Origin: Alphaproteobacteria bacterium
Lineage (GTDB): Bacteria; Pseudomonadota; Alphaproteobacteria; Puniceispirillales; Puniceispirillaceae
Direction: 5' to 3'
DNA: 58,136 nt
NCBI GenBank assembly: GCA_009920665.1
Contig: RFZL01000010.1
Location: 1 to 58,136 of the forward strand
Position numbers and translations under genes: made by a program. Position 1 is the stretch's first letter, and each line of letters starts with the position of its first letter. Positions 1-58,136 of the stretch are shown here, piece by piece. The notes beneath the pieces were generated by a model. The model made no database searches. It worked only from the letters and a program-made list of their open reading frames with translations, and had not been told where the DNA came from.

Positions 1-321
1 GAAATCGGTCTCGCGCTCGGTCCGCACAATGACCACGCCGAGATCATCATCATGATCGATGCCGGTGATGACATCATCATCATGCAGCATGTTCTGGTTC
101 AGGAAATAACCGACGGCGAGTTCGGCCGGCCAGTCGCCGATCGTCATCGAGGTGACGATCTCCTGCCGGTTCAGGAACAGCGTCAGCGGCTTTTCGGTCA
201 CCACCGGCAGCGTGACCGGCGCGCCGGACTCATCGACGCCTGTCACCGGCTGCGACAGGCCGGGGGCGTCGGGATCGGGGGCGATGATCATCGCTGGATT
301 TTCGGGGTCGGTGTCTGCCAT
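1..321 (-). CDS. fdhD: FdhD-family sulfurtransferase, N-terminal part (runs off the window)
   Basis: The frame opens at ATG 321-319 and stays open for 107 codons to the window edge, so the C-terminal half is missing. The visible protein has an acidic, Pro-rich start (MADTDPENPA). It then reads like the FdhD N-terminal domain: EKPLTLFLNRQEIVTSMTIG followed by WPAELAVGYFLNQNML. In FdhD proteins this region precedes the cysteine loop that moves sulfur from a cysteine desulfurase to the molybdenum cofactor of formate dehydrogenase. That cysteine loop lies outside the window, so activity cannot be judged. An acidic stretch (HDDDV, then DHDDD) lies near residues 80-95. The gene is divergent from nadK, with 165 bases between them. 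Family call is from remembered motifs. Confidence 0.72.
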   Translation of the reverse strand, partial: MADTDPENPAMIIAPDPDAPGLSQPVTGVDESGAPVTLPVVTEKPLTLFLNRQEIVTSMTIGDWPAELAVGYFLNQNMLHDDDVITGIDHDDDLGVVIVRTERETDF

Positions 322-486
322 GCCGCTAAAATGACGGAAATGGTGGTCAGCAACAAGGCCAGAATTGCCGCGCCCCGATGTAATGAGCGTCACGATCGGC
401 GTATTTTGCTTTTCCGCGACGAAGCCGTTATCCTGCGCCCGCCGGGACTTTCCGGCACCGGTGCCGCCGGACGGCAGGACATTGTC

Positions 487-1245
487 ATGAAGATCCATTT
501 TTCAGCGTCGACACATGAGGTGGCACAGGAACGCCTGACGCGGCTTGTCGCGCGCTATGGCCAGACCGCTCCGGAGACCGCCGACTGCATTGTCGCGCTT
601 GGCGGTGATGGCCACATGCTGCATGTGCTTCACGAAACGCTGGCGCATGAGATGCCGGTGTTCGGCCTGAATTGCGGGCGGCTCGGCTTTCTGATGAACC
701 ATTACGCCTCGGACGAGCTGATCGAGCGGATCGAGGCCGCCGAGACAGCGCCGATCCATCCGCTCCGGATGCGTGTGACCGGCACCGACGGCAGTTCACA
801 TAGCGCGCTGGCGATCAACGAGGTCTCACTGCTTCGCCAGACGCACAACGCCGCGCATATCCGGGTCGAGGTCGATGGCAAACATCAGGTCGAGGAACTT
901 GTCTGTGACGGCATCCTGCTGGCGACGCCGGTTGGCTCGACAGCCTATAATCTGTCAGCGCATGGCCCGGTGGTGCCGCTTGGCGCCGGCCTGCTGGCAC
1001 TGACACCGATCTCGCCCTTCCGCCCACGACGCTGGCGCGGCGCGCTGCTTGGCGAGCAATCGAGGGTCGGCCTGCAGGTGCTGGAGCCCGACTTCCGGCC
1101 GGTCAGCGCCAGCGCCGACAGCGCCGAACACCGCCATGTGGCGCGGGTCGATATCGAACAGGCGCACGACATCACGCTGCGCCTTCTGTATGACCCCGGC
1201 TTTTCGCTGACCGAACGCGCCATCGCCGAGCAATTCCGGACCTGA
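487..1245 (+). CDS. nadK: NAD kinase
   Basis: Cytosolic enzyme that phosphorylates NAD to NADP with ATP. The 252-residue product has the usual length for alphaproteobacterial NadK. It shows the GGDG nucleotide loop at residues 39-42, the NE pair at 111-112 (AINEVSLLR) and the segment DGILLATPVGSTAYNLSAHG at 141-160. The C-terminal part contains ALTPISPFRPRRWRG, typical of the family. The start is ATG 487; the frame is open upstream to position 52, but the family begins at MKIHFSAS. The gene is divergent from fdhD and followed by a cupin gene after 109 bases. Confidence 0.93.
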   Translation: MKIHFSASTHEVAQERLTRLVARYGQTAPETADCIVALGGDGHMLHVLHETLAHEMPVFGLNCGRLGFLMNHYASDELIERIEAAETAPIHPLRMRVTGTDGSSHSALAINEVSLLRQTHNAAHIRVEVDGKHQVEELVCDGILLATPVGSTAYNLSAHGPVVPLGAGLLALTPISPFRPRRWRGALLGEQSRVGLQVLEPDFRPVSASADSAEHRHVARVDIEQAHDITLRLLYDPGFSLTERAIAEQFRT

Positions 1246-1354
1246 TATTGGGCCTCGCCCTCTGCTGGCGTGAATGTGATTTCCGGCAATCCCTTGCGCC
1301 GGTGAATAGTCACGCATGATCCGCCCAACTGCAGGCCCGTGAGGTGATCAGGCG

Positions 1355-1693
1355 ATGAATGATGCATTCCATATTCTGCTCGATGAGGCGCGGGCGCAGA
1401 TCAGGCCGCGCCCCGACGATCGGCAATTCGCCATCCTGCGGGAACGCGGCAGCCTGACAGTGGAACTGTACCGGCCGCTGGAAGTGGATCTCCAGCAACC
1501 GCACAGCCGCGATGAATGCTATGTGATTGTCGAGGGTGCCGGCATCTTCGAGATGGGCGACAAGACGGTAACCTTCGGTCCCGGCGATTTCCTGTTCGTG
1601 CCGGCCGGCATGCCACACCGCTTCCGCGATTTTGGTGACTCGATGATGACCTGGGTGATGTTCCATGGCCCGGAGGGCGGTGAGGACGCCTAG
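1355..1693 (+). CDS. Small single-domain cupin protein
   Basis: A 112-residue protein that is essentially one cupin barrel. Candidate metal ligands are His50 and Glu54 in the first cupin motif (QPHSRDECYVIVEGAG) and His88 in the second (FVPAGMPHRF). The barrel runs from about residue 35 to 105. Small cupins of this kind may be dioxygenases, isomerases or sugar binders, and nothing here narrows the substrate. The stop codon TAG is followed at once by the GTG start of the MATE transporter, so the two are probably co-transcribed and translationally linked. Confidence 0.8.
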   Translation: MNDAFHILLDEARAQIRPRPDDRQFAILRERGSLTVELYRPLEVDLQQPHSRDECYVIVEGAGIFEMGDKTVTFGPGDFLFVPAGMPHRFRDFGDSMMTWVMFHGPEGGEDA

Positions 1694-3076
1694 GTGAGCT
1701 TTTCCGAATTGCGGTCCGAAATGTGGGCGCTGAGCCTGTTTGGCGGCAGGCTGGCGGCGGCCGAACTGATCCTGTTCTCGGTGTTTCTGACCGATATCGT
1801 GATGCTGGGCTATATGAGCGAGCTGAGCCTGTCGGCGGCGCTGCTGGCGAATTCAACCTTTGTGCTTTTCTATGTCACAGCCCTTGGCTTTCTGCAGGGC
1901 GCACTGCCATTGGCTACGCGGCATCTCGAACGCGGGGACCGCAGCGCCTACAGCGGTGTCATCCTTCTGTCCATCCTTCAGGCGGCGGTCATCGGCCTTG
2001 TCATTGTGGCGACCTTCATCGCCTATCCGCCAATCCTGCGCGCCCTCGGCTATCCAGAGGACATGATTGCCGAATCCTGGGCCTATATCGCCTGGATCCT
2101 TCCCGGCTATGGGCTGAGCGTCATCTATATCGCCTTACGCAACGCCGTCATCGCGACAAGCAGCAGCCAAGGCTTCATCACCCTCAGCCTGGCAACGCTG
2201 GTGCTGAACGCCATTTTCAATTACCTGCTTGGCTTCGGTTTCAGCATCGGTGACCTCACCTTCACCGGCATGGGCATTTCCGGCATTGGTCTTGCCTCAT
2301 CCATCATCGAGGTGGTGCTGTTCACAGGATTCCTCGCGCTGCTCCAGAAAAGCGGCTTCCGGCTGTCCGATCTTGGGGCCAACAATTGGCAGAGGATCAA
2401 GGCCGCGCTGCAGCAGATTCGTGAAAGCCTTGTCATCGGCCTGCCAATCGGCGTCGTGTTCTTTGTGAATTCCACACTGTTTTCGGGTGTTCTGATCATG
2501 GTCGGCAGGCACGACATTCAGGGCATGGCAGCGCTTGCGCTGATTTTCGAATGTGCCGCCCTTCTGCTGATGATGCCGTTCGGACTGTCAGAGGCCATCG
2601 TCCAGCGGGTGTCGCTTTTTGACGCCCTCAATCGAGCCGCCCGACAACGGCAGATCGAAATCGTCACGCAGGCGTCAATTTGCGTGACCTTTGCCTATAT
2701 ATTGCTTCTGGCGGTGATCTATTTTGCCGCCGGGATCAACATTCCGGTATTGCTGTTGTTTGACAAATCATCGCATCAGGACCTGATCGCCACTCTCGAC
2801 GCGCTCATGATCCTTGGTTTCCTTGTCGCGGCCCTGCATACCTTCGTCATCATCATGGCCAGCATTCTGCGCGGGCTCCTTGATGTGAACATAAGCATGT
2901 TTGTCAGCCTGACCTGCTATTGGGGTGTCGGGCTTGGGCTCACCTTCATTCTGGTGGAGATTGCGGGCCACGGGGCCCGGTTTGGACTCATATCGGTGGT
3001 GATTGCCCTTGCCGTGTCAGTCGTATCGATAACATGGCGTCTGTGGCTGCTCAGATCACAACCGCAATCCACCTAG
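1694..3076 (+). CDS. MATE-family multidrug/toxin efflux transporter
   Basis: A 460-residue inner-membrane protein with about twelve hydrophobic segments spread through its length, the size and topology of MATE (MatE, two six-helix bundles) cation-coupled exporters. The first half has the segment SELSLSAALLANSTFVLFYV, resembling the first MATE repeat. The start is GTG 1694, directly after the cupin stop. The substrate is not predictable. Its TAG stop shares the four bases CTAG at 3073-3076 with the stop of the convergent DapA-like gene, so no separate terminator can lie between them. Confidence 0.88.
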   Translation: MSFSELRSEMWALSLFGGRLAAAELILFSVFLTDIVMLGYMSELSLSAALLANSTFVLFYVTALGFLQGALPLATRHLERGDRSAYSGVILLSILQAAVIGLVIVATFIAYPPILRALGYPEDMIAESWAYIAWILPGYGLSVIYIALRNAVIATSSSQGFITLSLATLVLNAIFNYLLGFGFSIGDLTFTGMGISGIGLASSIIEVVLFTGFLALLQKSGFRLSDLGANNWQRIKAALQQIRESLVIGLPIGVVFFVNSTLFSGVLIMVGRHDIQGMAALALIFECAALLLMMPFGLSEAIVQRVSLFDALNRAARQRQIEIVTQASICVTFAYILLLAVIYFAAGINIPVLLLFDKSSHQDLIATLDALMILGFLVAALHTFVIIMASILRGLLDVNISMFVSLTCYWGVGLGLTFILVEIAGHGARFGLISVVIALAVSVVSITWRLWLLRSQPQST

Positions 3077-3969
3077 AAACGCATGCCATAGGGCTCGAGA
3101 CTGGCCGCCAGCGCATCGCGCCGGTCATCGCCCATGGCGCGAAAGGGCGGGCGCAGATTGTTCCAGCGCGCCTCGCCGGTGCGTCGCGCCAGCAGCGCCT
3201 TTTGCGCCGGGATCGGCGCGTAGTCCTGGAACAGCATCCGCACCTCCTTCACCGGCTTGTGCGCCGCCTCGGCCTCGTCCCATTTACCGGCATGGCACAG
3301 ATCGATGACGTTGGCGATATCGCCGCCATTCAGGTTCGCCGTCGCCGAGATACAGCCCGGCCCGCCAAGGCGAATGGCGTCAATCACCGGCAGTTCGGCC
3401 CCCGGATAGACAATCAGACCGTCAATGGCGAGGAGCCGCCGCGTATTGTCCCAGTCACCGGAGCTGTCCTTGATGCCGACGATGACATCGGGATAGGCAG
3501 TGCGAAGCCGCGTCACCAGATCGATCGACAGGCCGACACCGGATACTTGCGGGATGTGGTAGAGGTAGATTTTCAGGTCGGGATGATCGACCCCGTCGAT
3601 CAGCTTCTCGAAATAGTCGAAATAGCCGTCATCGCCCATACCCTTGAAATAGAAGGGCGGCAGCGTCATCACGCCAGCGCAACCACGCTCGACAGCATGC
3701 CGCGACAGGGCGATGCTTTCCGGCAGATTGCACAGGCCGGTGCCGGGGATGATGCATTGCGGGTCGACACCTGATGCGATTAACCCTTCAAGGGCGGCCA
3801 TCCGCTCGCTGCTGCTGACCGACAGCGCCTCGCCGGTGGTGCCAAAGGGAGCCAGCCCCGAACAGCCGGTCGAGAGAAGTTCGGCGGCAAGCTCGTTATA
3901 GAGTTCCTGGTTGAATGACAGATCGTCATTGAACGGCGACAGGATCGGCGCAATCAGGCCCTTGATCAT
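3073..3969 (-). CDS. DapA/NanA superfamily lyase (dihydrodipicolinate-synthase-like)
   Basis: A 298-residue class I aldolase of the DHDPS/N-acetylneuraminate lyase superfamily. Key residues are present: the FGTTGEA loop at 42-48, Tyr137 in LYHIPQVSG, and the Schiff-base Lys167 in GIKDSSGD. The fold is a TIM barrel acting on pyruvate or an alpha-keto acid. It stands alone rather than with lysine-biosynthesis genes. The sequence after the tyrosine (PQVSGVGLS) does not look like housekeeping DapA, so it may act in sugar-acid or hydroxyproline-type catabolism; this is inference. The stop codon overlaps that of the MATE gene. Confidence 0.85.
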   Translation of the reverse strand: MIKGLIAPILSPFNDDLSFNQELYNELAAELLSTGCSGLAPFGTTGEALSVSSSERMAALEGLIASGVDPQCIIPGTGLCNLPESIALSRHAVERGCAGVMTLPPFYFKGMGDDGYFDYFEKLIDGVDHPDLKIYLYHIPQVSGVGLSIDLVTRLRTAYPDVIVGIKDSSGDWDNTRRLLAIDGLIVYPGAELPVIDAIRLGGPGCISATANLNGGDIANVIDLCHAGKWDEAEAAHKPVKEVRMLFQDYAPIPAQKALLARRTGEARWNNLRPPFRAMGDDRRDALAASLEPYGMRF

Positions 3970-4066
3970 GAGATGTCCCTTTCCGGTGATACTCTGGCAC
4001 GACTGGATGCTTCCGAGATATCACCGATGCACCGCGACCGCCAGCAGCAATTCGTCCCACCTCGCG

Positions 4067-5023
4067 TCATGGTTGCAGGTTGGCAAGGAAGCTTTCAATC
4101 CGTTGCCAGAGTTCGGCCTGAACCTCATCCGTCTCGAACAGCAATTCATGCCGTGCGCCGTCAAAACTGACATGCTGGCATTTTGGCAGACAGGGCAGCA
4201 TCCGGGTGGTCGAGGGCTGGTGGACAATCCGCTCATCGCCGGCTGTCAGCGCCAGTATCTGCACGTCCAGATGCCGCATCCAGGCAGCGTTCAGTGTTGT
4301 CGCCGCGCAGCTTTCATAGGCGGCGCGCACCCATCCCGCCGTCGGTCCGCTGCGACGCAGTTCCGGCGCGTCATCGAACCAAACAAACTGGTTCTCATAC
4401 CCCTTGCGGACACGCGTCAGTCCGTTGCGCTCATGGAACACCCTTTCATCCGCCAGATCGGTCGGTTGCCAGCCGAGCGCCGGCCGACGTCCGAACCCTG
4501 CGGAAACAATGGCAAGAGCCAAAAGCCGCACTCCCCAGACCGGCATCACAGGCGGCGCGATCATCGGCGAGAGAATGACAGCGCCGCGGGCAAATTCCCG
4601 ATGTCGCGCCGCCAGCCGCAGCGCCAGATGCCCGCCCATCGAATGGCCGAGAAACACCACCGGCCGCGCGGCAAACCCCGCCGCCGTGATCAGCGCGTCG
4701 GCCGCACAAAGATGATCCTCGAAATCATCGATATGAACCGACAGGGACAGTTCGCCAAGATGGCCGGACCGCCCCTGCCCCGGCCAGTCTATGATCAGGA
4801 CATCATGACCAAGAGCTGTCAGACGCGCCGCGACACCGGCATATTTCTCGCAGAACTCGGTAAATCCCGGACAGATGACAACCGGCATGCCAGCCGTCAC
4901 CGGCGCCGGCCAGTAATGGCCGCGCACCTGTCCGGTGTTGGTCTCGACATGGATATCCTCACCGCCAAGCTGGGTCAGGCCGGCGGCAATGGCAGCGGGG
5001 AAATGATCAGAACCGGCCACCAT
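4067..5023 (-). CDS. Alpha/beta hydrolase, monoacylglycerol lipase / lysophospholipase-like
   Basis: A 318-residue serine hydrolase. The nucleophile elbow is GHSMGG, with Ser128, and the oxyanion-side motif is VVICPGFTEF near residue 50. A conserved region DWPGQGRSG lies near 79-87, and the likely catalytic histidine is in DGARHELLFE near the C-terminus. This pattern matches PldB/monoacylglycerol-lipase-like proteins. I chose ATG 5023; an in-frame GTG lies one codon upstream. The gene begins only 11 bases after the Atm1-like stop on the same strand, so it is probably the last gene of the SUF-Atm1 transcript or a read-through neighbour. The substrate is unknown. Confidence 0.83.
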   Translation of the reverse strand: MVAGSDHFPAAIAAGLTQLGGEDIHVETNTGQVRGHYWPAPVTAGMPVVICPGFTEFCEKYAGVAARLTALGHDVLIIDWPGQGRSGHLGELSLSVHIDDFEDHLCAADALITAAGFAARPVVFLGHSMGGHLALRLAARHREFARGAVILSPMIAPPVMPVWGVRLLALAIVSAGFGRRPALGWQPTDLADERVFHERNGLTRVRKGYENQFVWFDDAPELRRSGPTAGWVRAAYESCAATTLNAAWMRHLDVQILALTAGDERIVHQPSTTRMLPCLPKCQHVSFDGARHELLFETDEVQAELWQRIESFLANLQP

Positions 5024-5034
5024 CACAATGCCAT

Positions 5035-6870
5035 CTATTCCGCCGGCTGCGTCTTGGGAAGTGACACCACCTTACCGCCACTGTCCTGATCGCCATCGGC
5101 AAAGCCCTTCGACTGGCGGTCCCACATCTGCTTGTAAAGCCCGTTCAGCGCCAGAAGATCGGCATGTTTGCCACGCTCGACAACACGGCCTTCCGACAGC
5201 ACGAGGATTTCGTCGGCGTCGATGATGGTCGACAGGCGGTGCGCGATGACCAGCGTTGTCCGCGCCTTCGACACCTCGTTCAACGAGGCCTGGATTTCCT
5301 TTTCGGTGCGGCTATCCAACGCTGATGTCGCCTCGTCGAACAGAAAGATCGAGGGCCGTTTCAGGATCGCACGGGCGATGGCGACACGTTGCTTTTCACC
5401 GCCGGAGAGTTTCAGACCCCGCTCGCCGACCATGGTGTCGTAATGCTCGGGAAGGTTGGCGATGAACCCGTCAATCGCGGCCATTTTCGAGGCGGCCTCG
5501 ATATCCTCCCGGCTGGCACCATGCCGGCCATAGCCGATATTGTAACCGATGGTGGCGTTGAACATCACGGTATCCTGCGGCACCATGCCGATCGCCGCGC
5601 GAACGCTGCCCTGCGTGACCTCGGTCAGGTCCTGACCGTCAATACGTACCCTTCCCTGCTGTGGATCATAGAAACGGAACAGGAGGCGCGAGATCGTCGT
5701 CTTGCCGGACCCGCTCGGCCCGACCACCGCGACCCGCTTGCCCGGTGGCACGGTGAAACTGACTCCCTGCAGGATTTGCCGGTCACCATAGGAAAAATGA
5801 ACATCCTCGAAACTGATGGCACCGCCCTCGATGGCAATGTCGCACGCGCCGGGACGGTCGCGGATATCCACATCCTCCTCCAGCAGGCCGAACATCCGTT
5901 CCATATCGACCAGCGCCTGACGCAATTCGCGATAGACCCAGCCAAGGAAGTTCAGCGGCATGTAAAGCTGCAAGAGATAAGTGTTCACAGCGACAAAATC
6001 ACCGACCGTCAGCCGGCCTTCCTGGATATGCAGACCGGCCATGCCCATCATCAGCATCAGGCCGATGGCAATAATCGACCCCTGCCCGATATTCACCACA
6101 GACAGTGATGTGCGCGAGCGAACCGCCATGATTTCATAGCGTTTCATCGCCTCGTCATACCGGTCTGTCTCAACTGCTTCGGCGTTGAAATATTTCACCG
6201 TTTCGTAATTGAGCAATGAATCGACGGCCCGCGTGGCGGCCATTTCATCGGCATCGTTCATCTCGCGCCGGAACTTGATCCGCCATTCGGTGACGCGGAT
6301 GGTGAAATAGCAATAGGCCATCACGGTGATGAAGGTGATCGCGGCATAGAACCCGCCAAACATCACCCACATGATGATACTGACAAGCACCACCTCGACA
6401 AACAGTGGCAGCACCTCGAAGAAGATGATGGTCAGCAGGAATTCGATTCCCTTGGCGCCACGGTCGATGGCGCGGGTCAATCCGCCTGTCTGCCGGTCGA
6501 GATGGAACTGCAGTGACAGCTGATGGAGATATTCAAAACAGCGGATGGCAGCGCCGCGCACCGCCCGCTGCGCCACCGCGGCAAACAGATATTGCTTGGC
6601 CTCGGCAAATACCTGCTGGCCAAGCCGCGACAGCGCATAGCCGGCGATCACCAGCAACAGCATCTTCAGCGAAAAGCCGGCCTCCCGGTTCACGATATCG
6701 ACGGCGGCGCCATACATCAGCGGGGTGATGATGTTCGACCCGCGCGAGGCGACAAGCGCGCTGAAGGCAGCTGCGATCCGCCCGCGAACCCGCCAGTCGC
6801 CGCGCGGCGCCGTATAGCGCCACAGCTCACCGAACAGCGCGAAGGTCTTTTGCAATGAAGATGTTGCCAT
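5035..6870 (-). CDS. Atm1-type ABC exporter (fused permease and ATPase)
   Basis: A 611-residue half-transporter of the Atm1/HMT1 class, the bacterial relatives of the mitochondrial exporter of glutathione-linked sulfur or Fe-S precursors and of heavy-metal tolerance factors. The transmembrane domain spans roughly residues 25-320 and includes the diagnostic segment NYETVKYFNAE at 221-231. The ATPase follows with Walker A GPSGSGKT at 384-391, signature LSGGEKQRVAIARA and Walker B FLFDEATSALD. It would work as a homodimer in the inner membrane. It follows the SUF cluster on the same strand with a 59-base gap after sufA, which supports a link to Fe-S metabolism. Specific cargo is inference. Confidence 0.9.
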   Translation of the reverse strand: MATSSLQKTFALFGELWRYTAPRGDWRVRGRIAAAFSALVASRGSNIITPLMYGAAVDIVNREAGFSLKMLLLVIAGYALSRLGQQVFAEAKQYLFAAVAQRAVRGAAIRCFEYLHQLSLQFHLDRQTGGLTRAIDRGAKGIEFLLTIIFFEVLPLFVEVVLVSIIMWVMFGGFYAAITFITVMAYCYFTIRVTEWRIKFRREMNDADEMAATRAVDSLLNYETVKYFNAEAVETDRYDEAMKRYEIMAVRSRTSLSVVNIGQGSIIAIGLMLMMGMAGLHIQEGRLTVGDFVAVNTYLLQLYMPLNFLGWVYRELRQALVDMERMFGLLEEDVDIRDRPGACDIAIEGGAISFEDVHFSYGDRQILQGVSFTVPPGKRVAVVGPSGSGKTTISRLLFRFYDPQQGRVRIDGQDLTEVTQGSVRAAIGMVPQDTVMFNATIGYNIGYGRHGASREDIEAASKMAAIDGFIANLPEHYDTMVGERGLKLSGGEKQRVAIARAILKRPSIFLFDEATSALDSRTEKEIQASLNEVSKARTTLVIAHRLSTIIDADEILVLSEGRVVERGKHADLLALNGLYKQMWDRQSKGFADGDQDSGGKVVSLPKTQPAE

Positions 6871-6929
6871 CAGACATGTCCAGCGGTCAGGGCATCAGCC
6901 ATGACGCCCTGCTGACCGGTGGCCCCTGA

Positions 6930-7286
6930 TCAGTCCTGCGTCGCGACAGTGAAGCTCTCGCCGCAGCCGCAACGCGCGGCCTCGTTCGGGTTGTTGAATA
7001 CAAAGCGGGAGGCGAATTTGGTTTCTTCCCAGTCCATTTCCGAGCCGACAAGAAACATCACCGCGGTCGGGTCGATGAACAGGGTTACGCCCTTTTCCTC
7101 AATGCGGTCCTCGAACGGCTTTGTCTCGGTGGCGTATTGCACGTCATATTGCAGGCCGGAACAGCCGGCCGTCTTGATGCCGATGCGAAGCCCCAAAATT
7201 TCGGAATCGGCCGCGTCAATCAGCTGGCGCGCCTGTGCGGCGGCGGCGTCTGACAGGGTGACTATTGGTTTCGACGGGTCAAACAT
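6930..7286 (-). CDS. sufA: A-type Fe-S carrier protein (SufA/ErpA/IscA family)
   Basis: A 118-residue HesB/IscA-family protein. The three invariant cysteines are present: Cys42 in AGCSGLQYD and Cys106 and Cys108 in CGCGESF. These bind and pass on an assembled Fe-S cluster to client apoproteins. The length is a little above the usual 105-115 residues. It belongs to the leftward SUF operon, 57 bases after the sufT-like gene. SufA and ErpA cannot be told apart from sequence alone; operon context favours SufA. Confidence 0.9.
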   Translation of the reverse strand: MFDPSKPIVTLSDAAAAQARQLIDAADSEILGLRIGIKTAGCSGLQYDVQYATETKPFEDRIEEKGVTLFIDPTAVMFLVGSEMDWEETKFASRFVFNNPNEAARCGCGESFTVATQD

Positions 7287-7343
7287 CTCTTCGGTTCCAT
7301 TGGCATATGCCCGTTCAGGACATGCATTGCACCTCTATGGCTA

Positions 7344-7811
7344 TCAAAATCCGAGGTCAAGCGCCAGCTTTGCATCCTCGCTCATCCGCTCCGGGCTCCA
7401 GGCAGGCTCCCAGACCAGCTCGACAGTGACCGCCCCCACACCATCCGCGGCGGCGACAGCCTCGGCCACCTGGCCCGGCATTTCACCGGCGACCGGACAT
7501 CCCGGGGCTGTCAGTGACATGGTGATATAGACATCTCCATTCTGCCGCCGTTCAACATCATAAATCAAACCAAGATCGAAAATATTGACCGGAATTTCCG
7601 GGTCATGGACCGTCTTCAGCGCCGCCTCGACCGCGTCATGGTCGGCTGGACCGGTGTTGGTCGCCAGCGGCTCGCCCGCTTTTGCGGTGAACCCGGAAGA
7701 GGTGTCAGGCAGGAAGTCAGCCAACCCGGGACCATCATGAGATTTGGGCCCGTCGGCAAGCCGGCTCCCCGGTCCGTCGGGAAGATAGGGATTATGGTCA
7801 GGTTCGTTCAT
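7344..7811 (-). CDS. sufT: SufT-like Fe-S assembly factor (MIP18/DUF59 domain)
   Basis: A 155-residue protein. Residues 1-50 are polar and low in complexity. The MIP18/DUF59 domain occupies about 55-155. Recognisable segments are HDPEIPVNIFDLGLIYDV and SLTAPGCPVAGEMP, with one conserved cysteine in the latter. In SUF clusters such proteins help maturation or trafficking of clusters. The gene starts 6 bases after the sufS stop, so translation is tightly coupled. The N-terminal tail is longer than usual. Confidence 0.88.
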   Translation of the reverse strand: MNEPDHNPYLPDGPGSRLADGPKSHDGPGLADFLPDTSSGFTAKAGEPLATNTGPADHDAVEAALKTVHDPEIPVNIFDLGLIYDVERRQNGDVYITMSLTAPGCPVAGEMPGQVAEAVAAADGVGAVTVELVWEPAWSPERMSEDAKLALDLGF

Positions 7812-7817
7812 CGCGCC

Positions 7818-9053
7818 CTATCCGAAAATCCGCCGGACCTTCTCGAGCGAGTCGGCAAGAACGTCGAAATCCTCGGTCCGCGAATAGACGCCGACCGAGG
7901 CCCGCGCCGTCGATGGCAGATCAAGATGATCCATCAGCGGTTGCGCGCAGTGGTGACCGGCCCTGATGGCCACACCATCATGATCAATGATCGTCGAGAT
8001 ATCATGTGGATGCGCGCAATCCAGCGTGAAGGACACAACCCCCGACTTGCCGGCCGCCGTGCCGATCAGATTCAACCCCTCGACGGCCGACAGGCGCTGA
8101 TGCGCATAGCTGAGGATCCGCTGCTCATGCTCGCGGATCGCCGCCATGCCGATTGACTGCACGTAATCCACCGCGGCACCAAGCGCGATCGTCTCGGCAA
8201 TGGCCGGTGTGCCGGCCTCGAAACGCTGCGGCGGCGGCGCATAGGTGGTTTTTTCGATTGTCACCCGGTCGATCATGTCGCCGCCACCGAGGAAGGGCGG
8301 CATTTCGGCGAGGATTTCAGCGCGGCCCCACAGCACGCCGACCCCGTTCGGGCCATACAACTTATGCGCTGAAAAGACGTAGAAATCAGCCCCGAGCGCG
8401 GTGACATCGACCGGCATATGAACGACACCCTGACAGCCATCAACCACCATCAACGCACCGATATCACGCGCCACGCCGGCTATGTCGGCAATCGGGAACA
8501 CGGTACCAAGAACGTTCGAGACATGCGGCACCGAAATGATGCGGGTTTTATCAGTGATCTCGGCGCGAAGCCGGTCCATCGAAAAGGCACCGTCATCTTC
8601 CAGAGTGAAGGCGCGCACGCTGGCGCCGGTTTTTTCAGCCACCATCTGCCAGGGAACGATATTGGCATGGTGCTCGGCGATGCTGATCAGGATTTCATCA
8701 CCTGGCTGCAGGCGCGGCTCCGCCCATGACCGCGCAATCAGGTTCAGCGACATCGTCGCACCGGCGGTCAGGACGATCTCGTCGCCGGAAGCAGCGCCAA
8801 TGAAATCGGCAACCTTGCCACGCACCGACTCATACAGATCGGTCGAGGCCTCGGACAGGAAATGCAGCCCGCGATGGACATTGGAATAGGTATCCTGATA
8901 GGCCGACAGCAGCACATCCAGTACCTGTTGCGGCTTTTGCGCCGAGGCCGCGCTGTCGAGATAGACAAGCGGCTTGCCATGCACGGTCCGCGACAGGATC
9001 GGAAAGTCCGCCCTGATCGCCTGAAGATCGAATTCGCGGCGCACCCCGTCCAT
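7818..9053 (-). CDS. sufS: Cysteine desulfurase SufS
   Basis: A 411-residue group II, PLP-dependent cysteine desulfurase that supplies persulfide sulfur for Fe-S cluster assembly. PLP Lys231 lies in VFSAHKLYGPNGVGVLWG, and the persulfide-forming Cys369 in IRAGHHCAQPLMD. The early segment PLVYLDSAASAQKP is typical of the family. I set the start at ATG 9053, which shares one base with the TGA stop of sufD (TGATG). An in-frame GTG immediately upstream would add one residue. The catalytic machinery looks intact. Confidence 0.95.
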   Translation of the reverse strand: MDGVRREFDLQAIRADFPILSRTVHGKPLVYLDSAASAQKPQQVLDVLLSAYQDTYSNVHRGLHFLSEASTDLYESVRGKVADFIGAASGDEIVLTAGATMSLNLIARSWAEPRLQPGDEILISIAEHHANIVPWQMVAEKTGASVRAFTLEDDGAFSMDRLRAEITDKTRIISVPHVSNVLGTVFPIADIAGVARDIGALMVVDGCQGVVHMPVDVTALGADFYVFSAHKLYGPNGVGVLWGRAEILAEMPPFLGGGDMIDRVTIEKTTYAPPPQRFEAGTPAIAETIALGAAVDYVQSIGMAAIREHEQRILSYAHQRLSAVEGLNLIGTAAGKSGVVSFTLDCAHPHDISTIIDHDGVAIRAGHHCAQPLMDHLDLPSTARASVGVYSRTEDFDVLADSLEKVRRIFG

Positions 9054-10149
9054 CACGCAGCCTTTCCGCCAGCGAGCCAGGCCTCGGCGACAGGCCGCAA
9101 CAGACCGGCCAGCGTTTCGTTCTCGATGGTCTCGATGGTATCTATGAGGAACGCCTCGATCAGCATCGCGCGCGCCGTTTCATAAGGGATGCCACGGCTT
9201 GTCAGGTAGAAAAGCTGCGTCGCGTCCAGCTCGCCGACGGTGGCGCCATGCGCGCACACCACATCATCAGCATAGATTTCCAGCTCCGGCTTGGCATCGG
9301 CCTCGGCCTTGCGCGACAGCAACAGCGCGCGCGCCATCTGCTGACCGTCGGTTTTCTGCGCATCAGGTGCCACATGAACCCGCCCCTGATAGACCCCGCG
9401 CGAGCTGTCATCCAGCACCCCGCGGATGATCTGGTTCGAGGTGCATTCAGCAACAGCGTGATCCATATAGGTGGTGATGTCCTGATGCTGGTCAGCGCGA
9501 CACCGGTTGCCGCGAGATGCGTTGTCGCCGCGCCCTCCGCCTGCACCTTGACCTGTTCCAGCCGTGCCCCGGCGGCGATATCGACACCGATCAGCGGCGC
9601 CGCCAGCCCGACATCCGACTGATGCCATTCGGCAAGCTGCAGATGCGCCTTCGGGGCCAAACGGATCAGAATGACGGGATGCGCCGCGGCGCCGGTCTCA
9701 CCGCCCTCGAACAGCAGCATCAGCGGCGACGGTACAGTGCCATCGACATCGATGACAATGCCGCCAGTCATCGCGGCAAGCGACAGGTCGCTGACCGGAT
9801 GGCCTTTCGGTGCAATCTGCTGCAGACGTGACAATGCCTGTTCATCATCGGCCATTTCGCGCACCCTCAGGCCAGCTGGCAGGCCGGCAAGACCGGACGG
9901 GTCGAGAACGCCATTCTCGAACCTGATCACGTGCGCCGAAATGCCGGCCGCAGCAGCAGTTCCCGGGCCGCTGGCAACACCGGCAAGCACGGTGGCCGGC
10001 ACAAGGTCGCGCGCGGCCAGACCATCGACGGGGGTAAAGCGCCAGGCCTCGGCCCGCGGGCCGGGCCAGCCATCCTGCTGCCAGCGGGCCAGCGCCTCGG
10101 CGCGAACCCCCTCACCTGTCATCACGGCACTCATATCAGGCTGCGTCAT
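9053..10149 (-). pseudogene. sufD: SufD scaffold subunit, broken by a frameshift and apparent internal deletion
   Basis: The N-terminal two thirds lie in one frame (start at 10149 or 10134, through ATTHLAATGVALTS) and the C-terminal third in another (HQDITTYMDHAVAECTSNQ to the TGA at 9053-9055). The change of frame falls near 9485-9500. In intact SufD proteins roughly 40-50 residues of the beta-helix separate the THLAATG and HxDxTTxxDH segments. Here they are almost adjacent, so a stretch appears lost along with the frame. SufD normally pairs with SufB and SufC in the cluster scaffold. Neighbours on both sides are intact, and the overlaps with sufC and sufS are preserved. It could be a real mutation or an assembly error. 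Confidence 0.8.
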
Positions 10150-10891
10150 CGATCCCGGCATATCCGGATTCCTCCACTTCGAGGGCCAGTTCCTTGCCGC
10201 CGGTCTTGCGGACCCTGCCACCGGCAAGAATATGTACATAATCTGGCACAATATGGTTCAGCAGGCGCTGGTAATGCGTGATCACCAGCATCGCGCGCCC
10301 AGGATCGCGCAACAGGTTGACGCCCTCGGACACGATGCGCAGCGCATCGACATCAAGGCCGGAATCAGTCTCGTCAAGCACCGCCATCCGCGGCTCGAGA
10401 AGTGCCATCTGCAGAATTTCGTAGCGTTTCTTCTCACCGCCCGAAAAGCCGACATTGACAGCGCGTTTCAGCATTTCATCGCTGATCCCGAGAAGCCGTG
10501 CCTTCTCGCGAACGATCTTCACAAAGCCAAGCTGATCGATCTCCTCCTCGCCCGCCTCGACGCGGCGCGCATTTACCGCCGCGCGAAGGAAACTCATGCC
10601 GCCAACACCGGGGAGTTCGACCGGATACTGGAAGGCCAGGAACATGCCGGCACGGGCACGCTCGTCAGGCTCCATCTCCAGCATCGATTCCCCGTTCATC
10701 AGGATGTCGCCGCCGGTCACCTCATAGCCGTCACGCCCGGCAAGCACATAGGACATGGTGCTCTTGCCGGAGCCGTTCGGCCCCATGATGGCATGCACCT
10801 CGCCGGCGTTGATGGTCAGGTTGATCCCCTTCAGGATCGGCGTCTCGCCGACCGAAGCGTGGAGATCACGAATTTCAAGCAAAGCTGTCAT
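10136..10891 (-). CDS. sufC: SufC, ATPase of the SUF Fe-S scaffold
   Basis: A 251-residue soluble ABC-type ATPase that drives conformational change in the SufBCD scaffold. Walker A is GPNGSGKST near residues 37-45, the signature region is FSGGEKKRYEI near 150, and Walker B reads VLDETDSGLDVDAL. The Lys-rich signature SGGEKKR is characteristic of SufC rather than membrane transporters. Its stop at 10136-10138 overlaps the probable start of sufD. It follows sufB by 42 bases. Confidence 0.96.
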   Translation of the reverse strand: MTALLEIRDLHASVGETPILKGINLTINAGEVHAIMGPNGSGKSTMSYVLAGRDGYEVTGGDILMNGESMLEMEPDERARAGMFLAFQYPVELPGVGGMSFLRAAVNARRVEAGEEEIDQLGFVKIVREKARLLGISDEMLKRAVNVGFSGGEKKRYEILQMALLEPRMAVLDETDSGLDVDALRIVSEGVNLLRDPGRAMLVITHYQRLLNHIVPDYVHILAGGRVRKTGGKELALEVEESGYAGIDDAA

Positions 10892-10933
10892 TGTCTTTCC
10901 GTTCTCTTGAAAAAACCTCTGGATTGCCGGTAA

Positions 10934-12385
10934 TCAACCGACCGAACCCTCGAGGCTGATACCGATGAGTTTCTGTGCCTCGACGGCGAATTCCATCGGC
11001 AGTTCCTTCATCACTTCCTTGCAGAAGCCGTTGACGATCAGCGACACCGCATCCTCTTCGCCGATGCCGCGCTGCAGGCAATAGAAAAGCTGGTCTTCCG
11101 AGATGCGCGATGTCGTGGCCTCATGCTCGATCTTCGCGCTGGGATTGCGCGAGACGATGTAGGGGACCGTGTGCGCGCCGCATTTGTCGCCGATCAACAG
11201 CGAATCACATTGTGTGAAGTTGCGCGCATCCTCGGCTGTCGGCTGCATATGCACCAGACCTCGATAGCAGTTCTGTGACCTGCCTGCAGAAATACCCTTG
11301 GAAATGATCGTTGACCGGCTTCCCTCGCCGATATGGATCATTTTCGTGCCGGTATCGGCCTGTTGCATGTTGTTGGTCAGCGCGACCGAATAGAATTCGC
11401 CAACGCTGTCCTTGCCGCGCAGCACGCAGGAGGGATATTTCCAGGTGATGGCCGAACCGGTTTCGACCTGCGTCCAGGAAATCTTCGACCGGTCGCCGCG
11501 ACAGACGCCGCGCTTGGTCACGAAATTGTATATTCCGCCCTTGCCGTTCTCATCGCCCGGATACCAGTTCTGAACGGTCGAGTATTTGATTTCCGCATCC
11601 TTCAGCGCGACAAGCTCGACAACAGCGGCGTGAAGCTGGTTCTCGTCACGCTGCGGCGCCGTACAGCCTTCAAGATAGCTGACATAGGACTCATCCTCGG
11701 CAATGATCAGCGTGCGCTCGAACTGGCCGGTATTCTGCTCGTTGATCCGGAAATAGGTCGACAATTCCATCGGGCAGCGCACACCCTTGGGGATGTAGAC
11801 GAAGGACCCGTCGGTAAAGACGGCCGAATTCAGCGCCGCAAAATAATTGTCACCAACCGGCACCACCGAGCCAAGATAGCGCCGCACCAGTTCCGGATAG
11901 TCGCGGATCGCCTCGGAGATCGGGCAGAAAATGACACCCGCCTTGGACAGCTCCTCACGGAAGGTCGTCGCGACCGATACCGAATCAAACACCGCATCGA
12001 CGGCCACATTGGCCAGCATTTTCTGTTCATTCAGCGGAATGCCAAGCTTTTCATAGGTGGCCAGCAACTCCGGATCCACCTCGTCAAGCGATTTCAGCTT
12101 CTCCGCTGACTTCGGCGCTGAATAATAATAACTGTCCTGATAGTCGATCGGCGGGATGTCGAGCTTCGCCCAGTCGGGGCTGCTCATGGTCTGCCAGCGT
12201 CGGAACGCCTTCAGACGCCAGTCCAGCATCCATTCCGGCTCGTCCTTCTTTGCCGAGATGAAGCGGATGATGTCCTCATTCAGGCCTTTTGGCGCCTTGT
12301 CCGTCTCGATATCGGTGACGAAACCATATTTATATTTTCCGGTCGCCTGTTTGACCTGTTCAATGGTTTCCGTGGTTGCGGCCAT
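10934..12385 (-). CDS. sufB: SufB, core scaffold of SUF Fe-S assembly
   Basis: A 483-residue protein of the usual SufB length, and intact. Typical segments include [16 protein letters not shown] near residues 50-66, [20 protein letters not shown], and [20 protein letters not shown] in the beta-helix. The C-terminal part includes [18 protein letters not shown] and [13 protein letters not shown]. SufB receives sulfur and builds the cluster together with SufC and SufD. It follows the Rrf2 regulator after 20 bases, so it is probably the first structural gene of the operon. Confidence 0.97.
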
Positions 12386-12405
12386 ATCCAGTTTCCTCGT
12401 TATGG

Positions 12406-12891
12406 TCAGGCACCGGCGCTTGCTGCGTCGGGCCGGTGGGGGGATGGGGGTGTGTCCGCGGCCAAGGTGGGCGCGGTAAAGAGTTGTGACGGATCAATCA
12501 GGTCAGCAAGGGTAATGCCCTCCAGCGTCGCCCGGATGGCGCTATTGACCTTGTTCCACTGGTTGCTCATGAAACAGCAATTCGCGACCGAACAGGGATC
12601 CTGCGCGCCATCAACACATCCGTTGACGGCGATTGGCCCCTCGACAACCTCGATAATGGTCACCAGCGAGATATCCTCGGGACGGCCCTGCAACACATAG
12701 CCGCCACTGGCACCTCGCCGGGTGGTCAGAAGATCGCCAGCCTGCAGATGCTTGGCCACCTTGGCGACTGTCGGCTGCGCCAGCCCCGTGAGCGCGGCAA
12801 GCTGCGCTGTCGCCAGCACCTCGCCGCGCCGGTGCGCAAGCGCGCCCAGCACGACGATGGCGTAGTCTGTCATGCGGTTCAGCCGAAGCAA
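12406..12891 (-). CDS. Rrf2-family regulator of the SUF operon (IscR/RirA relative)
   Basis: A 161-residue winged-helix repressor. The helix-turn-helix lies about residues 25-55 ([20 protein letters not shown]). The sensor loop holds Cys92, Cys100, Cys105 and Cys106 in [16 protein letters not shown], a pattern suited to binding an Fe-S cluster as in IscR-like proteins. I chose TTG 12891 because CAGGAG sits six bases upstream and the product then begins [11 protein letters not shown], as in known SUF regulators. A TTG five codons upstream would overlap the ribosome site. It is the first gene of the operon and probably autoregulates through the palindromes just upstream. Confidence 0.9.
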
Positions 12892-12948
12892 GCCTGTCTC
12901 CTGCAATCGCCCCCCTCAGGAGCCCCGGTTCAGGGCAAGAGTTGCGAA

Positions 12949-12963
12949 TGATTATCATAATCA
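12949..12963. promoter_or_regulatory. Perfect palindrome upstream of the SUF regulator (iron-responsive operator candidate)
   Basis: The bases TGATTAT-C-ATAATCA form an exact 7-1-7 inverted repeat, 58 bases upstream of the regulator start. It fits the spacing TGA-N9-TCA described for the iron-Rhodo-box of RirA, and is also close to the 7-1-7 form of a Fur box. Which protein binds cannot be told from sequence. Confidence 0.6.
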
Positions 12964-12964
12964 A

Positions 12965-12977
12965 GACCAAATTGGTC
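12965..12977. promoter_or_regulatory. Second palindrome upstream of the SUF regulator (Rrf2/IscR-type operator candidate)
   Basis: GACCAA-A-TTGGTC is an exact 6-1-6 inverted repeat, one base away from the preceding palindrome. It resembles the GAC...GTC dyads reported for alphaproteobacterial IscR-type regulators. The pairing suggests two regulators share this promoter. Confidence 0.5.
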
Positions 12978-13091
12978 CTGATTGGTAAGAGGTAGGCTCA
13001 ATTTAGAATGAATGCAAGGTAAGAAAGGGAAATTCTTCAGTCCGGGCGGCTTTGTCGCACCGCATGGACCAGCGATCCGAAAGGCGACGCC

Positions 13092-13421
13092 TCAGTTGCA
13101 GGCCTCGCGGCGCAGCGTATAGCGCCCCTCATCCAGACCCTCGAACACCTCATCGATATCGGGATGGCCGACTGGCCCGTTCTCGCTGTCGGATACCAGG
13201 TTCTGCTGGCTGACATAGGCCGTGTAGTAGCTGTCGGCATTTTCCGCCAGCAGGTGATAGAATGGCTGATCCTTGTGCGGACGCACCTCGGCCGGGATCG
13301 ACTCATACCATTCCTCGGTATTGTCGAACTCCGGATCGACGTCGATGATCACCCCCCGAAACGGATAGAGGCGATGACGGACAATCGCGCCGATGCTGAA
13401 TTTTGCGTTTCTGTGCTCCAT
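13092..13421 (-). CDS. hspQ: HspQ / YccV-like small protein
   Basis: A 109-residue protein of the HspQ (YccV, hemimethylated-DNA-binding) family. The start KFSIGAIVRHRLYPFRGVII and the later KDQPFYHLLAENADSYYTAY and YVSQQNLV are the family hallmarks. In enterobacteria HspQ modulates Lon proteolysis. I chose the second methionine (13421), since family members begin just before KFSIG; ATG 13430 would add three residues. No clear ribosome site favours either. It lies downstream of rpmF on the same strand, separated by the rpmF terminator, and 201 bases from the SUF regulator start. Confidence 0.9.
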   Translation of the reverse strand: MEHRNAKFSIGAIVRHRLYPFRGVIIDVDPEFDNTEEWYESIPAEVRPHKDQPFYHLLAENADSYYTAYVSQQNLVSDSENGPVGHPDIDEVFEGLDEGRYTLRREACN

Positions 13422-13443
13422 GAAGACCATGCCGGCACGACCG

Positions 13444-13477
13444 AAAAGCCGCCGTACCGGCTTTCCAGCCGGCGGCT
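13444..13477 (-). terminator. Rho-independent terminator of rpmF
   Basis: Read leftward, the rpmF stop runs into a hairpin with inner arms CCGGCT-GGAA-AGCCGG and flanking arms AGCCGCC/GGCGGCT, followed by TTTT. The hairpin overlaps the stop codon of rpmF, so termination occurs very close to the end of the gene. Confidence 0.65.
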
Positions 13478-13661
13478 AGAAGCGTTCCTTGACCTTCATG
13501 ACCTGACGGCCACGATACATGCCTGTCTTCAGGTCAACATGGTGCGGGCGGTGAAGCTCGCCAGTTGTCTTGTCCTCAACATAGGCGTCACTTTTCAGGG
13601 CGTCGTGGGCGCGGCGCATATTGCGCTTCGAGCGCGTGATCTTTGACTTTGGAACGGCCAT
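13476..13661 (-). CDS. rpmF: Ribosomal protein L32
   Basis: A 61-residue basic protein with the L32 start [20 protein letters not shown] and the alphaproteobacterial C-terminal form [15 protein letters not shown]. It is part of the large ribosomal subunit near the peptidyl-transferase centre. It stands alone with its own terminator. In many bacteria rpmF precedes plsX; that arrangement is not seen here. Confidence 0.97.
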
Positions 13662-14005
13662 CGTTCTGTTCTCTCATCTAGACTGGAATTTCCGGAACCA
13701 GCAAGTTGCGGCCGCCCGGGGGCGCGCTGCAAAACCAGAGCCGGATTTCTAGGCGAAAGCCCGGCCACTGTCAACCAAAAGGCACCGCGTGGCCACGCAC
13801 CCCGCGTCGGCGCATCCACCCCGCCACGCGCCCACCGCGGGATCCACCGGGATCCACCGGTATATACCGGGACCTCACGGCTGCTATTTTCACATTTTCG
13901 TGAGAACGCATGAATTAATTTAGAAATTAACTTTTTATTTACCTTGTCTTTCTAGCCTGACGACGTGGCCGCACGCCGCACGCACCCGTTGCCAGGAGAT
14001 TGACC
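13662..14005. other. Intergenic region with short repeats and an AT-rich control segment
   Basis: No gene is supported in this 344-base divergent region between rpmF and the SEL1 gene. It holds a short tandem repeat (GGGATCCACC twice, then GGTATATACC) near 13850-13870. A dyad TTCACATTTTCGTGA lies at 13889-13903, and an exact inverted repeat TTAATTT-AG-AAATTAA at 13915-13930. The AT-rich stretch 13905-13950 stands out against the GC-rich surroundings and probably contains the promoter of the SEL1 gene. A ribosome site AGGAG lies at 13994-13998. Confidence 0.5.
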
Positions 14006-14779
14006 ATGACTGCTTTCCACGACCCGATCAACGCCCCCGCCGCCATGACCGCATCGGCGTCCCCATTTCCGGCCTCGCCGTTTGGGACCAGCCATTTTTG
14101 GACCAACCCGCTTCTTGAGCTCCGTGGATGGATCACAATTCTTCTTTTCCTGGCGGCGATACTGGCCAACAGCGCCGAACCGGCCAAAGCCGATATCGAG
14201 GTTGCCCACGCCATCAACCACCATGCCGAGGCGCCGGTCGAGGCGGGGATCGACGCCGCAAAGACCGGACGCATTCGTGACGCCATCACCATTCTGACGC
14301 CCCATGCCAATAACGGTCATGCCATGGCGAATTATATACTCGGGCTGATCTATGTTCGTGACCATGGGGCGTTGACCTCACGCCCGGCATTATCGCACCG
14401 GCATTTTTCCCGTGCCGCTTCCGCCGGTCATGTATCCTCCATCTTCGAAGCCGCCTTCCAGTTCGAGCGCGGCATCGGCACCGCGAAGGACATGGGCCGC
14501 GCCATGCATCTCTACCGGATTGCCGCACGCGCCAATCATCTGAACGCGCAGTTCAACCTCGCTGTCCTGCTGTCGCACCGAAAGGCGGAATACAAGACCC
14601 TGCAGCAAGCCTATTTCTGGGCCGTCGCCGCGCGTAACAATGCTGTCAGGACAGGCGCCGGTGACAGGCAGGAATCGCGGATCGCCGCGCTCCTCGACTC
14701 GATCCGGCCGCGGATCCCGCATCAGGCTGCCGCGCAGGCCTCCTCCGCCGCGGCAAGGCTCACCGGCCAGCCTGTCTGA
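14006..14779 (+). CDS. SEL1-repeat (TPR-like) exported protein
   Basis: A 257-residue protein. A long polar N-terminus of about 40 residues precedes one hydrophobic segment (GWITILLFLAAILANSAEPA, about 43-62), so it is exported or membrane-anchored with an unusually long N-region. SEL1-type repeats follow at about 75-190, e.g. GHAMANYILGLIYVRDHG, GHVSSIFEAAFQFERGIGT and NHLNAQFNLAVLLSH. SEL1 proteins usually mediate protein contacts in the envelope. I chose ATG 14006 because AGGAG lies seven bases before it; an in-frame TTG at 14000 is less likely. The C-terminus is Ala-rich. The partner is unknown. Confidence 0.75.
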   Translation: MTAFHDPINAPAAMTASASPFPASPFGTSHFWTNPLLELRGWITILLFLAAILANSAEPAKADIEVAHAINHHAEAPVEAGIDAAKTGRIRDAITILTPHANNGHAMANYILGLIYVRDHGALTSRPALSHRHFSRAASAGHVSSIFEAAFQFERGIGTAKDMGRAMHLYRIAARANHLNAQFNLAVLLSHRKAEYKTLQQAYFWAVAARNNAVRTGAGDRQESRIAALLDSIRPRIPHQAAAQASSAAARLTGQPV

Positions 14780-14880
14780 CCTGAACCCAGTCTGGCCCGG
14801 CACCGGGCCGGAACACGGTCCGGTCCGGCGCGAACACGCAGCTTGCCAGCAACATCGATCACCGTCCAGAATATTGGCCC

Positions 14881-14906
14881 GGGCATAATGCCCGGGCATA
14901 ATGCCC
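14881..14906. repeat. Tandem pair of 13-base palindromes
   Basis: GGGCATAATGCCC occurs twice back to back (14881-14893 and 14894-14906), each an exact 6-1-6 inverted repeat. They sit 50-75 bases before the DUF3445 gene start. A run of T does not follow, so this is not an obvious terminator; an operator for the downstream gene is possible. Confidence 0.6.
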
Positions 14907-14955
14907 AGCAGCAAACCCGGGCCAACGCCTTGCCAGCGCATGACGGAATGATTGG

Positions 14956-15831
14956 ATGGATATGGACAGCTCCGGTGAACAGCCCCCCTGGCAGCGGCTT
15001 GGCCACCGGTTCACCCTGGGGTTGCGAGCCCGCAGCGAGGTCGAATGGCTGCCCTCCGCTGATGCGTTCGGGGATCCGGCCAGGCGATCACGCCAGCTTG
15101 CCGAGAAGGCAAAACTGTTCGACCAGCGCCATGGTGAGGTGTTCGCCGCCACGCCAGAGGGGCTGACCGCAAGCCGGGAAGTTCTGGCGATGGTCATGGC
15201 ACATCTGCAACAACATCACAGGGCGGCGGCGCCGACACCCGACCCGAACCTGCATCCACTGGAAGCGGCGGCGCGGCTTGTGCCGGAGGATTTGCTGCTG
15301 CTGGCGCCGCGGGCGCGTTCAGATGAGGCTGACATTCACGACTGGTGCCTTGTCGCCGCGGCGCTTGCCTTTCCGGCGCATTGGGTGCTGGCCGAGAAGA
15401 TGGGGCGTCCCCTCGCCGGCATCCATGAACCGGTACCGCATTACGCCGCACAACTCGAGACGCCGATGGACCGGTTCTTCACCCGCATGCAGGTCGGGCC
15501 GATCAGCCATCGCTGGAACTGGTCGGTGGTGACAACCGACCGGCTCTTCACCCCACACCGGACGCGGCGCGCGCCACTGAAACCGGGCGCCGGGATCGAT
15601 GACATTTATCTGCGCATGGAAAGTCAGACACTGCGCAAGCTGCCGGAAAGCGGCCAGGTCCTGTTCACCATTCGCACCTATGTCGAACCGCTCGGGCGCT
15701 GGGCGGATGTGCCCGGCGCGATGGAGTCACTGGTCGAGATGCTGGACCGTATGACACCGCAGATGCGTGACTATAAGGGTGTTGAATTGTTTGAAGAGGC
15801 GTTGAAAGCGCATGTCGCAGCCATCCGGTGA
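14956..15831 (+). CDS. DUF3445 family protein, probable haem-dependent oxidative N-demethylase
   Basis: A 291-residue protein resembling DUF3445. Supporting segments are FFTRMQVGPISHRWNWSV, RMESQTLRKLPESGQVLFTI and the following RTYVEPL. Characterised DUF3445 members include the haem-binding catalytic subunit of an oxidative N-demethylase acting on dimethylamine, built on a PAS-like fold. Redox-partner subunits encoded beside such enzymes elsewhere are not seen here, so this could be a solitary homologue with a different role. The gene lies after the SEL1 gene, with paired palindromes upstream. It fits the methylated-amine theme of the 34-53 kb region, but is far from it. Function is inferred. 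Confidence 0.7.
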   Translation: MDMDSSGEQPPWQRLGHRFTLGLRARSEVEWLPSADAFGDPARRSRQLAEKAKLFDQRHGEVFAATPEGLTASREVLAMVMAHLQQHHRAAAPTPDPNLHPLEAAARLVPEDLLLLAPRARSDEADIHDWCLVAAALAFPAHWVLAEKMGRPLAGIHEPVPHYAAQLETPMDRFFTRMQVGPISHRWNWSVVTTDRLFTPHRTRRAPLKPGAGIDDIYLRMESQTLRKLPESGQVLFTIRTYVEPLGRWADVPGAMESLVEMLDRMTPQMRDYKGVELFEEALKAHVAAIR

Positions 15832-15840
15832 CCGCCCGGT

Positions 15841-16857
15841 TCATTGGCCTTGGTTCATTGGCCGGCAGGACCGACCGTCAGGTGACTGCCGGAACCCCGG
15901 ATTGCAGAACCATCCATGACCGCGAAGCGTCGCGTTGACTGGCGGGGCGATCCGCCGGCAACCACCCTTGCCATCTGACTGGAAGCCGCCATTGCAACGC
16001 CAGCTATTGCCGCGAATGGTGGCATTGGCCGGCACCGCAAGCCTGGCACACCGGTCATCCTTGCGCAGATAGCCGGGGTTGCAGACCCATTCATTGCCAT
16101 TGATCCGCGCATTGGCCGGCGCTTTTATGCGAAGACATTTTTCGCCTTCCTGAAAGAAGCCGGGACTACACCTCCAGACGCTACCAATAACATACGCATT
16201 CGCCGGTGCCCTGACCCGCTCGCACGCTGTCCCGGTATTCCGGAAGCCGGTGTAACAGAACCACCGGTTGCCACGGATATAACCATTTACCGGCACCTTG
16301 ATGAACGCGCAACGATCGCCGTCACGGGCATATCCGGGCAGGCATCGCCAGTCATTGCCGGCGACGATTGCGTTCCGCGGCGGCACCACGACCACGCATT
16401 TATCGCCGTCGACAAGCCGGTAGCCGGCCGTGCATCTGATGCTGTTGCCCTGAACGAAGCCATAGGCAGGCGCGACCAGAGGTTCGCATTTGCCGGACCG
16501 CTGCACAAATCCGGCCATGCATCGCCAGATATTGCCAGTCACAATGGCATTGGACGGCGCGCGGACAGCCTCGCACCGGCTGGACGCACCAAGCGCATAG
16601 CCATCGGGGCAACGCCAGCCATTATTCGTGATGATGGCATTGTCCGGACGTGGCCCGCTATGCTCGACGACCGTCGAACCCGAAGTGGATTGTGCCATCG
16701 CGCCGGATGGCAGGACAGCATTCGAGGCCAGCCAGCAGGCGATTACCAGTATCAGCGCCCCGGCGAACGGGGGCATGGCCTGCCACGGCGACGATGGCGG
16801 GCCGCGCCGCTGAGGAGTATCACAATTTTCGCGGACGGTTCCGGTTACAGCAAACAT
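15841..16857 (-). CDS. Exported protein with nine tandem two-cysteine repeats
   Basis: A 338-residue protein. After a hydrophobic export segment near residues 33-55 (GALILVIACWLASNAVLPSG) the whole mature part consists of nine repeats of about 29-31 residues. The consensus is roughly P-x-N-A-x-I-x-G-N-x-W-R-C-x-x-G-[YF]-x(5-9)-C. Each repeat carries two cysteines, giving a disulfide-rich, rod-like secreted or cell-surface protein. I do not recognise a named family; the spacing is unlike a classical EGF module. The start may be ATG 16857, or ATG 16776 nearer the signal sequence. Its stop lies 9 bases from the convergent DUF3445 gene. Function unknown. Confidence 0.75.
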   Translation of the reverse strand: MFAVTGTVRENCDTPQRRGPPSSPWQAMPPFAGALILVIACWLASNAVLPSGAMAQSTSGSTVVEHSGPRPDNAIITNNGWRCPDGYALGASSRCEAVRAPSNAIVTGNIWRCMAGFVQRSGKCEPLVAPAYGFVQGNSIRCTAGYRLVDGDKCVVVVPPRNAIVAGNDWRCLPGYARDGDRCAFIKVPVNGYIRGNRWFCYTGFRNTGTACERVRAPANAYVIGSVWRCSPGFFQEGEKCLRIKAPANARINGNEWVCNPGYLRKDDRCARLAVPANATIRGNSWRCNGGFQSDGKGGCRRIAPPVNATLRGHGWFCNPGFRQSPDGRSCRPMNQGQ

Positions 16858-16953
16858 CACGGGGCGCTCATAATCAGACAGTCAAATGACGGCCACGTGA
16901 CAGACGCCGCCATGTCCCGGACAGGGTCGCATCAGCAATATTTGGGGTCAAGA

Positions 16954-18870
16954 TCAGCTGCTGCGACGCCGCCGGAGGGGGCGCATGCCGCCTTCCTGGC
17001 GCTGTTGGCCACCACGCCTCGGGCCAGGCGATCCGCCGCGGGGGCCGCGAGGCTTTGTATTCCCACCCTTCGGTTTTCCCGGTTTGCCGCCACCCGGCAG
17101 GGTGAGGACGCCACTGTCCCGATCCTTGCCGCGCCGCTCCTTGTTGGCCGGAGACTTGCCACGCTGGTCCCTGTTGGTCCCAGCCTCGGCACGCTTGTCC
17201 TTGTTGCCCGCACCCTCGGCACGGCTGTTGGCGCCATCCCCCGCCGCATGATGCGGCTTGCCTGACGACTTGCCAAAGGATTTGGGTTTCGGCTTGCCAG
17301 CGAGCGATTTTCCGGCAGGCGGTTTGCTGGCCGGCCATTTGCTCTTCGGCTTGCCGGCCGGCTTGCCAGTGGGCTTGTTGGCGGGCTTGCCAGTGGGTTT
17401 TCCGGCAGGCTTGCCTGCTTGCTTCAGATCATGTTTGCCGCCACCACCATCCGCCTGACCACGAAATGGCTTGTCAGATGACCTGTCGTCGGATTTGCCG
17501 CTGAACTTGCCCCGTGGGCCAGCCTTGAATTTGCCGGATGGCTTGCCTTGCGAGCCACCGGGGCGCCTGGCGCCATCACGGCCATGGCGCGGCGGACGAC
17601 CACGTCCCCGGCCCTTTTTCGGCGCCCGCTCCGGCCTGAATTCGGTCACGACATTGCCGTCGGAATCGAATATCTCCAGCCGCTGGCCAACATGTGCGAG
17701 AACCGCCGACAGCTTTTCCTGATCGGCGACGCTGCAGATCGACAGCGCCGTTCCGGCCTGCCCGGCCCGGCCCGTCCGGCCAATCCTGTGGACATAGGAT
17801 TCGACCATTTCCGGCAGGTCGAAATTGACCACCATGCCAAGTCCGGACACATCGATGCCGCGCGCCGCCACATCGGTGGCGACAAGCACCCGCAGGCCGC
17901 CCGTCTTGAATCGGCGCAGCACCTTCTGCCTGATATATTGCCGCATATCACCATGCAGCGCATCGGCATCAATGCCCTTTTCGGTCAGCCATCGCGCCAG
18001 TTCATCGGCGCGCAGCCGCGTTCTGACGAAGACAAGCGCCTGTTCATCCCCCATCTGACCGAGCTCATTGAACAGAACATCACGCTTGTCGCTGTTCTGC
18101 ACGAGGATGGCGCGCTGGCTGATGGCATCCACCGTTTCGCCGGCCCGCGCGGCGCGGATGGTCACCGGATCACTGAGAAAGGTCTCGGCAAGGGACTTCA
18201 TCTCGTCCGGCATCGTGGCCGAAAAGAAAACCGTCTGGGCTGCTTCCGGCAGTGCCTCGAAAATGCGCCTGATCGGCGGCAGAAAGCCGAGATCGATCAT
18301 CTGGTCGCCCTCGTCGAGCACGAAATGCTCGATCTGGCCGAGATCAATCTTGCCCTTTGCCTGCAAATCCTCGAACCGGCCCGGCGTGGCGACAATGATA
18401 TCGACACCCTTTTTCAGCGCGCGGATCTGGAAATCATAGCGCTCGCCGCCACAGATGGTCAGATAACGCACCTTCAGACTGGTCGAGAACGCCTTGATAC
18501 TGTCCGAGACCTGATAGGCAAGCTCGCGGGTCGGGACGAGCACCAGAATAGCTGTATGGCGCGGCAATTTCGCCTTGCGCCTCTCGAGAAGAACATGCAG
18601 CAGTGGCAGAAGATAGGCCGCCGTCTTGCCGGTGCCGGTCTGCGCCAGGCCGATCAGGTCGCGCCCTTCGAGAATCGCCGGAATGGCGTCACGCTGGATC
18701 GGGGTCGGGTCGATCAGCCCCTGCGCCGCGATATCGTCGACAATCGTCGGTGCAAGGCCAAGCTCGAAAAAGGGATCGGTTTTGAACGGGGTGTCCGCTG
18801 CGACGTCGCCCTCGTCTGCTGCCTCATTGGTATCCGGCGGTGAGGCCGATGACGTCTCGTTGATGCTCAT
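16954..18870 (-). CDS. DEAD-box-type ATP-dependent RNA helicase with a Lys/Gly/Pro-rich tail
   Basis: A 638-residue RhlE-like RNA helicase. The two RecA domains span about residues 30-400 with motif I AQTGTGKT (76-83), PTRELA (113-118), SAT (217-219) and HRIGRTGRAG (361-370). Motif II reads DEGD (186-189) instead of DEAD, which is unusual but keeps the catalytic acids. From about residue 415 the chain is a disordered basic tail with many GKP/GKPxGKP units, likely to bind RNA. I chose ATG 18870 because AAGGAG lies a few bases upstream. It probably acts in ribosome assembly or RNA decay. Confidence 0.9.
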   Translation of the reverse strand: MSINETSSASPPDTNEAADEGDVAADTPFKTDPFFELGLAPTIVDDIAAQGLIDPTPIQRDAIPAILEGRDLIGLAQTGTGKTAAYLLPLLHVLLERRKAKLPRHTAILVLVPTRELAYQVSDSIKAFSTSLKVRYLTICGGERYDFQIRALKKGVDIIVATPGRFEDLQAKGKIDLGQIEHFVLDEGDQMIDLGFLPPIRRIFEALPEAAQTVFFSATMPDEMKSLAETFLSDPVTIRAARAGETVDAISQRAILVQNSDKRDVLFNELGQMGDEQALVFVRTRLRADELARWLTEKGIDADALHGDMRQYIRQKVLRRFKTGGLRVLVATDVAARGIDVSGLGMVVNFDLPEMVESYVHRIGRTGRAGQAGTALSICSVADQEKLSAVLAHVGQRLEIFDSDGNVVTEFRPERAPKKGRGRGRPPRHGRDGARRPGGSQGKPSGKFKAGPRGKFSGKSDDRSSDKPFRGQADGGGGKHDLKQAGKPAGKPTGKPANKPTGKPAGKPKSKWPASKPPAGKSLAGKPKPKSFGKSSGKPHHAAGDGANSRAEGAGNKDKRAEAGTNRDQRGKSPANKERRGKDRDSGVLTLPGGGKPGKPKGGNTKPRGPRGGSPGPRRGGQQRQEGGMRPLRRRRSS

Positions 18871-19140
18871 GATACTCCTTCCCCGGCCCGGCACTTTCAG
18901 CACAGGCGGCGCGGCATCCATCAACCACAGGACATGAGGTGATCATAGCGATGCTGACAGAAAATGGTGGAGCCTGGCAGCCACTGCTTTCAAACTCCTG
19001 TTTGTTAGGCGACGCGCGTCACGGCCTTCTGGTAGCGACGCCTCGACTTTCGACGGCAAACTAGATGTATATCCCTGTCGACGCAAGATGTTCATTCGCA
19101 CCACCTTTTCCGGATCGTTGGCCCGAAAGCCCGGCACCTG

Positions 19141-19403
19141 ATGTCATCCGGCACCTGGTCGGCACATTCCATCGCCGGCAACGCGAAACGGCGCAGCGGC
19201 ATGATCCCCTCTTTCAAATGAATTGGGCCGATCTATGTCGGCCAGCTGGTCTGGAACCGTCACCGCCACATCAAGCATCCCGATACCGGCAAGGCGCAAC
19301 TGCGCCGGAACGCCGAGAGCAACTGGACGATCACCGAGGTGCCGGCGCTGCGGATCATCGACGACGCCACCTTTGCGGCGGCGCGGAAACGACGGCCGGG
19401 GCA
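19141..19403 (+). pseudogene. Remnant of a large serine site-specific recombinase
   Basis: One frame reads GTWSAHSIAGNAKRRSGMI, then a TGA at 19219-19221, then PIYVGQLVWNRHRHIKHPDT and NWTITEVPALRIIDDATF. These match the Recombinase domain (PF07508-like) of large serine integrases, where the segments W..STI.GN.KRGTGIL, YVGRLVWNR and L.I.DD..W follow each other. The catalytic resolvase domain and the zinc-ribbon C-terminus are missing, and the frame has an internal stop. It runs directly into the 3' end of tRNA-Ser. No intact element remains beside it. The 270 bases between the helicase start and this remnant hold nothing I can name. Confidence 0.75.
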
Positions 19404-19495
19404 TGGCGGAGGGACGGGGATTCGAACCCCGGAAAGGGGTTTCCCCCTTTAACGATTTAGCAAACCGCCGCCTTCAGCCACTCGGCCACCCCTCC
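19404..19495 (-). tRNA. tRNA-Ser(GCT)
   Basis: The 92-base gene reads leftward from GGAGGGG at 19495. The acceptor stem pairs GGAGGGG with TCCCTCC, then G and an encoded CCA at 19406-19404. The D-arm starts TGGCCGAGTGG, the anticodon loop contains TTTGCTAAA with anticodon GCT (bases 19461-19459), a long variable arm is present as expected for serine, and the T-arm contains GGTTCGAATCC. It would read AGC and AGU codons. It lies between gatB and a recombinase remnant. Confidence 0.95.
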
Positions 19496-19624
19496 GCCGG
19501 GGCCGGACCCGGTCAGGCACCAGATGGCGCCAACCGGACCGAAGAAGATACACGGCGTATGCAGGATGTTTCCTAGCTTTGAAACAGCCTTCTGTCAAAC
19601 CGGAAATCGACCGTCTGGCGGTGT

Positions 19625-21079
19625 TCAGCCATCAAGCTTCGCACGCAGCAGCTGGTTGACCATGCCGGGGTTGGCCTGGCCCTTCGACGCCTTCATCACC
19701 TGGCCGACGAAAAAGCCGAACAGCTTGTCCTTGCCACCGCGATATTCGGCAACCTTGTCCTGGTTGGTGGCCAGTACCTCGTCAATCATCACCTCGATGG
19801 CGCCGCTGTCCGAAACCTGTTTCAGACCCTGTTCCTCGACAATGGCCGCGGCGTCCTTGCCGCTCTCGAACATGGCCGCGAAGACATCCTTGGCGATCTT
19901 CCCGGAAATGGTGCCGTCCTCGATCAGCCCGACAAGCCCGCCAAGCGCCGCCGGTGTCACCTTGCAGTCGGCCAGCGTCTGGCCCGACTTGTTCAGCGCA
20001 CCGAACAGCTCCACCGTCATCCAGTTGGCGACAAGCTTGCGGTCGCGGCCGGCACTGGCGGCCTCGTAATAGGCGGCTGTCTCGCGCTCCTCGGTGATCA
20101 CCGCGGCGTCATAGGCCGACAGCCCGTATTCGCCGGTCAGCCGGTCGCGGATCTGGTCAGGAAGCTCGGGCAGCGCGGCGCTGAGTTCATCGACCTCCGC
20201 CTGCGGGATTACCAGCGGCAACAGGTCAGGATCGGGGAAATAGCGATAGTCATGCGCATCCTCTTTCGAGCGCATCGCCCGCGTCGTGCCGGTGGAGGTG
20301 TCGAACAGGCGCGTTTCCTGGTCGATCTCGCCGCCATCCTCGATGATCTCGATCTGCCGGGCCACTTCATAATCAATGGCCTGCTGGATGAAACGCAGCG
20401 AGTTCAGATTCTTGGTCTCGGTACGGGTGCCGAATTCCGCGCCCGGGCGGCGCACCGACACATTGACGTCTGCGCGCAGCGAGCCCTCTTCCATATTGCC
20501 GTCACAGGTGCCGAGATAGCGCAGGATAGACCGCAATTTGCGGACATAGGCGGCGGCCTCGGCGGCGGAGCGCATGTCGGGCCGCGAGACGATCTCCATC
20601 AGCGCCACGCCGGTCCGGTTCAAATCGATATAGCTTTTCGAGGGATGCTGGTCATGCATCGACTTGCCGGCATCCTGTTCCAGATGCAGGCGTTCGATTC
20701 CAATCTCGCGGGTCGTGCCGTCCGGCATGTCGAGGCGCAACACCCCCTCGCCAACAATCGGCTGCTTGTACTGGCTGATCTGATAGCCCTGCGGCAGGTC
20801 GGCATAGAAATAGTTCTTGCGGTCGAACACACTGACAAGATTGATCTCGGCCTTCAGACCAAGCCCGGTGCGGATTGCCTGACGGACACATTCCTGGTTG
20901 ATCACCGGCAGCATGCCGGGCATCGCCGCGTCGACAAGCGAGACATTGGCGTTCGGATCGGCACCGAACGCCGTTGGCGCGCCGGAAAACAGCTTGGCGT
21001 TCGAGGCCACCTGTGCATGCACCTCAAGCCCGATCACAACTTCCCATTCGCCGGTACGGCCCTCGACAAGATTGCTCAT
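19625..21079 (-). CDS. gatB: Asp/Glu-tRNA amidotransferase subunit B
   Basis: A 484-residue intact GatB. The start [20 protein letters not shown] and the segments [16 protein letters not shown]-like ([16 protein letters not shown]) and [13 protein letters not shown] mark the kinase/tRNA-binding cradle. The helical YqeY-like domain follows at the C-terminus. With GatA and GatC it converts misacylated Glu-tRNA(Gln) or Asp-tRNA(Asn) to the correct forms. Its start overlaps the gatA stop by four bases (ATGA), so it is translationally coupled in the gatCAB operon. Confidence 0.97.
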
Positions 21080-22560
21080 GACGCCCCTCCCGCGCGGCGC
21101 TGCGGTACCGCGCTGAACGCGGCCGCATCCTCGATCACACGTCCGATGCTGTACAGGCTCGCCTCGTCGAACGGGCGGCCAAGGATCTGCAGTCCCAGCG
21201 GCAGGCCGTCACTGTTCAGACCGGCCGGCAGGGCCATGCCCGGCAGCCCGGCAAGATTGGCCGGCACGGTGAACACATCATTCAGATAGTTGGTCACCGG
21301 ATCATCAACCTTGCGCCCGACCGGGAAGGCCGCCGTCGGCGTTGCCGGGGTCAGGATCGCATCGACGGTCTCGAACGCGCTGTCGAAATCCTGCTTGATC
21401 AGGCGCCGGACCTTCTGCGCCTTCAGGTAATAGGCGTCATAATAGCCGGCCGACAGCACATAGGTGCCGATCAGGATACGGCGCTGCACCTCCTCGCCAA
21501 AACCGGCGGCGCGGGTCCCGGCATACATTTCGTCAAGTGAATCCGCCTCGACACGCAACCCGTAGCGCACACCATCATAGCGGGCCAGGTTTGACGAGGC
21601 TTCGGCCGGCGCGATGATGTAATAGGCTGGAAGCGCGTATTTCGTGTGCGGCAGCGATATCTCGACAAGCTCGGCGCCGGCGTCACGAAGCCAGGCCTGC
21701 CCCTGCTCCCACAGCGCGACGACCTCGCCATCCATGCCATCCATGACATATTCCGCCGGCACGCCGATCTTCATCCCCTTGACGCCCTTGTCAAGCGCCG
21801 CCATCAGGTCGGGAAGCGGCGCGTCGGCCGAGGTCGAATCCTTTGGATCATGGCCTGCCATCGCCTGCATCATCAGCGCGTTGTCGGCAACGGTGCGGCT
21901 GAACGGGCCAGCCTGATCCAGCGAGCTGGCAAAGGCGACAATGCCCCAGCGCGAACAGCGCCCATAGGTCGGCTTCATCCCGACAATGCCGCAGAATGCC
22001 GCCGGCTGGCGGATCGACCCGCCAGTGTCGGTACCGGTCGCCAGCAGCGCCGCGCGCGCGGCCACGGCCGCGGCCGAACCACCGGAGGACCCCCCCGGCA
22101 CCAGATCGACACCGTCGCCCCCCTGCCACGGGTTGATCGCCGGCCCGAAGGCGCTTGTCTCATTACCCGATCCCATGGCGAATTCATCGCAGTTCAGCTT
22201 GCCGAGCATGACCCCGCCCTCGCGCCACAGATTGGCGGTGACGGTGCTTTCATAGGTTGGCGTGAAGCCCTCGAGGATGCGCGAACAGGCGGTGCTGACA
22301 ACCCCGGCGGTGCAGAACAGATCCTTCACCCCGACAGGGATGCCCTCGATCAGACCGGCCTCACCGGACTTGATCCTGGCCTGCGAGGCCGCCGCCATCT
22401 CCAGCGCGCGGTCGGCGGTGACAGCCACATAATTGTTCAGCGGCGCCGTCTCCTCGACAGCGCCAAGATAGGCCGTGGTCAGTTCGGGCGCGGAAATCTC
22501 GCCGGACTCCAGCGCAGCGCGCGCCGCAACGGCGCTCAGTGACAAAAGATCGGACATCAC
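21076..22560 (-). CDS. gatA: Asp/Glu-tRNA amidotransferase subunit A
   Basis: A 494-residue amidase-signature protein that releases ammonia from glutamine. The Ser-cisSer-Lys site is visible: the lysine in [13 protein letters not shown], the glycine/serine-rich [19 protein letters not shown], and the nucleophile in [16 protein letters not shown]. The length is normal. It overlaps gatC and gatB by four bases each, giving a tight gatC-gatA-gatB operon. Confidence 0.97.
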
Positions 22561-22844
22561 TCAACCACCTTTGGAACGACAAAGAACCCGCTGGCCGTCT
22601 CCGGCACATTGGCCAAAACCTCGTCCACCCTGTTGCCGTCGCTGACAACATCCTCGCGACGTGGCAGCGAATGGCCGGTCACGCTGGCGATCGGCTCGAC
22701 ATTTTCGGTGTCGACCTCGTTCAACTCCTCGATCCAGTCGAGGATGCCGCTAAGTTCGGCCGACAACTTTTCCTGCCGGTCCTCCGGGACATGGATGCGT
22801 GCCAGCCGTGCGATACGCGCAACGGTACTCTTGTCAACCGACAT
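22557..22844 (-). CDS. gatC: Asp/Glu-tRNA amidotransferase subunit C
   Basis: A 95-residue GatC, starting [19 protein letters not shown] and containing [20 protein letters not shown], the usual GatC landmarks. It wraps around GatA and stabilises the complex. I chose ATG 22844; the frame extends 14 codons upstream but without family similarity. It is first in the gatCAB operon and divergent from ruvX, with 54 bases between the starts, which must contain both promoters. Confidence 0.95.
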
Positions 22845-22898
22845 GATGCTGTGCTTTGTGCTGTTGCAGTAGAAACCACGAAGCATCTATCACCGCAT

Positions 22899-23378
22899 AT
22901 GGCGATCTGCAAGCTCAACGATATGAAAGCCGCGCTTTCGGACGGCCAGCGACTGCTCGGTCTGGATGTCGGCAAAAAGACGATCGGGCTGGCCATTTCA
23001 GATTCCCGCCTCAGCGTGGCAAGCCCGCTGAAAATCATCTGGCGCAAGAAATTCACCCCCGATGCCGAATCGATCTTCGCGCTGTGCGATGAGGAGGGCG
23101 TCGGCGGCCTTGTCATCGGTTGGCCGTTGAATATGGATGGTAGCGAGGGGCCGCGCTGCGATGCGACGCGTGATTTCGCGCACGCCCTGCTGCGTCTTCG
23201 TGACCTGCCAATCACCTTTCAGGATGAAAGGCTGTCAACACAGGCGGTGGAATCGGCGATGCTGGAATCCGATATGACGCGGGCGCGCCGAGCTGTCAGG
23301 CGCGATGCGCTGGCCGCGGGCTGGATCCTGCAGGCGGCACTCGACCGGATTCACGGGTCTTTGACCGACCCGGCCTGA
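22899..23378 (+). CDS. ruvX: Putative Holliday-junction resolvase / pre-16S rRNA nuclease (YqgF)
   Basis: A 159-residue RNase H-fold protein. The first catalytic acid lies in [17 protein letters not shown], and further hallmarks are [17 protein letters not shown] and the motif [12 protein letters not shown]. In E. coli the homologue YqgF processes the 16S rRNA 5' end; a resolvase role was first proposed from the fold. I chose ATG 22899; ATG 22923 (MKAAL) is an alternative closer to the fold. It is divergent from gatC and precedes pyrB by 46 bases. Confidence 0.92.
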
Positions 23379-23424
23379 TTTCCGCTGGACGTCGGCAGGC
23401 AAGCGTGACTATAAGCTGGCCTTC

Positions 23425-24435
23425 ATGACCGATACGCGCGCACCCGGGCACGCCGCTTCCGGCGCCATGCCAGCCACAACGGCCCCGCCGGCCCAATTGT
23501 CATCCCGTCATTTTCTTGGAATCGAGGGGCTTAACCCTCTTGAGATCAACGGCCTTCTTGACCGCGGCAATGTCTTTGCCGACATCATCCAGAATAACGG
23601 TCTGTTCGAACCGCCATTGTCCGACATGCTCCGCGGGCTTACCGTCCTCAACCTGTTTTTCGAGAATTCGACGCGGACCCGTGTGTCCTTTGAACTGGCG
23701 GCGAAGAACCTTGGCGCTTCGGTTCTGAACATCAATGTGGCCGGGTCATCGGTGAAAAAGGGCGAGACACTTCTGGATACGGCAACGACGCTGAACGCCA
23801 TGCACCCGCACATTCTCGTCGTGCGGCATAATTGCTCCGGTGCCGTGCAACTTCTCAGCCAGCATGTCGATGCCGCCGTGATCAATGGCGGCGACGGGCG
23901 TCATGAACATCCCACCCAGGCACTGCTCGACGCGCTGACAATCAAACGCCGGGTTGGCCGGATCGAAGGTCTGAAGATCGCCATCTGCGGTGATATCGCC
24001 AACAGCCGTGTGGCCAGATCGAACATCCACCTTCTGTCGACCCTTGGCGCCGAGATCAGGCTGGTCTGTCCGGCGACGCTGCTGCCGGTGGCCGTCGACA
24101 GCATGGGGGTCGAGATCTTCACCGATCTCGAGGAGGGAATCGAGGGTGTCGATATCGTGATGATGCTGCGGCTTCAGACGGAACGTATGGAAGGCACCGA
24201 GACACCGTCACAGCGCGAATATTTCAATCTGTTCGGGCTCGACCGGAACAAGCTGATGCGGGCCGCGCCGCAGGCGTTGATCATGCATCCCGGGCCGATG
24301 AATCGGGGGGTGGAGATCGACTCCGCCACCGCCGATGATGTCGAGAAGAGCCTGATCCGCACGCAGGTGGAAATCGGTGTGGCCGCGCGGATGGCCTGTC
24401 TCGAGGCGCTTGCCGGCGGCGGGGGCGCGCCATGA
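23425..24435 (+). CDS. pyrB: Aspartate carbamoyltransferase catalytic subunit
   Basis: A 336-residue ATCase, which joins carbamoyl phosphate and aspartate in pyrimidine synthesis. The carbamoyl-phosphate loop is [18 protein letters not shown], and the segments [18 protein letters not shown] and [13 protein letters not shown] are present. The first 30 residues are Ala/Pro-rich and extra to the fold. The stop overlaps the next gene by four bases (ATGA). In bacteria with this arrangement PyrB assembles with an inactive PyrC-like partner, which matches what follows here. Confidence 0.96.
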
Positions 24436-25724
24436 CCGACCTGCTGCTTCATAACGCACGCCTCCTCGATCCCGCGCAGGCGCGTGACGAGACCGGATTT
24501 GTCCGCATCACCGACGGGACCATCACCGGGGTTGACGCCGGCGCACCGCCATCCGAGCTTCTGACAGCGGCAGCGCAGACATATGATTGCGGCGGCGCCT
24601 GCCTCGCACCGGGCCTGATTGACATGCGGGTTCAGTCGGCCGACCCGGGCGCCGAGCATCTGGAAGACCTGGCGACCCTGTTGCGCGCCGCCGCGTCAGG
24701 CGGCATTACCAGCATCGTCACCCTGCCCGATGCCAACCCGGTCATCGATGATGCCAGCATGATCGATTCGCTGACCCTGCGCGCAAACCGCATCGGTGGC
24801 GCGCGGCTGTTCCTTTACGGTGCCGCAACGCGCCGGCTGAAGGGCAAGGCCATGGCCGAACTTGGCCTGATGGCGGATGCCGGCGCCGTCGGCTTCTCCA
24901 ATGGCACCCGTACGATCATGGACAGCCTGGTGATGCGGCGGGTGCTCGCCTATTGCGGCATGCTTGACCGGCCGTTCATCCAGCATTGCGAGGACCACCA
25001 TCTGACCGCCGGCGGTGAGATGAATGAGGGCGAGACATCGACCCGCCTCGGCCTGATCGGCGCGCCGGCCGAGGCCGAGGCCATCATCATCGACCGCGAC
25101 CTGCATCTCGTCAGGCTCAGCGGCGCACGCTATCACGCAGCACATATCTCGACCCGCGCCGCCGCCCAGTCGATCCGCCGCGCCAAGGATGAAGGCTTGC
25201 CGGTGACGGCCGACACCGCGCCGCCCTATTTCATGCTCAACGAATTGTCGGCAAGCACCTATGACACGGCCTTCAAGCTTGCCCCGCCCTTGCGCTCTGA
25301 AGATGACCGCCAGGCGATTATCGAAGCGCTTGCCGACGGCACCATCGATGCCATCGCCTCGGACCATATCCCGGTCGATGGTGACGCCAAGGCACAGCCA
25401 TTCGGCCCGGCACAACCGGGTGCGTCAGGCCTCGACACGCTTCTGGCGATGACGTTGTCTCTGGTCCACCGGGACCATCTGTCGCTGCTTCGCGCGATGG
25501 AACTTCTCAGCCTCGCCCCGGGCTCGATCCTCGATCTTGCCGGCGGCACGCTTGGCGAGGGCGCTGTCGCCGATCTGGTGCTGTTCGACCCACAGGCAAG
25601 CTGGGTGGTTCGCGCCGCCGATTTCGCCTCCAGCTCGCGGGTTACCCCGTTTGAGGGGCTGCCCGTTCAGGGCCGCGTGACGGCAAGCTGGGTAGGTGGC
25701 GTGCCGGTCTTCCAGCGGGACTGA
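24432..25724 (+). CDS. pyrC: Dihydroorotase homologue lacking the HxH metal site (PyrB partner)
   Basis: A 430-residue amidohydrolase-fold protein. Active dihydroorotases carry a metal-binding HxH after GLxDM. Here the sequence reads [13 protein letters not shown], so Arg66 and Gln68 stand in for both histidines. The segments [10 protein letters not shown] and [12 protein letters not shown] are kept. This matches the non-catalytic PyrC' (PyrX) proteins that are translated with and stabilise aspartate carbamoyltransferase. A separate active dihydroorotase would then be encoded outside the window. It is coupled to pyrB by an ATGA overlap. The symbol pyrC follows common usage for this position, not activity. 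Confidence 0.9.
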
Positions 25725-25730
25725 CCGGTC

Positions 25731-26327
25731 ATGGCTGGCATTTACCTCCTTGTTGTCGCCGTGATGGCCTATCTGGCCGGGTCGGTGCCGTTCGGGCTGA
25801 TCTTCACGCGGCTTGCCGGCAAGGGTGACATCCGCAAGGTTGGCAGTGGCAATATTGGCGCAACAAACGTCCTGCGGACCGGCAGCAAGGGGCTGGCGCT
25901 GCTGACGCTGATCTTCGACGGTGGCAAGGGCGCGGTGATCGCACTCGGTGTCGCGCATGCGACGGCGGACCCGCTGATGACCGGCATTGCCGGCCTGATG
26001 GCGGTGGTAGGCCATTGTTTCCCGGTATGGCTGAAATTCCGGGGCGGCAAGGGCGTGGCCACCTGCGTCGCCACTTTCGCCGCCTTTGATATCCGGCTTG
26101 GCCTTGTCTTCGCCGCGCTCTGGCTCGGCACCGCGGCGCTGACCCGCTATTCATCGCTGGCGGCGCTTGTCGCAACGCTGGGATGCGGCATCGCCGCGGT
26201 GGCGCTGAAGCTGCCACCACCCATCTGCGCCGCCGTGATCGCCATGAGCGCGCTCAGCTGGGCGCGCCATCACGCCAATATCGGCCGGCTGCTGGCCGGC
26301 ACCGAAAGCCGCATCAGCCAGAAATAA
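25731..26327 (+). CDS. plsY: Acyl-phosphate:glycerol-3-phosphate acyltransferase
   Basis: A 198-residue inner-membrane enzyme with about five hydrophobic segments. Conserved motifs are AGSVPFGLIFTRLAGKGDIR, VGSGNIGATNVLR and LKFRGGKGVATCVATF. It transfers an acyl group from acyl phosphate to glycerol-3-phosphate, the first step of phospholipid synthesis. It starts six bases after the pyrC stop, so it is part of the same transcript, which continues to dprA. Confidence 0.95.
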   Translation: MAGIYLLVVAVMAYLAGSVPFGLIFTRLAGKGDIRKVGSGNIGATNVLRTGSKGLALLTLIFDGGKGAVIALGVAHATADPLMTGIAGLMAVVGHCFPVWLKFRGGKGVATCVATFAAFDIRLGLVFAALWLGTAALTRYSSLAALVATLGCGIAAVALKLPPPICAAVIAMSALSWARHHANIGRLLAGTESRISQK

Positions 26328-26388
26328 ACCTTTACGATAACCCAAAGGCGTTAATTATTCCTTCAGCTTTATCGCGTATACCGGCGAT

Positions 26389-27486
26389 ATGGACCGCGAG
26401 GAACAAATCGCCCATTTGCGGCTGATCCGTACGCCGAATATCGGCCCGATGACCTTCAGCCTGCTGTTGCAGCGCTATGGTAGTGCTGCCGACGCGCTGC
26501 GTGCCGTACCGGAACTGGCAAAGCGAGGTGGCCGGACGCTGAAACCGGCTCCGCGTTCGCTGGCCGAGGCCGAGCTTGCCGCCAATGAAGCTGTCGGCGC
26601 GCGGCTGCTGTTCAAGGGCGGGGACGGCTATCCGCACCGGCTGGCGCAGTTCGATGATGCCCCGGCGGTGTTGTCGACACGGGGCGCACTCCATCTTCTT
26701 GACCGGCCGGGGGTCGGCATCGTCGGCGCCCGCAACGCCTCCATCAACGCACAGCGGTTCGCACAGAGCCTTGCCGATGAGCTTGCATCCGAGGGGCATG
26801 TAGTCATTTCGGGGCTGGCGCGCGGCATCGATGCGGCGGCGCATAACGGTGCGCTGGCGGGCGGCACGATTGCCGTTATCGCCGGCGGCATCGATATCCA
26901 TTACCCGCCGGAGAATACCGATCTACAGGATGCAATTGCCGAGACCGGCCTGGTCGTTGCCGAGATGCCGCCCGGCACGCAGCCGACCCCGCGCCATTTC
27001 CCGATCCGCAACCGCGTCATCGGCAGCCTCGCGCTTGGTACCGTCGTGGTCGAGGCGGCGGAGCGGTCCGGGTCGCTGATCACCGCACGCGAGACGGCCG
27101 AGCGCGGCGGCGAGGTGATGGCCGTGCCGGGATCACCGCTCGATCCGCGTTCGGCGGGCTGCAATCATCTGATCCGTGAAGGCGCGACGCTGGTGCGCGG
27201 CGTTGCCGATATTCTGGAATGCCTGTCTCGTCCAGCCGCCGCCGACGCACCGGACCCGCAGGATTGGCGCGATGCGCGCCTTGCCCCCGGCCCGCCAGAG
27301 TCGATTGACCGTTGCCGCACCACCATTCTCGATGCGCTAGGGTCCGAGGGCACTGACATCGACGAGGTTATCAGATGGTGTGACGCCCCGACGGCGACGG
27401 TCCTTGCGGCGATCCTCGAACTGGAACTTGCCGGACGGATCACCCGACATCACGGCAACCGGGTCTGTCTGGTGCTTGGCACCTGA
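26389..27486 (+). CDS. dprA: DNA processing protein DprA
   Basis: A 365-residue DprA/Smf protein that loads RecA on single-stranded DNA during transformation. The N-terminal helical segment (LIRTPNIGPMTFSLLLQRYG) is followed by the Rossmann-like core VGIVGARNASINAQRFAQSL and VISGLARGIDAAAHNGAL, then AERSGSLITARETAERGGE. A C-terminal winged-helix domain (about 305-360) is present. It normally stands before topA in alphaproteobacteria, as here. A 61-base AT-rich gap separates it from plsY. Confidence 0.95.
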   Translation: MDREEQIAHLRLIRTPNIGPMTFSLLLQRYGSAADALRAVPELAKRGGRTLKPAPRSLAEAELAANEAVGARLLFKGGDGYPHRLAQFDDAPAVLSTRGALHLLDRPGVGIVGARNASINAQRFAQSLADELASEGHVVISGLARGIDAAAHNGALAGGTIAVIAGGIDIHYPPENTDLQDAIAETGLVVAEMPPGTQPTPRHFPIRNRVIGSLALGTVVVEAAERSGSLITARETAERGGEVMAVPGSPLDPRSAGCNHLIREGATLVRGVADILECLSRPAAADAPDPQDWRDARLAPGPPESIDRCRTTILDALGSEGTDIDEVIRWCDAPTATVLAAILELELAGRITRHHGNRVCLVLGT

Positions 27487-27513
27487 AACCACAGCCTGTT
27501 GTCCGGTCGGGCT

Positions 27514-27542
27514 TTGACAAATCGTGATTTAGGTACTATCTG
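27514..27542 (+). promoter_or_regulatory. Sigma-70-like promoter before the topA start
   Basis: A perfect -35 box TTGACA at 27514-27519 and a weak -10 TATCTG at 27537-27542 are separated by 17 bases, 26 bases before the ATG. This suggests the topA-type frame is transcribed from its own promoter. Confidence 0.5.
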
Positions 27543-27567
27543 CGGGTTTCAGACAACAGGGCCGCTC

Positions 27568-29148
27568 ATGAAACTCGTCATCGTCGAATCCCCCGCAAAA
27601 GCCAAAACCATCAATCGCTATCTTGGCGATGATTACCAGGTTCTGGCCTCCTACGGGCATGTCTGCGACCTGCCAAGCAAGGACGGGTCAGTGCTTCCCG
27701 ATGAGGACTTCGCCATGAAATGGCAGGTCTCCAGCGGCTCCGAGCGGCATATTGGCGACATCACCAAGGCATTGCGCGCGGCGGACAGGCTGATTCTGGC
27801 GACCGACCCCGACCGTGAGGGCGAGGCCATCAGCTGGCATGTCCTCGAACTGCTTCAGGATCGCAATCTGATCAAGGAGAAGCCGGTAGAACGCGTTGTC
27901 TTCAACGAGGTGACAAAGAGTGCCATTCTGGCCGCAATGGCGCAGCCGCGCGCGCTTGATACCGAGCTGATCGATGCCTATCGTGCCAGACGGGCGCTCG
28001 ACTACCTTGTCGGATTCTCGATCTCGCCAGTGCTGTGGCGCAAGCTGCCGGGCGCGCGGTCGGCGGGCCGCGTGCAGTCGGTGGCGCTGCGTCTGATCTG
28101 CGAGCGCGAGGCCGCCATCGAGGCCTTCATCGCGCAGGAATACTGGACCGTCGAGGCCGAGCTTGGAAAGGCTGACGGGCGGAATTTCAAGGCCCGCCTC
28201 ACCCATCTGAATGGCAAGAAGCTTGGCAAGCTGGATATCGGCACCGAGACCGAGGCCATCGCCGCCGCCATCCAGCCGAACACGAAGATCATCTTCGGCG
28301 AGGTGATCGGCAATCCCGGCCTTGATGTGATGGATGTCGCCGCCGTCGCCGCCGTGGCACGCGAGGCGCATGTGCCGCTGATGCTGGACTGCACCTTCAA
28401 CACGCCCTGGCTTCTGAGGCCGATCGAGCTTGGCGCCAACATCATCATCCATTCGCTGACGAAATGGATGGGCGGGCATGGCGTCGCCATCGGCGGCGCG
28501 GTTGTCGATGGCGGCAATTTCGACTGGGGGCGTGATGACCGCTTCCCGACAATCGCCGGCCCGCATTACGCGATGAACGACATCAACTTCCATGAGGAGT
28601 TCGGCCCCGCCGCCTTCACCGCCAAATTCCGCGCCGAGGGCATGTATAATTTCGGCCCGTCCATGTCGCCAACCAACGCCTTCCATATCCTGCAGGGTCT
28701 GGAGACCCTGCCGCTGCGCATGCAGCGGCACATGGACAACACGGCGGCTATGCTGGACTTCCTGACCGGCCATGACGCGGTGGCCTGGGTCAAACATCCG
28801 ACGCTCCCCGATCATCCGAGCCATGAGCTGGTCAAGCGGATGCTGCCGCGCGGCGCCGGGTCGATCATCGTCTTTGGGCTGAAAGGCGGGCGCGATGCCG
28901 GCAAGGCCTTTATCGAGGCGGTTGAACTGTCATCGCATCTGGCGAATGTCGGCGACGCCAAGACCCTTGTCATCCATCCGGCCAGCACCACCCATTCGCA
29001 CATCTCCGCCGAGGCGATGGTCGAGGGTGGGCTGTCGGATGACATGATCAGGCTGTCGGTCGGACTTGAGGACATTGCCGATATCACCGCCGATTTCGAG
29101 CTTGGATTCCGGGCGGCGGCGCGCATCGCCGCCAAGGCCGCAGAATAG
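27568..29148 (+). CDS. Chimeric frame: topoisomerase I N-terminus joined to O-acetylhomoserine sulfhydrylase C-terminus
   Basis: A continuous 526-codon frame with two unrelated halves. Residues 1-230 are the TOPRIM and adjoining region of DNA topoisomerase I: VIVESPAKAKTINRYLG with Glu7, ATDPDREGEAISWHVLE at 79-95, and GARSAGRVQSVALRLICERE. From about 235 it is an O-acetylhomoserine (thiol)-lyase/cystathionine gamma-synthase-family protein: QPNTKIIFGEVIGNPGLDVM, PLMLDCTFNTPWLLRPIELG and the PLP lysine, Lys299, in IIHSLTKWMGGHG. TopA's catalytic tyrosine domain and the first part of the PLP enzyme (about 130 residues) are missing. The join lies near 28250-28276 in GCC-rich DNA. It could be a real deletion fusion or a chimeric assembly; neither half should work in its usual role. 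Confidence 0.85.
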   Translation: MKLVIVESPAKAKTINRYLGDDYQVLASYGHVCDLPSKDGSVLPDEDFAMKWQVSSGSERHIGDITKALRAADRLILATDPDREGEAISWHVLELLQDRNLIKEKPVERVVFNEVTKSAILAAMAQPRALDTELIDAYRARRALDYLVGFSISPVLWRKLPGARSAGRVQSVALRLICEREAAIEAFIAQEYWTVEAELGKADGRNFKARLTHLNGKKLGKLDIGTETEAIAAAIQPNTKIIFGEVIGNPGLDVMDVAAVAAVAREAHVPLMLDCTFNTPWLLRPIELGANIIIHSLTKWMGGHGVAIGGAVVDGGNFDWGRDDRFPTIAGPHYAMNDINFHEEFGPAAFTAKFRAEGMYNFGPSMSPTNAFHILQGLETLPLRMQRHMDNTAAMLDFLTGHDAVAWVKHPTLPDHPSHELVKRMLPRGAGSIIVFGLKGGRDAGKAFIEAVELSSHLANVGDAKTLVIHPASTTHSHISAEAMVEGGLSDDMIRLSVGLEDIADITADFELGFRAAARIAAKAAE

Positions 29149-29167
29149 CCGCCGACAGGAGAGAATC

Positions 29168-29962
29168 ATGAAGCATGAATTGCATGGCGAGATGATCCAT
29201 ATCGCCACCGGCGGCGTGGATTTCGACAACAGCAAGCCTGTCCTGCTGTTTCTTCATGGCAGCGGGCAGAGCCATCTGACCTGGGTGCTGCAGAGCCGCT
29301 ATTTCGCGCATCGCGGCCATGCCGTCCTGGCGCCCGACCTGCCGGGACATGGCCTGTCGGGCGGTGCGCCGCTCACCAGCATCGGCGAGATGGCCGACTG
29401 GAGCGCGGCGCTGCTGGAAAGCCTTGGCGTTGCCAGCGCCACCTATGTCGCGCATTCGCAAGGTGTCCTGATCGCGCTTGAGGCCGCCGCACGGCATGCC
29501 GACCGGGTGTCGGGGCTGGCGCTGATTGCCGGGGCGATGGCGATCCCGGTCAATGACATGCTGGTCGAAATGGCGCAGTCAAAGCCGGAAAAGGCCTTTG
29601 CGATGATGACAAGCTGGGGCCATGGCCCGGGTGCGCATATGTTCGACAACACGCAGCCCGGCCATTCCTTCCTTGGCTATGGACGGCGGGTGATGGCACA
29701 GAATGACGCCGTCGCCCTGCATGCCGACCTGGTGGCGTGCAACAGCTATGATGGCGGACCTGCCGCGGCAGCGGCGGTAACGCAGCCGAGCCTGTGCCTC
29801 ATTGCCGGTCGCGATCGCATGACACCGGCGAAGTTCGGACACAAGATGGCGGCGTCGATTGATGGTGCCGAGACCCGCACGTTCGAGCGCGCCGGGCATT
29901 TCCTGCCGGCGGAATTCCCGCTTGAGGTGAATGAGGCGCTGGCCACCTTCCTCACTCGCTGA
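29168..29962 (+). CDS. Alpha/beta hydrolase with an AHSQG nucleophile elbow
   Basis: A 264-residue serine hydrolase. The oxyanion region is LLFLHGSGQSHLTWV, the loop PDLPGHGLSGG is typical, and the elbow is VAHSQGV with Ser97. The usual first glycine of GxSxG is alanine here. The terminal histidine lies in RAGHFLPAEFP. I chose ATG 29168 (AGGAGAG upstream). It begins 19 bases after the topA/metY frame and precedes the FadN-type gene by 33 bases. The substrate is unknown. Confidence 0.82.
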   Translation: MKHELHGEMIHIATGGVDFDNSKPVLLFLHGSGQSHLTWVLQSRYFAHRGHAVLAPDLPGHGLSGGAPLTSIGEMADWSAALLESLGVASATYVAHSQGVLIALEAAARHADRVSGLALIAGAMAIPVNDMLVEMAQSKPEKAFAMMTSWGHGPGAHMFDNTQPGHSFLGYGRRVMAQNDAVALHADLVACNSYDGGPAAAAAVTQPSLCLIAGRDRMTPAKFGHKMAASIDGAETRTFERAGHFLPAEFPLEVNEALATFLTR

Positions 29963-29995
29963 ACCAGGGCCGATTAGCGGCCGGAGGTAACCGTT

Positions 29996-32332
29996 ATGTC
30001 CTTGATGGATTCCACTTTCAAAAAGATTGCCGTGATCGGCGCCGGCACAATGGGAAGCGGCATTGCGGCACAGATCGCCAATGCCGGCAATGAGGTGATG
30101 CTTCTCGACCTTCCGGCGAAGACAGCTGGCGAGCCGTCACCTGCCGAACGCGCGATCGAACGTCTCCTTGCCTCCGACCCGCCGCAACTGATGCACAAGC
30201 GGAACGCATCCCGCATCATCACCGGCACGATCACCGAGGATTTCGACCGGTTGGCCGACTGCGACTGGATCATCGAGGCGGTGGTCGAGCGTCTCGACAT
30301 CAAGAAAGACCTTTATAAGCGGCTCGACGCCACAATCGGCCCGGATTGCATTGTCAGCTCCAACACCTCGACAATCCCGATCCGGCTTCTGGTCGAGGAT
30401 ATGCAGACCGCCTTCCGCCGGCGTTTCGCGATCACGCATTATTTCAACCCGGTGCGGTACATGCGGCTTCTCGAACTGGTGCGTGGCACCGACACCTGCG
30501 ATGACGTGATAGACCGGCTGGCCGATTTCAACGACCGCGTCCTTGGCAAGGGCGTGGTGCGATGCGCCGACACGCCGGGGTTCTTGGGAAACCGGGTCGG
30601 CGTCTTCGCACTGCAGGTGGGGATCGACGAGGCCATGCGCTGCGGCCTCGATATCGAACAGGCCGATGCGCTGATGGGACGCCCGATGGGAATCCCGAAA
30701 ACCGGTGTCTTTGGCCTGTATGATCTGATCGGGATCGATCTGATGGTCGATGTCGTGGCCTCGCTGCGAACGATCCTTCCTGACGGCGACGCCTTCCACG
30801 CGGTTGGTGGGCAAAATGACATGATCATGGCGATGATCAGGGACGGATTTACCGGCGACAAGGGACGCGGCGGTTTCTATATGACCGGCGCGGATGGTGC
30901 CGAGATGGCACGCCCGCTGACCGGCGCCGGCGAACCGCTTGCCGCCCCCCGCGCCCGCGACAAGACATTGCCAGATGCGGCACTGCGTGCCGCCGAGGCC
31001 AGCGCCACGCGCGGCGAACCGCTCCACGAGATCATTGATGGCGATGATGATTGCGCGCGTTTCTGCCGCCGCGTGCTGGCACGTGTTCTCGCCTATGCCG
31101 CCAGCCTTGTGCCGGACGTCACCGATTCGCCGCAGGATATCGACGATGCGATGAAGCTTGGATTCAACTGGCAGCGCGGTCCGTTCGAGATGATCGACGC
31201 CATCGGCCCGGAAAGGATGGCGGCGCTGTTTGCCGAGGCCGGCCTCACGGCGCCACCGGTTCTGGCAAGCGGCGGCCCGGTCTATCAGGCCGATGACAAT
31301 GTCCTGAATGTACGGCATGCCGATGGCCATTACCGGCCGGTCAGCCTGCCCGCCGGCGTCATGCGCTTTCACATGACGCGCCAGACATTGACGCCCATCA
31401 CAAGCAACAACGCGGCAAGCCTGTTCGCGCTGGATGGCGATCTGCGGCTTGTCGAGTTCCATTCCAAGGCCAACGCGCTGACCGATGAATCGATGCAGAT
31501 TGTCACCGCCGCAGCCGAGGATCACGGTGCCGGCATCATCATCCATAACGATGCTCAGCATTTTTCGGCCGGTGTCGATCTGAACGCCTTCCGCGCCTAT
31601 ATCGAGGCTGGTGACTGGGATGGTATCGATGGCTTCCTGAGCCGCTTCCAGCAGGCGGTGTGCCAGCTGAAATACACGCCGGTACCGGTGGTCGGCGCCC
31701 CGTCGGGCCTTGCCGCCGGCGGCGGGTACGAGGTGCTGGCGCATTGCGACCGGCTGGTTGTGCATACCAATTCGGTAATGGGACTTGTCGAGGCGGGCGT
31801 CGGCGTTGTCCCCGGTGGCGGCGGTATCAAGGACACCTATTTCCGCTGGTTCGACGCCAGGCAGAGCTGGGATGAGGCCGCCTGGCAGACCTGGATGAAT
31901 ATCGGCTATGGCGCCACCGGCTCATCGCCGCAGCTGTCGGCCCGCATGATGTATTTCCGCGAAGCACGCGACGACACGGTGATGAACCGCGACCGGCTGC
32001 TGCCCCGCGCCATCGAGATGGTAACAGCGATGCAGGACGGATATCAGGCACCGCGGCCGCCGGTGGCACAGCTTGCCGACAGCGCACTGGCAGCGAAGAT
32101 GGAAGCCTTCATGCAAGAGGGCATCGAGCGGGGCGATTTCATGCCGCATGACAAGACCGTGGCCATGGCGATCGCCAGCGTCATGCTGCGCGGTGACGGC
32201 GATGGCGAGACGGCGGATGAGCAGGAACTTTATGCCCGCGAACGCGCCGCCTTCATCCGGCTGGCGAAGACGCCGCAAACCCATGCCAGGATCAGCAGCA
32301 TGCTGGATCACGGGGCGGCGATCAGGAACTAG
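29996..32332 (+). CDS. FadN-type 3-hydroxyacyl-CoA dehydrogenase / enoyl-CoA hydratase
   Basis: A 778-residue bifunctional beta-oxidation protein. The domain order is dehydrogenase first, then crotonase, as in FadN and unlike FadB/FadJ. The NAD fold is KIAVIGAGTMGSGIAAQIAN at about 10-29, with the catalytic region ITHYFNPVRYMRLLELV. The crotonase part includes NDAQHFSAGVDLNAF and SGLAAGGGYEVLAHCDRL with GLVEAGVGVVPGGGG. A ribosome site GGAGG lies a few bases before ATG 29996. It converges on an acyl-CoA dehydrogenase 16 bases away, so the two may act in one fatty-acid or branched acyl-CoA route. Confidence 0.92.
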   Translation: MSLMDSTFKKIAVIGAGTMGSGIAAQIANAGNEVMLLDLPAKTAGEPSPAERAIERLLASDPPQLMHKRNASRIITGTITEDFDRLADCDWIIEAVVERLDIKKDLYKRLDATIGPDCIVSSNTSTIPIRLLVEDMQTAFRRRFAITHYFNPVRYMRLLELVRGTDTCDDVIDRLADFNDRVLGKGVVRCADTPGFLGNRVGVFALQVGIDEAMRCGLDIEQADALMGRPMGIPKTGVFGLYDLIGIDLMVDVVASLRTILPDGDAFHAVGGQNDMIMAMIRDGFTGDKGRGGFYMTGADGAEMARPLTGAGEPLAAPRARDKTLPDAALRAAEASATRGEPLHEIIDGDDDCARFCRRVLARVLAYAASLVPDVTDSPQDIDDAMKLGFNWQRGPFEMIDAIGPERMAALFAEAGLTAPPVLASGGPVYQADDNVLNVRHADGHYRPVSLPAGVMRFHMTRQTLTPITSNNAASLFALDGDLRLVEFHSKANALTDESMQIVTAAAEDHGAGIIIHNDAQHFSAGVDLNAFRAYIEAGDWDGIDGFLSRFQQAVCQLKYTPVPVVGAPSGLAAGGGYEVLAHCDRLVVHTNSVMGLVEAGVGVVPGGGGIKDTYFRWFDARQSWDEAAWQTWMNIGYGATGSSPQLSARMMYFREARDDTVMNRDRLLPRAIEMVTAMQDGYQAPRPPVAQLADSALAAKMEAFMQEGIERGDFMPHDKTVAMAIASVMLRGDGDGETADEQELYARERAAFIRLAKTPQTHARISSMLDHGAAIRN

Positions 32333-32347
32333 AGCCAGACCGTATCT

Positions 32348-34123
32348 TCACAGCCAGTCCGGGTCCATGCCCGCCAGCGCTTCGGGGCCGGCGGCAATCC
32401 GCGCCGCCATCTTGCCAACTTCAGGAAGGCTATAGGCCATATAGGCCCCGGCCGTCGCCTGTTTCGCGTCCATGAAGGCAGGATCACCCTCACCGGCATC
32501 GCTGGCCTTCGCGGCCGCGGCAGCACCACGGGCAAGCTGCCAGCCACCGGCCAGATAGCCAAGCATCATCAGGAAATCGGTTCCCGACGCGGCGGCGTCA
32601 CGCGGTGCGTTGGCACGCGCCAGCACGGTATCAAGCACACTCGCGGCCGTGTTGCAGGCGGCGTTGACCGACCCGGCGAGGCCGGCCACACCATTGCCAC
32701 CACCGGCGATCAGGTCCATGTCATCGCGTATCTCGGCCAGCAGAACGCGCACGGCATCGCCATTGTCGCGCAGCGTCTTGCGGAAGATCAGGTCATTCGC
32801 CTGGATTGCCGTGGTGCCCTCATAGATCGGCAGGATCCGCGCATCGCGAAGATGCTGCGCCGCGCCGGTTTCCTCGATGAACCCCATCCCGCCATGAACC
32901 TGAACGGCATCCGAGGTCAGCTGCAGCGACCGCTCGGTCATCCATCCCTTGATCACCGGGATCAGAAGATTGGCGCGGGTCTGCCAGAAGGCGGCATCAT
33001 CTCCTGACAGCAGATGCGCCCGGTCGAGGCTGGCCCCGCCGACAAGCAGCAGCGCGCGCATCGCCTCGATCTCGGCCCGCATGCCGGTCAGCAGCCGCAG
33101 CACATCGGGATGATGCACAATGGCATCACCGCGTTCGCGTTCAAGCGGCGTTCCCTGCACCCGGTCGCGGGCGTAGGTGACAGCCTGCTGATAGGCGCGC
33201 TCGGAAATCGCCAGCCCCTGCAGCCCGACATCGAAGCGGGCACTGTTCATCATCAGGAACATGCAGTCGAGACCGCGGTTCTCTTCGCCGAGGAGATAGC
33301 CGACCGCACCGCCATCCTGGCCATATTGCAGAACCGCCGTCGGCGATGACTTGATGCCGAGCTTTTTCTCGATCGACAGGCAATGCACATCATTGCGGGC
33401 GCCAAGGCTGCCATCCTCATTGACCAGATATTTCGGCACGATGAACAGCGAAATGCCCTTCACCCCCGGCGGCGCGTCAGGCAGGCGTGCCAGAACGAGA
33501 TGGATGATGTTCTCGCTCATGTCGTGTTCGCCATAGGTGATATAGATCTTCTGCCCACGGATCAGATAATGGTCACCCTGCGGCGTCGCCGTCGTGCGCA
33601 GCGCCGCCAGATCGGTTCCGGCCTGCGGTTCGGTCAGGTTCATCGTCCCCGACCATTCACCGGCATTCAGGCGCGGCAGATAGGTTGCCTTCTGCTGGTC
33701 ATCACCGACGATTTCCAGCGCATGGATCGCGCCCTGCGTCAAAAGCTGGCACAGCGCGAAGCCCATATTGGCGCCGTTCCACATTTCATTGACAGCCGCA
33801 CTGACACATTGCGGCAGTCCCTGCCCGCCATGCTCGGGGGACGCGTTGAGGCCGATCCAACCACCCTCGGACATCGCCTTCCAGGCCTCGCCAAAGCCGG
33901 CCGGTGTTGTCACCCGGCCATCATCATGGCGCACCGACCCGGCAACATCCCCGGCATGGTTCAGCGGTGCGATCACCTCGCCGGCAAGCTTGCCGGCCTC
34001 GTCGAGGACCGCCTCGACAAGATCCTCCGACACCATTTCCATGCCGTCCAGCGCCGCCACCCCGTCAAGTCCGACAAGGTGGCGAAGCACGAATTTCATG
34101 TCATCTACCGGCGCCTGATACAT
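32348..34123 (-). CDS. Acyl-CoA dehydrogenase, large (DmdC/FadE5-like) subfamily
   Basis: A 591-residue flavoprotein, longer than classical acyl-CoA dehydrogenases (about 380). Landmarks are YQAPVDDMKFVLRHLVGLDG at the start, SGTMNLTEPQAGTDLAALRT in the FAD/substrate region, and RILPIYEGTTAIQANDL with the probable catalytic glutamate. This subfamily includes DmdC, which oxidises methylmercaptopropionyl-CoA in DMSP breakdown, and long-chain enzymes. No other dmd genes are visible nearby, so the substrate is open. It follows the sulfatase-fold gene by 42 bases on the same strand. Confidence 0.9.
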   Translation of the reverse strand: MYQAPVDDMKFVLRHLVGLDGVAALDGMEMVSEDLVEAVLDEAGKLAGEVIAPLNHAGDVAGSVRHDDGRVTTPAGFGEAWKAMSEGGWIGLNASPEHGGQGLPQCVSAAVNEMWNGANMGFALCQLLTQGAIHALEIVGDDQQKATYLPRLNAGEWSGTMNLTEPQAGTDLAALRTTATPQGDHYLIRGQKIYITYGEHDMSENIIHLVLARLPDAPPGVKGISLFIVPKYLVNEDGSLGARNDVHCLSIEKKLGIKSSPTAVLQYGQDGGAVGYLLGEENRGLDCMFLMMNSARFDVGLQGLAISERAYQQAVTYARDRVQGTPLERERGDAIVHHPDVLRLLTGMRAEIEAMRALLLVGGASLDRAHLLSGDDAAFWQTRANLLIPVIKGWMTERSLQLTSDAVQVHGGMGFIEETGAAQHLRDARILPIYEGTTAIQANDLIFRKTLRDNGDAVRVLLAEIRDDMDLIAGGGNGVAGLAGSVNAACNTAASVLDTVLARANAPRDAAASGTDFLMMLGYLAGGWQLARGAAAAAKASDAGEGDPAFMDAKQATAGAYMAYSLPEVGKMAARIAAGPEALAGMDPDWL

Positions 34124-34165
34124 GGCCTGTTCCTGTTGCTGCCTGACGATGCCGGCCGCACGGCA

Positions 34166-35821
34166 TCAGCCCTCATCCGTGATAATACCCGCCTTCTTGC
34201 GGGCCGCCAGCAATTCCGCCTCGTCCCAGAACCCCAGAACGATCCCTCCACGGAGCTGTTTATTATTCGTTGCATAGGCCGCGACATCACTGTCGCTTCT
34301 TGTCACACGATATTTCGCGGTCAGCGCCCAGTCATTGAGATGCGCCGTCAGCCGCTCGATCACCGACGCATATTCGGGGTCCTCGCCGCGGTCGAAATAC
34401 TCCTCGGGATCGGTCTCCAGATCATGCAGGAGCGGTCTGTATCCCTGGAAATAGACCATCTTGTAGCGCCCGTCGAAAACCATGATCATCCGGCATTCAT
34501 CCGGTTTGCGATCCAGCAGCACACGCATGCGCTGATGCCCGTAATCATATTCCGAGAACACCACCTGCCGCCAGTCGGGGACCGCCGCGCCGGCCAGCAG
34601 CGGCGCCAGCGAGCGCCCCTCGACAATATGACTGGCCACCTCGCCGCCGCACGCCTCGACGAAGGTCGGCAGCAGATCCACCCCCTCGACAAGGCGCGTC
34701 TCGACCGTGCCACGCGTCGCGTCTGCCGATCGCCGCGGGTCATATATGATCAGCGGCACCCGAACCGACTGTTCGTGGAACATGTCCTTCTCGCCCATCC
34801 AATGGTCGCCAAGATAGTCGCCATGGTCGGAGCAGAAGACGATCATCGTGTTTTCGAGAAGGCCACGCGACTCGAGAAACACCATCAGGTTGCCGATCTG
34901 GTCATCGATCTGCTTGATCAGCCCCATATAGGCGGGAAGCACATGTTCGCGCACGCCGTCGCGTGCAAAGACCTCGGCGGCGCGCATCTGCATGAAGGCG
35001 TCATAGACCGGATGCGGGTCCTGGCGTTCGATCTCGTGCCGCACCGCCGGGATCAGATCATCGGCACCATACATGTCGTGATAGGGTGCCGGCGCGACAT
35101 AGGGCCAGTGCGGCTTGATATAGGACAGGTGGCAGCACCATCGCTGGCCCTTCTCCTCGGCCTCCTCGATGAACTGCATGGCGCGGCGGGTCATATAGGG
35201 CGTTTCGGTGTCCTCCTCGGCGGCGCGCACCGGCTTGTCGGCATGCGCCAGCAGCCAGCCTGACAGGATATTCCCTTCCTCATCCTCGGCGGCGTTGGCC
35301 CAGTCATGCCACGGGTTGTCGCCGTCATAGCCCTTGTTCTGCATATAGCGGTTATAGGCCAGCCCCCCGGCCGGAAGCCGTTCCGTCGGATTGAGCCCGT
35401 CATCGCGCTCATACGGCTCGAAACCGCATTGCGTGACATGCACCCCGACCGCAGAATCCGCATCGATCCCCAGCCGTTTCATCGCCGGCTTGTGGGCGGC
35501 CATATGCGTCTTGCCAACCAGCGCGGTGCGGATATCAAGGTCCTTCAGATAATCGCCAAGCGTCAGCTCGTCGACCCGCAGCGGCACGGCATTCCAGGTC
35601 ACCCCGTGCGAGCGGACATAGCGGCTTGTGTAATAGCTCATCCGCGAGGACCCGCATGTCGTCGACTGCACATAGGCGCGGTCAAAACGTACGCCGCGCG
35701 CCGCCAACCTGTCGATATGCGGTGTGTGAAGATGCGGATGGCCGGCGCAGGACAGATAGTCGTAACGCAGCTGGTCAGCCATGATCCAGAGAACATTGCG
35801 AACTGTTTCAGTCACCGCCAC
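34166..35821 (-). CDS. Sulfatase/alkaline-phosphatase superfamily hydrolase with a CGSSR active-site motif
   Basis: A 551-residue enzyme. The metal site starts at IMADQLRYDYL (Asp16). The position of the formylglycine-forming cysteine is Cys56 in STTCGSSRMSYYTSRY, and further ligands lie in FCSDHGDYLGDHWMGEKDMF. The usual sulfatase signature is C-x-P/A-x-R; here the third position is serine, so maturation to formylglycine is uncertain. Relatives include sulfatases and phosphonate monoesterases. No signal peptide is visible, so it is probably cytosolic. It lies between the MttB homologue and the acyl-CoA dehydrogenase. Confidence 0.86.
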   Translation of the reverse strand: MAVTETVRNVLWIMADQLRYDYLSCAGHPHLHTPHIDRLAARGVRFDRAYVQSTTCGSSRMSYYTSRYVRSHGVTWNAVPLRVDELTLGDYLKDLDIRTALVGKTHMAAHKPAMKRLGIDADSAVGVHVTQCGFEPYERDDGLNPTERLPAGGLAYNRYMQNKGYDGDNPWHDWANAAEDEEGNILSGWLLAHADKPVRAAEEDTETPYMTRRAMQFIEEAEEKGQRWCCHLSYIKPHWPYVAPAPYHDMYGADDLIPAVRHEIERQDPHPVYDAFMQMRAAEVFARDGVREHVLPAYMGLIKQIDDQIGNLMVFLESRGLLENTMIVFCSDHGDYLGDHWMGEKDMFHEQSVRVPLIIYDPRRSADATRGTVETRLVEGVDLLPTFVEACGGEVASHIVEGRSLAPLLAGAAVPDWRQVVFSEYDYGHQRMRVLLDRKPDECRMIMVFDGRYKMVYFQGYRPLLHDLETDPEEYFDRGEDPEYASVIERLTAHLNDWALTAKYRVTRSDSDVAAYATNNKQLRGGIVLGFWDEAELLAARKKAGIITDEG

Positions 35822-35899
35822 CTCCCATACCGGGTCAGCCTGCTGACCACCAATTCTCGATCACCTTCACCGGCCGCGCCTGTTGCCAGCCGCCAGCCC

Positions 35900-37456
35900 T
35901 CAATCGAGTAAAATCTGGTAGCTGGCGCGCAGCCTTGCGTCAAGGTCGGGCGAGATATGCTGCGGCGTGAAACCGGTCAGGATCTGCTGCTTGCGCTTCA
36001 CCGCCTCGGCAACCAGATTTGGCTTGCCAAGCTCCTCCCACTCCTTCGGGCTGGACCGGTCACCAAGCGCCGGATAGACATATTCGGTCTGCATCAGGCC
36101 GATTGTCTGGTCATGACCAAGATAATGGCCGGGCCCACCGATACAGACATCCTTCATCACATCGATGCCGATTGTCTGCGCATTGACCTCGATGCCACGC
36201 ACACAGCGCATGCACTGGCCAAGCATGTCATTGTCGATGATCAGTGATTCAAGACAGAAACCCAACAGCGAGGCGTGCATGCCGGCAGCCTCATAGACCA
36301 TGTTCAGTCCGGACAGCCCGGCCATGACCAGCGTGCTGCCCTTCTCATAGCCCGATTGCGCGTCAGGCATCTTGGAATCGGCCATGCCGGCCGCCGCACC
36401 GCCGGGAAGCCGGTAATGTTGCAGCATCTGCGCGCAGGCCGCCGTTAGCAGCCCCTGTTCGCCCGACCCGCCGGACATGGCGCCGGTCCGCAGATCCGAC
36501 ACAAACGGCCAGGTCCCGACGATACAGGGATGCCCGGGCGACATCGAATTCACATAGATCAGGCCGGCAATGACCTCGGCAAGCGCCTGCGCGACCGCAC
36601 CGGCGATGGCCGCCGGCGCCGTGGCCCCGGCCTGTCCGGCCGACAGCAACAACACCGGCATACCGGCATGCACCGCCTCTTCCATCACCAGGCAGGATTC
36701 GGTGGCAAAACGAAGCGGCGGCACGACGAAACAATTGCTGTTCGACACAAAGGGGCGAGCGCGCCATTTATCCTCACCGCCGGCAATATCATGAAGCATC
36801 GAGATCGCCGGCGCGACGAAGGGCGCCTCGGTGAAACTGGTGCCGACATGCTTGGTCGTTCCTTTCACCGCCGCATAGACAGTGTTGAGATCAAGCGCCG
36901 CCGGGTCGGTGACATCGCGCGCCACCATTGGCCTCTGGAAGAAATGGATATTGTCCATATTCTCGACGATGCGCGCCGCGTCATAAATATCGGCAAGATA
37001 GGATTCGCGGTAACTGTTGCTCTCGACATCAACGACATGGACCGCCGCCCCGGCAGTGCCGTAATGGACGCGCGAACCGGACAGCAGCATGTCGTGCTTA
37101 GGATCCTGTCCGAACAGCGTGATATCGCGCGCCGCCCTTGCCAGCATGTCATCGACCAGCGCACGCGGGAAGCGCACGCGCCCGTCATCACCGGCAATGG
37201 CACCAGCCGCCGTCATATAGGCAATCCCGCTGTCGGGCGCCTGGCTGAGGCCGATTTCCTCGAGGATCTGATAGACCGCGCTGTCGATGGCCTGAACCGC
37301 CGCGTCATCAAGCGGGCGATACTGACCGCCTGTCATGCCTGGCCGGACCGGTCGCAATTCCGCCGCCAGCGGCGCGGCGCGTTCCATCCGACGGGCGGCG
37401 CGGCCACCAGCGCGGCGTGACGATGCGGGGATCGGGGGGAAGAGGCGTCTGGTCAT
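35900..37456 (-). CDS. MttB-family (trimethylamine methyltransferase-like) protein, non-pyrrolysine
   Basis: A 518-residue protein of the MttB (COG5598) family, with YRPLDDAAVQAIDSAVYQIL and LEEIGLSQAPDSG near the N-terminus, then SRVHYGTAGAAVHVVDVES and GLSGLNMVYEAAGMHASLLG. In methanogens MttB uses pyrrolysine to demethylate trimethylamine; homologues without it demethylate quaternary amines such as glycine betaine, passing methyl to a corrinoid. No in-frame amber codon interrupts this gene and no corrinoid protein is seen nearby, so the methyl acceptor is unclear. I chose ATG 37456 because AGGAGAG lies just upstream. The next gene upstream is a folate-linked flavoprotein, 31 bases away. 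Confidence 0.88.
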   Translation of the reverse strand: MTRRLFPPIPASSRRAGGRAARRMERAAPLAAELRPVRPGMTGGQYRPLDDAAVQAIDSAVYQILEEIGLSQAPDSGIAYMTAAGAIAGDDGRVRFPRALVDDMLARAARDITLFGQDPKHDMLLSGSRVHYGTAGAAVHVVDVESNSYRESYLADIYDAARIVENMDNIHFFQRPMVARDVTDPAALDLNTVYAAVKGTTKHVGTSFTEAPFVAPAISMLHDIAGGEDKWRARPFVSNSNCFVVPPLRFATESCLVMEEAVHAGMPVLLLSAGQAGATAPAAIAGAVAQALAEVIAGLIYVNSMSPGHPCIVGTWPFVSDLRTGAMSGGSGEQGLLTAACAQMLQHYRLPGGAAAGMADSKMPDAQSGYEKGSTLVMAGLSGLNMVYEAAGMHASLLGFCLESLIIDNDMLGQCMRCVRGIEVNAQTIGIDVMKDVCIGGPGHYLGHDQTIGLMQTEYVYPALGDRSSPKEWEELGKPNLVAEAVKRKQQILTGFTPQHISPDLDARLRASYQILLD

Positions 37457-37487
37457 CTGGCTCTCTCCTGTATGCGGCAGCCTGGCC

Positions 37488-39959
37488 CTAGAGCCGGACC
37501 CGGGCCGCCTTGGGATCGTACATGGGACGGAAGCTGACTTCCGCCGGAACAATGGTGCCGGCAATATCGATGCTGTATTCGGAGCTCAGCTGCTCATCGG
37601 CGGATTCGCCATCCGTGGCGCATTTCACATAACCAAGGCCGATCGCACCACCAAGATGATGGCCGTAATTGCCACTTGTCAGATGCCCGACAATCTCGCC
37701 ATCACGGAGGATTGGCTCATTATGGTAAAGAAGTGGTGCCGGATCGCTCAGACGGAACTGCATCAGCCGTTGCGACAGCCCGTCATTGCGTTTTGCCTTC
37801 ACCGCATCGGCACCGATCATGCCGCCAAAACGCGTGTCCGGCTTGCCTTCCTTGACAGCGAAGCCGAGACCGGCCTCAAGCACATGATCCTCGTTCGAGA
37901 TATCATGACCGAAATGACGGAACGCCTTCTCAATCCGGCAACTGTCAAGTGCATGCAACCCACATAGCCGCAGGGCATGATCCGCGGAGCGCCGCATCAG
38001 CGTGTCGAAGACATGATTCGCCATGTCAGTCGACACATAAAGCTCCCATCCCAGCTCGCCGACATAGGTAACGCGGTGCGCGCGGGCAATGCCATGCCCG
38101 ATCTCAACCTGCTGTGCGGTACCGAACGGGAAATCCTCGTTCGCCAGGCTCTGCGGAATCAGCGGCTGCAGAAAATCACGGGATTCCGGTCCCATCACCG
38201 CCATCACCGATTCCGACACCGTGACATCCATCGCAAAGCAATGCGCGTCATCGGGGATATGCCCGTTGATCCAGTGCAGGTCGCGACGCACCGTCGCTGC
38301 CGGGGTGACGACAAGGAATTCATCCGATGACAGGCGGGTGACGGTGACATCGGCCTCGATATGGCCTTGCTCGTTCAGGAACTGGGTGTAGACGATCTTG
38401 CCATCCGGCACCGCGACATCATTGCCGCAGAGCCGTTGCAGCACCGCCTCCGCATCGCGGCCGACCATCCTGATCTTGCCAAAGCTCGACAAATCGAACA
38501 TGCCGACATGCGATCGCACCGCGCGATGTTCATCGGCGCTGTAATCGAACCAGTTCTGGCGCTTCCAGCTATATTCATATTCGGCCACCCTGCCGGCCTC
38601 GCGTTCGGCCCGCGGCAGGAACCAGTTGGCGCGCTCCCAGCCGCTGACCTCACCAAAGCATGCACCGCCTTCCTTCAGCCGGTCATGGATTGGCGACTGT
38701 CTGACATCACGCGCCGTTTCCACCTGCCGATAAGGAAAATGGTCGGCATAGAGAAGCCCGAGCGTTTCCGAGACCCGTGTGCGCAGATAGGTGCGGTTGG
38801 CCTGGAAGGGCTGCATCCGGCGGATATCGACATCCCACAGATCCATCGGCGCGTTACCCGTATCCATCCATTCGGCCAGCACCATGCCGGCACCGCCGGC
38901 GGACTGGATCCCTACCGAATTGAAGCCGGCGGCGACATAGAAATTCTTCAGCTCCGGCGCCTCGCCAAGGATGTAACGATCATCGGGTGTAAAGCTTTCC
39001 GGGCCATTGAAGAAGGTCTGGATACCGGCCGTCGCCAGTACCGGCAGACGTTCCACGGCGCGTTCCAGAATGGGCTCGAAATGATCGAAATCCTCGGGCA
39101 GCGAGTCGAATTCGAAATCCTCTGGGATGCCGCCCATGCCCCAGGGCTTGGAATTCGGCTCGAAGGCACCAAGCAGAATCTTGCCGGCATCTTCCTTGTA
39201 ATAGGCGCATTCATCCGGCACCCGCAGCACCGGCAGGTTCGAGGTCAGACCGTCAATGCCCTCGGTCACGATATAGAAATGCTCGCAGGCGTGAAGCGGC
39301 ACGGCGACGCCGGCCTTGGCGCCGATTTCGCGTGCCCACATGCCGCCAGCATTGACCACATAATCGGCCTCGATCGGCCCCTTGTCGGTCATGACCCCGC
39401 TAACGCGGCCATCGGCCTTATGGATCCCGGTGACCTTGACCCCCTGGATGATCTTCACGCCATAGCCGCGCGCCCCCTTCGCCAGCGCCTGGGTGATATT
39501 CACCGGGTCGGCCTGACCGTCCTTTGGCAGCCACACCCCGCCAACAGCGTCATCGACTTTCAGCCCCGGATAGCGGCTGGCGATATCCGACGGGGTAATC
39601 TCGTCGATCTCGACACCGAAGGCCCGCGCCATGGCCGCTGACCGGCGAAGCTCTTCCATCCGTTCATCGCTCAATGCCACGGTCATCGACCCGTTGCGCT
39701 TGAAGCCGGTCGACACGCCGGTCTCGGCCTCAAGCCCGAAATACAGCTCCTGCGAATATTTCGCCAGCCGCGTCATGTTCTGTGTCGCACGAAGCTGCGC
39801 GATCAGCCCGGCCGCGTGCCAGGTGGTACCGCAGGTCAACTGCTTGCGCTCGAGAAGCACGACATCGCTCCAGCCAAGCTTGCCAAGATGATAGGCGATC
39901 GAGCAGCCGACCACCCCGCCCCCGATGATGACAGCACGTGCCTTTGCCGGAACATCCAT
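37488..39959 (-). CDS. Dimethylglycine/sarcosine dehydrogenase-like flavoprotein with GcvT domain (1)
   Basis: An 823-residue fusion. Residues 1-380 form a DAO-type FAD domain with AVIIGGGVVGCSIAYHLGKL and LTCGTTWHAAGLIAQL; His48 is the position that carries covalent FAD in dimethylglycine dehydrogenase. A central FAO_M-like region follows, then a GcvT/aminomethyltransferase domain from about 440 to the end (e.g. TYVGELGWELYVSTDMANHV). Such enzymes oxidise N-methyl groups and hand the formaldehyde unit to tetrahydrofolate. It starts 4 bases after the second copy's stop, so the two are co-translated. Exact substrate unknown. Confidence 0.92.
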   Translation of the reverse strand: MDVPAKARAVIIGGGVVGCSIAYHLGKLGWSDVVLLERKQLTCGTTWHAAGLIAQLRATQNMTRLAKYSQELYFGLEAETGVSTGFKRNGSMTVALSDERMEELRRSAAMARAFGVEIDEITPSDIASRYPGLKVDDAVGGVWLPKDGQADPVNITQALAKGARGYGVKIIQGVKVTGIHKADGRVSGVMTDKGPIEADYVVNAGGMWAREIGAKAGVAVPLHACEHFYIVTEGIDGLTSNLPVLRVPDECAYYKEDAGKILLGAFEPNSKPWGMGGIPEDFEFDSLPEDFDHFEPILERAVERLPVLATAGIQTFFNGPESFTPDDRYILGEAPELKNFYVAAGFNSVGIQSAGGAGMVLAEWMDTGNAPMDLWDVDIRRMQPFQANRTYLRTRVSETLGLLYADHFPYRQVETARDVRQSPIHDRLKEGGACFGEVSGWERANWFLPRAEREAGRVAEYEYSWKRQNWFDYSADEHRAVRSHVGMFDLSSFGKIRMVGRDAEAVLQRLCGNDVAVPDGKIVYTQFLNEQGHIEADVTVTRLSSDEFLVVTPAATVRRDLHWINGHIPDDAHCFAMDVTVSESVMAVMGPESRDFLQPLIPQSLANEDFPFGTAQQVEIGHGIARAHRVTYVGELGWELYVSTDMANHVFDTLMRRSADHALRLCGLHALDSCRIEKAFRHFGHDISNEDHVLEAGLGFAVKEGKPDTRFGGMIGADAVKAKRNDGLSQRLMQFRLSDPAPLLYHNEPILRDGEIVGHLTSGNYGHHLGGAIGLGYVKCATDGESADEQLSSEYSIDIAGTIVPAEVSFRPMYDPKAARVRL

Positions 39960-39963
39960 GGGC

Positions 39964-42453
39964 CTATACCTTCATCCGTGAATTGTCGGGATCATAGAGA
40001 ACATCACCCTCGACAAGCGCCGCGGCGCGCGCGCGCCCCAGCACATCGACGCTGATGGCACCGCCAGTGGCCAGCATCGCGGAATCAACAACCGCCATCG
40101 CGATCGACTTGCCGACACGATGCCCGTAACCGGCCGAAACCACGAGCCCGGCGGCGTTGCCGTCGATCAGCACGGTGCTGAGATAGACCGCCTCGCCAAA
40201 TGACTCACCATCGCCCGGATCCTCCAGCGTCAGCGTGACAAAGCCCTGCTTCGCGCCGGCCTGATGTTCGGCCTGCAGCGCCGCCTTGCCAACAAAGCTG
40301 TCCTTGCCAAGATTGACCCAGCGGCCAAGTCCGCTCTCGAACATCGTATAGTCCGAGGTCAGGTCGGCCTTCCAGGACCTGTAGCCCTTTTCAAGCCGCA
40401 TCGAATCAAGCGCCAGCATGCCGAAATTGCCGATCCGGTGCGCTGCGCCGGCGGCCCACACGGCGTCATAGAGCGGTTTGATGTCACCCATCCCGCAATG
40501 CAACTCCCAGCCGGCCTCGCCAGCGAACGAGACACGGATCGCGGTCACATCACATCCGCCAGCACGCATCCGCCGGTAGGTCAGCCACGGGAAGTCATCA
40601 TGCTCCGTCGCCTCGCCGGTCAGGTCGGCCATCAGCGCCGGCGCCTTCGGCCCGGTGACAAGAAGCGTCGCCATCTCGGCGGTGACATCGGTGATGCTGA
40701 TCGAACTGTCTGCGGGAAGCCTGAAATTCAGCAAATCGCGGTCATGCCAATAGGCGCCGGCACCGGTCATCATCAGGAATTCATCCTCACCAAGGCGCGT
40801 TGCCGTCATCTCGGTCAGAATCTTGCCTTTCTCCGAAGCGAAATAGACAAGCCCGATGCGTCCGACCTTCGGCAGGCCGCCGGTGACAAGGCCGCGCAGC
40901 CAGTCCGCCGCGCCCGGCCCCTTGACCAGGAAGCGCGAGAACCCGGTCAGTTCCAGAACGCCGACATGCTCGGCGACATGCCGGCATTCGGCGCCAACGG
41001 CATCAAACCAGTGCTGGCGGTCATAGCTGTCCGCCGGCCGGTCCGCCTCACCGTCACGCGGGAACCAGTCGGCGCGCTCCCACCCTCCATAGGACCCGAA
41101 GGCGGCGCCGGCCTCGGCCAGCGTGTCATAGAGCGGCGATGTCTTGGCCTTGCGACCGGCCGGCCACTGGATCTGCGGAAAATGCATTGCGTATTCGTGA
41201 CTGTAGGTCTCGATCGCCTTGGCCTTGGCATAGTCATGCGTGACATGGTCGGTGAAGCGCCGCGGATCGACAGCCCAGCTGTCAGTCTCGGCTTCGCCCT
41301 CGACGATGATCTCCGACAACAACTTGCCGGCACCGCCGGCTTGGACAATTCCAAAGGTGAAGACACAGGCCTCGAAGGCATTCGGCACGCCCGGCATCTG
41401 GCCGATCAGCGGCAGCCCGTCCGGGGCGTATGGGATCGGGCCATTGACGACTCGGGTGATGCCGGCGGTGCCAAGAAGCGGCACGCGCGCGCAGGCATCC
41501 TCGATATACCATTCCAGCCGCTCCAGATCGTCGGAATAGAGCTGGAAGGAGAAATCTTCGGGCATCGGGTCGGACGCATCTGTCCAGTGCGCGCGGCACC
41601 CTTTTTCGTACGGACCGAGCAAAAGCCCGTCCTTTTCCTGACGAAGATAATAGGAACTGTCCGGATCGCGAAGCAATGGCAGCTTCGTATCACGCGCGGC
41701 CAGCTCGGGGATGCCCTCGGTCACCAGATACTGGTGCGCCAGCGAGATACAGGGCACGTCGCGGCCGAACATTCGGCCCACCTCATTGGCGCGATAGCCG
41801 CTGGCATTGACCACATATTCACAGCGGATCTCGCCCTGCGGTGTCGACAGTACCCATTCACCATTCTCGCGCCTTGCGCCGGTCACCGGGCAGAACCGGA
41901 TCACCGTCGCGCCCATGTCGCGCGCGCCCTTGGCAAAGGCCTGGGTCAGTTGCGCCGGGTCGATATCACCGTCAAGCCCGTCCCATTGACCGCCATAGAG
42001 GTCATGCGTCTCCAGAAACGGATAGACCTCCTGCATTTCGGCCGGCGACATTTCCTGAAACTCGACCCCCATCTGGCGACCCATCCGCTCGACATGCCGG
42101 AACTCCTCCATGCGCTGGCGCGAATGGGCCAGCCTGATGGCGCCGGTGACGTGATAATTCATCGGGTAATCGACAAGATCGCCGAGCTTGCGATAGAGGC
42201 TGGTCGAATAGGACTGGATCTTCATGATCGTCCATGACCCGACATAGTTCGGGCAGTTGCCGGCGGCGTGCCAGGTCGACCCCGATGTCAGCTCGTTCTT
42301 CTCCAGCAGCACGACATCGCTCCAGCCACGCTCGGCAAGGTGATAGAGAACCGAGGCACCAACCGCACCGCCGCCAATCACCACGACCCGTGCCGTGCCA
42401 GGCAGTTTGCCGGTGGCCTTGTTCGCCTGTTCCTTCACAGATACCTCGTCCAT
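39964..42453 (-). CDS. Dimethylglycine/sarcosine dehydrogenase-like flavoprotein with GcvT domain (2)
   Basis: An 829-residue paralogue of its neighbour with the same order of FAD and GcvT domains. The FAD loop is VVVIGGGAVGASVLYHLAER and the flavin histidine is His62 in LTSGSTWHAAGN. The folate domain has RVSFAGEAGWELHCGMGDIK. The first 20 residues are an extra polar tail. Clear differences from copy 1 around the substrate-facing region suggest a different N-methyl substrate. It is the first catabolic gene after the XRE-cupin regulator, 67 bases away. Confidence 0.92.
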   Translation of the reverse strand: MDEVSVKEQANKATGKLPGTARVVVIGGGAVGASVLYHLAERGWSDVVLLEKNELTSGSTWHAAGNCPNYVGSWTIMKIQSYSTSLYRKLGDLVDYPMNYHVTGAIRLAHSRQRMEEFRHVERMGRQMGVEFQEMSPAEMQEVYPFLETHDLYGGQWDGLDGDIDPAQLTQAFAKGARDMGATVIRFCPVTGARRENGEWVLSTPQGEIRCEYVVNASGYRANEVGRMFGRDVPCISLAHQYLVTEGIPELAARDTKLPLLRDPDSSYYLRQEKDGLLLGPYEKGCRAHWTDASDPMPEDFSFQLYSDDLERLEWYIEDACARVPLLGTAGITRVVNGPIPYAPDGLPLIGQMPGVPNAFEACVFTFGIVQAGGAGKLLSEIIVEGEAETDSWAVDPRRFTDHVTHDYAKAKAIETYSHEYAMHFPQIQWPAGRKAKTSPLYDTLAEAGAAFGSYGGWERADWFPRDGEADRPADSYDRQHWFDAVGAECRHVAEHVGVLELTGFSRFLVKGPGAADWLRGLVTGGLPKVGRIGLVYFASEKGKILTEMTATRLGEDEFLMMTGAGAYWHDRDLLNFRLPADSSISITDVTAEMATLLVTGPKAPALMADLTGEATEHDDFPWLTYRRMRAGGCDVTAIRVSFAGEAGWELHCGMGDIKPLYDAVWAAGAAHRIGNFGMLALDSMRLEKGYRSWKADLTSDYTMFESGLGRWVNLGKDSFVGKAALQAEHQAGAKQGFVTLTLEDPGDGESFGEAVYLSTVLIDGNAAGLVVSAGYGHRVGKSIAMAVVDSAMLATGGAISVDVLGRARAAALVEGDVLYDPDNSRMKV

Positions 42454-42520
42454 GATGCGTCTCGCTTTCCTGTTGCCAAAGCGCCCCCGCGCTTTCCGTC
42501 ACTTGTTCTGTCAGTTCCAC

Positions 42521-43117
42521 TCAGTAGACCGGCGGCGCGATCACCCAGATCAGCACCGCCGGGACATCACCTTCATTCATCCAGGACACGGTTTCACCGG
42601 CAAAGCGGAAACTGTCACCCCGGGTGAGTGCGAATCTCTCGCCATCGATGATCAGCGTCAGCGAACCCTCGATGACATAGCCCGCCTCCTCGGTCGGGCG
42701 CACGAATGGCTGCGGGCAGCGCGCGCCGGCGGCAAAGACCGAATGCACAATCTCGAACGCACCGCCAAGATCGGGCGACAGCAGGCTTTCGACCAGCCCC
42801 TTGCCCTCGTCGCTCATCGTGCGGCGGCTGTCGGCCCGCACCACCCAGGCGGCCTCCGGCGTATCGGGACTCTGGCTGAAAAAGAAACTGACCGGCAGAC
42901 CGAACAGCGCCGCCACCGTGCGGATATCGGCCAGCGCCGGTTCGGACTGCCCGCGCTCGACCTGTGACAGCCAGCCAACCGAACGGTCAAGCTGCGCCGC
43001 AAGATCACTCAGCGTCCAGTTGCGCGACCGGCGCAGCGCCCGGATATCGGCACCAATCGACCCGGTTGAACGCAGCGGCGCATGCTTGTTTGTCTGTTTG
43101 TCGAATTTGACCAGCAT
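42521..43117 (-). CDS. XRE-family regulator with C-terminal cupin sensor
   Basis: A 198-residue PuuR-like regulator. The helix-turn-helix covers about residues 21-75 (IGADIRALRRSRNWTLSDLA, then QLDRSVGWLSQVERGQSEP) and a cupin domain 120-195 (FVRPTEEAGYVIEGSLTLII). Cupin-type XRE proteins often sense amine or amino-acid catabolites. It heads the leftward run of flavoproteins and MttB, so control of that run is a reasonable inference. Its upstream region has two strong palindromes that could be its own operators. Confidence 0.9.
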   Translation of the reverse strand: MLVKFDKQTNKHAPLRSTGSIGADIRALRRSRNWTLSDLAAQLDRSVGWLSQVERGQSEPALADIRTVAALFGLPVSFFFSQSPDTPEAAWVVRADSRRTMSDEGKGLVESLLSPDLGGAFEIVHSVFAAGARCPQPFVRPTEEAGYVIEGSLTLIIDGERFALTRGDSFRFAGETVSWMNEGDVPAVLIWVIAPPVY

Positions 43118-43126
43118 TCCCCATCC

Positions 43127-43148
43127 CCACGCAAAAATCGTTGCGTGG
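43127..43148. promoter_or_regulatory. Palindrome upstream of the XRE-cupin gene (proximal)
   Basis: CCACGCAA-N6-TTGCGTGG is an exact 8-base inverted repeat with a 6-base spacer, 10 bases upstream of the regulator's ATG. Its position suits autorepression. Confidence 0.55.
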
Positions 43149-43153
43149 ATTCA

Positions 43154-43178
43154 ATGAAAAAATCAAACATTTTTTCAT
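43154..43178. promoter_or_regulatory. Palindrome upstream of the XRE-cupin gene (distal, AT-rich)
   Basis: ATGAAAAAAT-CAAAC-ATTTTTTCAT is an exact 10-base inverted repeat with a 5-base spacer. It is very AT-rich against a GC-rich background, so it could be the operator or the melting region of the promoter. It lies between the regulator and the DUF983 gene, both on the minus strand; a weak terminator of the DUF983 gene is an alternative reading. Confidence 0.5.
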
Positions 43179-43214
43179 CAGAATGCGGCTTTCAACGCCG
43201 ATTTTCAGCAACTG

Positions 43215-43685
43215 TCAGTTTTTGCGGCTGCCCGGGTCGGTTGTCTGGCGCTCATCACCGCGCGCCGGATGGGCAAACCGGTCCTCGCCGGTGGCACCGG
43301 TGCGCCAGATCAGCGCGATGAACAACCCCTTCGCGCGCGGCAGCGTCCAGACCACACCGGCCAGCATCGCCGTCAACAGCAGCGCGATGGCGGCCCAGAC
43401 CGGCACCCGCTCATCACGGCCGAGAATCACCATCAGCGGCGCCAGAACATGACCGACGACAATCAGCGTCGCCCAGGCCGGCCCGTCATCGGCACGGATG
43501 TCGGACAGATCGAGGCCGCAGGCCGCGCATCGCGGCAACCGCGTCAGATAGCCGGTCAGCGTCGCCCCCTCGCCACAGGCCGGACAGCGCCGCGCCAGCC
43601 CGCGCCGGATCACGGTCAGGAACGGCAGCTCGGGCGGGGGTCCCTGCGAATGGTCGGAATCGGTTGGCGTCATAGTTACAGGCAT
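43215..43685 (-). CDS. DUF983 family membrane protein
   Basis: A 156-residue protein of the DUF983 family. Two CxxC pairs (RRCPACGEG and PRCAACGLD) occur near residues 35-60, followed by two membrane segments (ATLIVVGHVLAPLMVILG and VWAAIALLLTAMLAGVVW). Family members in some alphaproteobacteria stand near cytochrome oxidase genes, but none are here. I chose ATG 43685; ATG 43673 is possible. Function unknown. Confidence 0.82.
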   Translation of the reverse strand: MPVTMTPTDSDHSQGPPPELPFLTVIRRGLARRCPACGEGATLTGYLTRLPRCAACGLDLSDIRADDGPAWATLIVVGHVLAPLMVILGRDERVPVWAAIALLLTAMLAGVVWTLPRAKGLFIALIWRTGATGEDRFAHPARGDERQTTDPGSRKN

Positions 43686-44115
43686 GAGGCAGGTATACAG
43701 CCTTGCCGCGCCATCGCAAAGCGGCCAATTCAGGGCGCCGCACTTCCCGGCCGGGGCGGCGCTAATGTTGAAGCGACAGGCCAAGCATCACAAGATCGTT
43801 GGTCAGCCCGCCCTGATGGCTCCAGTTCCGGTGATGCGCCGCCGGCCCCGGCATGGCAGTCTTATGCGGGCCGTTCGCGCAGCCGCTGTATGTGCAGGTT
43901 TCCATGGCATGGAGTCATGGCCCCGGACAGGTAAATTTTTCCCGGGGATGCGTTCACATTTCCGTGACACTGGGGACAGGCAGCGCCCGCACCGGGCCGC
44001 TTGACGCGATGGCGATTCCCGGCGCAAGGTCGCGGGACAAACCGGGGAATAAGCCGGGGAATAAGCCGGGGGAGAGGCTGGCCGGCATTGGCCGGACCAC
44101 TCACAAGGGCCAGAG
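43686..44115. other. Intergenic region without a recognised gene
   Basis: Short open frames exist on both strands but none resembles a protein family. The stretch contains a dyad TTCACATTTCCGTGA at 43953-43967, nearly identical to one at 13889-13903. It also holds a 12-base tandem repeat CCGGGGAATAAG at 44042-44065. Both lie upstream of the DMT transporter gene on the plus strand. Confidence 0.5.
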
Positions 44116-45075
44116 GTGAATGCGATGGTTGATCCCGGTTTCATGACAACTCCCGGGCTGACAAGGCTGCTGCCCTGGGCGGCGCTGCTGCTGATGGGGG
44201 CGACCTGGGGTCTGTCATTCTCCTTTGCCAGAATTGTCGTTCAGGCCGGCGGCACGCCCTTTGGCGTGACCTTCTGGCAGTCGGTTGTCTGCGGGGTGAT
44301 CCTGCTGACCTGGACGATGGCGCGACGGCGGCCGTTGCCGATGAGCCGGCGGCATCTCGGCATCTATCTCATTGTCGCGCTGCTCGGCGCCTCGGTCCCG
44401 AACAGCCTGTTCTATTTCGCCGCGCCGCATGTTCAGGCGGGCGTGCTGTCGATCACCGTCACGCTGATCCCGATCATCACCTATGCGGTGGCGATGATGA
44501 TCGGCAGCGAACGGATTTCGGCCATCCGCGTGACAGGTGTTGTCTGCGGGGCGGTGGCGATCGGCTTTCTAGTCATGCCGGAAAGCAGCCTTCCCAGTCG
44601 CGCCGCGATGCCCTGGGTGCTGCTGGCCTGCATCAGCGCGGTCTGTTACGCGCTGGAGAATATCTATCTGGCGCGGCCGTCACTGCAGGATATCGGGCCG
44701 GTGCGGACGGCCTGCGGAATGAACCTGTTCGCCGCGATGATCATGCTGCCGGTGGCGATCCTGACCGACCAGATGTTCCTACCGACCTTCCCCCTTGGCA
44801 CTGTGGAATGGACCATCATCGGGCTTGGCCTGATCAACGCCGTTGCCTACACCACCTTCGTCATGGTGATCGGCCTGGCCGGGCCGGTATTCGCCAGCCA
44901 GACAGGCTATGTCGTCACGCTGGCCGGAGTGATCTGGGGGATCATTCTGTTTGGCGAGACGCATTCCGCCTGGGTCTGGGCCTCGGTGGCGATGATGATG
45001 CTGGGCCTGGCGCTGGTGACGCCGCGCCGGCGCGCGGTGCCGGGCGAGGATGACAAGGCCGGAAAGGCGGCCTAG
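44116..45075 (+). CDS. EamA/DMT-superfamily transporter
   Basis: A 319-residue inner-membrane protein with about ten hydrophobic segments, in two EamA repeats (LMGATWGLSFSFARIVVQAG in the first and ACISAVCYALENIYLARPSL in the second). DMT proteins export amino acids, nucleotides or drugs. The start is GTG 44116 or ATG 44125, both just after CCAGAGG. It converges on the PrpD-family gene 36 bases away. Substrate unknown. Confidence 0.86.
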   Translation: MNAMVDPGFMTTPGLTRLLPWAALLLMGATWGLSFSFARIVVQAGGTPFGVTFWQSVVCGVILLTWTMARRRPLPMSRRHLGIYLIVALLGASVPNSLFYFAAPHVQAGVLSITVTLIPIITYAVAMMIGSERISAIRVTGVVCGAVAIGFLVMPESSLPSRAAMPWVLLACISAVCYALENIYLARPSLQDIGPVRTACGMNLFAAMIMLPVAILTDQMFLPTFPLGTVEWTIIGLGLINAVAYTTFVMVIGLAGPVFASQTGYVVTLAGVIWGIILFGETHSAWVWASVAMMMLGLALVTPRRRAVPGEDDKAGKAA

Positions 45076-45111
45076 CTGCCAATGACACCCGCGTTTCCCG
45101 ACGCCGCCGGC

Positions 45112-46464
45112 TCAGCCATCGGCGGGCGCATATAGAAGCGCACGAAGCGCGGCCAGACTCGTCCCGCCATCGGCAAGCCCTAGCACCGCATCGCAAATGG
45201 CGTCGGCGCGCGTGGGGCCGAGAGCCGGGCCGGCGAATTCCGCGAATTTGGCGATGATGTAACCCTCCGGCATCGGGCGTTCCGAGCCGCCGCGCGCATG
45301 AACAAGACCGGACTCAAGCACCCGCCCGTCATGCAATGTCAGTTGCACATCGGCGTCGCGCGTGTCGGGGAAGCTGGCATTGTGGATCTCGCTCTCGGCA
45401 ACGGTGATGCGGTCGATCATGGCCAGTACCTGTGGGTCGCGAAGCCCCGCGCCCGACACATGCTCCAGCCCGATGCGGCCATGCACCGCCTGCGCCGCGA
45501 CGGCGAAGGACAGCGAATATTGCGCCACCGCTGTGGTGTCCGGAACACCCTGGAAAAGGCACACCCCTTCATGGAAGGTGTTGATATGGATGCCGGCGAT
45601 GTGGTCATGGCGCAGCTGGTTCGCCAGCATCAGTTCGCGCACACCGTCGATCGGCGCATGCGCCCAGCGGCAGATCGGATAGGGCTTCACATACTGGTCG
45701 CTCATGATCCAGCATCTGCCCAGATCGGCCCAGATATCCGCCACCTCGGGGGCCTCGACGGTGGTCGCCGGCGCGCCGGTGAACCCCTGCTCGGCGAGGA
45801 TGGCCGCCGAAATCCCCACCATCGCGCCCCAACCCGACCCGTCATGAAGCATGCTGGGGCTGGCGATCTCGCGCATCATCTGGCTTCGCGGGCCGTGATA
45901 TTCGGCAATGCCGAGCGCCTGACGCAACTGGTCCGCCGACAGGCCGCGCATGCGGGCCGCCACCGCCGCGACGCCAAGCGCGTTCCACGCGCCGGAGGTG
46001 TGATAGTCACAGGCCGTGGCATGAAGCGCGAGGCCGGCGCGGCCGGCGATCTCATAGCCAAGTGTGATCAGCGTCAAGGCCATGTCCCCGGCGATGTCAT
46101 CGGTCTGCTCGGCAAGTGCCAGCAACGCCGGAATGATGGCCACACCGATATGTCCCTTGACCGGGTTGTAGCCGTCATGCGCGTCCAGATTGTCGGTCTG
46201 TGTCGCCGCTGCATAGGCGGCGCCGGCAAGGCTGACCGGCCGGCCGTCGAACAGCATCGGGGCGGCGTGGGACGGTGCCCCGGCAGCATATAGAAGCGCC
46301 GCCGTGTCTCGGCCAAGCCGTCCGGCCTGCATCGGCGTGGCAGCCGCCGCCACCCCCAGCGTATCAAGGCACATCAGTGCCGCCGCCCGGCGCACCGCTT
46401 CGGGCACATCATCCGGCGTCAGGGAAAAGACGAAATCGGCAACCTGTGACAGCTGTTTGTTCAT
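45112..46464 (-). CDS. MmgE/PrpD-family protein
   Basis: A 450-residue protein of the 2-methylcitrate dehydratase/cis-aconitate decarboxylase family. Landmarks are VRRAAALMCLDTLGVAAAAT, DAHDGYNPVKGHIGVAIIPA and SDQYVKPYPICRWAHAPIDG. Family members dehydrate or isomerise hydroxy acids; the substrate here is unclear because no prpB/prpC genes are nearby. I chose ATG 46464; another ATG lies seven codons upstream (46485). The frame also runs into the third flavoprotein gene, without similarity there. It follows that gene by 46 bases and is probably co-transcribed. Confidence 0.9.
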   Translation of the reverse strand: MNKQLSQVADFVFSLTPDDVPEAVRRAAALMCLDTLGVAAAATPMQAGRLGRDTAALLYAAGAPSHAAPMLFDGRPVSLAGAAYAAATQTDNLDAHDGYNPVKGHIGVAIIPALLALAEQTDDIAGDMALTLITLGYEIAGRAGLALHATACDYHTSGAWNALGVAAVAARMRGLSADQLRQALGIAEYHGPRSQMMREIASPSMLHDGSGWGAMVGISAAILAEQGFTGAPATTVEAPEVADIWADLGRCWIMSDQYVKPYPICRWAHAPIDGVRELMLANQLRHDHIAGIHINTFHEGVCLFQGVPDTTAVAQYSLSFAVAAQAVHGRIGLEHVSGAGLRDPQVLAMIDRITVAESEIHNASFPDTRDADVQLTLHDGRVLESGLVHARGGSERPMPEGYIIAKFAEFAGPALGPTRADAICDAVLGLADGGTSLAALRALLYAPADG

Positions 46465-46510
46465 CGACCCTTGCCCCCTGGTCATGACCCTTTGCCGGTT
46501 GGTTGCCTGA

Positions 46511-48928
46511 TCAGGCCCGCAGCCGCGCTCCACCAGCGTCAAAGGGCGGCTCGGCCAGCACCCTCGCCCTATGCGGCTTGCCGAGGATATAGATATCGAC
46601 ACTGTCGCCAGGCGCCACGGCCCCCTCGCGGGCATAGCCGATGGCCAGCGACTTGCCGACCGTATAGCCATAGGCACCCGAGGTCACCCGCCCCACCGGC
46701 GTGCCGTCGGCAAGGAAGATCGGCTCACCGCCATTGGCGTCGGCCTCGTCGGTGACATCGACCTCGAACATGGTCAGCCTCTCGCGCGGCGGCGTGTTGC
46801 TGATCCGCAGATAGGCATCCTTGTTCAGAAACGCCTTGTCGAGCTTGATCAAGCCGTGAAGCCCGGCTTCTTGCGGCCAGTATTCGGGCGAATATTCGCG
46901 CCCCCATGACCCATAACCCTTTTCGATCCGCAACGCGCCAAGCGCCCGCCCGCCGACCGGCCCGCCACCATGCGCCGCCGCCGCCTCGAGAAGCGCTGTA
47001 TAGAGCGCCAGCTGGTCGGACACCGCGCAATGAAGCTCCCACCCCAGATCGCCGGTGAAGCTGACCCGGATGGCGAGGCATTCAACACCGGCAACGGTGA
47101 TGGTACGCGAGCGCATGAACCGCCAGCCATCATTCGACAGATCGACATCGGTCAGGCCGGCCAGCATTTCCCGCGATTTCGGACCGGCGACATTGAACCC
47201 GGCGATGCGCGGCGTAGCCACCTCGATGCTTGTGCCCTCCGGCATCGGCACCATGTCGAAAAAGCGCTGGTGATAGCGCTCGGCCATGCCCGACCCGATC
47301 ATCATGTAACTCTCGTCGCCGGTCCTGGTGACGGTGAAGTCGCCGGCAACACCGCCGCGCATACCAATCAGCGGCGTTAGGCACGACCGCCCGACCTCGC
47401 CCGGCACATGATTGGCGACAAGCCTGTCAAGCCAGTCTTGCGCGCCCGGACCGGCAATGACGTAATTGGCGAAATTCGAAATATCGATCACGCCGACATG
47501 GTCGCGCAGCATCGCCGCCTCGCGGCCCACCGGCGCGAACCAGTTCTGGCGGGCAAAGCCTGTTGTCTCGTCGGTATCCGGCGCATTGGCGAACCACAGC
47601 GGGTGCTCCCATCCCGCATTCAGGCCGAACACCGCGCCCATCCGGCGCTGCATCTCATAGGCCGGGCGGGTCCTGGCCGGACGTCCGGCGCTGCGTTCCT
47701 CGTTCGGGAAATGGATCTTGAAGCGATGGATATACTGGTCACGGACACGCGCCCTGGTAAAGGCGGCGTCCGCCCAGTCGCCGAAGCGGGCAAGGTCCCA
47801 GGCGAACATGTCCCATTCCGGTTCCCCCTCGATCATCCATTGCGCCGCCAGCAGGCCAAGTCCGCCGGACTGGCTGAAGCCCGGAATGATGCCGTTACAG
47901 CAGAAATAGTTCCGCAACTCCGGCACCGGCCCGAAGAGCGCGTTTGAATCCGGGCTCCAGATCATCGGCCCGTTGATGACCCGCTTGACCCCCGCCTCGG
48001 CCGCGGCCGGCACGCGGTCGATGGCACGCATCACATTGTCCATGATGCGGTCCAGGTCGTCATCGAACAGCTCATGACCGAAATCGAGCGGCGTGCCGTC
48101 CTCGGCCCAGAATTTCATCTTCTCCTCATAGGCGCCGATCAGTAGCCCGTTGCCTTCCTGGCGGAAATAATACTCGCCATCGCGATCGGCGATCGAGGGC
48201 AGACGCCGGCCAAGCGCCGCGACCTCTGGAATGGCCTCGGTCACGAAATATTGATGCTCTGTCGGCTGCAGCGGCAGCGTCAGCCCGGCCATAGCAGCGA
48301 CCTCGCGCCCCCACAGGCCGGCCGCATTCACCACCCACTGTGTGTGGATATCACCCTTTTCGGTGCGCACGATCCAGCTGCCATCGGGCTGCGCCTCGGT
48401 GCCGGTGACCGGACAGAACCGTTCAATCTCGGCGCCGAGCATGCGCGCACCGGCAGCATAGGCATGGGTGACACCGGACGGGTCGACATTGCCGCCATCC
48501 GGCTCGAACATGATGCAGCGCACATCATCGAACTGCGCCAGCGGATGAAGCTCCAGCGCTTCCTCACGGCTGATCTCATGAAAACTGAGGCCGTAGAATT
48601 TCGCCTTTGCCTCCTGCAGGCGCAGCTGGTGCTCGCGCTCCTCGGTCTGGGCGAGATAGAGTGATCCGGGCTGGAAGACGCCGCATCCCTGGCCGGTTTC
48701 TGCCTCCAGCTCCTTATACAGGTTCATCGTGTAGTGCTGGATGCGGGTGATGTTGTTGTTGTCATGCAGACCGTGGATGTTCGCCGCCGCGTGCCAGGTC
48801 GACCCGCTTGTCAGCTCGTCACGTTCAAGAAGTATGACATCCCGCCAGCCAAGCTTTGCCAGATGATAAAGGATGGAACAGCCGACAAGGCCACCCCCTA
48901 TAACCACCGCCTGCGCATGCTCACGCAT
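46511..48928 (-). CDS. Dimethylglycine/sarcosine dehydrogenase-like flavoprotein with GcvT domain (3)
   Basis: An 805-residue protein with the same architecture as the two at 37488-42453. The FAD loop is VVIGGGLVGCSILYHLAKLG, the flavin histidine is His46 in LTSGSTWHAAANIHG, and the folate domain has RVSFTGDLGWELHCAVSDQL and LRIEKGYGSWGREYSPEYWP. Differences in the region after the flavin histidine (AANIHGLHDNNNITR) set it apart from the other two. It is grouped with a PrpD-family gene and, upstream, a dioxygenase of the gamma-butyrobetaine type. Confidence 0.92.
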   Translation of the reverse strand: MREHAQAVVIGGGLVGCSILYHLAKLGWRDVILLERDELTSGSTWHAAANIHGLHDNNNITRIQHYTMNLYKELEAETGQGCGVFQPGSLYLAQTEEREHQLRLQEAKAKFYGLSFHEISREEALELHPLAQFDDVRCIMFEPDGGNVDPSGVTHAYAAGARMLGAEIERFCPVTGTEAQPDGSWIVRTEKGDIHTQWVVNAAGLWGREVAAMAGLTLPLQPTEHQYFVTEAIPEVAALGRRLPSIADRDGEYYFRQEGNGLLIGAYEEKMKFWAEDGTPLDFGHELFDDDLDRIMDNVMRAIDRVPAAAEAGVKRVINGPMIWSPDSNALFGPVPELRNYFCCNGIIPGFSQSGGLGLLAAQWMIEGEPEWDMFAWDLARFGDWADAAFTRARVRDQYIHRFKIHFPNEERSAGRPARTRPAYEMQRRMGAVFGLNAGWEHPLWFANAPDTDETTGFARQNWFAPVGREAAMLRDHVGVIDISNFANYVIAGPGAQDWLDRLVANHVPGEVGRSCLTPLIGMRGGVAGDFTVTRTGDESYMMIGSGMAERYHQRFFDMVPMPEGTSIEVATPRIAGFNVAGPKSREMLAGLTDVDLSNDGWRFMRSRTITVAGVECLAIRVSFTGDLGWELHCAVSDQLALYTALLEAAAAHGGGPVGGRALGALRIEKGYGSWGREYSPEYWPQEAGLHGLIKLDKAFLNKDAYLRISNTPPRERLTMFEVDVTDEADANGGEPIFLADGTPVGRVTSGAYGYTVGKSLAIGYAREGAVAPGDSVDIYILGKPHRARVLAEPPFDAGGARLRA

Positions 48929-49042
48929 TTCCCCTTACACCCCCTAATATGCTGACTTGCTGGTACAAGCTTGCGGCCGAACATGGCTTGCAAATGGCCC
49001 AGTTGCGACGGTTGCTGCAGGGTTTGCGCCGGCTCGGTCGCC

Positions 49043-49228
49043 TCATCTTCGGAAGATCAGAAGCCGGATGATCCGCAGCACCACACCAATCAGGATCTGA
49101 CGGACAAAGGGGCTGCGCATGATCCCGGCCACCCGCGCGCGCAGGCGCGGCGACTGGCGCATCAGCAGGCGCATGACCAGCATCGCGACCACCAGCGCCA
49201 GAAGACTGAGAATGACAATGCGCAGCAT
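49043..49228 (-). CDS. Small membrane protein (61 residues), hypothetical
   Basis: The product starts with a hydrophobic helix (VILSLLALVVAMLVMRLLM) and ends with a second hydrophobic, Arg-rich helix (ILIGVVLRIIRLLIFRR). It is basic overall and could be a small inner-membrane protein. No family is recognised and the ribosome site is weak, so it may be chance coding. It lies between a remnant oxidase end and the third flavoprotein gene. Confidence 0.45.
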   Translation of the reverse strand: MLRIVILSLLALVVAMLVMRLLMRQSPRLRARVAGIMRSPFVRQILIGVVLRIIRLLIFRR

Positions 49229-49260
49229 GGTCCTGTTCCAAGGGGCCGGCGGGTCCCCGT

Positions 49261-49365
49261 CTAGTTGAGGTTCACCATCTTACCCGGATTCATGATATTG
49301 GCCGGATCAATGGCCTTCTTGATGACGCCCATCAGCGCCCAGGCGTCGCCATGTTCAGCCCGGCG
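49261..49365 (-). pseudogene. C-terminal remnant of an FAD-linked oxidase (GlcD/D-lactate dehydrogenase type)
   Basis: Only about 34 codons remain, reading HGDAWALMGVIKKAIDPANI followed by MNPGKMVNLN and a TAG stop at 49261-49263. The ending IKKAxDPxNIMNPGKM is the signature C-terminus of FAD-binding oxidases of the glycolate oxidase/D-lactate dehydrogenase class. In the same frame a TGA stops the reading upstream and the remainder of the gene is absent. It was probably cut when the neighbouring dioxygenase region was formed. Confidence 0.7.
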
Positions 49366-49391
49366 TCATCCGGCCTGACAGGCAGCCACCC

Positions 49392-51445
<2,054 letters not shown>

Positions 51446-51498
51446 TGGCGGCCTCGCCCGATTTGTGGACCGGCCTCACTATGCCAGCAATGGCGGCA

Positions 51499-52701
51499 TC
51501 AGTATATCTCGAACAATCCGGCCGCCCCCATGCCGCCGCCGATGCACATCGACACCACGCCAAGCTTCGCACCGCGACGATGCCCCTCGACAAGAAGATG
51601 GCCGGCAAGGCGCGCGCCGGTCATGCCATAAGGGTGACCGACCGCGATCGAACCGCCGGAGACATTGTATTTCAGCGGATCAATGCCAAGCCTGTCCCGG
51701 CAATAGAGAACCTGCGAGGCAAAGGCCTCGTTCAGTTCCCACAGATCAATGTCGTCAACGCTCAGACCATGCGCGGCAAGAAGCTTCGGCACGGCAAAGA
51801 CCGGACCGATCCCCATCTCCTCGGGGTCGCACCCGGCAACGGCGATGCCGCGCAACGCGCCAAGCGGCGACAGACCGCGCCGCGCTACCTCATCCGCGCC
51901 CATCACCACCATCGCCGACGCCCCGTCCGACAATTGCGAGGCATTGCCAGCGGTGATGAACCGGCCCTCTTCAATCTGCTGGCCATCCCGGAATACCGGC
52001 TGCAGCGCCTGAAGACCTTCCAAGGTGGTTGACGGCCGCACCCCTTCATCGGCGTCAAGCGTGACCGCGCGGTCGCTGATCTCGCCAGTATCACGGTCCT
52101 TGACCTTCATCACCGTGGACAGCGGTACAATTTCAGCATCAAACCGCCCTTCGGCCTGCGCGGTGGCGGTACGGCGGTGCGACTCCACCGCATATTCATC
52201 CTGCGCCTCGCGCGAGACGCCATAGCGCGCGGCGACGATCTCGGCGGTCTCCAGCATCGTCATATAGATATCGGGCCTGTTCGCCTCGATCCAGGGATCG
52301 ACAAGCCGGTCGACATTCATCTTCGGGGTCTGCACCAGCGAGACCGATTCGACCCCGCCGGCGACACCCATTTCGATTTCACCATGCCGCACCTGATTCG
52401 CGATGATCGACAGCGCCATCAGGCCGGATGAACATTGCCGGTCCACCGTCATGCCGGGGACCGAGGTTGGCAGGCCGGCCCGGATCAGCGCCTGGCGCGC
52501 CACATTCATATGGGTTGATCCCTGCTGAAGCGCCGCGCCCAGCACCACATCCTCAATCTCGTCAGCCGCGACACCTGCGCGCTCGACAGCATTTGAGATG
52601 GCATGCGCGGCGAGGGTCTGCGCCTGGGTATCGTTGAACGCGCCACGATAGGCCTTGCCAATCGGGGTGCGGGCGGTCGAGACAATGACGGCATCGCGCA
52701 T
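51499..52701 (-). CDS. Acetyl-CoA acyltransferase (thiolase)
   Basis: A 400-residue thiolase. The start [20 protein letters not shown] is typical. The acyl-accepting Cys90 lies in [15 protein letters not shown], the catalytic His in [20 protein letters not shown], and the second cysteine in [15 protein letters not shown]. It removes acetyl-CoA from 3-ketoacyl-CoA, or condenses acetyl-CoA. I chose ATG 52701 with GGAGA upstream; the frame runs 12 codons further. It is first in a leftward run with a DMT transporter and the dioxygenase. Confidence 0.93.
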
Positions 52702-52773
52702 GGAAGCGTCTCCGGTAATTGCTGCTCTGTCAGCCAAACCTAGAGACGCGCACCCGCAGATGCAAACCGCCAG

Positions 52774-52843
52774 TTTTGACTGGCCGGTTTTGACTGGCCG
52801 GTTTTGACTGGCCGGTCCTGGCTGGCCGGTCCTGGCTGGCCGG
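52774..52843. repeat. 14-base tandem repeat, five copies
   Basis: Three copies of TTTTGACTGGCCGG (52774, 52788, 52802) are followed by two of the variant TCCTGGCTGGCCGG (52816, 52830). The repeat lies between the divergent thiolase and RND genes, where both promoters should be. The 14-base period puts successive copies on alternating sides of the helix. Confidence 0.9.
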
Positions 52844-53073
52844 GAACCTCACGACCATCAGATGTATCCAAAATTGTCCCATTCCGGAAAAAAATTGCCA
52901 CAACTGATTGATGATCAGGGTCTGCATACCCTAATATCATTCTTGAGCCGATCCGTGGCATGTATCAGAATCCTTTTCGGCGACAATCAAGACTGACATA
53001 TCACACAGATTCAACAGGCCGGCGGGACTCTGGGTCCCCAGGGAGATTTGACTTGTCGCAGGATAATCGTTTC

Positions 53074-56000
53074 ATGACACGCCTTGCCGCCATTGTTGTG
53101 AGCAACCGGATCAAATTCGCCATCGCCACGCTGGCGCTTGCCTTCGCCGTCTTTGCCGGCATTCCCAACCTGAAGCTGGACACAGACGGCCGGGTCTTCA
53201 TGGCAGACGACAACCCGGACAAGGTGTTGCTCGACAGGTTCGAGCAGGAATTCGCCAAGGACGACAATCTGGCAATCATCGTCAAGCCGGCCGATGGCGA
53301 GGTGTTCACACCGCGGACACTTGCCGCCATCGGGGCGCTGACCGAGGAATTGTGGAACCTTCCCTATGTTCGGCTGGTGAATTCGATCACGCGATTCCAG
53401 AACACCTATGCCGACGGTGACATGATGGTGGTCGAGGATCTCGTCCCCGACCCGGAGGCCGTCACCGCCGAGGAAGCCGCCAGGGCTCGCACCACCGCGC
53501 TTGACCGTATCGAGATCGCCAACAGCCTGATCAGTGCCGATGCCGGTGCCACCGCCATTTCGGTCATCTTCCGTCTTCCGGGAATCGATCTTGTCTCGGA
53601 AATCCCGAACATCAACGCCGAGGCGGCACCACTTCTTGAGCGCTATCGCGCCGAGTATCCCGACATCGAATTCAAGGCCAGCGGGTCGGTCGCGATCAGC
53701 CAGGCATTTGCCACCGCAAGCCAGAAGGATGGCGAGACGCTGACCCCGGCGATGCTTGTCGCGATGCTGCTGGTGGTCGGACTCCTGCTTCGCACGGTCA
53801 CCGGATCACTGCTGATCCTCGTCCTGGCGTCGTTGTCGGCGCTTGTCTCGCTTGGTGCGCTGGGATGGACCCGCATCCCGATCAATTCGGCCACCGCCGT
53901 GGCACCGCTGATGGTCATCACGCTGGCGGTGGCCAGCAGCGTCCATATCCTGTCATCAATCCGCCAGACGATGCAGCAGACCGCCGACCGTACCGAGTGG
54001 GCGCGCCGCGCGCTGGCCGACCACGGTCTTGGCATCACAGTCGCCATCTTCACCACGGGGATCGGCTTTCTGTCACTGAATTTCTCGATCTCGCCGCCCT
54101 TCCAGCAGCTCGGCAACATGGTCGCCGCCGGCATGATCGGTGTCTGGATCTTCACCATGTTCCTGTTGCCGGGTTTGATCTGCTGGCTTCCCATCAAGCA
54201 GATCAACAGGGCTGCATCGGTCGACCGTTTCATGACCTGGCTTGGCGAGTTCGTGATCAGGCACCAGCGCCGCCTGCTGCTTGGCATTCCGGTAATCATC
54301 ATCGGCTTTGCCGCCGGCATCTCGCAGATCAAGCTGGAAGACGACTTCCTGCGCTATTTCGACGAGCGGTTCGAGACCCGCAAGGCAACCGACCTCTACG
54401 AAACCAATCTTGGCGGGCTGAATGTGCTGGAATATTCGGTTGATACCGGAACCGAGAGCGGAATCAATTCGGTCGCCTATCTTGAAACGCTCGACACCTT
54501 CGCTGAATTCCTGCGTGCACAGCCCGAAATCAGCCATATCCGGATCCTCAGCGACACCATCAAGCGCCTGAACATGAACATGAATGGCGATGACCCGGCC
54601 TTCTATCGCATCCCGGAAAGCGACGAGGAAGCCTCGCAATATCTGTTCCTGTACGAGCTGTCGCTCGGTTATGGCATGGATTTGACCGACCAGATCAATG
54701 TCGACCGGTCTTCAACCCGTGTCTCGGCCTTCGTTCCCTTCGCCACGACGTCGCAGCTGCTGGCGCTTGACGACAAGGTCCAGGACTGGTTTGCCGCCAA
54801 CGCACCGGAACTGACAAGCCCGGTCACCGGCCAGACGCATGTCTACACGATGATCTCGGCGCGCGACGTGCCGTCGATGCTGAAGGGGACGACGCTGGCG
54901 CTTGTCTTCATCTCCTTCGTGATCTTCCTTGTTCTGCGCAATCTGAAGCTCGGCCTTGTCTCGCTGGTGCCGAACCTGGTGCCGGCGGCAATGGGTTTCG
55001 GGCTATGGGGATATATGGTCGGCAACGTCACGCTGGCGGTATCGATCGTCGTCGCGATGACACTTGGCATTGTCGTTGATGACACGGTGCATTTCATTCT
55101 GAAATACGCCAATGCCCGCAAGCGCGGCAACAGTGCCGAGGACTCGGTCCGCTATGCCTTCAAGTCGGTTGGCATGGCGCTGACCGTGACCTCGCTTGGC
55201 CTGGTCATCGGCTTTGCCATCCTTGGCCAGTCCGGCTTTGCCGTGAACCGCGACATGGCACGGCTCACCGCCATCACGCTCAGCTTCGCGCTGTTCGTCG
55301 ATTTCCTCTTCCTTCCGCCGCTTCTGATCTTTCTCGATAGGATGAAAACCATGAAACCCTCCTCCACAAGCACGGCCACGCTGGCCGTCATTGCAGGGAT
55401 TGCCGTGGCGCTGGCCCTGCTCACTCCGTCCAGCGGCGCCAACGCCTCGCCGGAAAAGGGGCTTGCCATCGCCACCGAGGTCGATAACCGCGACCGCGGC
55501 TGGGGTGATGTCACCGTGGAGGGCGAGATGGTGCTGAAGAACAAGGCCGGCAATGAATCGGTCCGCAAGTTCCGCAGCACCATCCTCGAGGCGGCAAACA
55601 CCGCCGAGGGCGACCGCTCGATCATCACCTTCTCAAAGCCGCGTGACGTTCGCGGGACAGCACTGCTGACGCATTCGAAGATCGAGCCGGAGGATGATTC
55701 CCAATGGATTTTCCTGCCCGCCGTCAAGCGGGTGAAGCGCATCTCATCGTCGAACCGGACCGGCAAGTTCGTGTCCTCGGAATTCTCCTATGAGGATCTG
55801 GGGTCCGAGGAGGTTGCCGACAATGACCATATCTGGCTTGAGGATGCCGCATGCGCCCATGACGCGGCGCTGACCTGTGCCGCCGTGGAGAGCCGTCCGA
55901 AAAACAAGAAATCGGGCTATTCGAAGCGCGTCTCCTTTATCGACCTCGCGGAATACAGGGTTCAGCGGATCGATTTCTACAACCGCCGCGGCGATCTAGA

Positions 56001-56184
56001 GAAAACCCTCGAATTCCAGGATTACCGGCAATATGAGGGTGCGTTCTGGCGCGCACATGTGATGGTGATGCAGAACCACCAGACCGGCAAATCGACCCGG
56101 CTGTCATGGGGCGACTATAATTTCCGACAAGGCCTGACCGAGCGTGACTTCACCCCGCAGGGGCTTCCCAAGGCGGGCCGATGA
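53074..56184 (+). CDS. RND/MMPL transporter fused to an outer-membrane lipoprotein-sorting (LolA-like) protein
   Basis: A 1036-residue frame joining two usual neighbours. Residues 1-756 form an RND/MMPL exporter with two sets of helices (e.g. ALAFAVFAGIPNLKLDTDGR, TLTPAMLVAMLLVVGLLLRT, and VAMTLGIVVDDTVHFILKYA). From 55342 the chain reads MKTMKPSSTSTATLAVIAGI and ASPEKGLAIATEVDN, a signal-peptide-like start and the beginning of a LolA-like outer-membrane lipoprotein-sorting domain that runs to the end. In other genomes these are usually separate adjacent genes, and no stop separates them here. I chose ATG 53074; TTG 53053 and ATG 52960 are alternatives. Likely function: lipid or lipoprotein traffic across the envelope. 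Confidence 0.85.
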   Translation: MTRLAAIVVSNRIKFAIATLALAFAVFAGIPNLKLDTDGRVFMADDNPDKVLLDRFEQEFAKDDNLAIIVKPADGEVFTPRTLAAIGALTEELWNLPYVRLVNSITRFQNTYADGDMMVVEDLVPDPEAVTAEEAARARTTALDRIEIANSLISADAGATAISVIFRLPGIDLVSEIPNINAEAAPLLERYRAEYPDIEFKASGSVAISQAFATASQKDGETLTPAMLVAMLLVVGLLLRTVTGSLLILVLASLSALVSLGALGWTRIPINSATAVAPLMVITLAVASSVHILSSIRQTMQQTADRTEWARRALADHGLGITVAIFTTGIGFLSLNFSISPPFQQLGNMVAAGMIGVWIFTMFLLPGLICWLPIKQINRAASVDRFMTWLGEFVIRHQRRLLLGIPVIIIGFAAGISQIKLEDDFLRYFDERFETRKATDLYETNLGGLNVLEYSVDTGTESGINSVAYLETLDTFAEFLRAQPEISHIRILSDTIKRLNMNMNGDDPAFYRIPESDEEASQYLFLYELSLGYGMDLTDQINVDRSSTRVSAFVPFATTSQLLALDDKVQDWFAANAPELTSPVTGQTHVYTMISARDVPSMLKGTTLALVFISFVIFLVLRNLKLGLVSLVPNLVPAAMGFGLWGYMVGNVTLAVSIVVAMTLGIVVDDTVHFILKYANARKRGNSAEDSVRYAFKSVGMALTVTSLGLVIGFAILGQSGFAVNRDMARLTAITLSFALFVDFLFLPPLLIFLDRMKTMKPSSTSTATLAVIAGIAVALALLTPSSGANASPEKGLAIATEVDNRDRGWGDVTVEGEMVLKNKAGNESVRKFRSTILEAANTAEGDRSIITFSKPRDVRGTALLTHSKIEPEDDSQWIFLPAVKRVKRISSSNRTGKFVSSEFSYEDLGSEEVADNDHIWLEDAACAHDAALTCAAVESRPKNKKSGYSKRVSFIDLAEYRVQRIDFYNRRGDLEKTLEFQDYRQYEGAFWRAHVMVMQNHQTGKSTRLSWGDYNFRQGLTERDFTPQGLPKAGR

Positions 56185-57410
56185 GGGCAGGCAATCGCGC
56201 CGATCGCATCATCACCGCGTCATTGGCAGCGTTCCTTGCCGGCGTGGCATGGCTTCCGGCAAGTGCCGAGACTGGCTTTGGCGAGTTTGAGCTTGAACAG
56301 CGCGGCGAGGTTACCGTCGAGGCAAGCTGGTATCCACGCACGGCCCAGCATGCCGGACAGGCGGACAGCTTCCTGCATCTCGAGGCACGGCCTGAAATCC
56401 TGCTCTTTGGCGACAACGCCGCGGCGCAGTTCCAGCCCCGTATCAGCGGCGGCACAGCTGGCGGCGGACAGATCGACCTTCGCGAGGCGCATGTCAGCGG
56501 CCGGCTTGGCGAGATGGATTACCTTGTCGGCAGCACCATCCTGTTCTGGGGCAAGGTTGAAAGCTACAATCCGGTGGACATCGTCAACGCCCTTGACTAC
56601 AGCCGCGGTCTGTTGCGCAGCGAGAAACGCGGCGCCCCGATGGTCAGGCTGTCATGGCCGGTCGGGCTGGGCCAGATCGACCTTCTTGCCATCGATTTTG
56701 TCGAGAATGTCTATCCCGACCGGGCACTTCGTGAACGTCCCGCACATCATGTGAACGACAATGCCGCCGGGTTCAGTCGCGGTGCCGGCCGTGACGATAT
56801 CGCCACCGCGGCACGCTGGTCCGGCTATTTCGGTGATATCGACCTTGGTGTCAGCATGTTTCATGGCACCGGCCACGCGCCGCGCCTGCTGCCCCGGGCC
56901 GACGGCACGCTGACGCCGGACTACAGCCGCATCACGCAGTTCGGCCTGGACATCCAGTCGCTGCATGGCGATAGCGCGGTGAAGGCCGAACTGATCCGCC
57001 GTCGCGGCCAGTATGACAGGCTTGGCAGTGCCGACAGCTATGCCGCCGGCGTGATCGGCATCGAACATAATCTCTACGATCTTGCCGAAAGCGGGCGCGA
57101 CCTCGTGCTGATCGCCGAATATGCGCGTGACGAGCGGCGCGGCCGGTCGCATAGCGGGTTCCAGAATGACCTGATCCTCGGCGGGCGCTGGCTATGGAAT
57201 GATGTCGAGGATACCGAAATCCTGACCTTGCTTGCCCGCGACCTCGACAATGCGGCACAGACACTCACCATCACGGCGAACCGGCGAATTACCGACGAAC
57301 TGAGTTTCGAGGCGACCGCAAGATGGCCGGAGCGTCTTTCGCGTGACCCGAACAGCGCAGCGCTGGCCCGCGACGCCGCCATCATCGCCAGCCTTACCTA
57401 CAGCTTCTGA
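56181..57410 (+). CDS. Outer-membrane beta-barrel protein
   Basis: A 409-residue protein with a signal peptide at about residues 1-29 (SLAAFLAGVAWLPASAETG). The rest is alternating strands rich in aromatic residues, and the chain ends TYSF, the terminal phenylalanine signature of BAM-inserted barrels. Its start overlaps the RND-LolA stop by four bases (ATGA), so the pair probably works together as inner- and outer-membrane parts of one export route. DUF1302-like proteins stand in this place elsewhere; I could not confirm that family here. Confidence 0.82.
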   Translation: MRAGNRADRIITASLAAFLAGVAWLPASAETGFGEFELEQRGEVTVEASWYPRTAQHAGQADSFLHLEARPEILLFGDNAAAQFQPRISGGTAGGGQIDLREAHVSGRLGEMDYLVGSTILFWGKVESYNPVDIVNALDYSRGLLRSEKRGAPMVRLSWPVGLGQIDLLAIDFVENVYPDRALRERPAHHVNDNAAGFSRGAGRDDIATAARWSGYFGDIDLGVSMFHGTGHAPRLLPRADGTLTPDYSRITQFGLDIQSLHGDSAVKAELIRRRGQYDRLGSADSYAAGVIGIEHNLYDLAESGRDLVLIAEYARDERRGRSHSGFQNDLILGGRWLWNDVEDTEILTLLARDLDNAAQTLTITANRRITDELSFEATARWPERLSRDPNSAALARDAAIIASLTYSF

Positions 57411-57424
57411 CTTTCAAATTCCGA

Positions 57425-57466
57425 CTTACAGCTTCCGACTTACAGCTTCCGACTTACAGCTTCCGA
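57425..57466. repeat. 14-base tandem repeat at the ends of two convergent genes
   Basis: CTTACAGCTTCCGA occurs three times exactly (57425, 57439, 57453). A degenerate copy CTACAGCTTCTGA at 57398-57410 is the last codons and stop of the barrel gene. The third copy encodes, on the other strand, the last residues and stop of the NAD(P)HX dehydratase gene. Confidence 0.88.
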
Positions 57467-58136
57467 CTTTCCGGGGCCATCAGCCCGGCATCGACAAACT
57501 CGAACATGTCGGGATGCGGAATCCCGTCAGCGCCCTCTTCAGGGTGAAATTGATGACGGCTGACGCGCCCGGCGAGAAGCTGTGACAGGATCATCGGCAC
57601 CTGGCGCAGAATATCGGCTGCCACCAGGCCGGGACCGAATCTGATGCCGGCCTCGGCATGGATCCAGACAGCGGCGCAGCAGGCCTCGAGGGGCGGCATG
57701 CGCTGGGCCAGCAGACCGGCGATCAGGCCGGCCAGCACATCACCGGTGCCGGCTGTCGCCAGATAGGCGCTGCTGCGGCTGTTGACGACCAGCCTGCCAT
57801 CTGGCGCGGCGATGATCGTCTCGCGCCCCTTCAGCACGACAAGCGATGCCGTCAGCCGTGCCGCCGCCAGGGTGCGGGTCTCGACCCTGCCGCCAAGGTC
57901 GGGAAATGCCCGGTCGAATTCACCCTGATGCGGGGTGATGATCCGCTGCCTGTCAGTTGGCGCACGGTGGCGCATGACCGCGCCGATGGCGACGGCATCA
58001 AGCACCTGATGGCACCCTGACGATCTGGCAAGGATCCGTTCCAGCGGCTGGCGGTCGGCCCCGCCACACCCGGCAAGGACCACCGACACGCGTTTCGGCC
58101 GGTGCAGGACGCCATCCCAGACCATTACCTGTGGTG
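57454..58136 (-). CDS. nnrD: ADP-dependent NAD(P)HX dehydratase (YjeF C-terminal domain), 5' part outside the window
   Basis: The 227 visible codons match the carbohydrate-kinase-like YjeF C-terminal domain, which repairs hydrated NADH and NADPH. Key segments are RQRIITPHQGEFDRAFPD, LVVLKGRETIIAAPDGRLV and the active-site AYLATAGTGDVLAGLIAG. The frame stays open through the window edge (codons before ATG 58125 read P-Q-V), so the true start, and perhaps a fused NnrE domain, lies outside. The C-terminal tail HPEEGADGIPHPDMFEFVD is extra to the fold. The last codons lie in a tandem repeat. Confidence 0.88.
   Translation of the reverse strand, partial: PQVMVWDGVLHRPKRVSVVLAGCGGADRQPLERILARSSGCHQVLDAVAIGAVMRHRAPTDRQRIITPHQGEFDRAFPDLGGRVETRTLAAARLTASLVVLKGRETIIAAPDGRLVVNSRSSAYLATAGTGDVLAGLIAGLLAQRMPPLEACCAAVWIHAEAGIRFGPGLVAADILRQVPMILSQLLAGRVSRHQFHPEEGADGIPHPDMFEFVDAGLMAPESRKL

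Follow-up and report, generated by a model that had tools for sequence, protein, structure and literature searches.

The question raised by this locus is whether the open reading frame at 27568-29148 of the window encodes a new fusion protein or whether two ordinary genes were brought together outside the cell. The window, meaning the whole stretch of 58,136 nucleotides analysed here, is contig C204 of a draft genome (G000) of 2.69 Mb in 214 contigs, estimated at 99.15% complete and 2.49% contaminated. Our answer is that the TopA-MetY fusion gene is almost certainly not a real feature.

Composition of the fused frame

The frame starts at an ATG at 27568 and terminates at 29146-29148, and its translation gives 526 residues with no internal stop. 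Residues 1-234 are those of TopA, and after them comes MetY, an O-acetylhomoserine sulfhydrylase, of which the final ~300 residues are present. A sequence-only reading of this DNA had described the N-terminal part of TopA and a PLP-dependent sulfhydrylase in one stop-free frame, with the motifs VIVESPAKAK and SLTKWMGG; translation, Pfam and NCBIfam all agree with that description, and both motifs are found in the translation together with ATDPDREGEAIS. The features are as follows.

26389-27486: dprA-like frame directly before the topA part (named from its translation, no family search)
27568-28269, + strand: 5' part of topA (DNA topoisomerase I, residues 1-234); Pfam/NCBIfam, synteny with relative G002
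28255-28269, + strand: the join, GCCATCGCCGCCGCC; native to topA and metY of G002, with the switch inside it
28255-29148, + strand: 3' part of metY (last ~297 residues, with SLTKWMGG); PF01053, collinear with G001:C5 and G002:C199

The Toprim domain (PF01751), which is the N-terminal domain of type IA DNA topoisomerase I, is present at residues 2-114 with a score of 74.5 bits against a cut-off of 23.1. Topoisom_bac (PF01131) is matched at residues 130-234 by profile positions 2-102 of 411 only, and the complete domain, with the catalytic tyrosine, is absent. Cys_Met_Meta_PP (PF01053) is matched at residues 226-514 by profile positions 125-380 of 381, ie the full-length PLP fold is absent as well, the first 124 profile positions (about the first third of MetY) being missing. 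Residues 226-234 form an Ala-rich stretch that can be aligned to both profiles. The PLP lysine is kept, in SLTKWMGG, which we take to be the PLP-lysine site. The metY part has 96% residue identity to the MetY of G002, where it lies in an open frame of 479 amino acids, and window positions 28195-28269 are 100% identical to the topA of the same genome.

Location of the missing halves

The catalytic domain of TopA had been regarded as lost in the earlier reading. A search of the G000 contigs with PF01131 gave two matches only, one on C204 (profile 2-103) and the other at C170:94-1137 (profile 81-410), and the rest of topA, with the genes that follow it, is found at C170:223-7752, which is 88.7% identical to the topA continuation in G002. 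The catalytic part thus lies near the start of contig C170, and is followed by an RNase R-like frame and others. Profile positions 1-80 of PF01053 are matched at C180:5-253(-). The frame concerned is cut off by the contig end at base 1 and has an MBL-fold-like frame upstream of it; the names RNase R and MBL-fold were read from translations, with no family search. Both displaced partners of the join, ie the rest of topA and the front of metY, are therefore present at contig starts.

The 5' part of topA occurs in one copy in G000, as does the 3' part of metY of the window type, for which the next best match is 42% identical. A second topA in G000 was considered and rejected, given the single 5' copy and PF01131 matches on C204 and C170 only. 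The sequence-only reading had proposed looking for an intact topA directly after dprA in the same strain. The gene is not intact, since it is split over two contigs with ~69 bases unrecovered between them, but both its parts are there. Between the join region and other G000 contigs, exact DNA overlap amounted to no more than short GC-rich words (lowest E 0.001), and the ~69 bases of topA and ~140 bases of metY expected beside the join gave only short words in the assembly, at E 9e-4 or weaker. As these bases were not found, neither gene is seen whole in the window's strain.

Arrangement in relatives

In the same-genus genomes G001 and G002, the left part of the window and C170 form one collinear locus, and C180 and the right part of the window form another. 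In G002, window 19403-28269 corresponds to C113:542-9416 (91.5% identity) and C170:223-7752 to C113:9486-17002, with 69 bases between them, and the collinear match of the left part stops at 28269. On the other side, C180:1-7837 corresponds to C199:7861-27 (90.2%) and window 28250-31600 to C199:7997-11347 (89.4%). The same two-locus arrangement is seen in G001, on contigs C1 and C5, where the right part could be traced with gaps to window position 52768. For G004, contig C32 carries the left part and contig C52, which itself starts inside metY, the right part, in agreement as far as C52 reaches.

The distance between the two genes was obtained from four single-contig relatives. The match starts of topA and metY are 655,025 and 1,256,149 in G016, 2,575,595 and 2,036,609 in G023, 1,469,898 and 2,072,750 in G037, and 131,615 and 786,749 in G043. 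The distance is therefore 539-655 kb in these four genomes, and the genes have the same direction in G016, G023 and G037 and opposed directions in G043.

When the fused frame was compared with 60 relatives, no match covering both halves appeared among the matches listed, the window's own apart, and a true fusion should have ranked high there. Of the 11 relatives in the same genus, four (G006, G009, G010 and G011, 61-86% complete) have no topA row among the matches listed. Among GTDB genomes, the best 80 of 133 loci carried either the topA half (22 loci) or the metY half (58 loci), and none carried both; each locus was taken with 3 kb on either side, and the set may lack records of the window's own genome. 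Three loci (L109, L112 and L127) gave two metY-type matches each, the second of which, being only 31-35% identical, is an adjacent paralogue and not topA.

A second break in synteny was observed at window 19100-19404, where a tRNA-Ser(gct) gene on the - strand (19495-19404) has its 3' end. To the right of 19403 the window follows G001:C1:298-307 kb, and to the left (3614-18974) it follows G001:C1:814-830 kb. This break may be a misjoin at the tRNA, an island or a true rearrangement. A frame that resembles a DEAD-box helicase and ends in a long low-complexity tail rich in Lys, Gly and Pro, as judged from translation, lies at 16954-18924 (- strand).

The sequence at the join

The window switches from topA to metY inside GCCATCGCCGCCGCC, at 28255-28269; to the left of this word it equals topA and to the right it follows metY. 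The earlier placing of the join near 28250-28276 was right, and the remark that GCC-rich DNA could supply microhomology there holds too. The word is the longest exact one (15 bases) common to topA and metY of G002, within 2,700 bases counted from the start of topA and 1,300 bases around the metY site. In topA of G002 it codes AIAAA within EAIAAAAAI, and in metY AIAAA within DAIAAAIQ. In 50 codon shuffles of the first 900 bases of each stretch the longest common word was 9-13 bases, and none of the 50 reached 15. The sequence common to both parents at the join is measured in the G002 genes, the window strain's own parents not being whole. Across other relatives a longer common word, of 17 bases and not the same one, appeared when topA of one genome was set against metY of another; for that search 9 of 10 topA and 13 of 15 metY loci were anchored (L159, L078 and L160 were dropped), and some genomes are represented twice.

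A random join would give an open frame in about 1 in 3 cases, and the open frame was counted against a chimera. The frame stays open because the two copies of the word are in phase with each other and both code Ala-rich sequence (topA EAIAAA, metY AIAAAIQ).

The same spot of metY is broken in one other assembly. In L078 (contig CAJWDO010000209.1, MAG ERR599052_bin.51) metY is broken at the equivalent of window 28266 and matches rightward from there, while its first ~480 bases, AT-rich at the beginning, have no match in the 15 loci compared. Locus L039, of genome G009, stops matching the window at the same base, and the two are probably the same genome. The GC-rich metY spot hence also ends in a join to other DNA in another assembly, which is one case and not a rate.

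The start of contig C170

Contig C170 (locus L010) was considered as a clean topA continuation from its first base, and this was rejected. Its first ~190-222 bases have no match to the topA DNA of relatives, and bases 1-222, compared with the collected loci at E 1e-3, found only two copies of C170 itself (L008 and L074). C170:79-300 codes TopA-like residues with 62-65% identity to TopA within the genus; the final 26 residues are native, and the ~66 bases that precede this diverged piece have no identified match. Since at the protein level it overlaps what the window already holds, the piece is probably not from the topA of the window's strain. The start of C170 is probably a chimeric contig end, and it points to mixed-source ends in the G000 assembly.

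Discussion

Of the two explanations offered by the sequence-only reading, that of a contig joining two places by error or artefact is upheld by the orphan halves and the synteny, and that of a new fusion protein is not. The first is strongly supported because the rest of topA and the front of metY are at contig starts and relatives keep the two genes apart. Further points in its favour are the lack of a locus with both halves among the best 80 of 133, the position of the join at the longest common word, the metY break in L078 and the unmatched start of C170. Counted against it, besides the open frame, are the bases missing from both genes beside the join, the measurement of the common word in G002 and the low share of distant direct joins with complementary bases in the amplification study cited below. 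We consider it about 95% probable that 27568-29148 is a chimera of two ordinary genes that arose in amplification, library preparation or assembly and not in the cell. The location of the pieces, the synteny and the word common to both genes in G002 are direct observations.

The GCC-rich word of ~15 bases, native to both genes, would have linked the 5' part of topA with the 3' part of metY. The displaced partners would be C170 (the rest of topA) and C180 (the start of metY), each starting near one of the two breaks. The technical nature of the join, and the step that would have made it, are our inference. Template switching during amplification is one origin that would fit a word of this size. 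Alternatively, an assembler may have misjoined the contigs at a short word, provided that the identical stretch is slightly longer in the genes of this strain. Assemblers usually work with words of at least 21 bases and the word in G002 has 15, so a pure k-mer misjoin would need a few more shared bases or a chimeric molecule.

True recombination in the cell, at the microhomology and in part of the population, would have removed the several hundred kb that separate the two genes, leaving a translated TopA-MetY fusion. The microhomology is exactly at the join, and a deletion would give the orientation seen in the window, since topA and metY have the same direction in three of the four single-contig relatives. 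However, C170 and C180, which such a deletion would remove, are both present in a 99.15%-complete assembly, and a deletion that had become fixed would lose the catalytic part of TopA. Nor is the reciprocal join seen: C180 matches the metY of G002 to its first base, and C170 starts with the topA-like piece and ~66 unmatched bases. Together with the lack of a match to both halves among those listed for the 60 relatives, this makes recombination in the cell very improbable. It is just as improbable that microhomology joined topA to metY in some cells of a SAR116-type population, with a Toprim-MetY hybrid translated from the topA promoter. A stable, selected TopA(N)-MetY(C) gene beside intact copies, despite its 526-codon open frame and two well conserved parts, is the least credible of all, given the single topA 5' copy, the single metY 3' copy of the window type (next best 42%), two halves that lack their partner domains, and none of the best 80 of 133 loci with both halves together.

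The chimera of two ordinary genes carries a caution only. When the parents share an in-phase run of Ala codons, a frame that stays open over a join says little for a real gene fusion. With such fusions in draft genomes, the ends of other contigs should be searched for the orphan halves before the fusion is entered in a database.

Comparison with known systems

Residues 1-234 resemble TopA (TIGR01051, PF01751 + PF01131), and the left neighbourhood is that of topA in G001, G002 and G004; the fused frame differs in ending at profile position 102 of 411, with positions 81-410 on contig C170. Residues ~226-520 resemble MetY (TIGR01326, NF006004, PF01053) with the PLP-lysine motif kept, and the right neighbourhood is that of metY in the same three genomes; here the difference is the absence of the first 124 profile positions, of which 1-80 are on contig C180.

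For chimeras of multiple displacement amplification, one study reports 2-21 shared bases at more than 70% of junctions and 85% of chimeras as inverted; of the joins that were distant and direct, just 27.6% had complementary bases (PMC1855051). The window junction is alike in lying at a short common word, and unlike in being direct and distant where theirs are mostly inverted. In a benchmark of short-read metagenome assembly, chimeric contigs numbered 2.63 per genome with SPAdes and 22.15 with megahit (PMC11261854). Those contigs, as described there, likewise join two places, although they are counted between genomes, whereas the two parts in the window appear to come from one genome.
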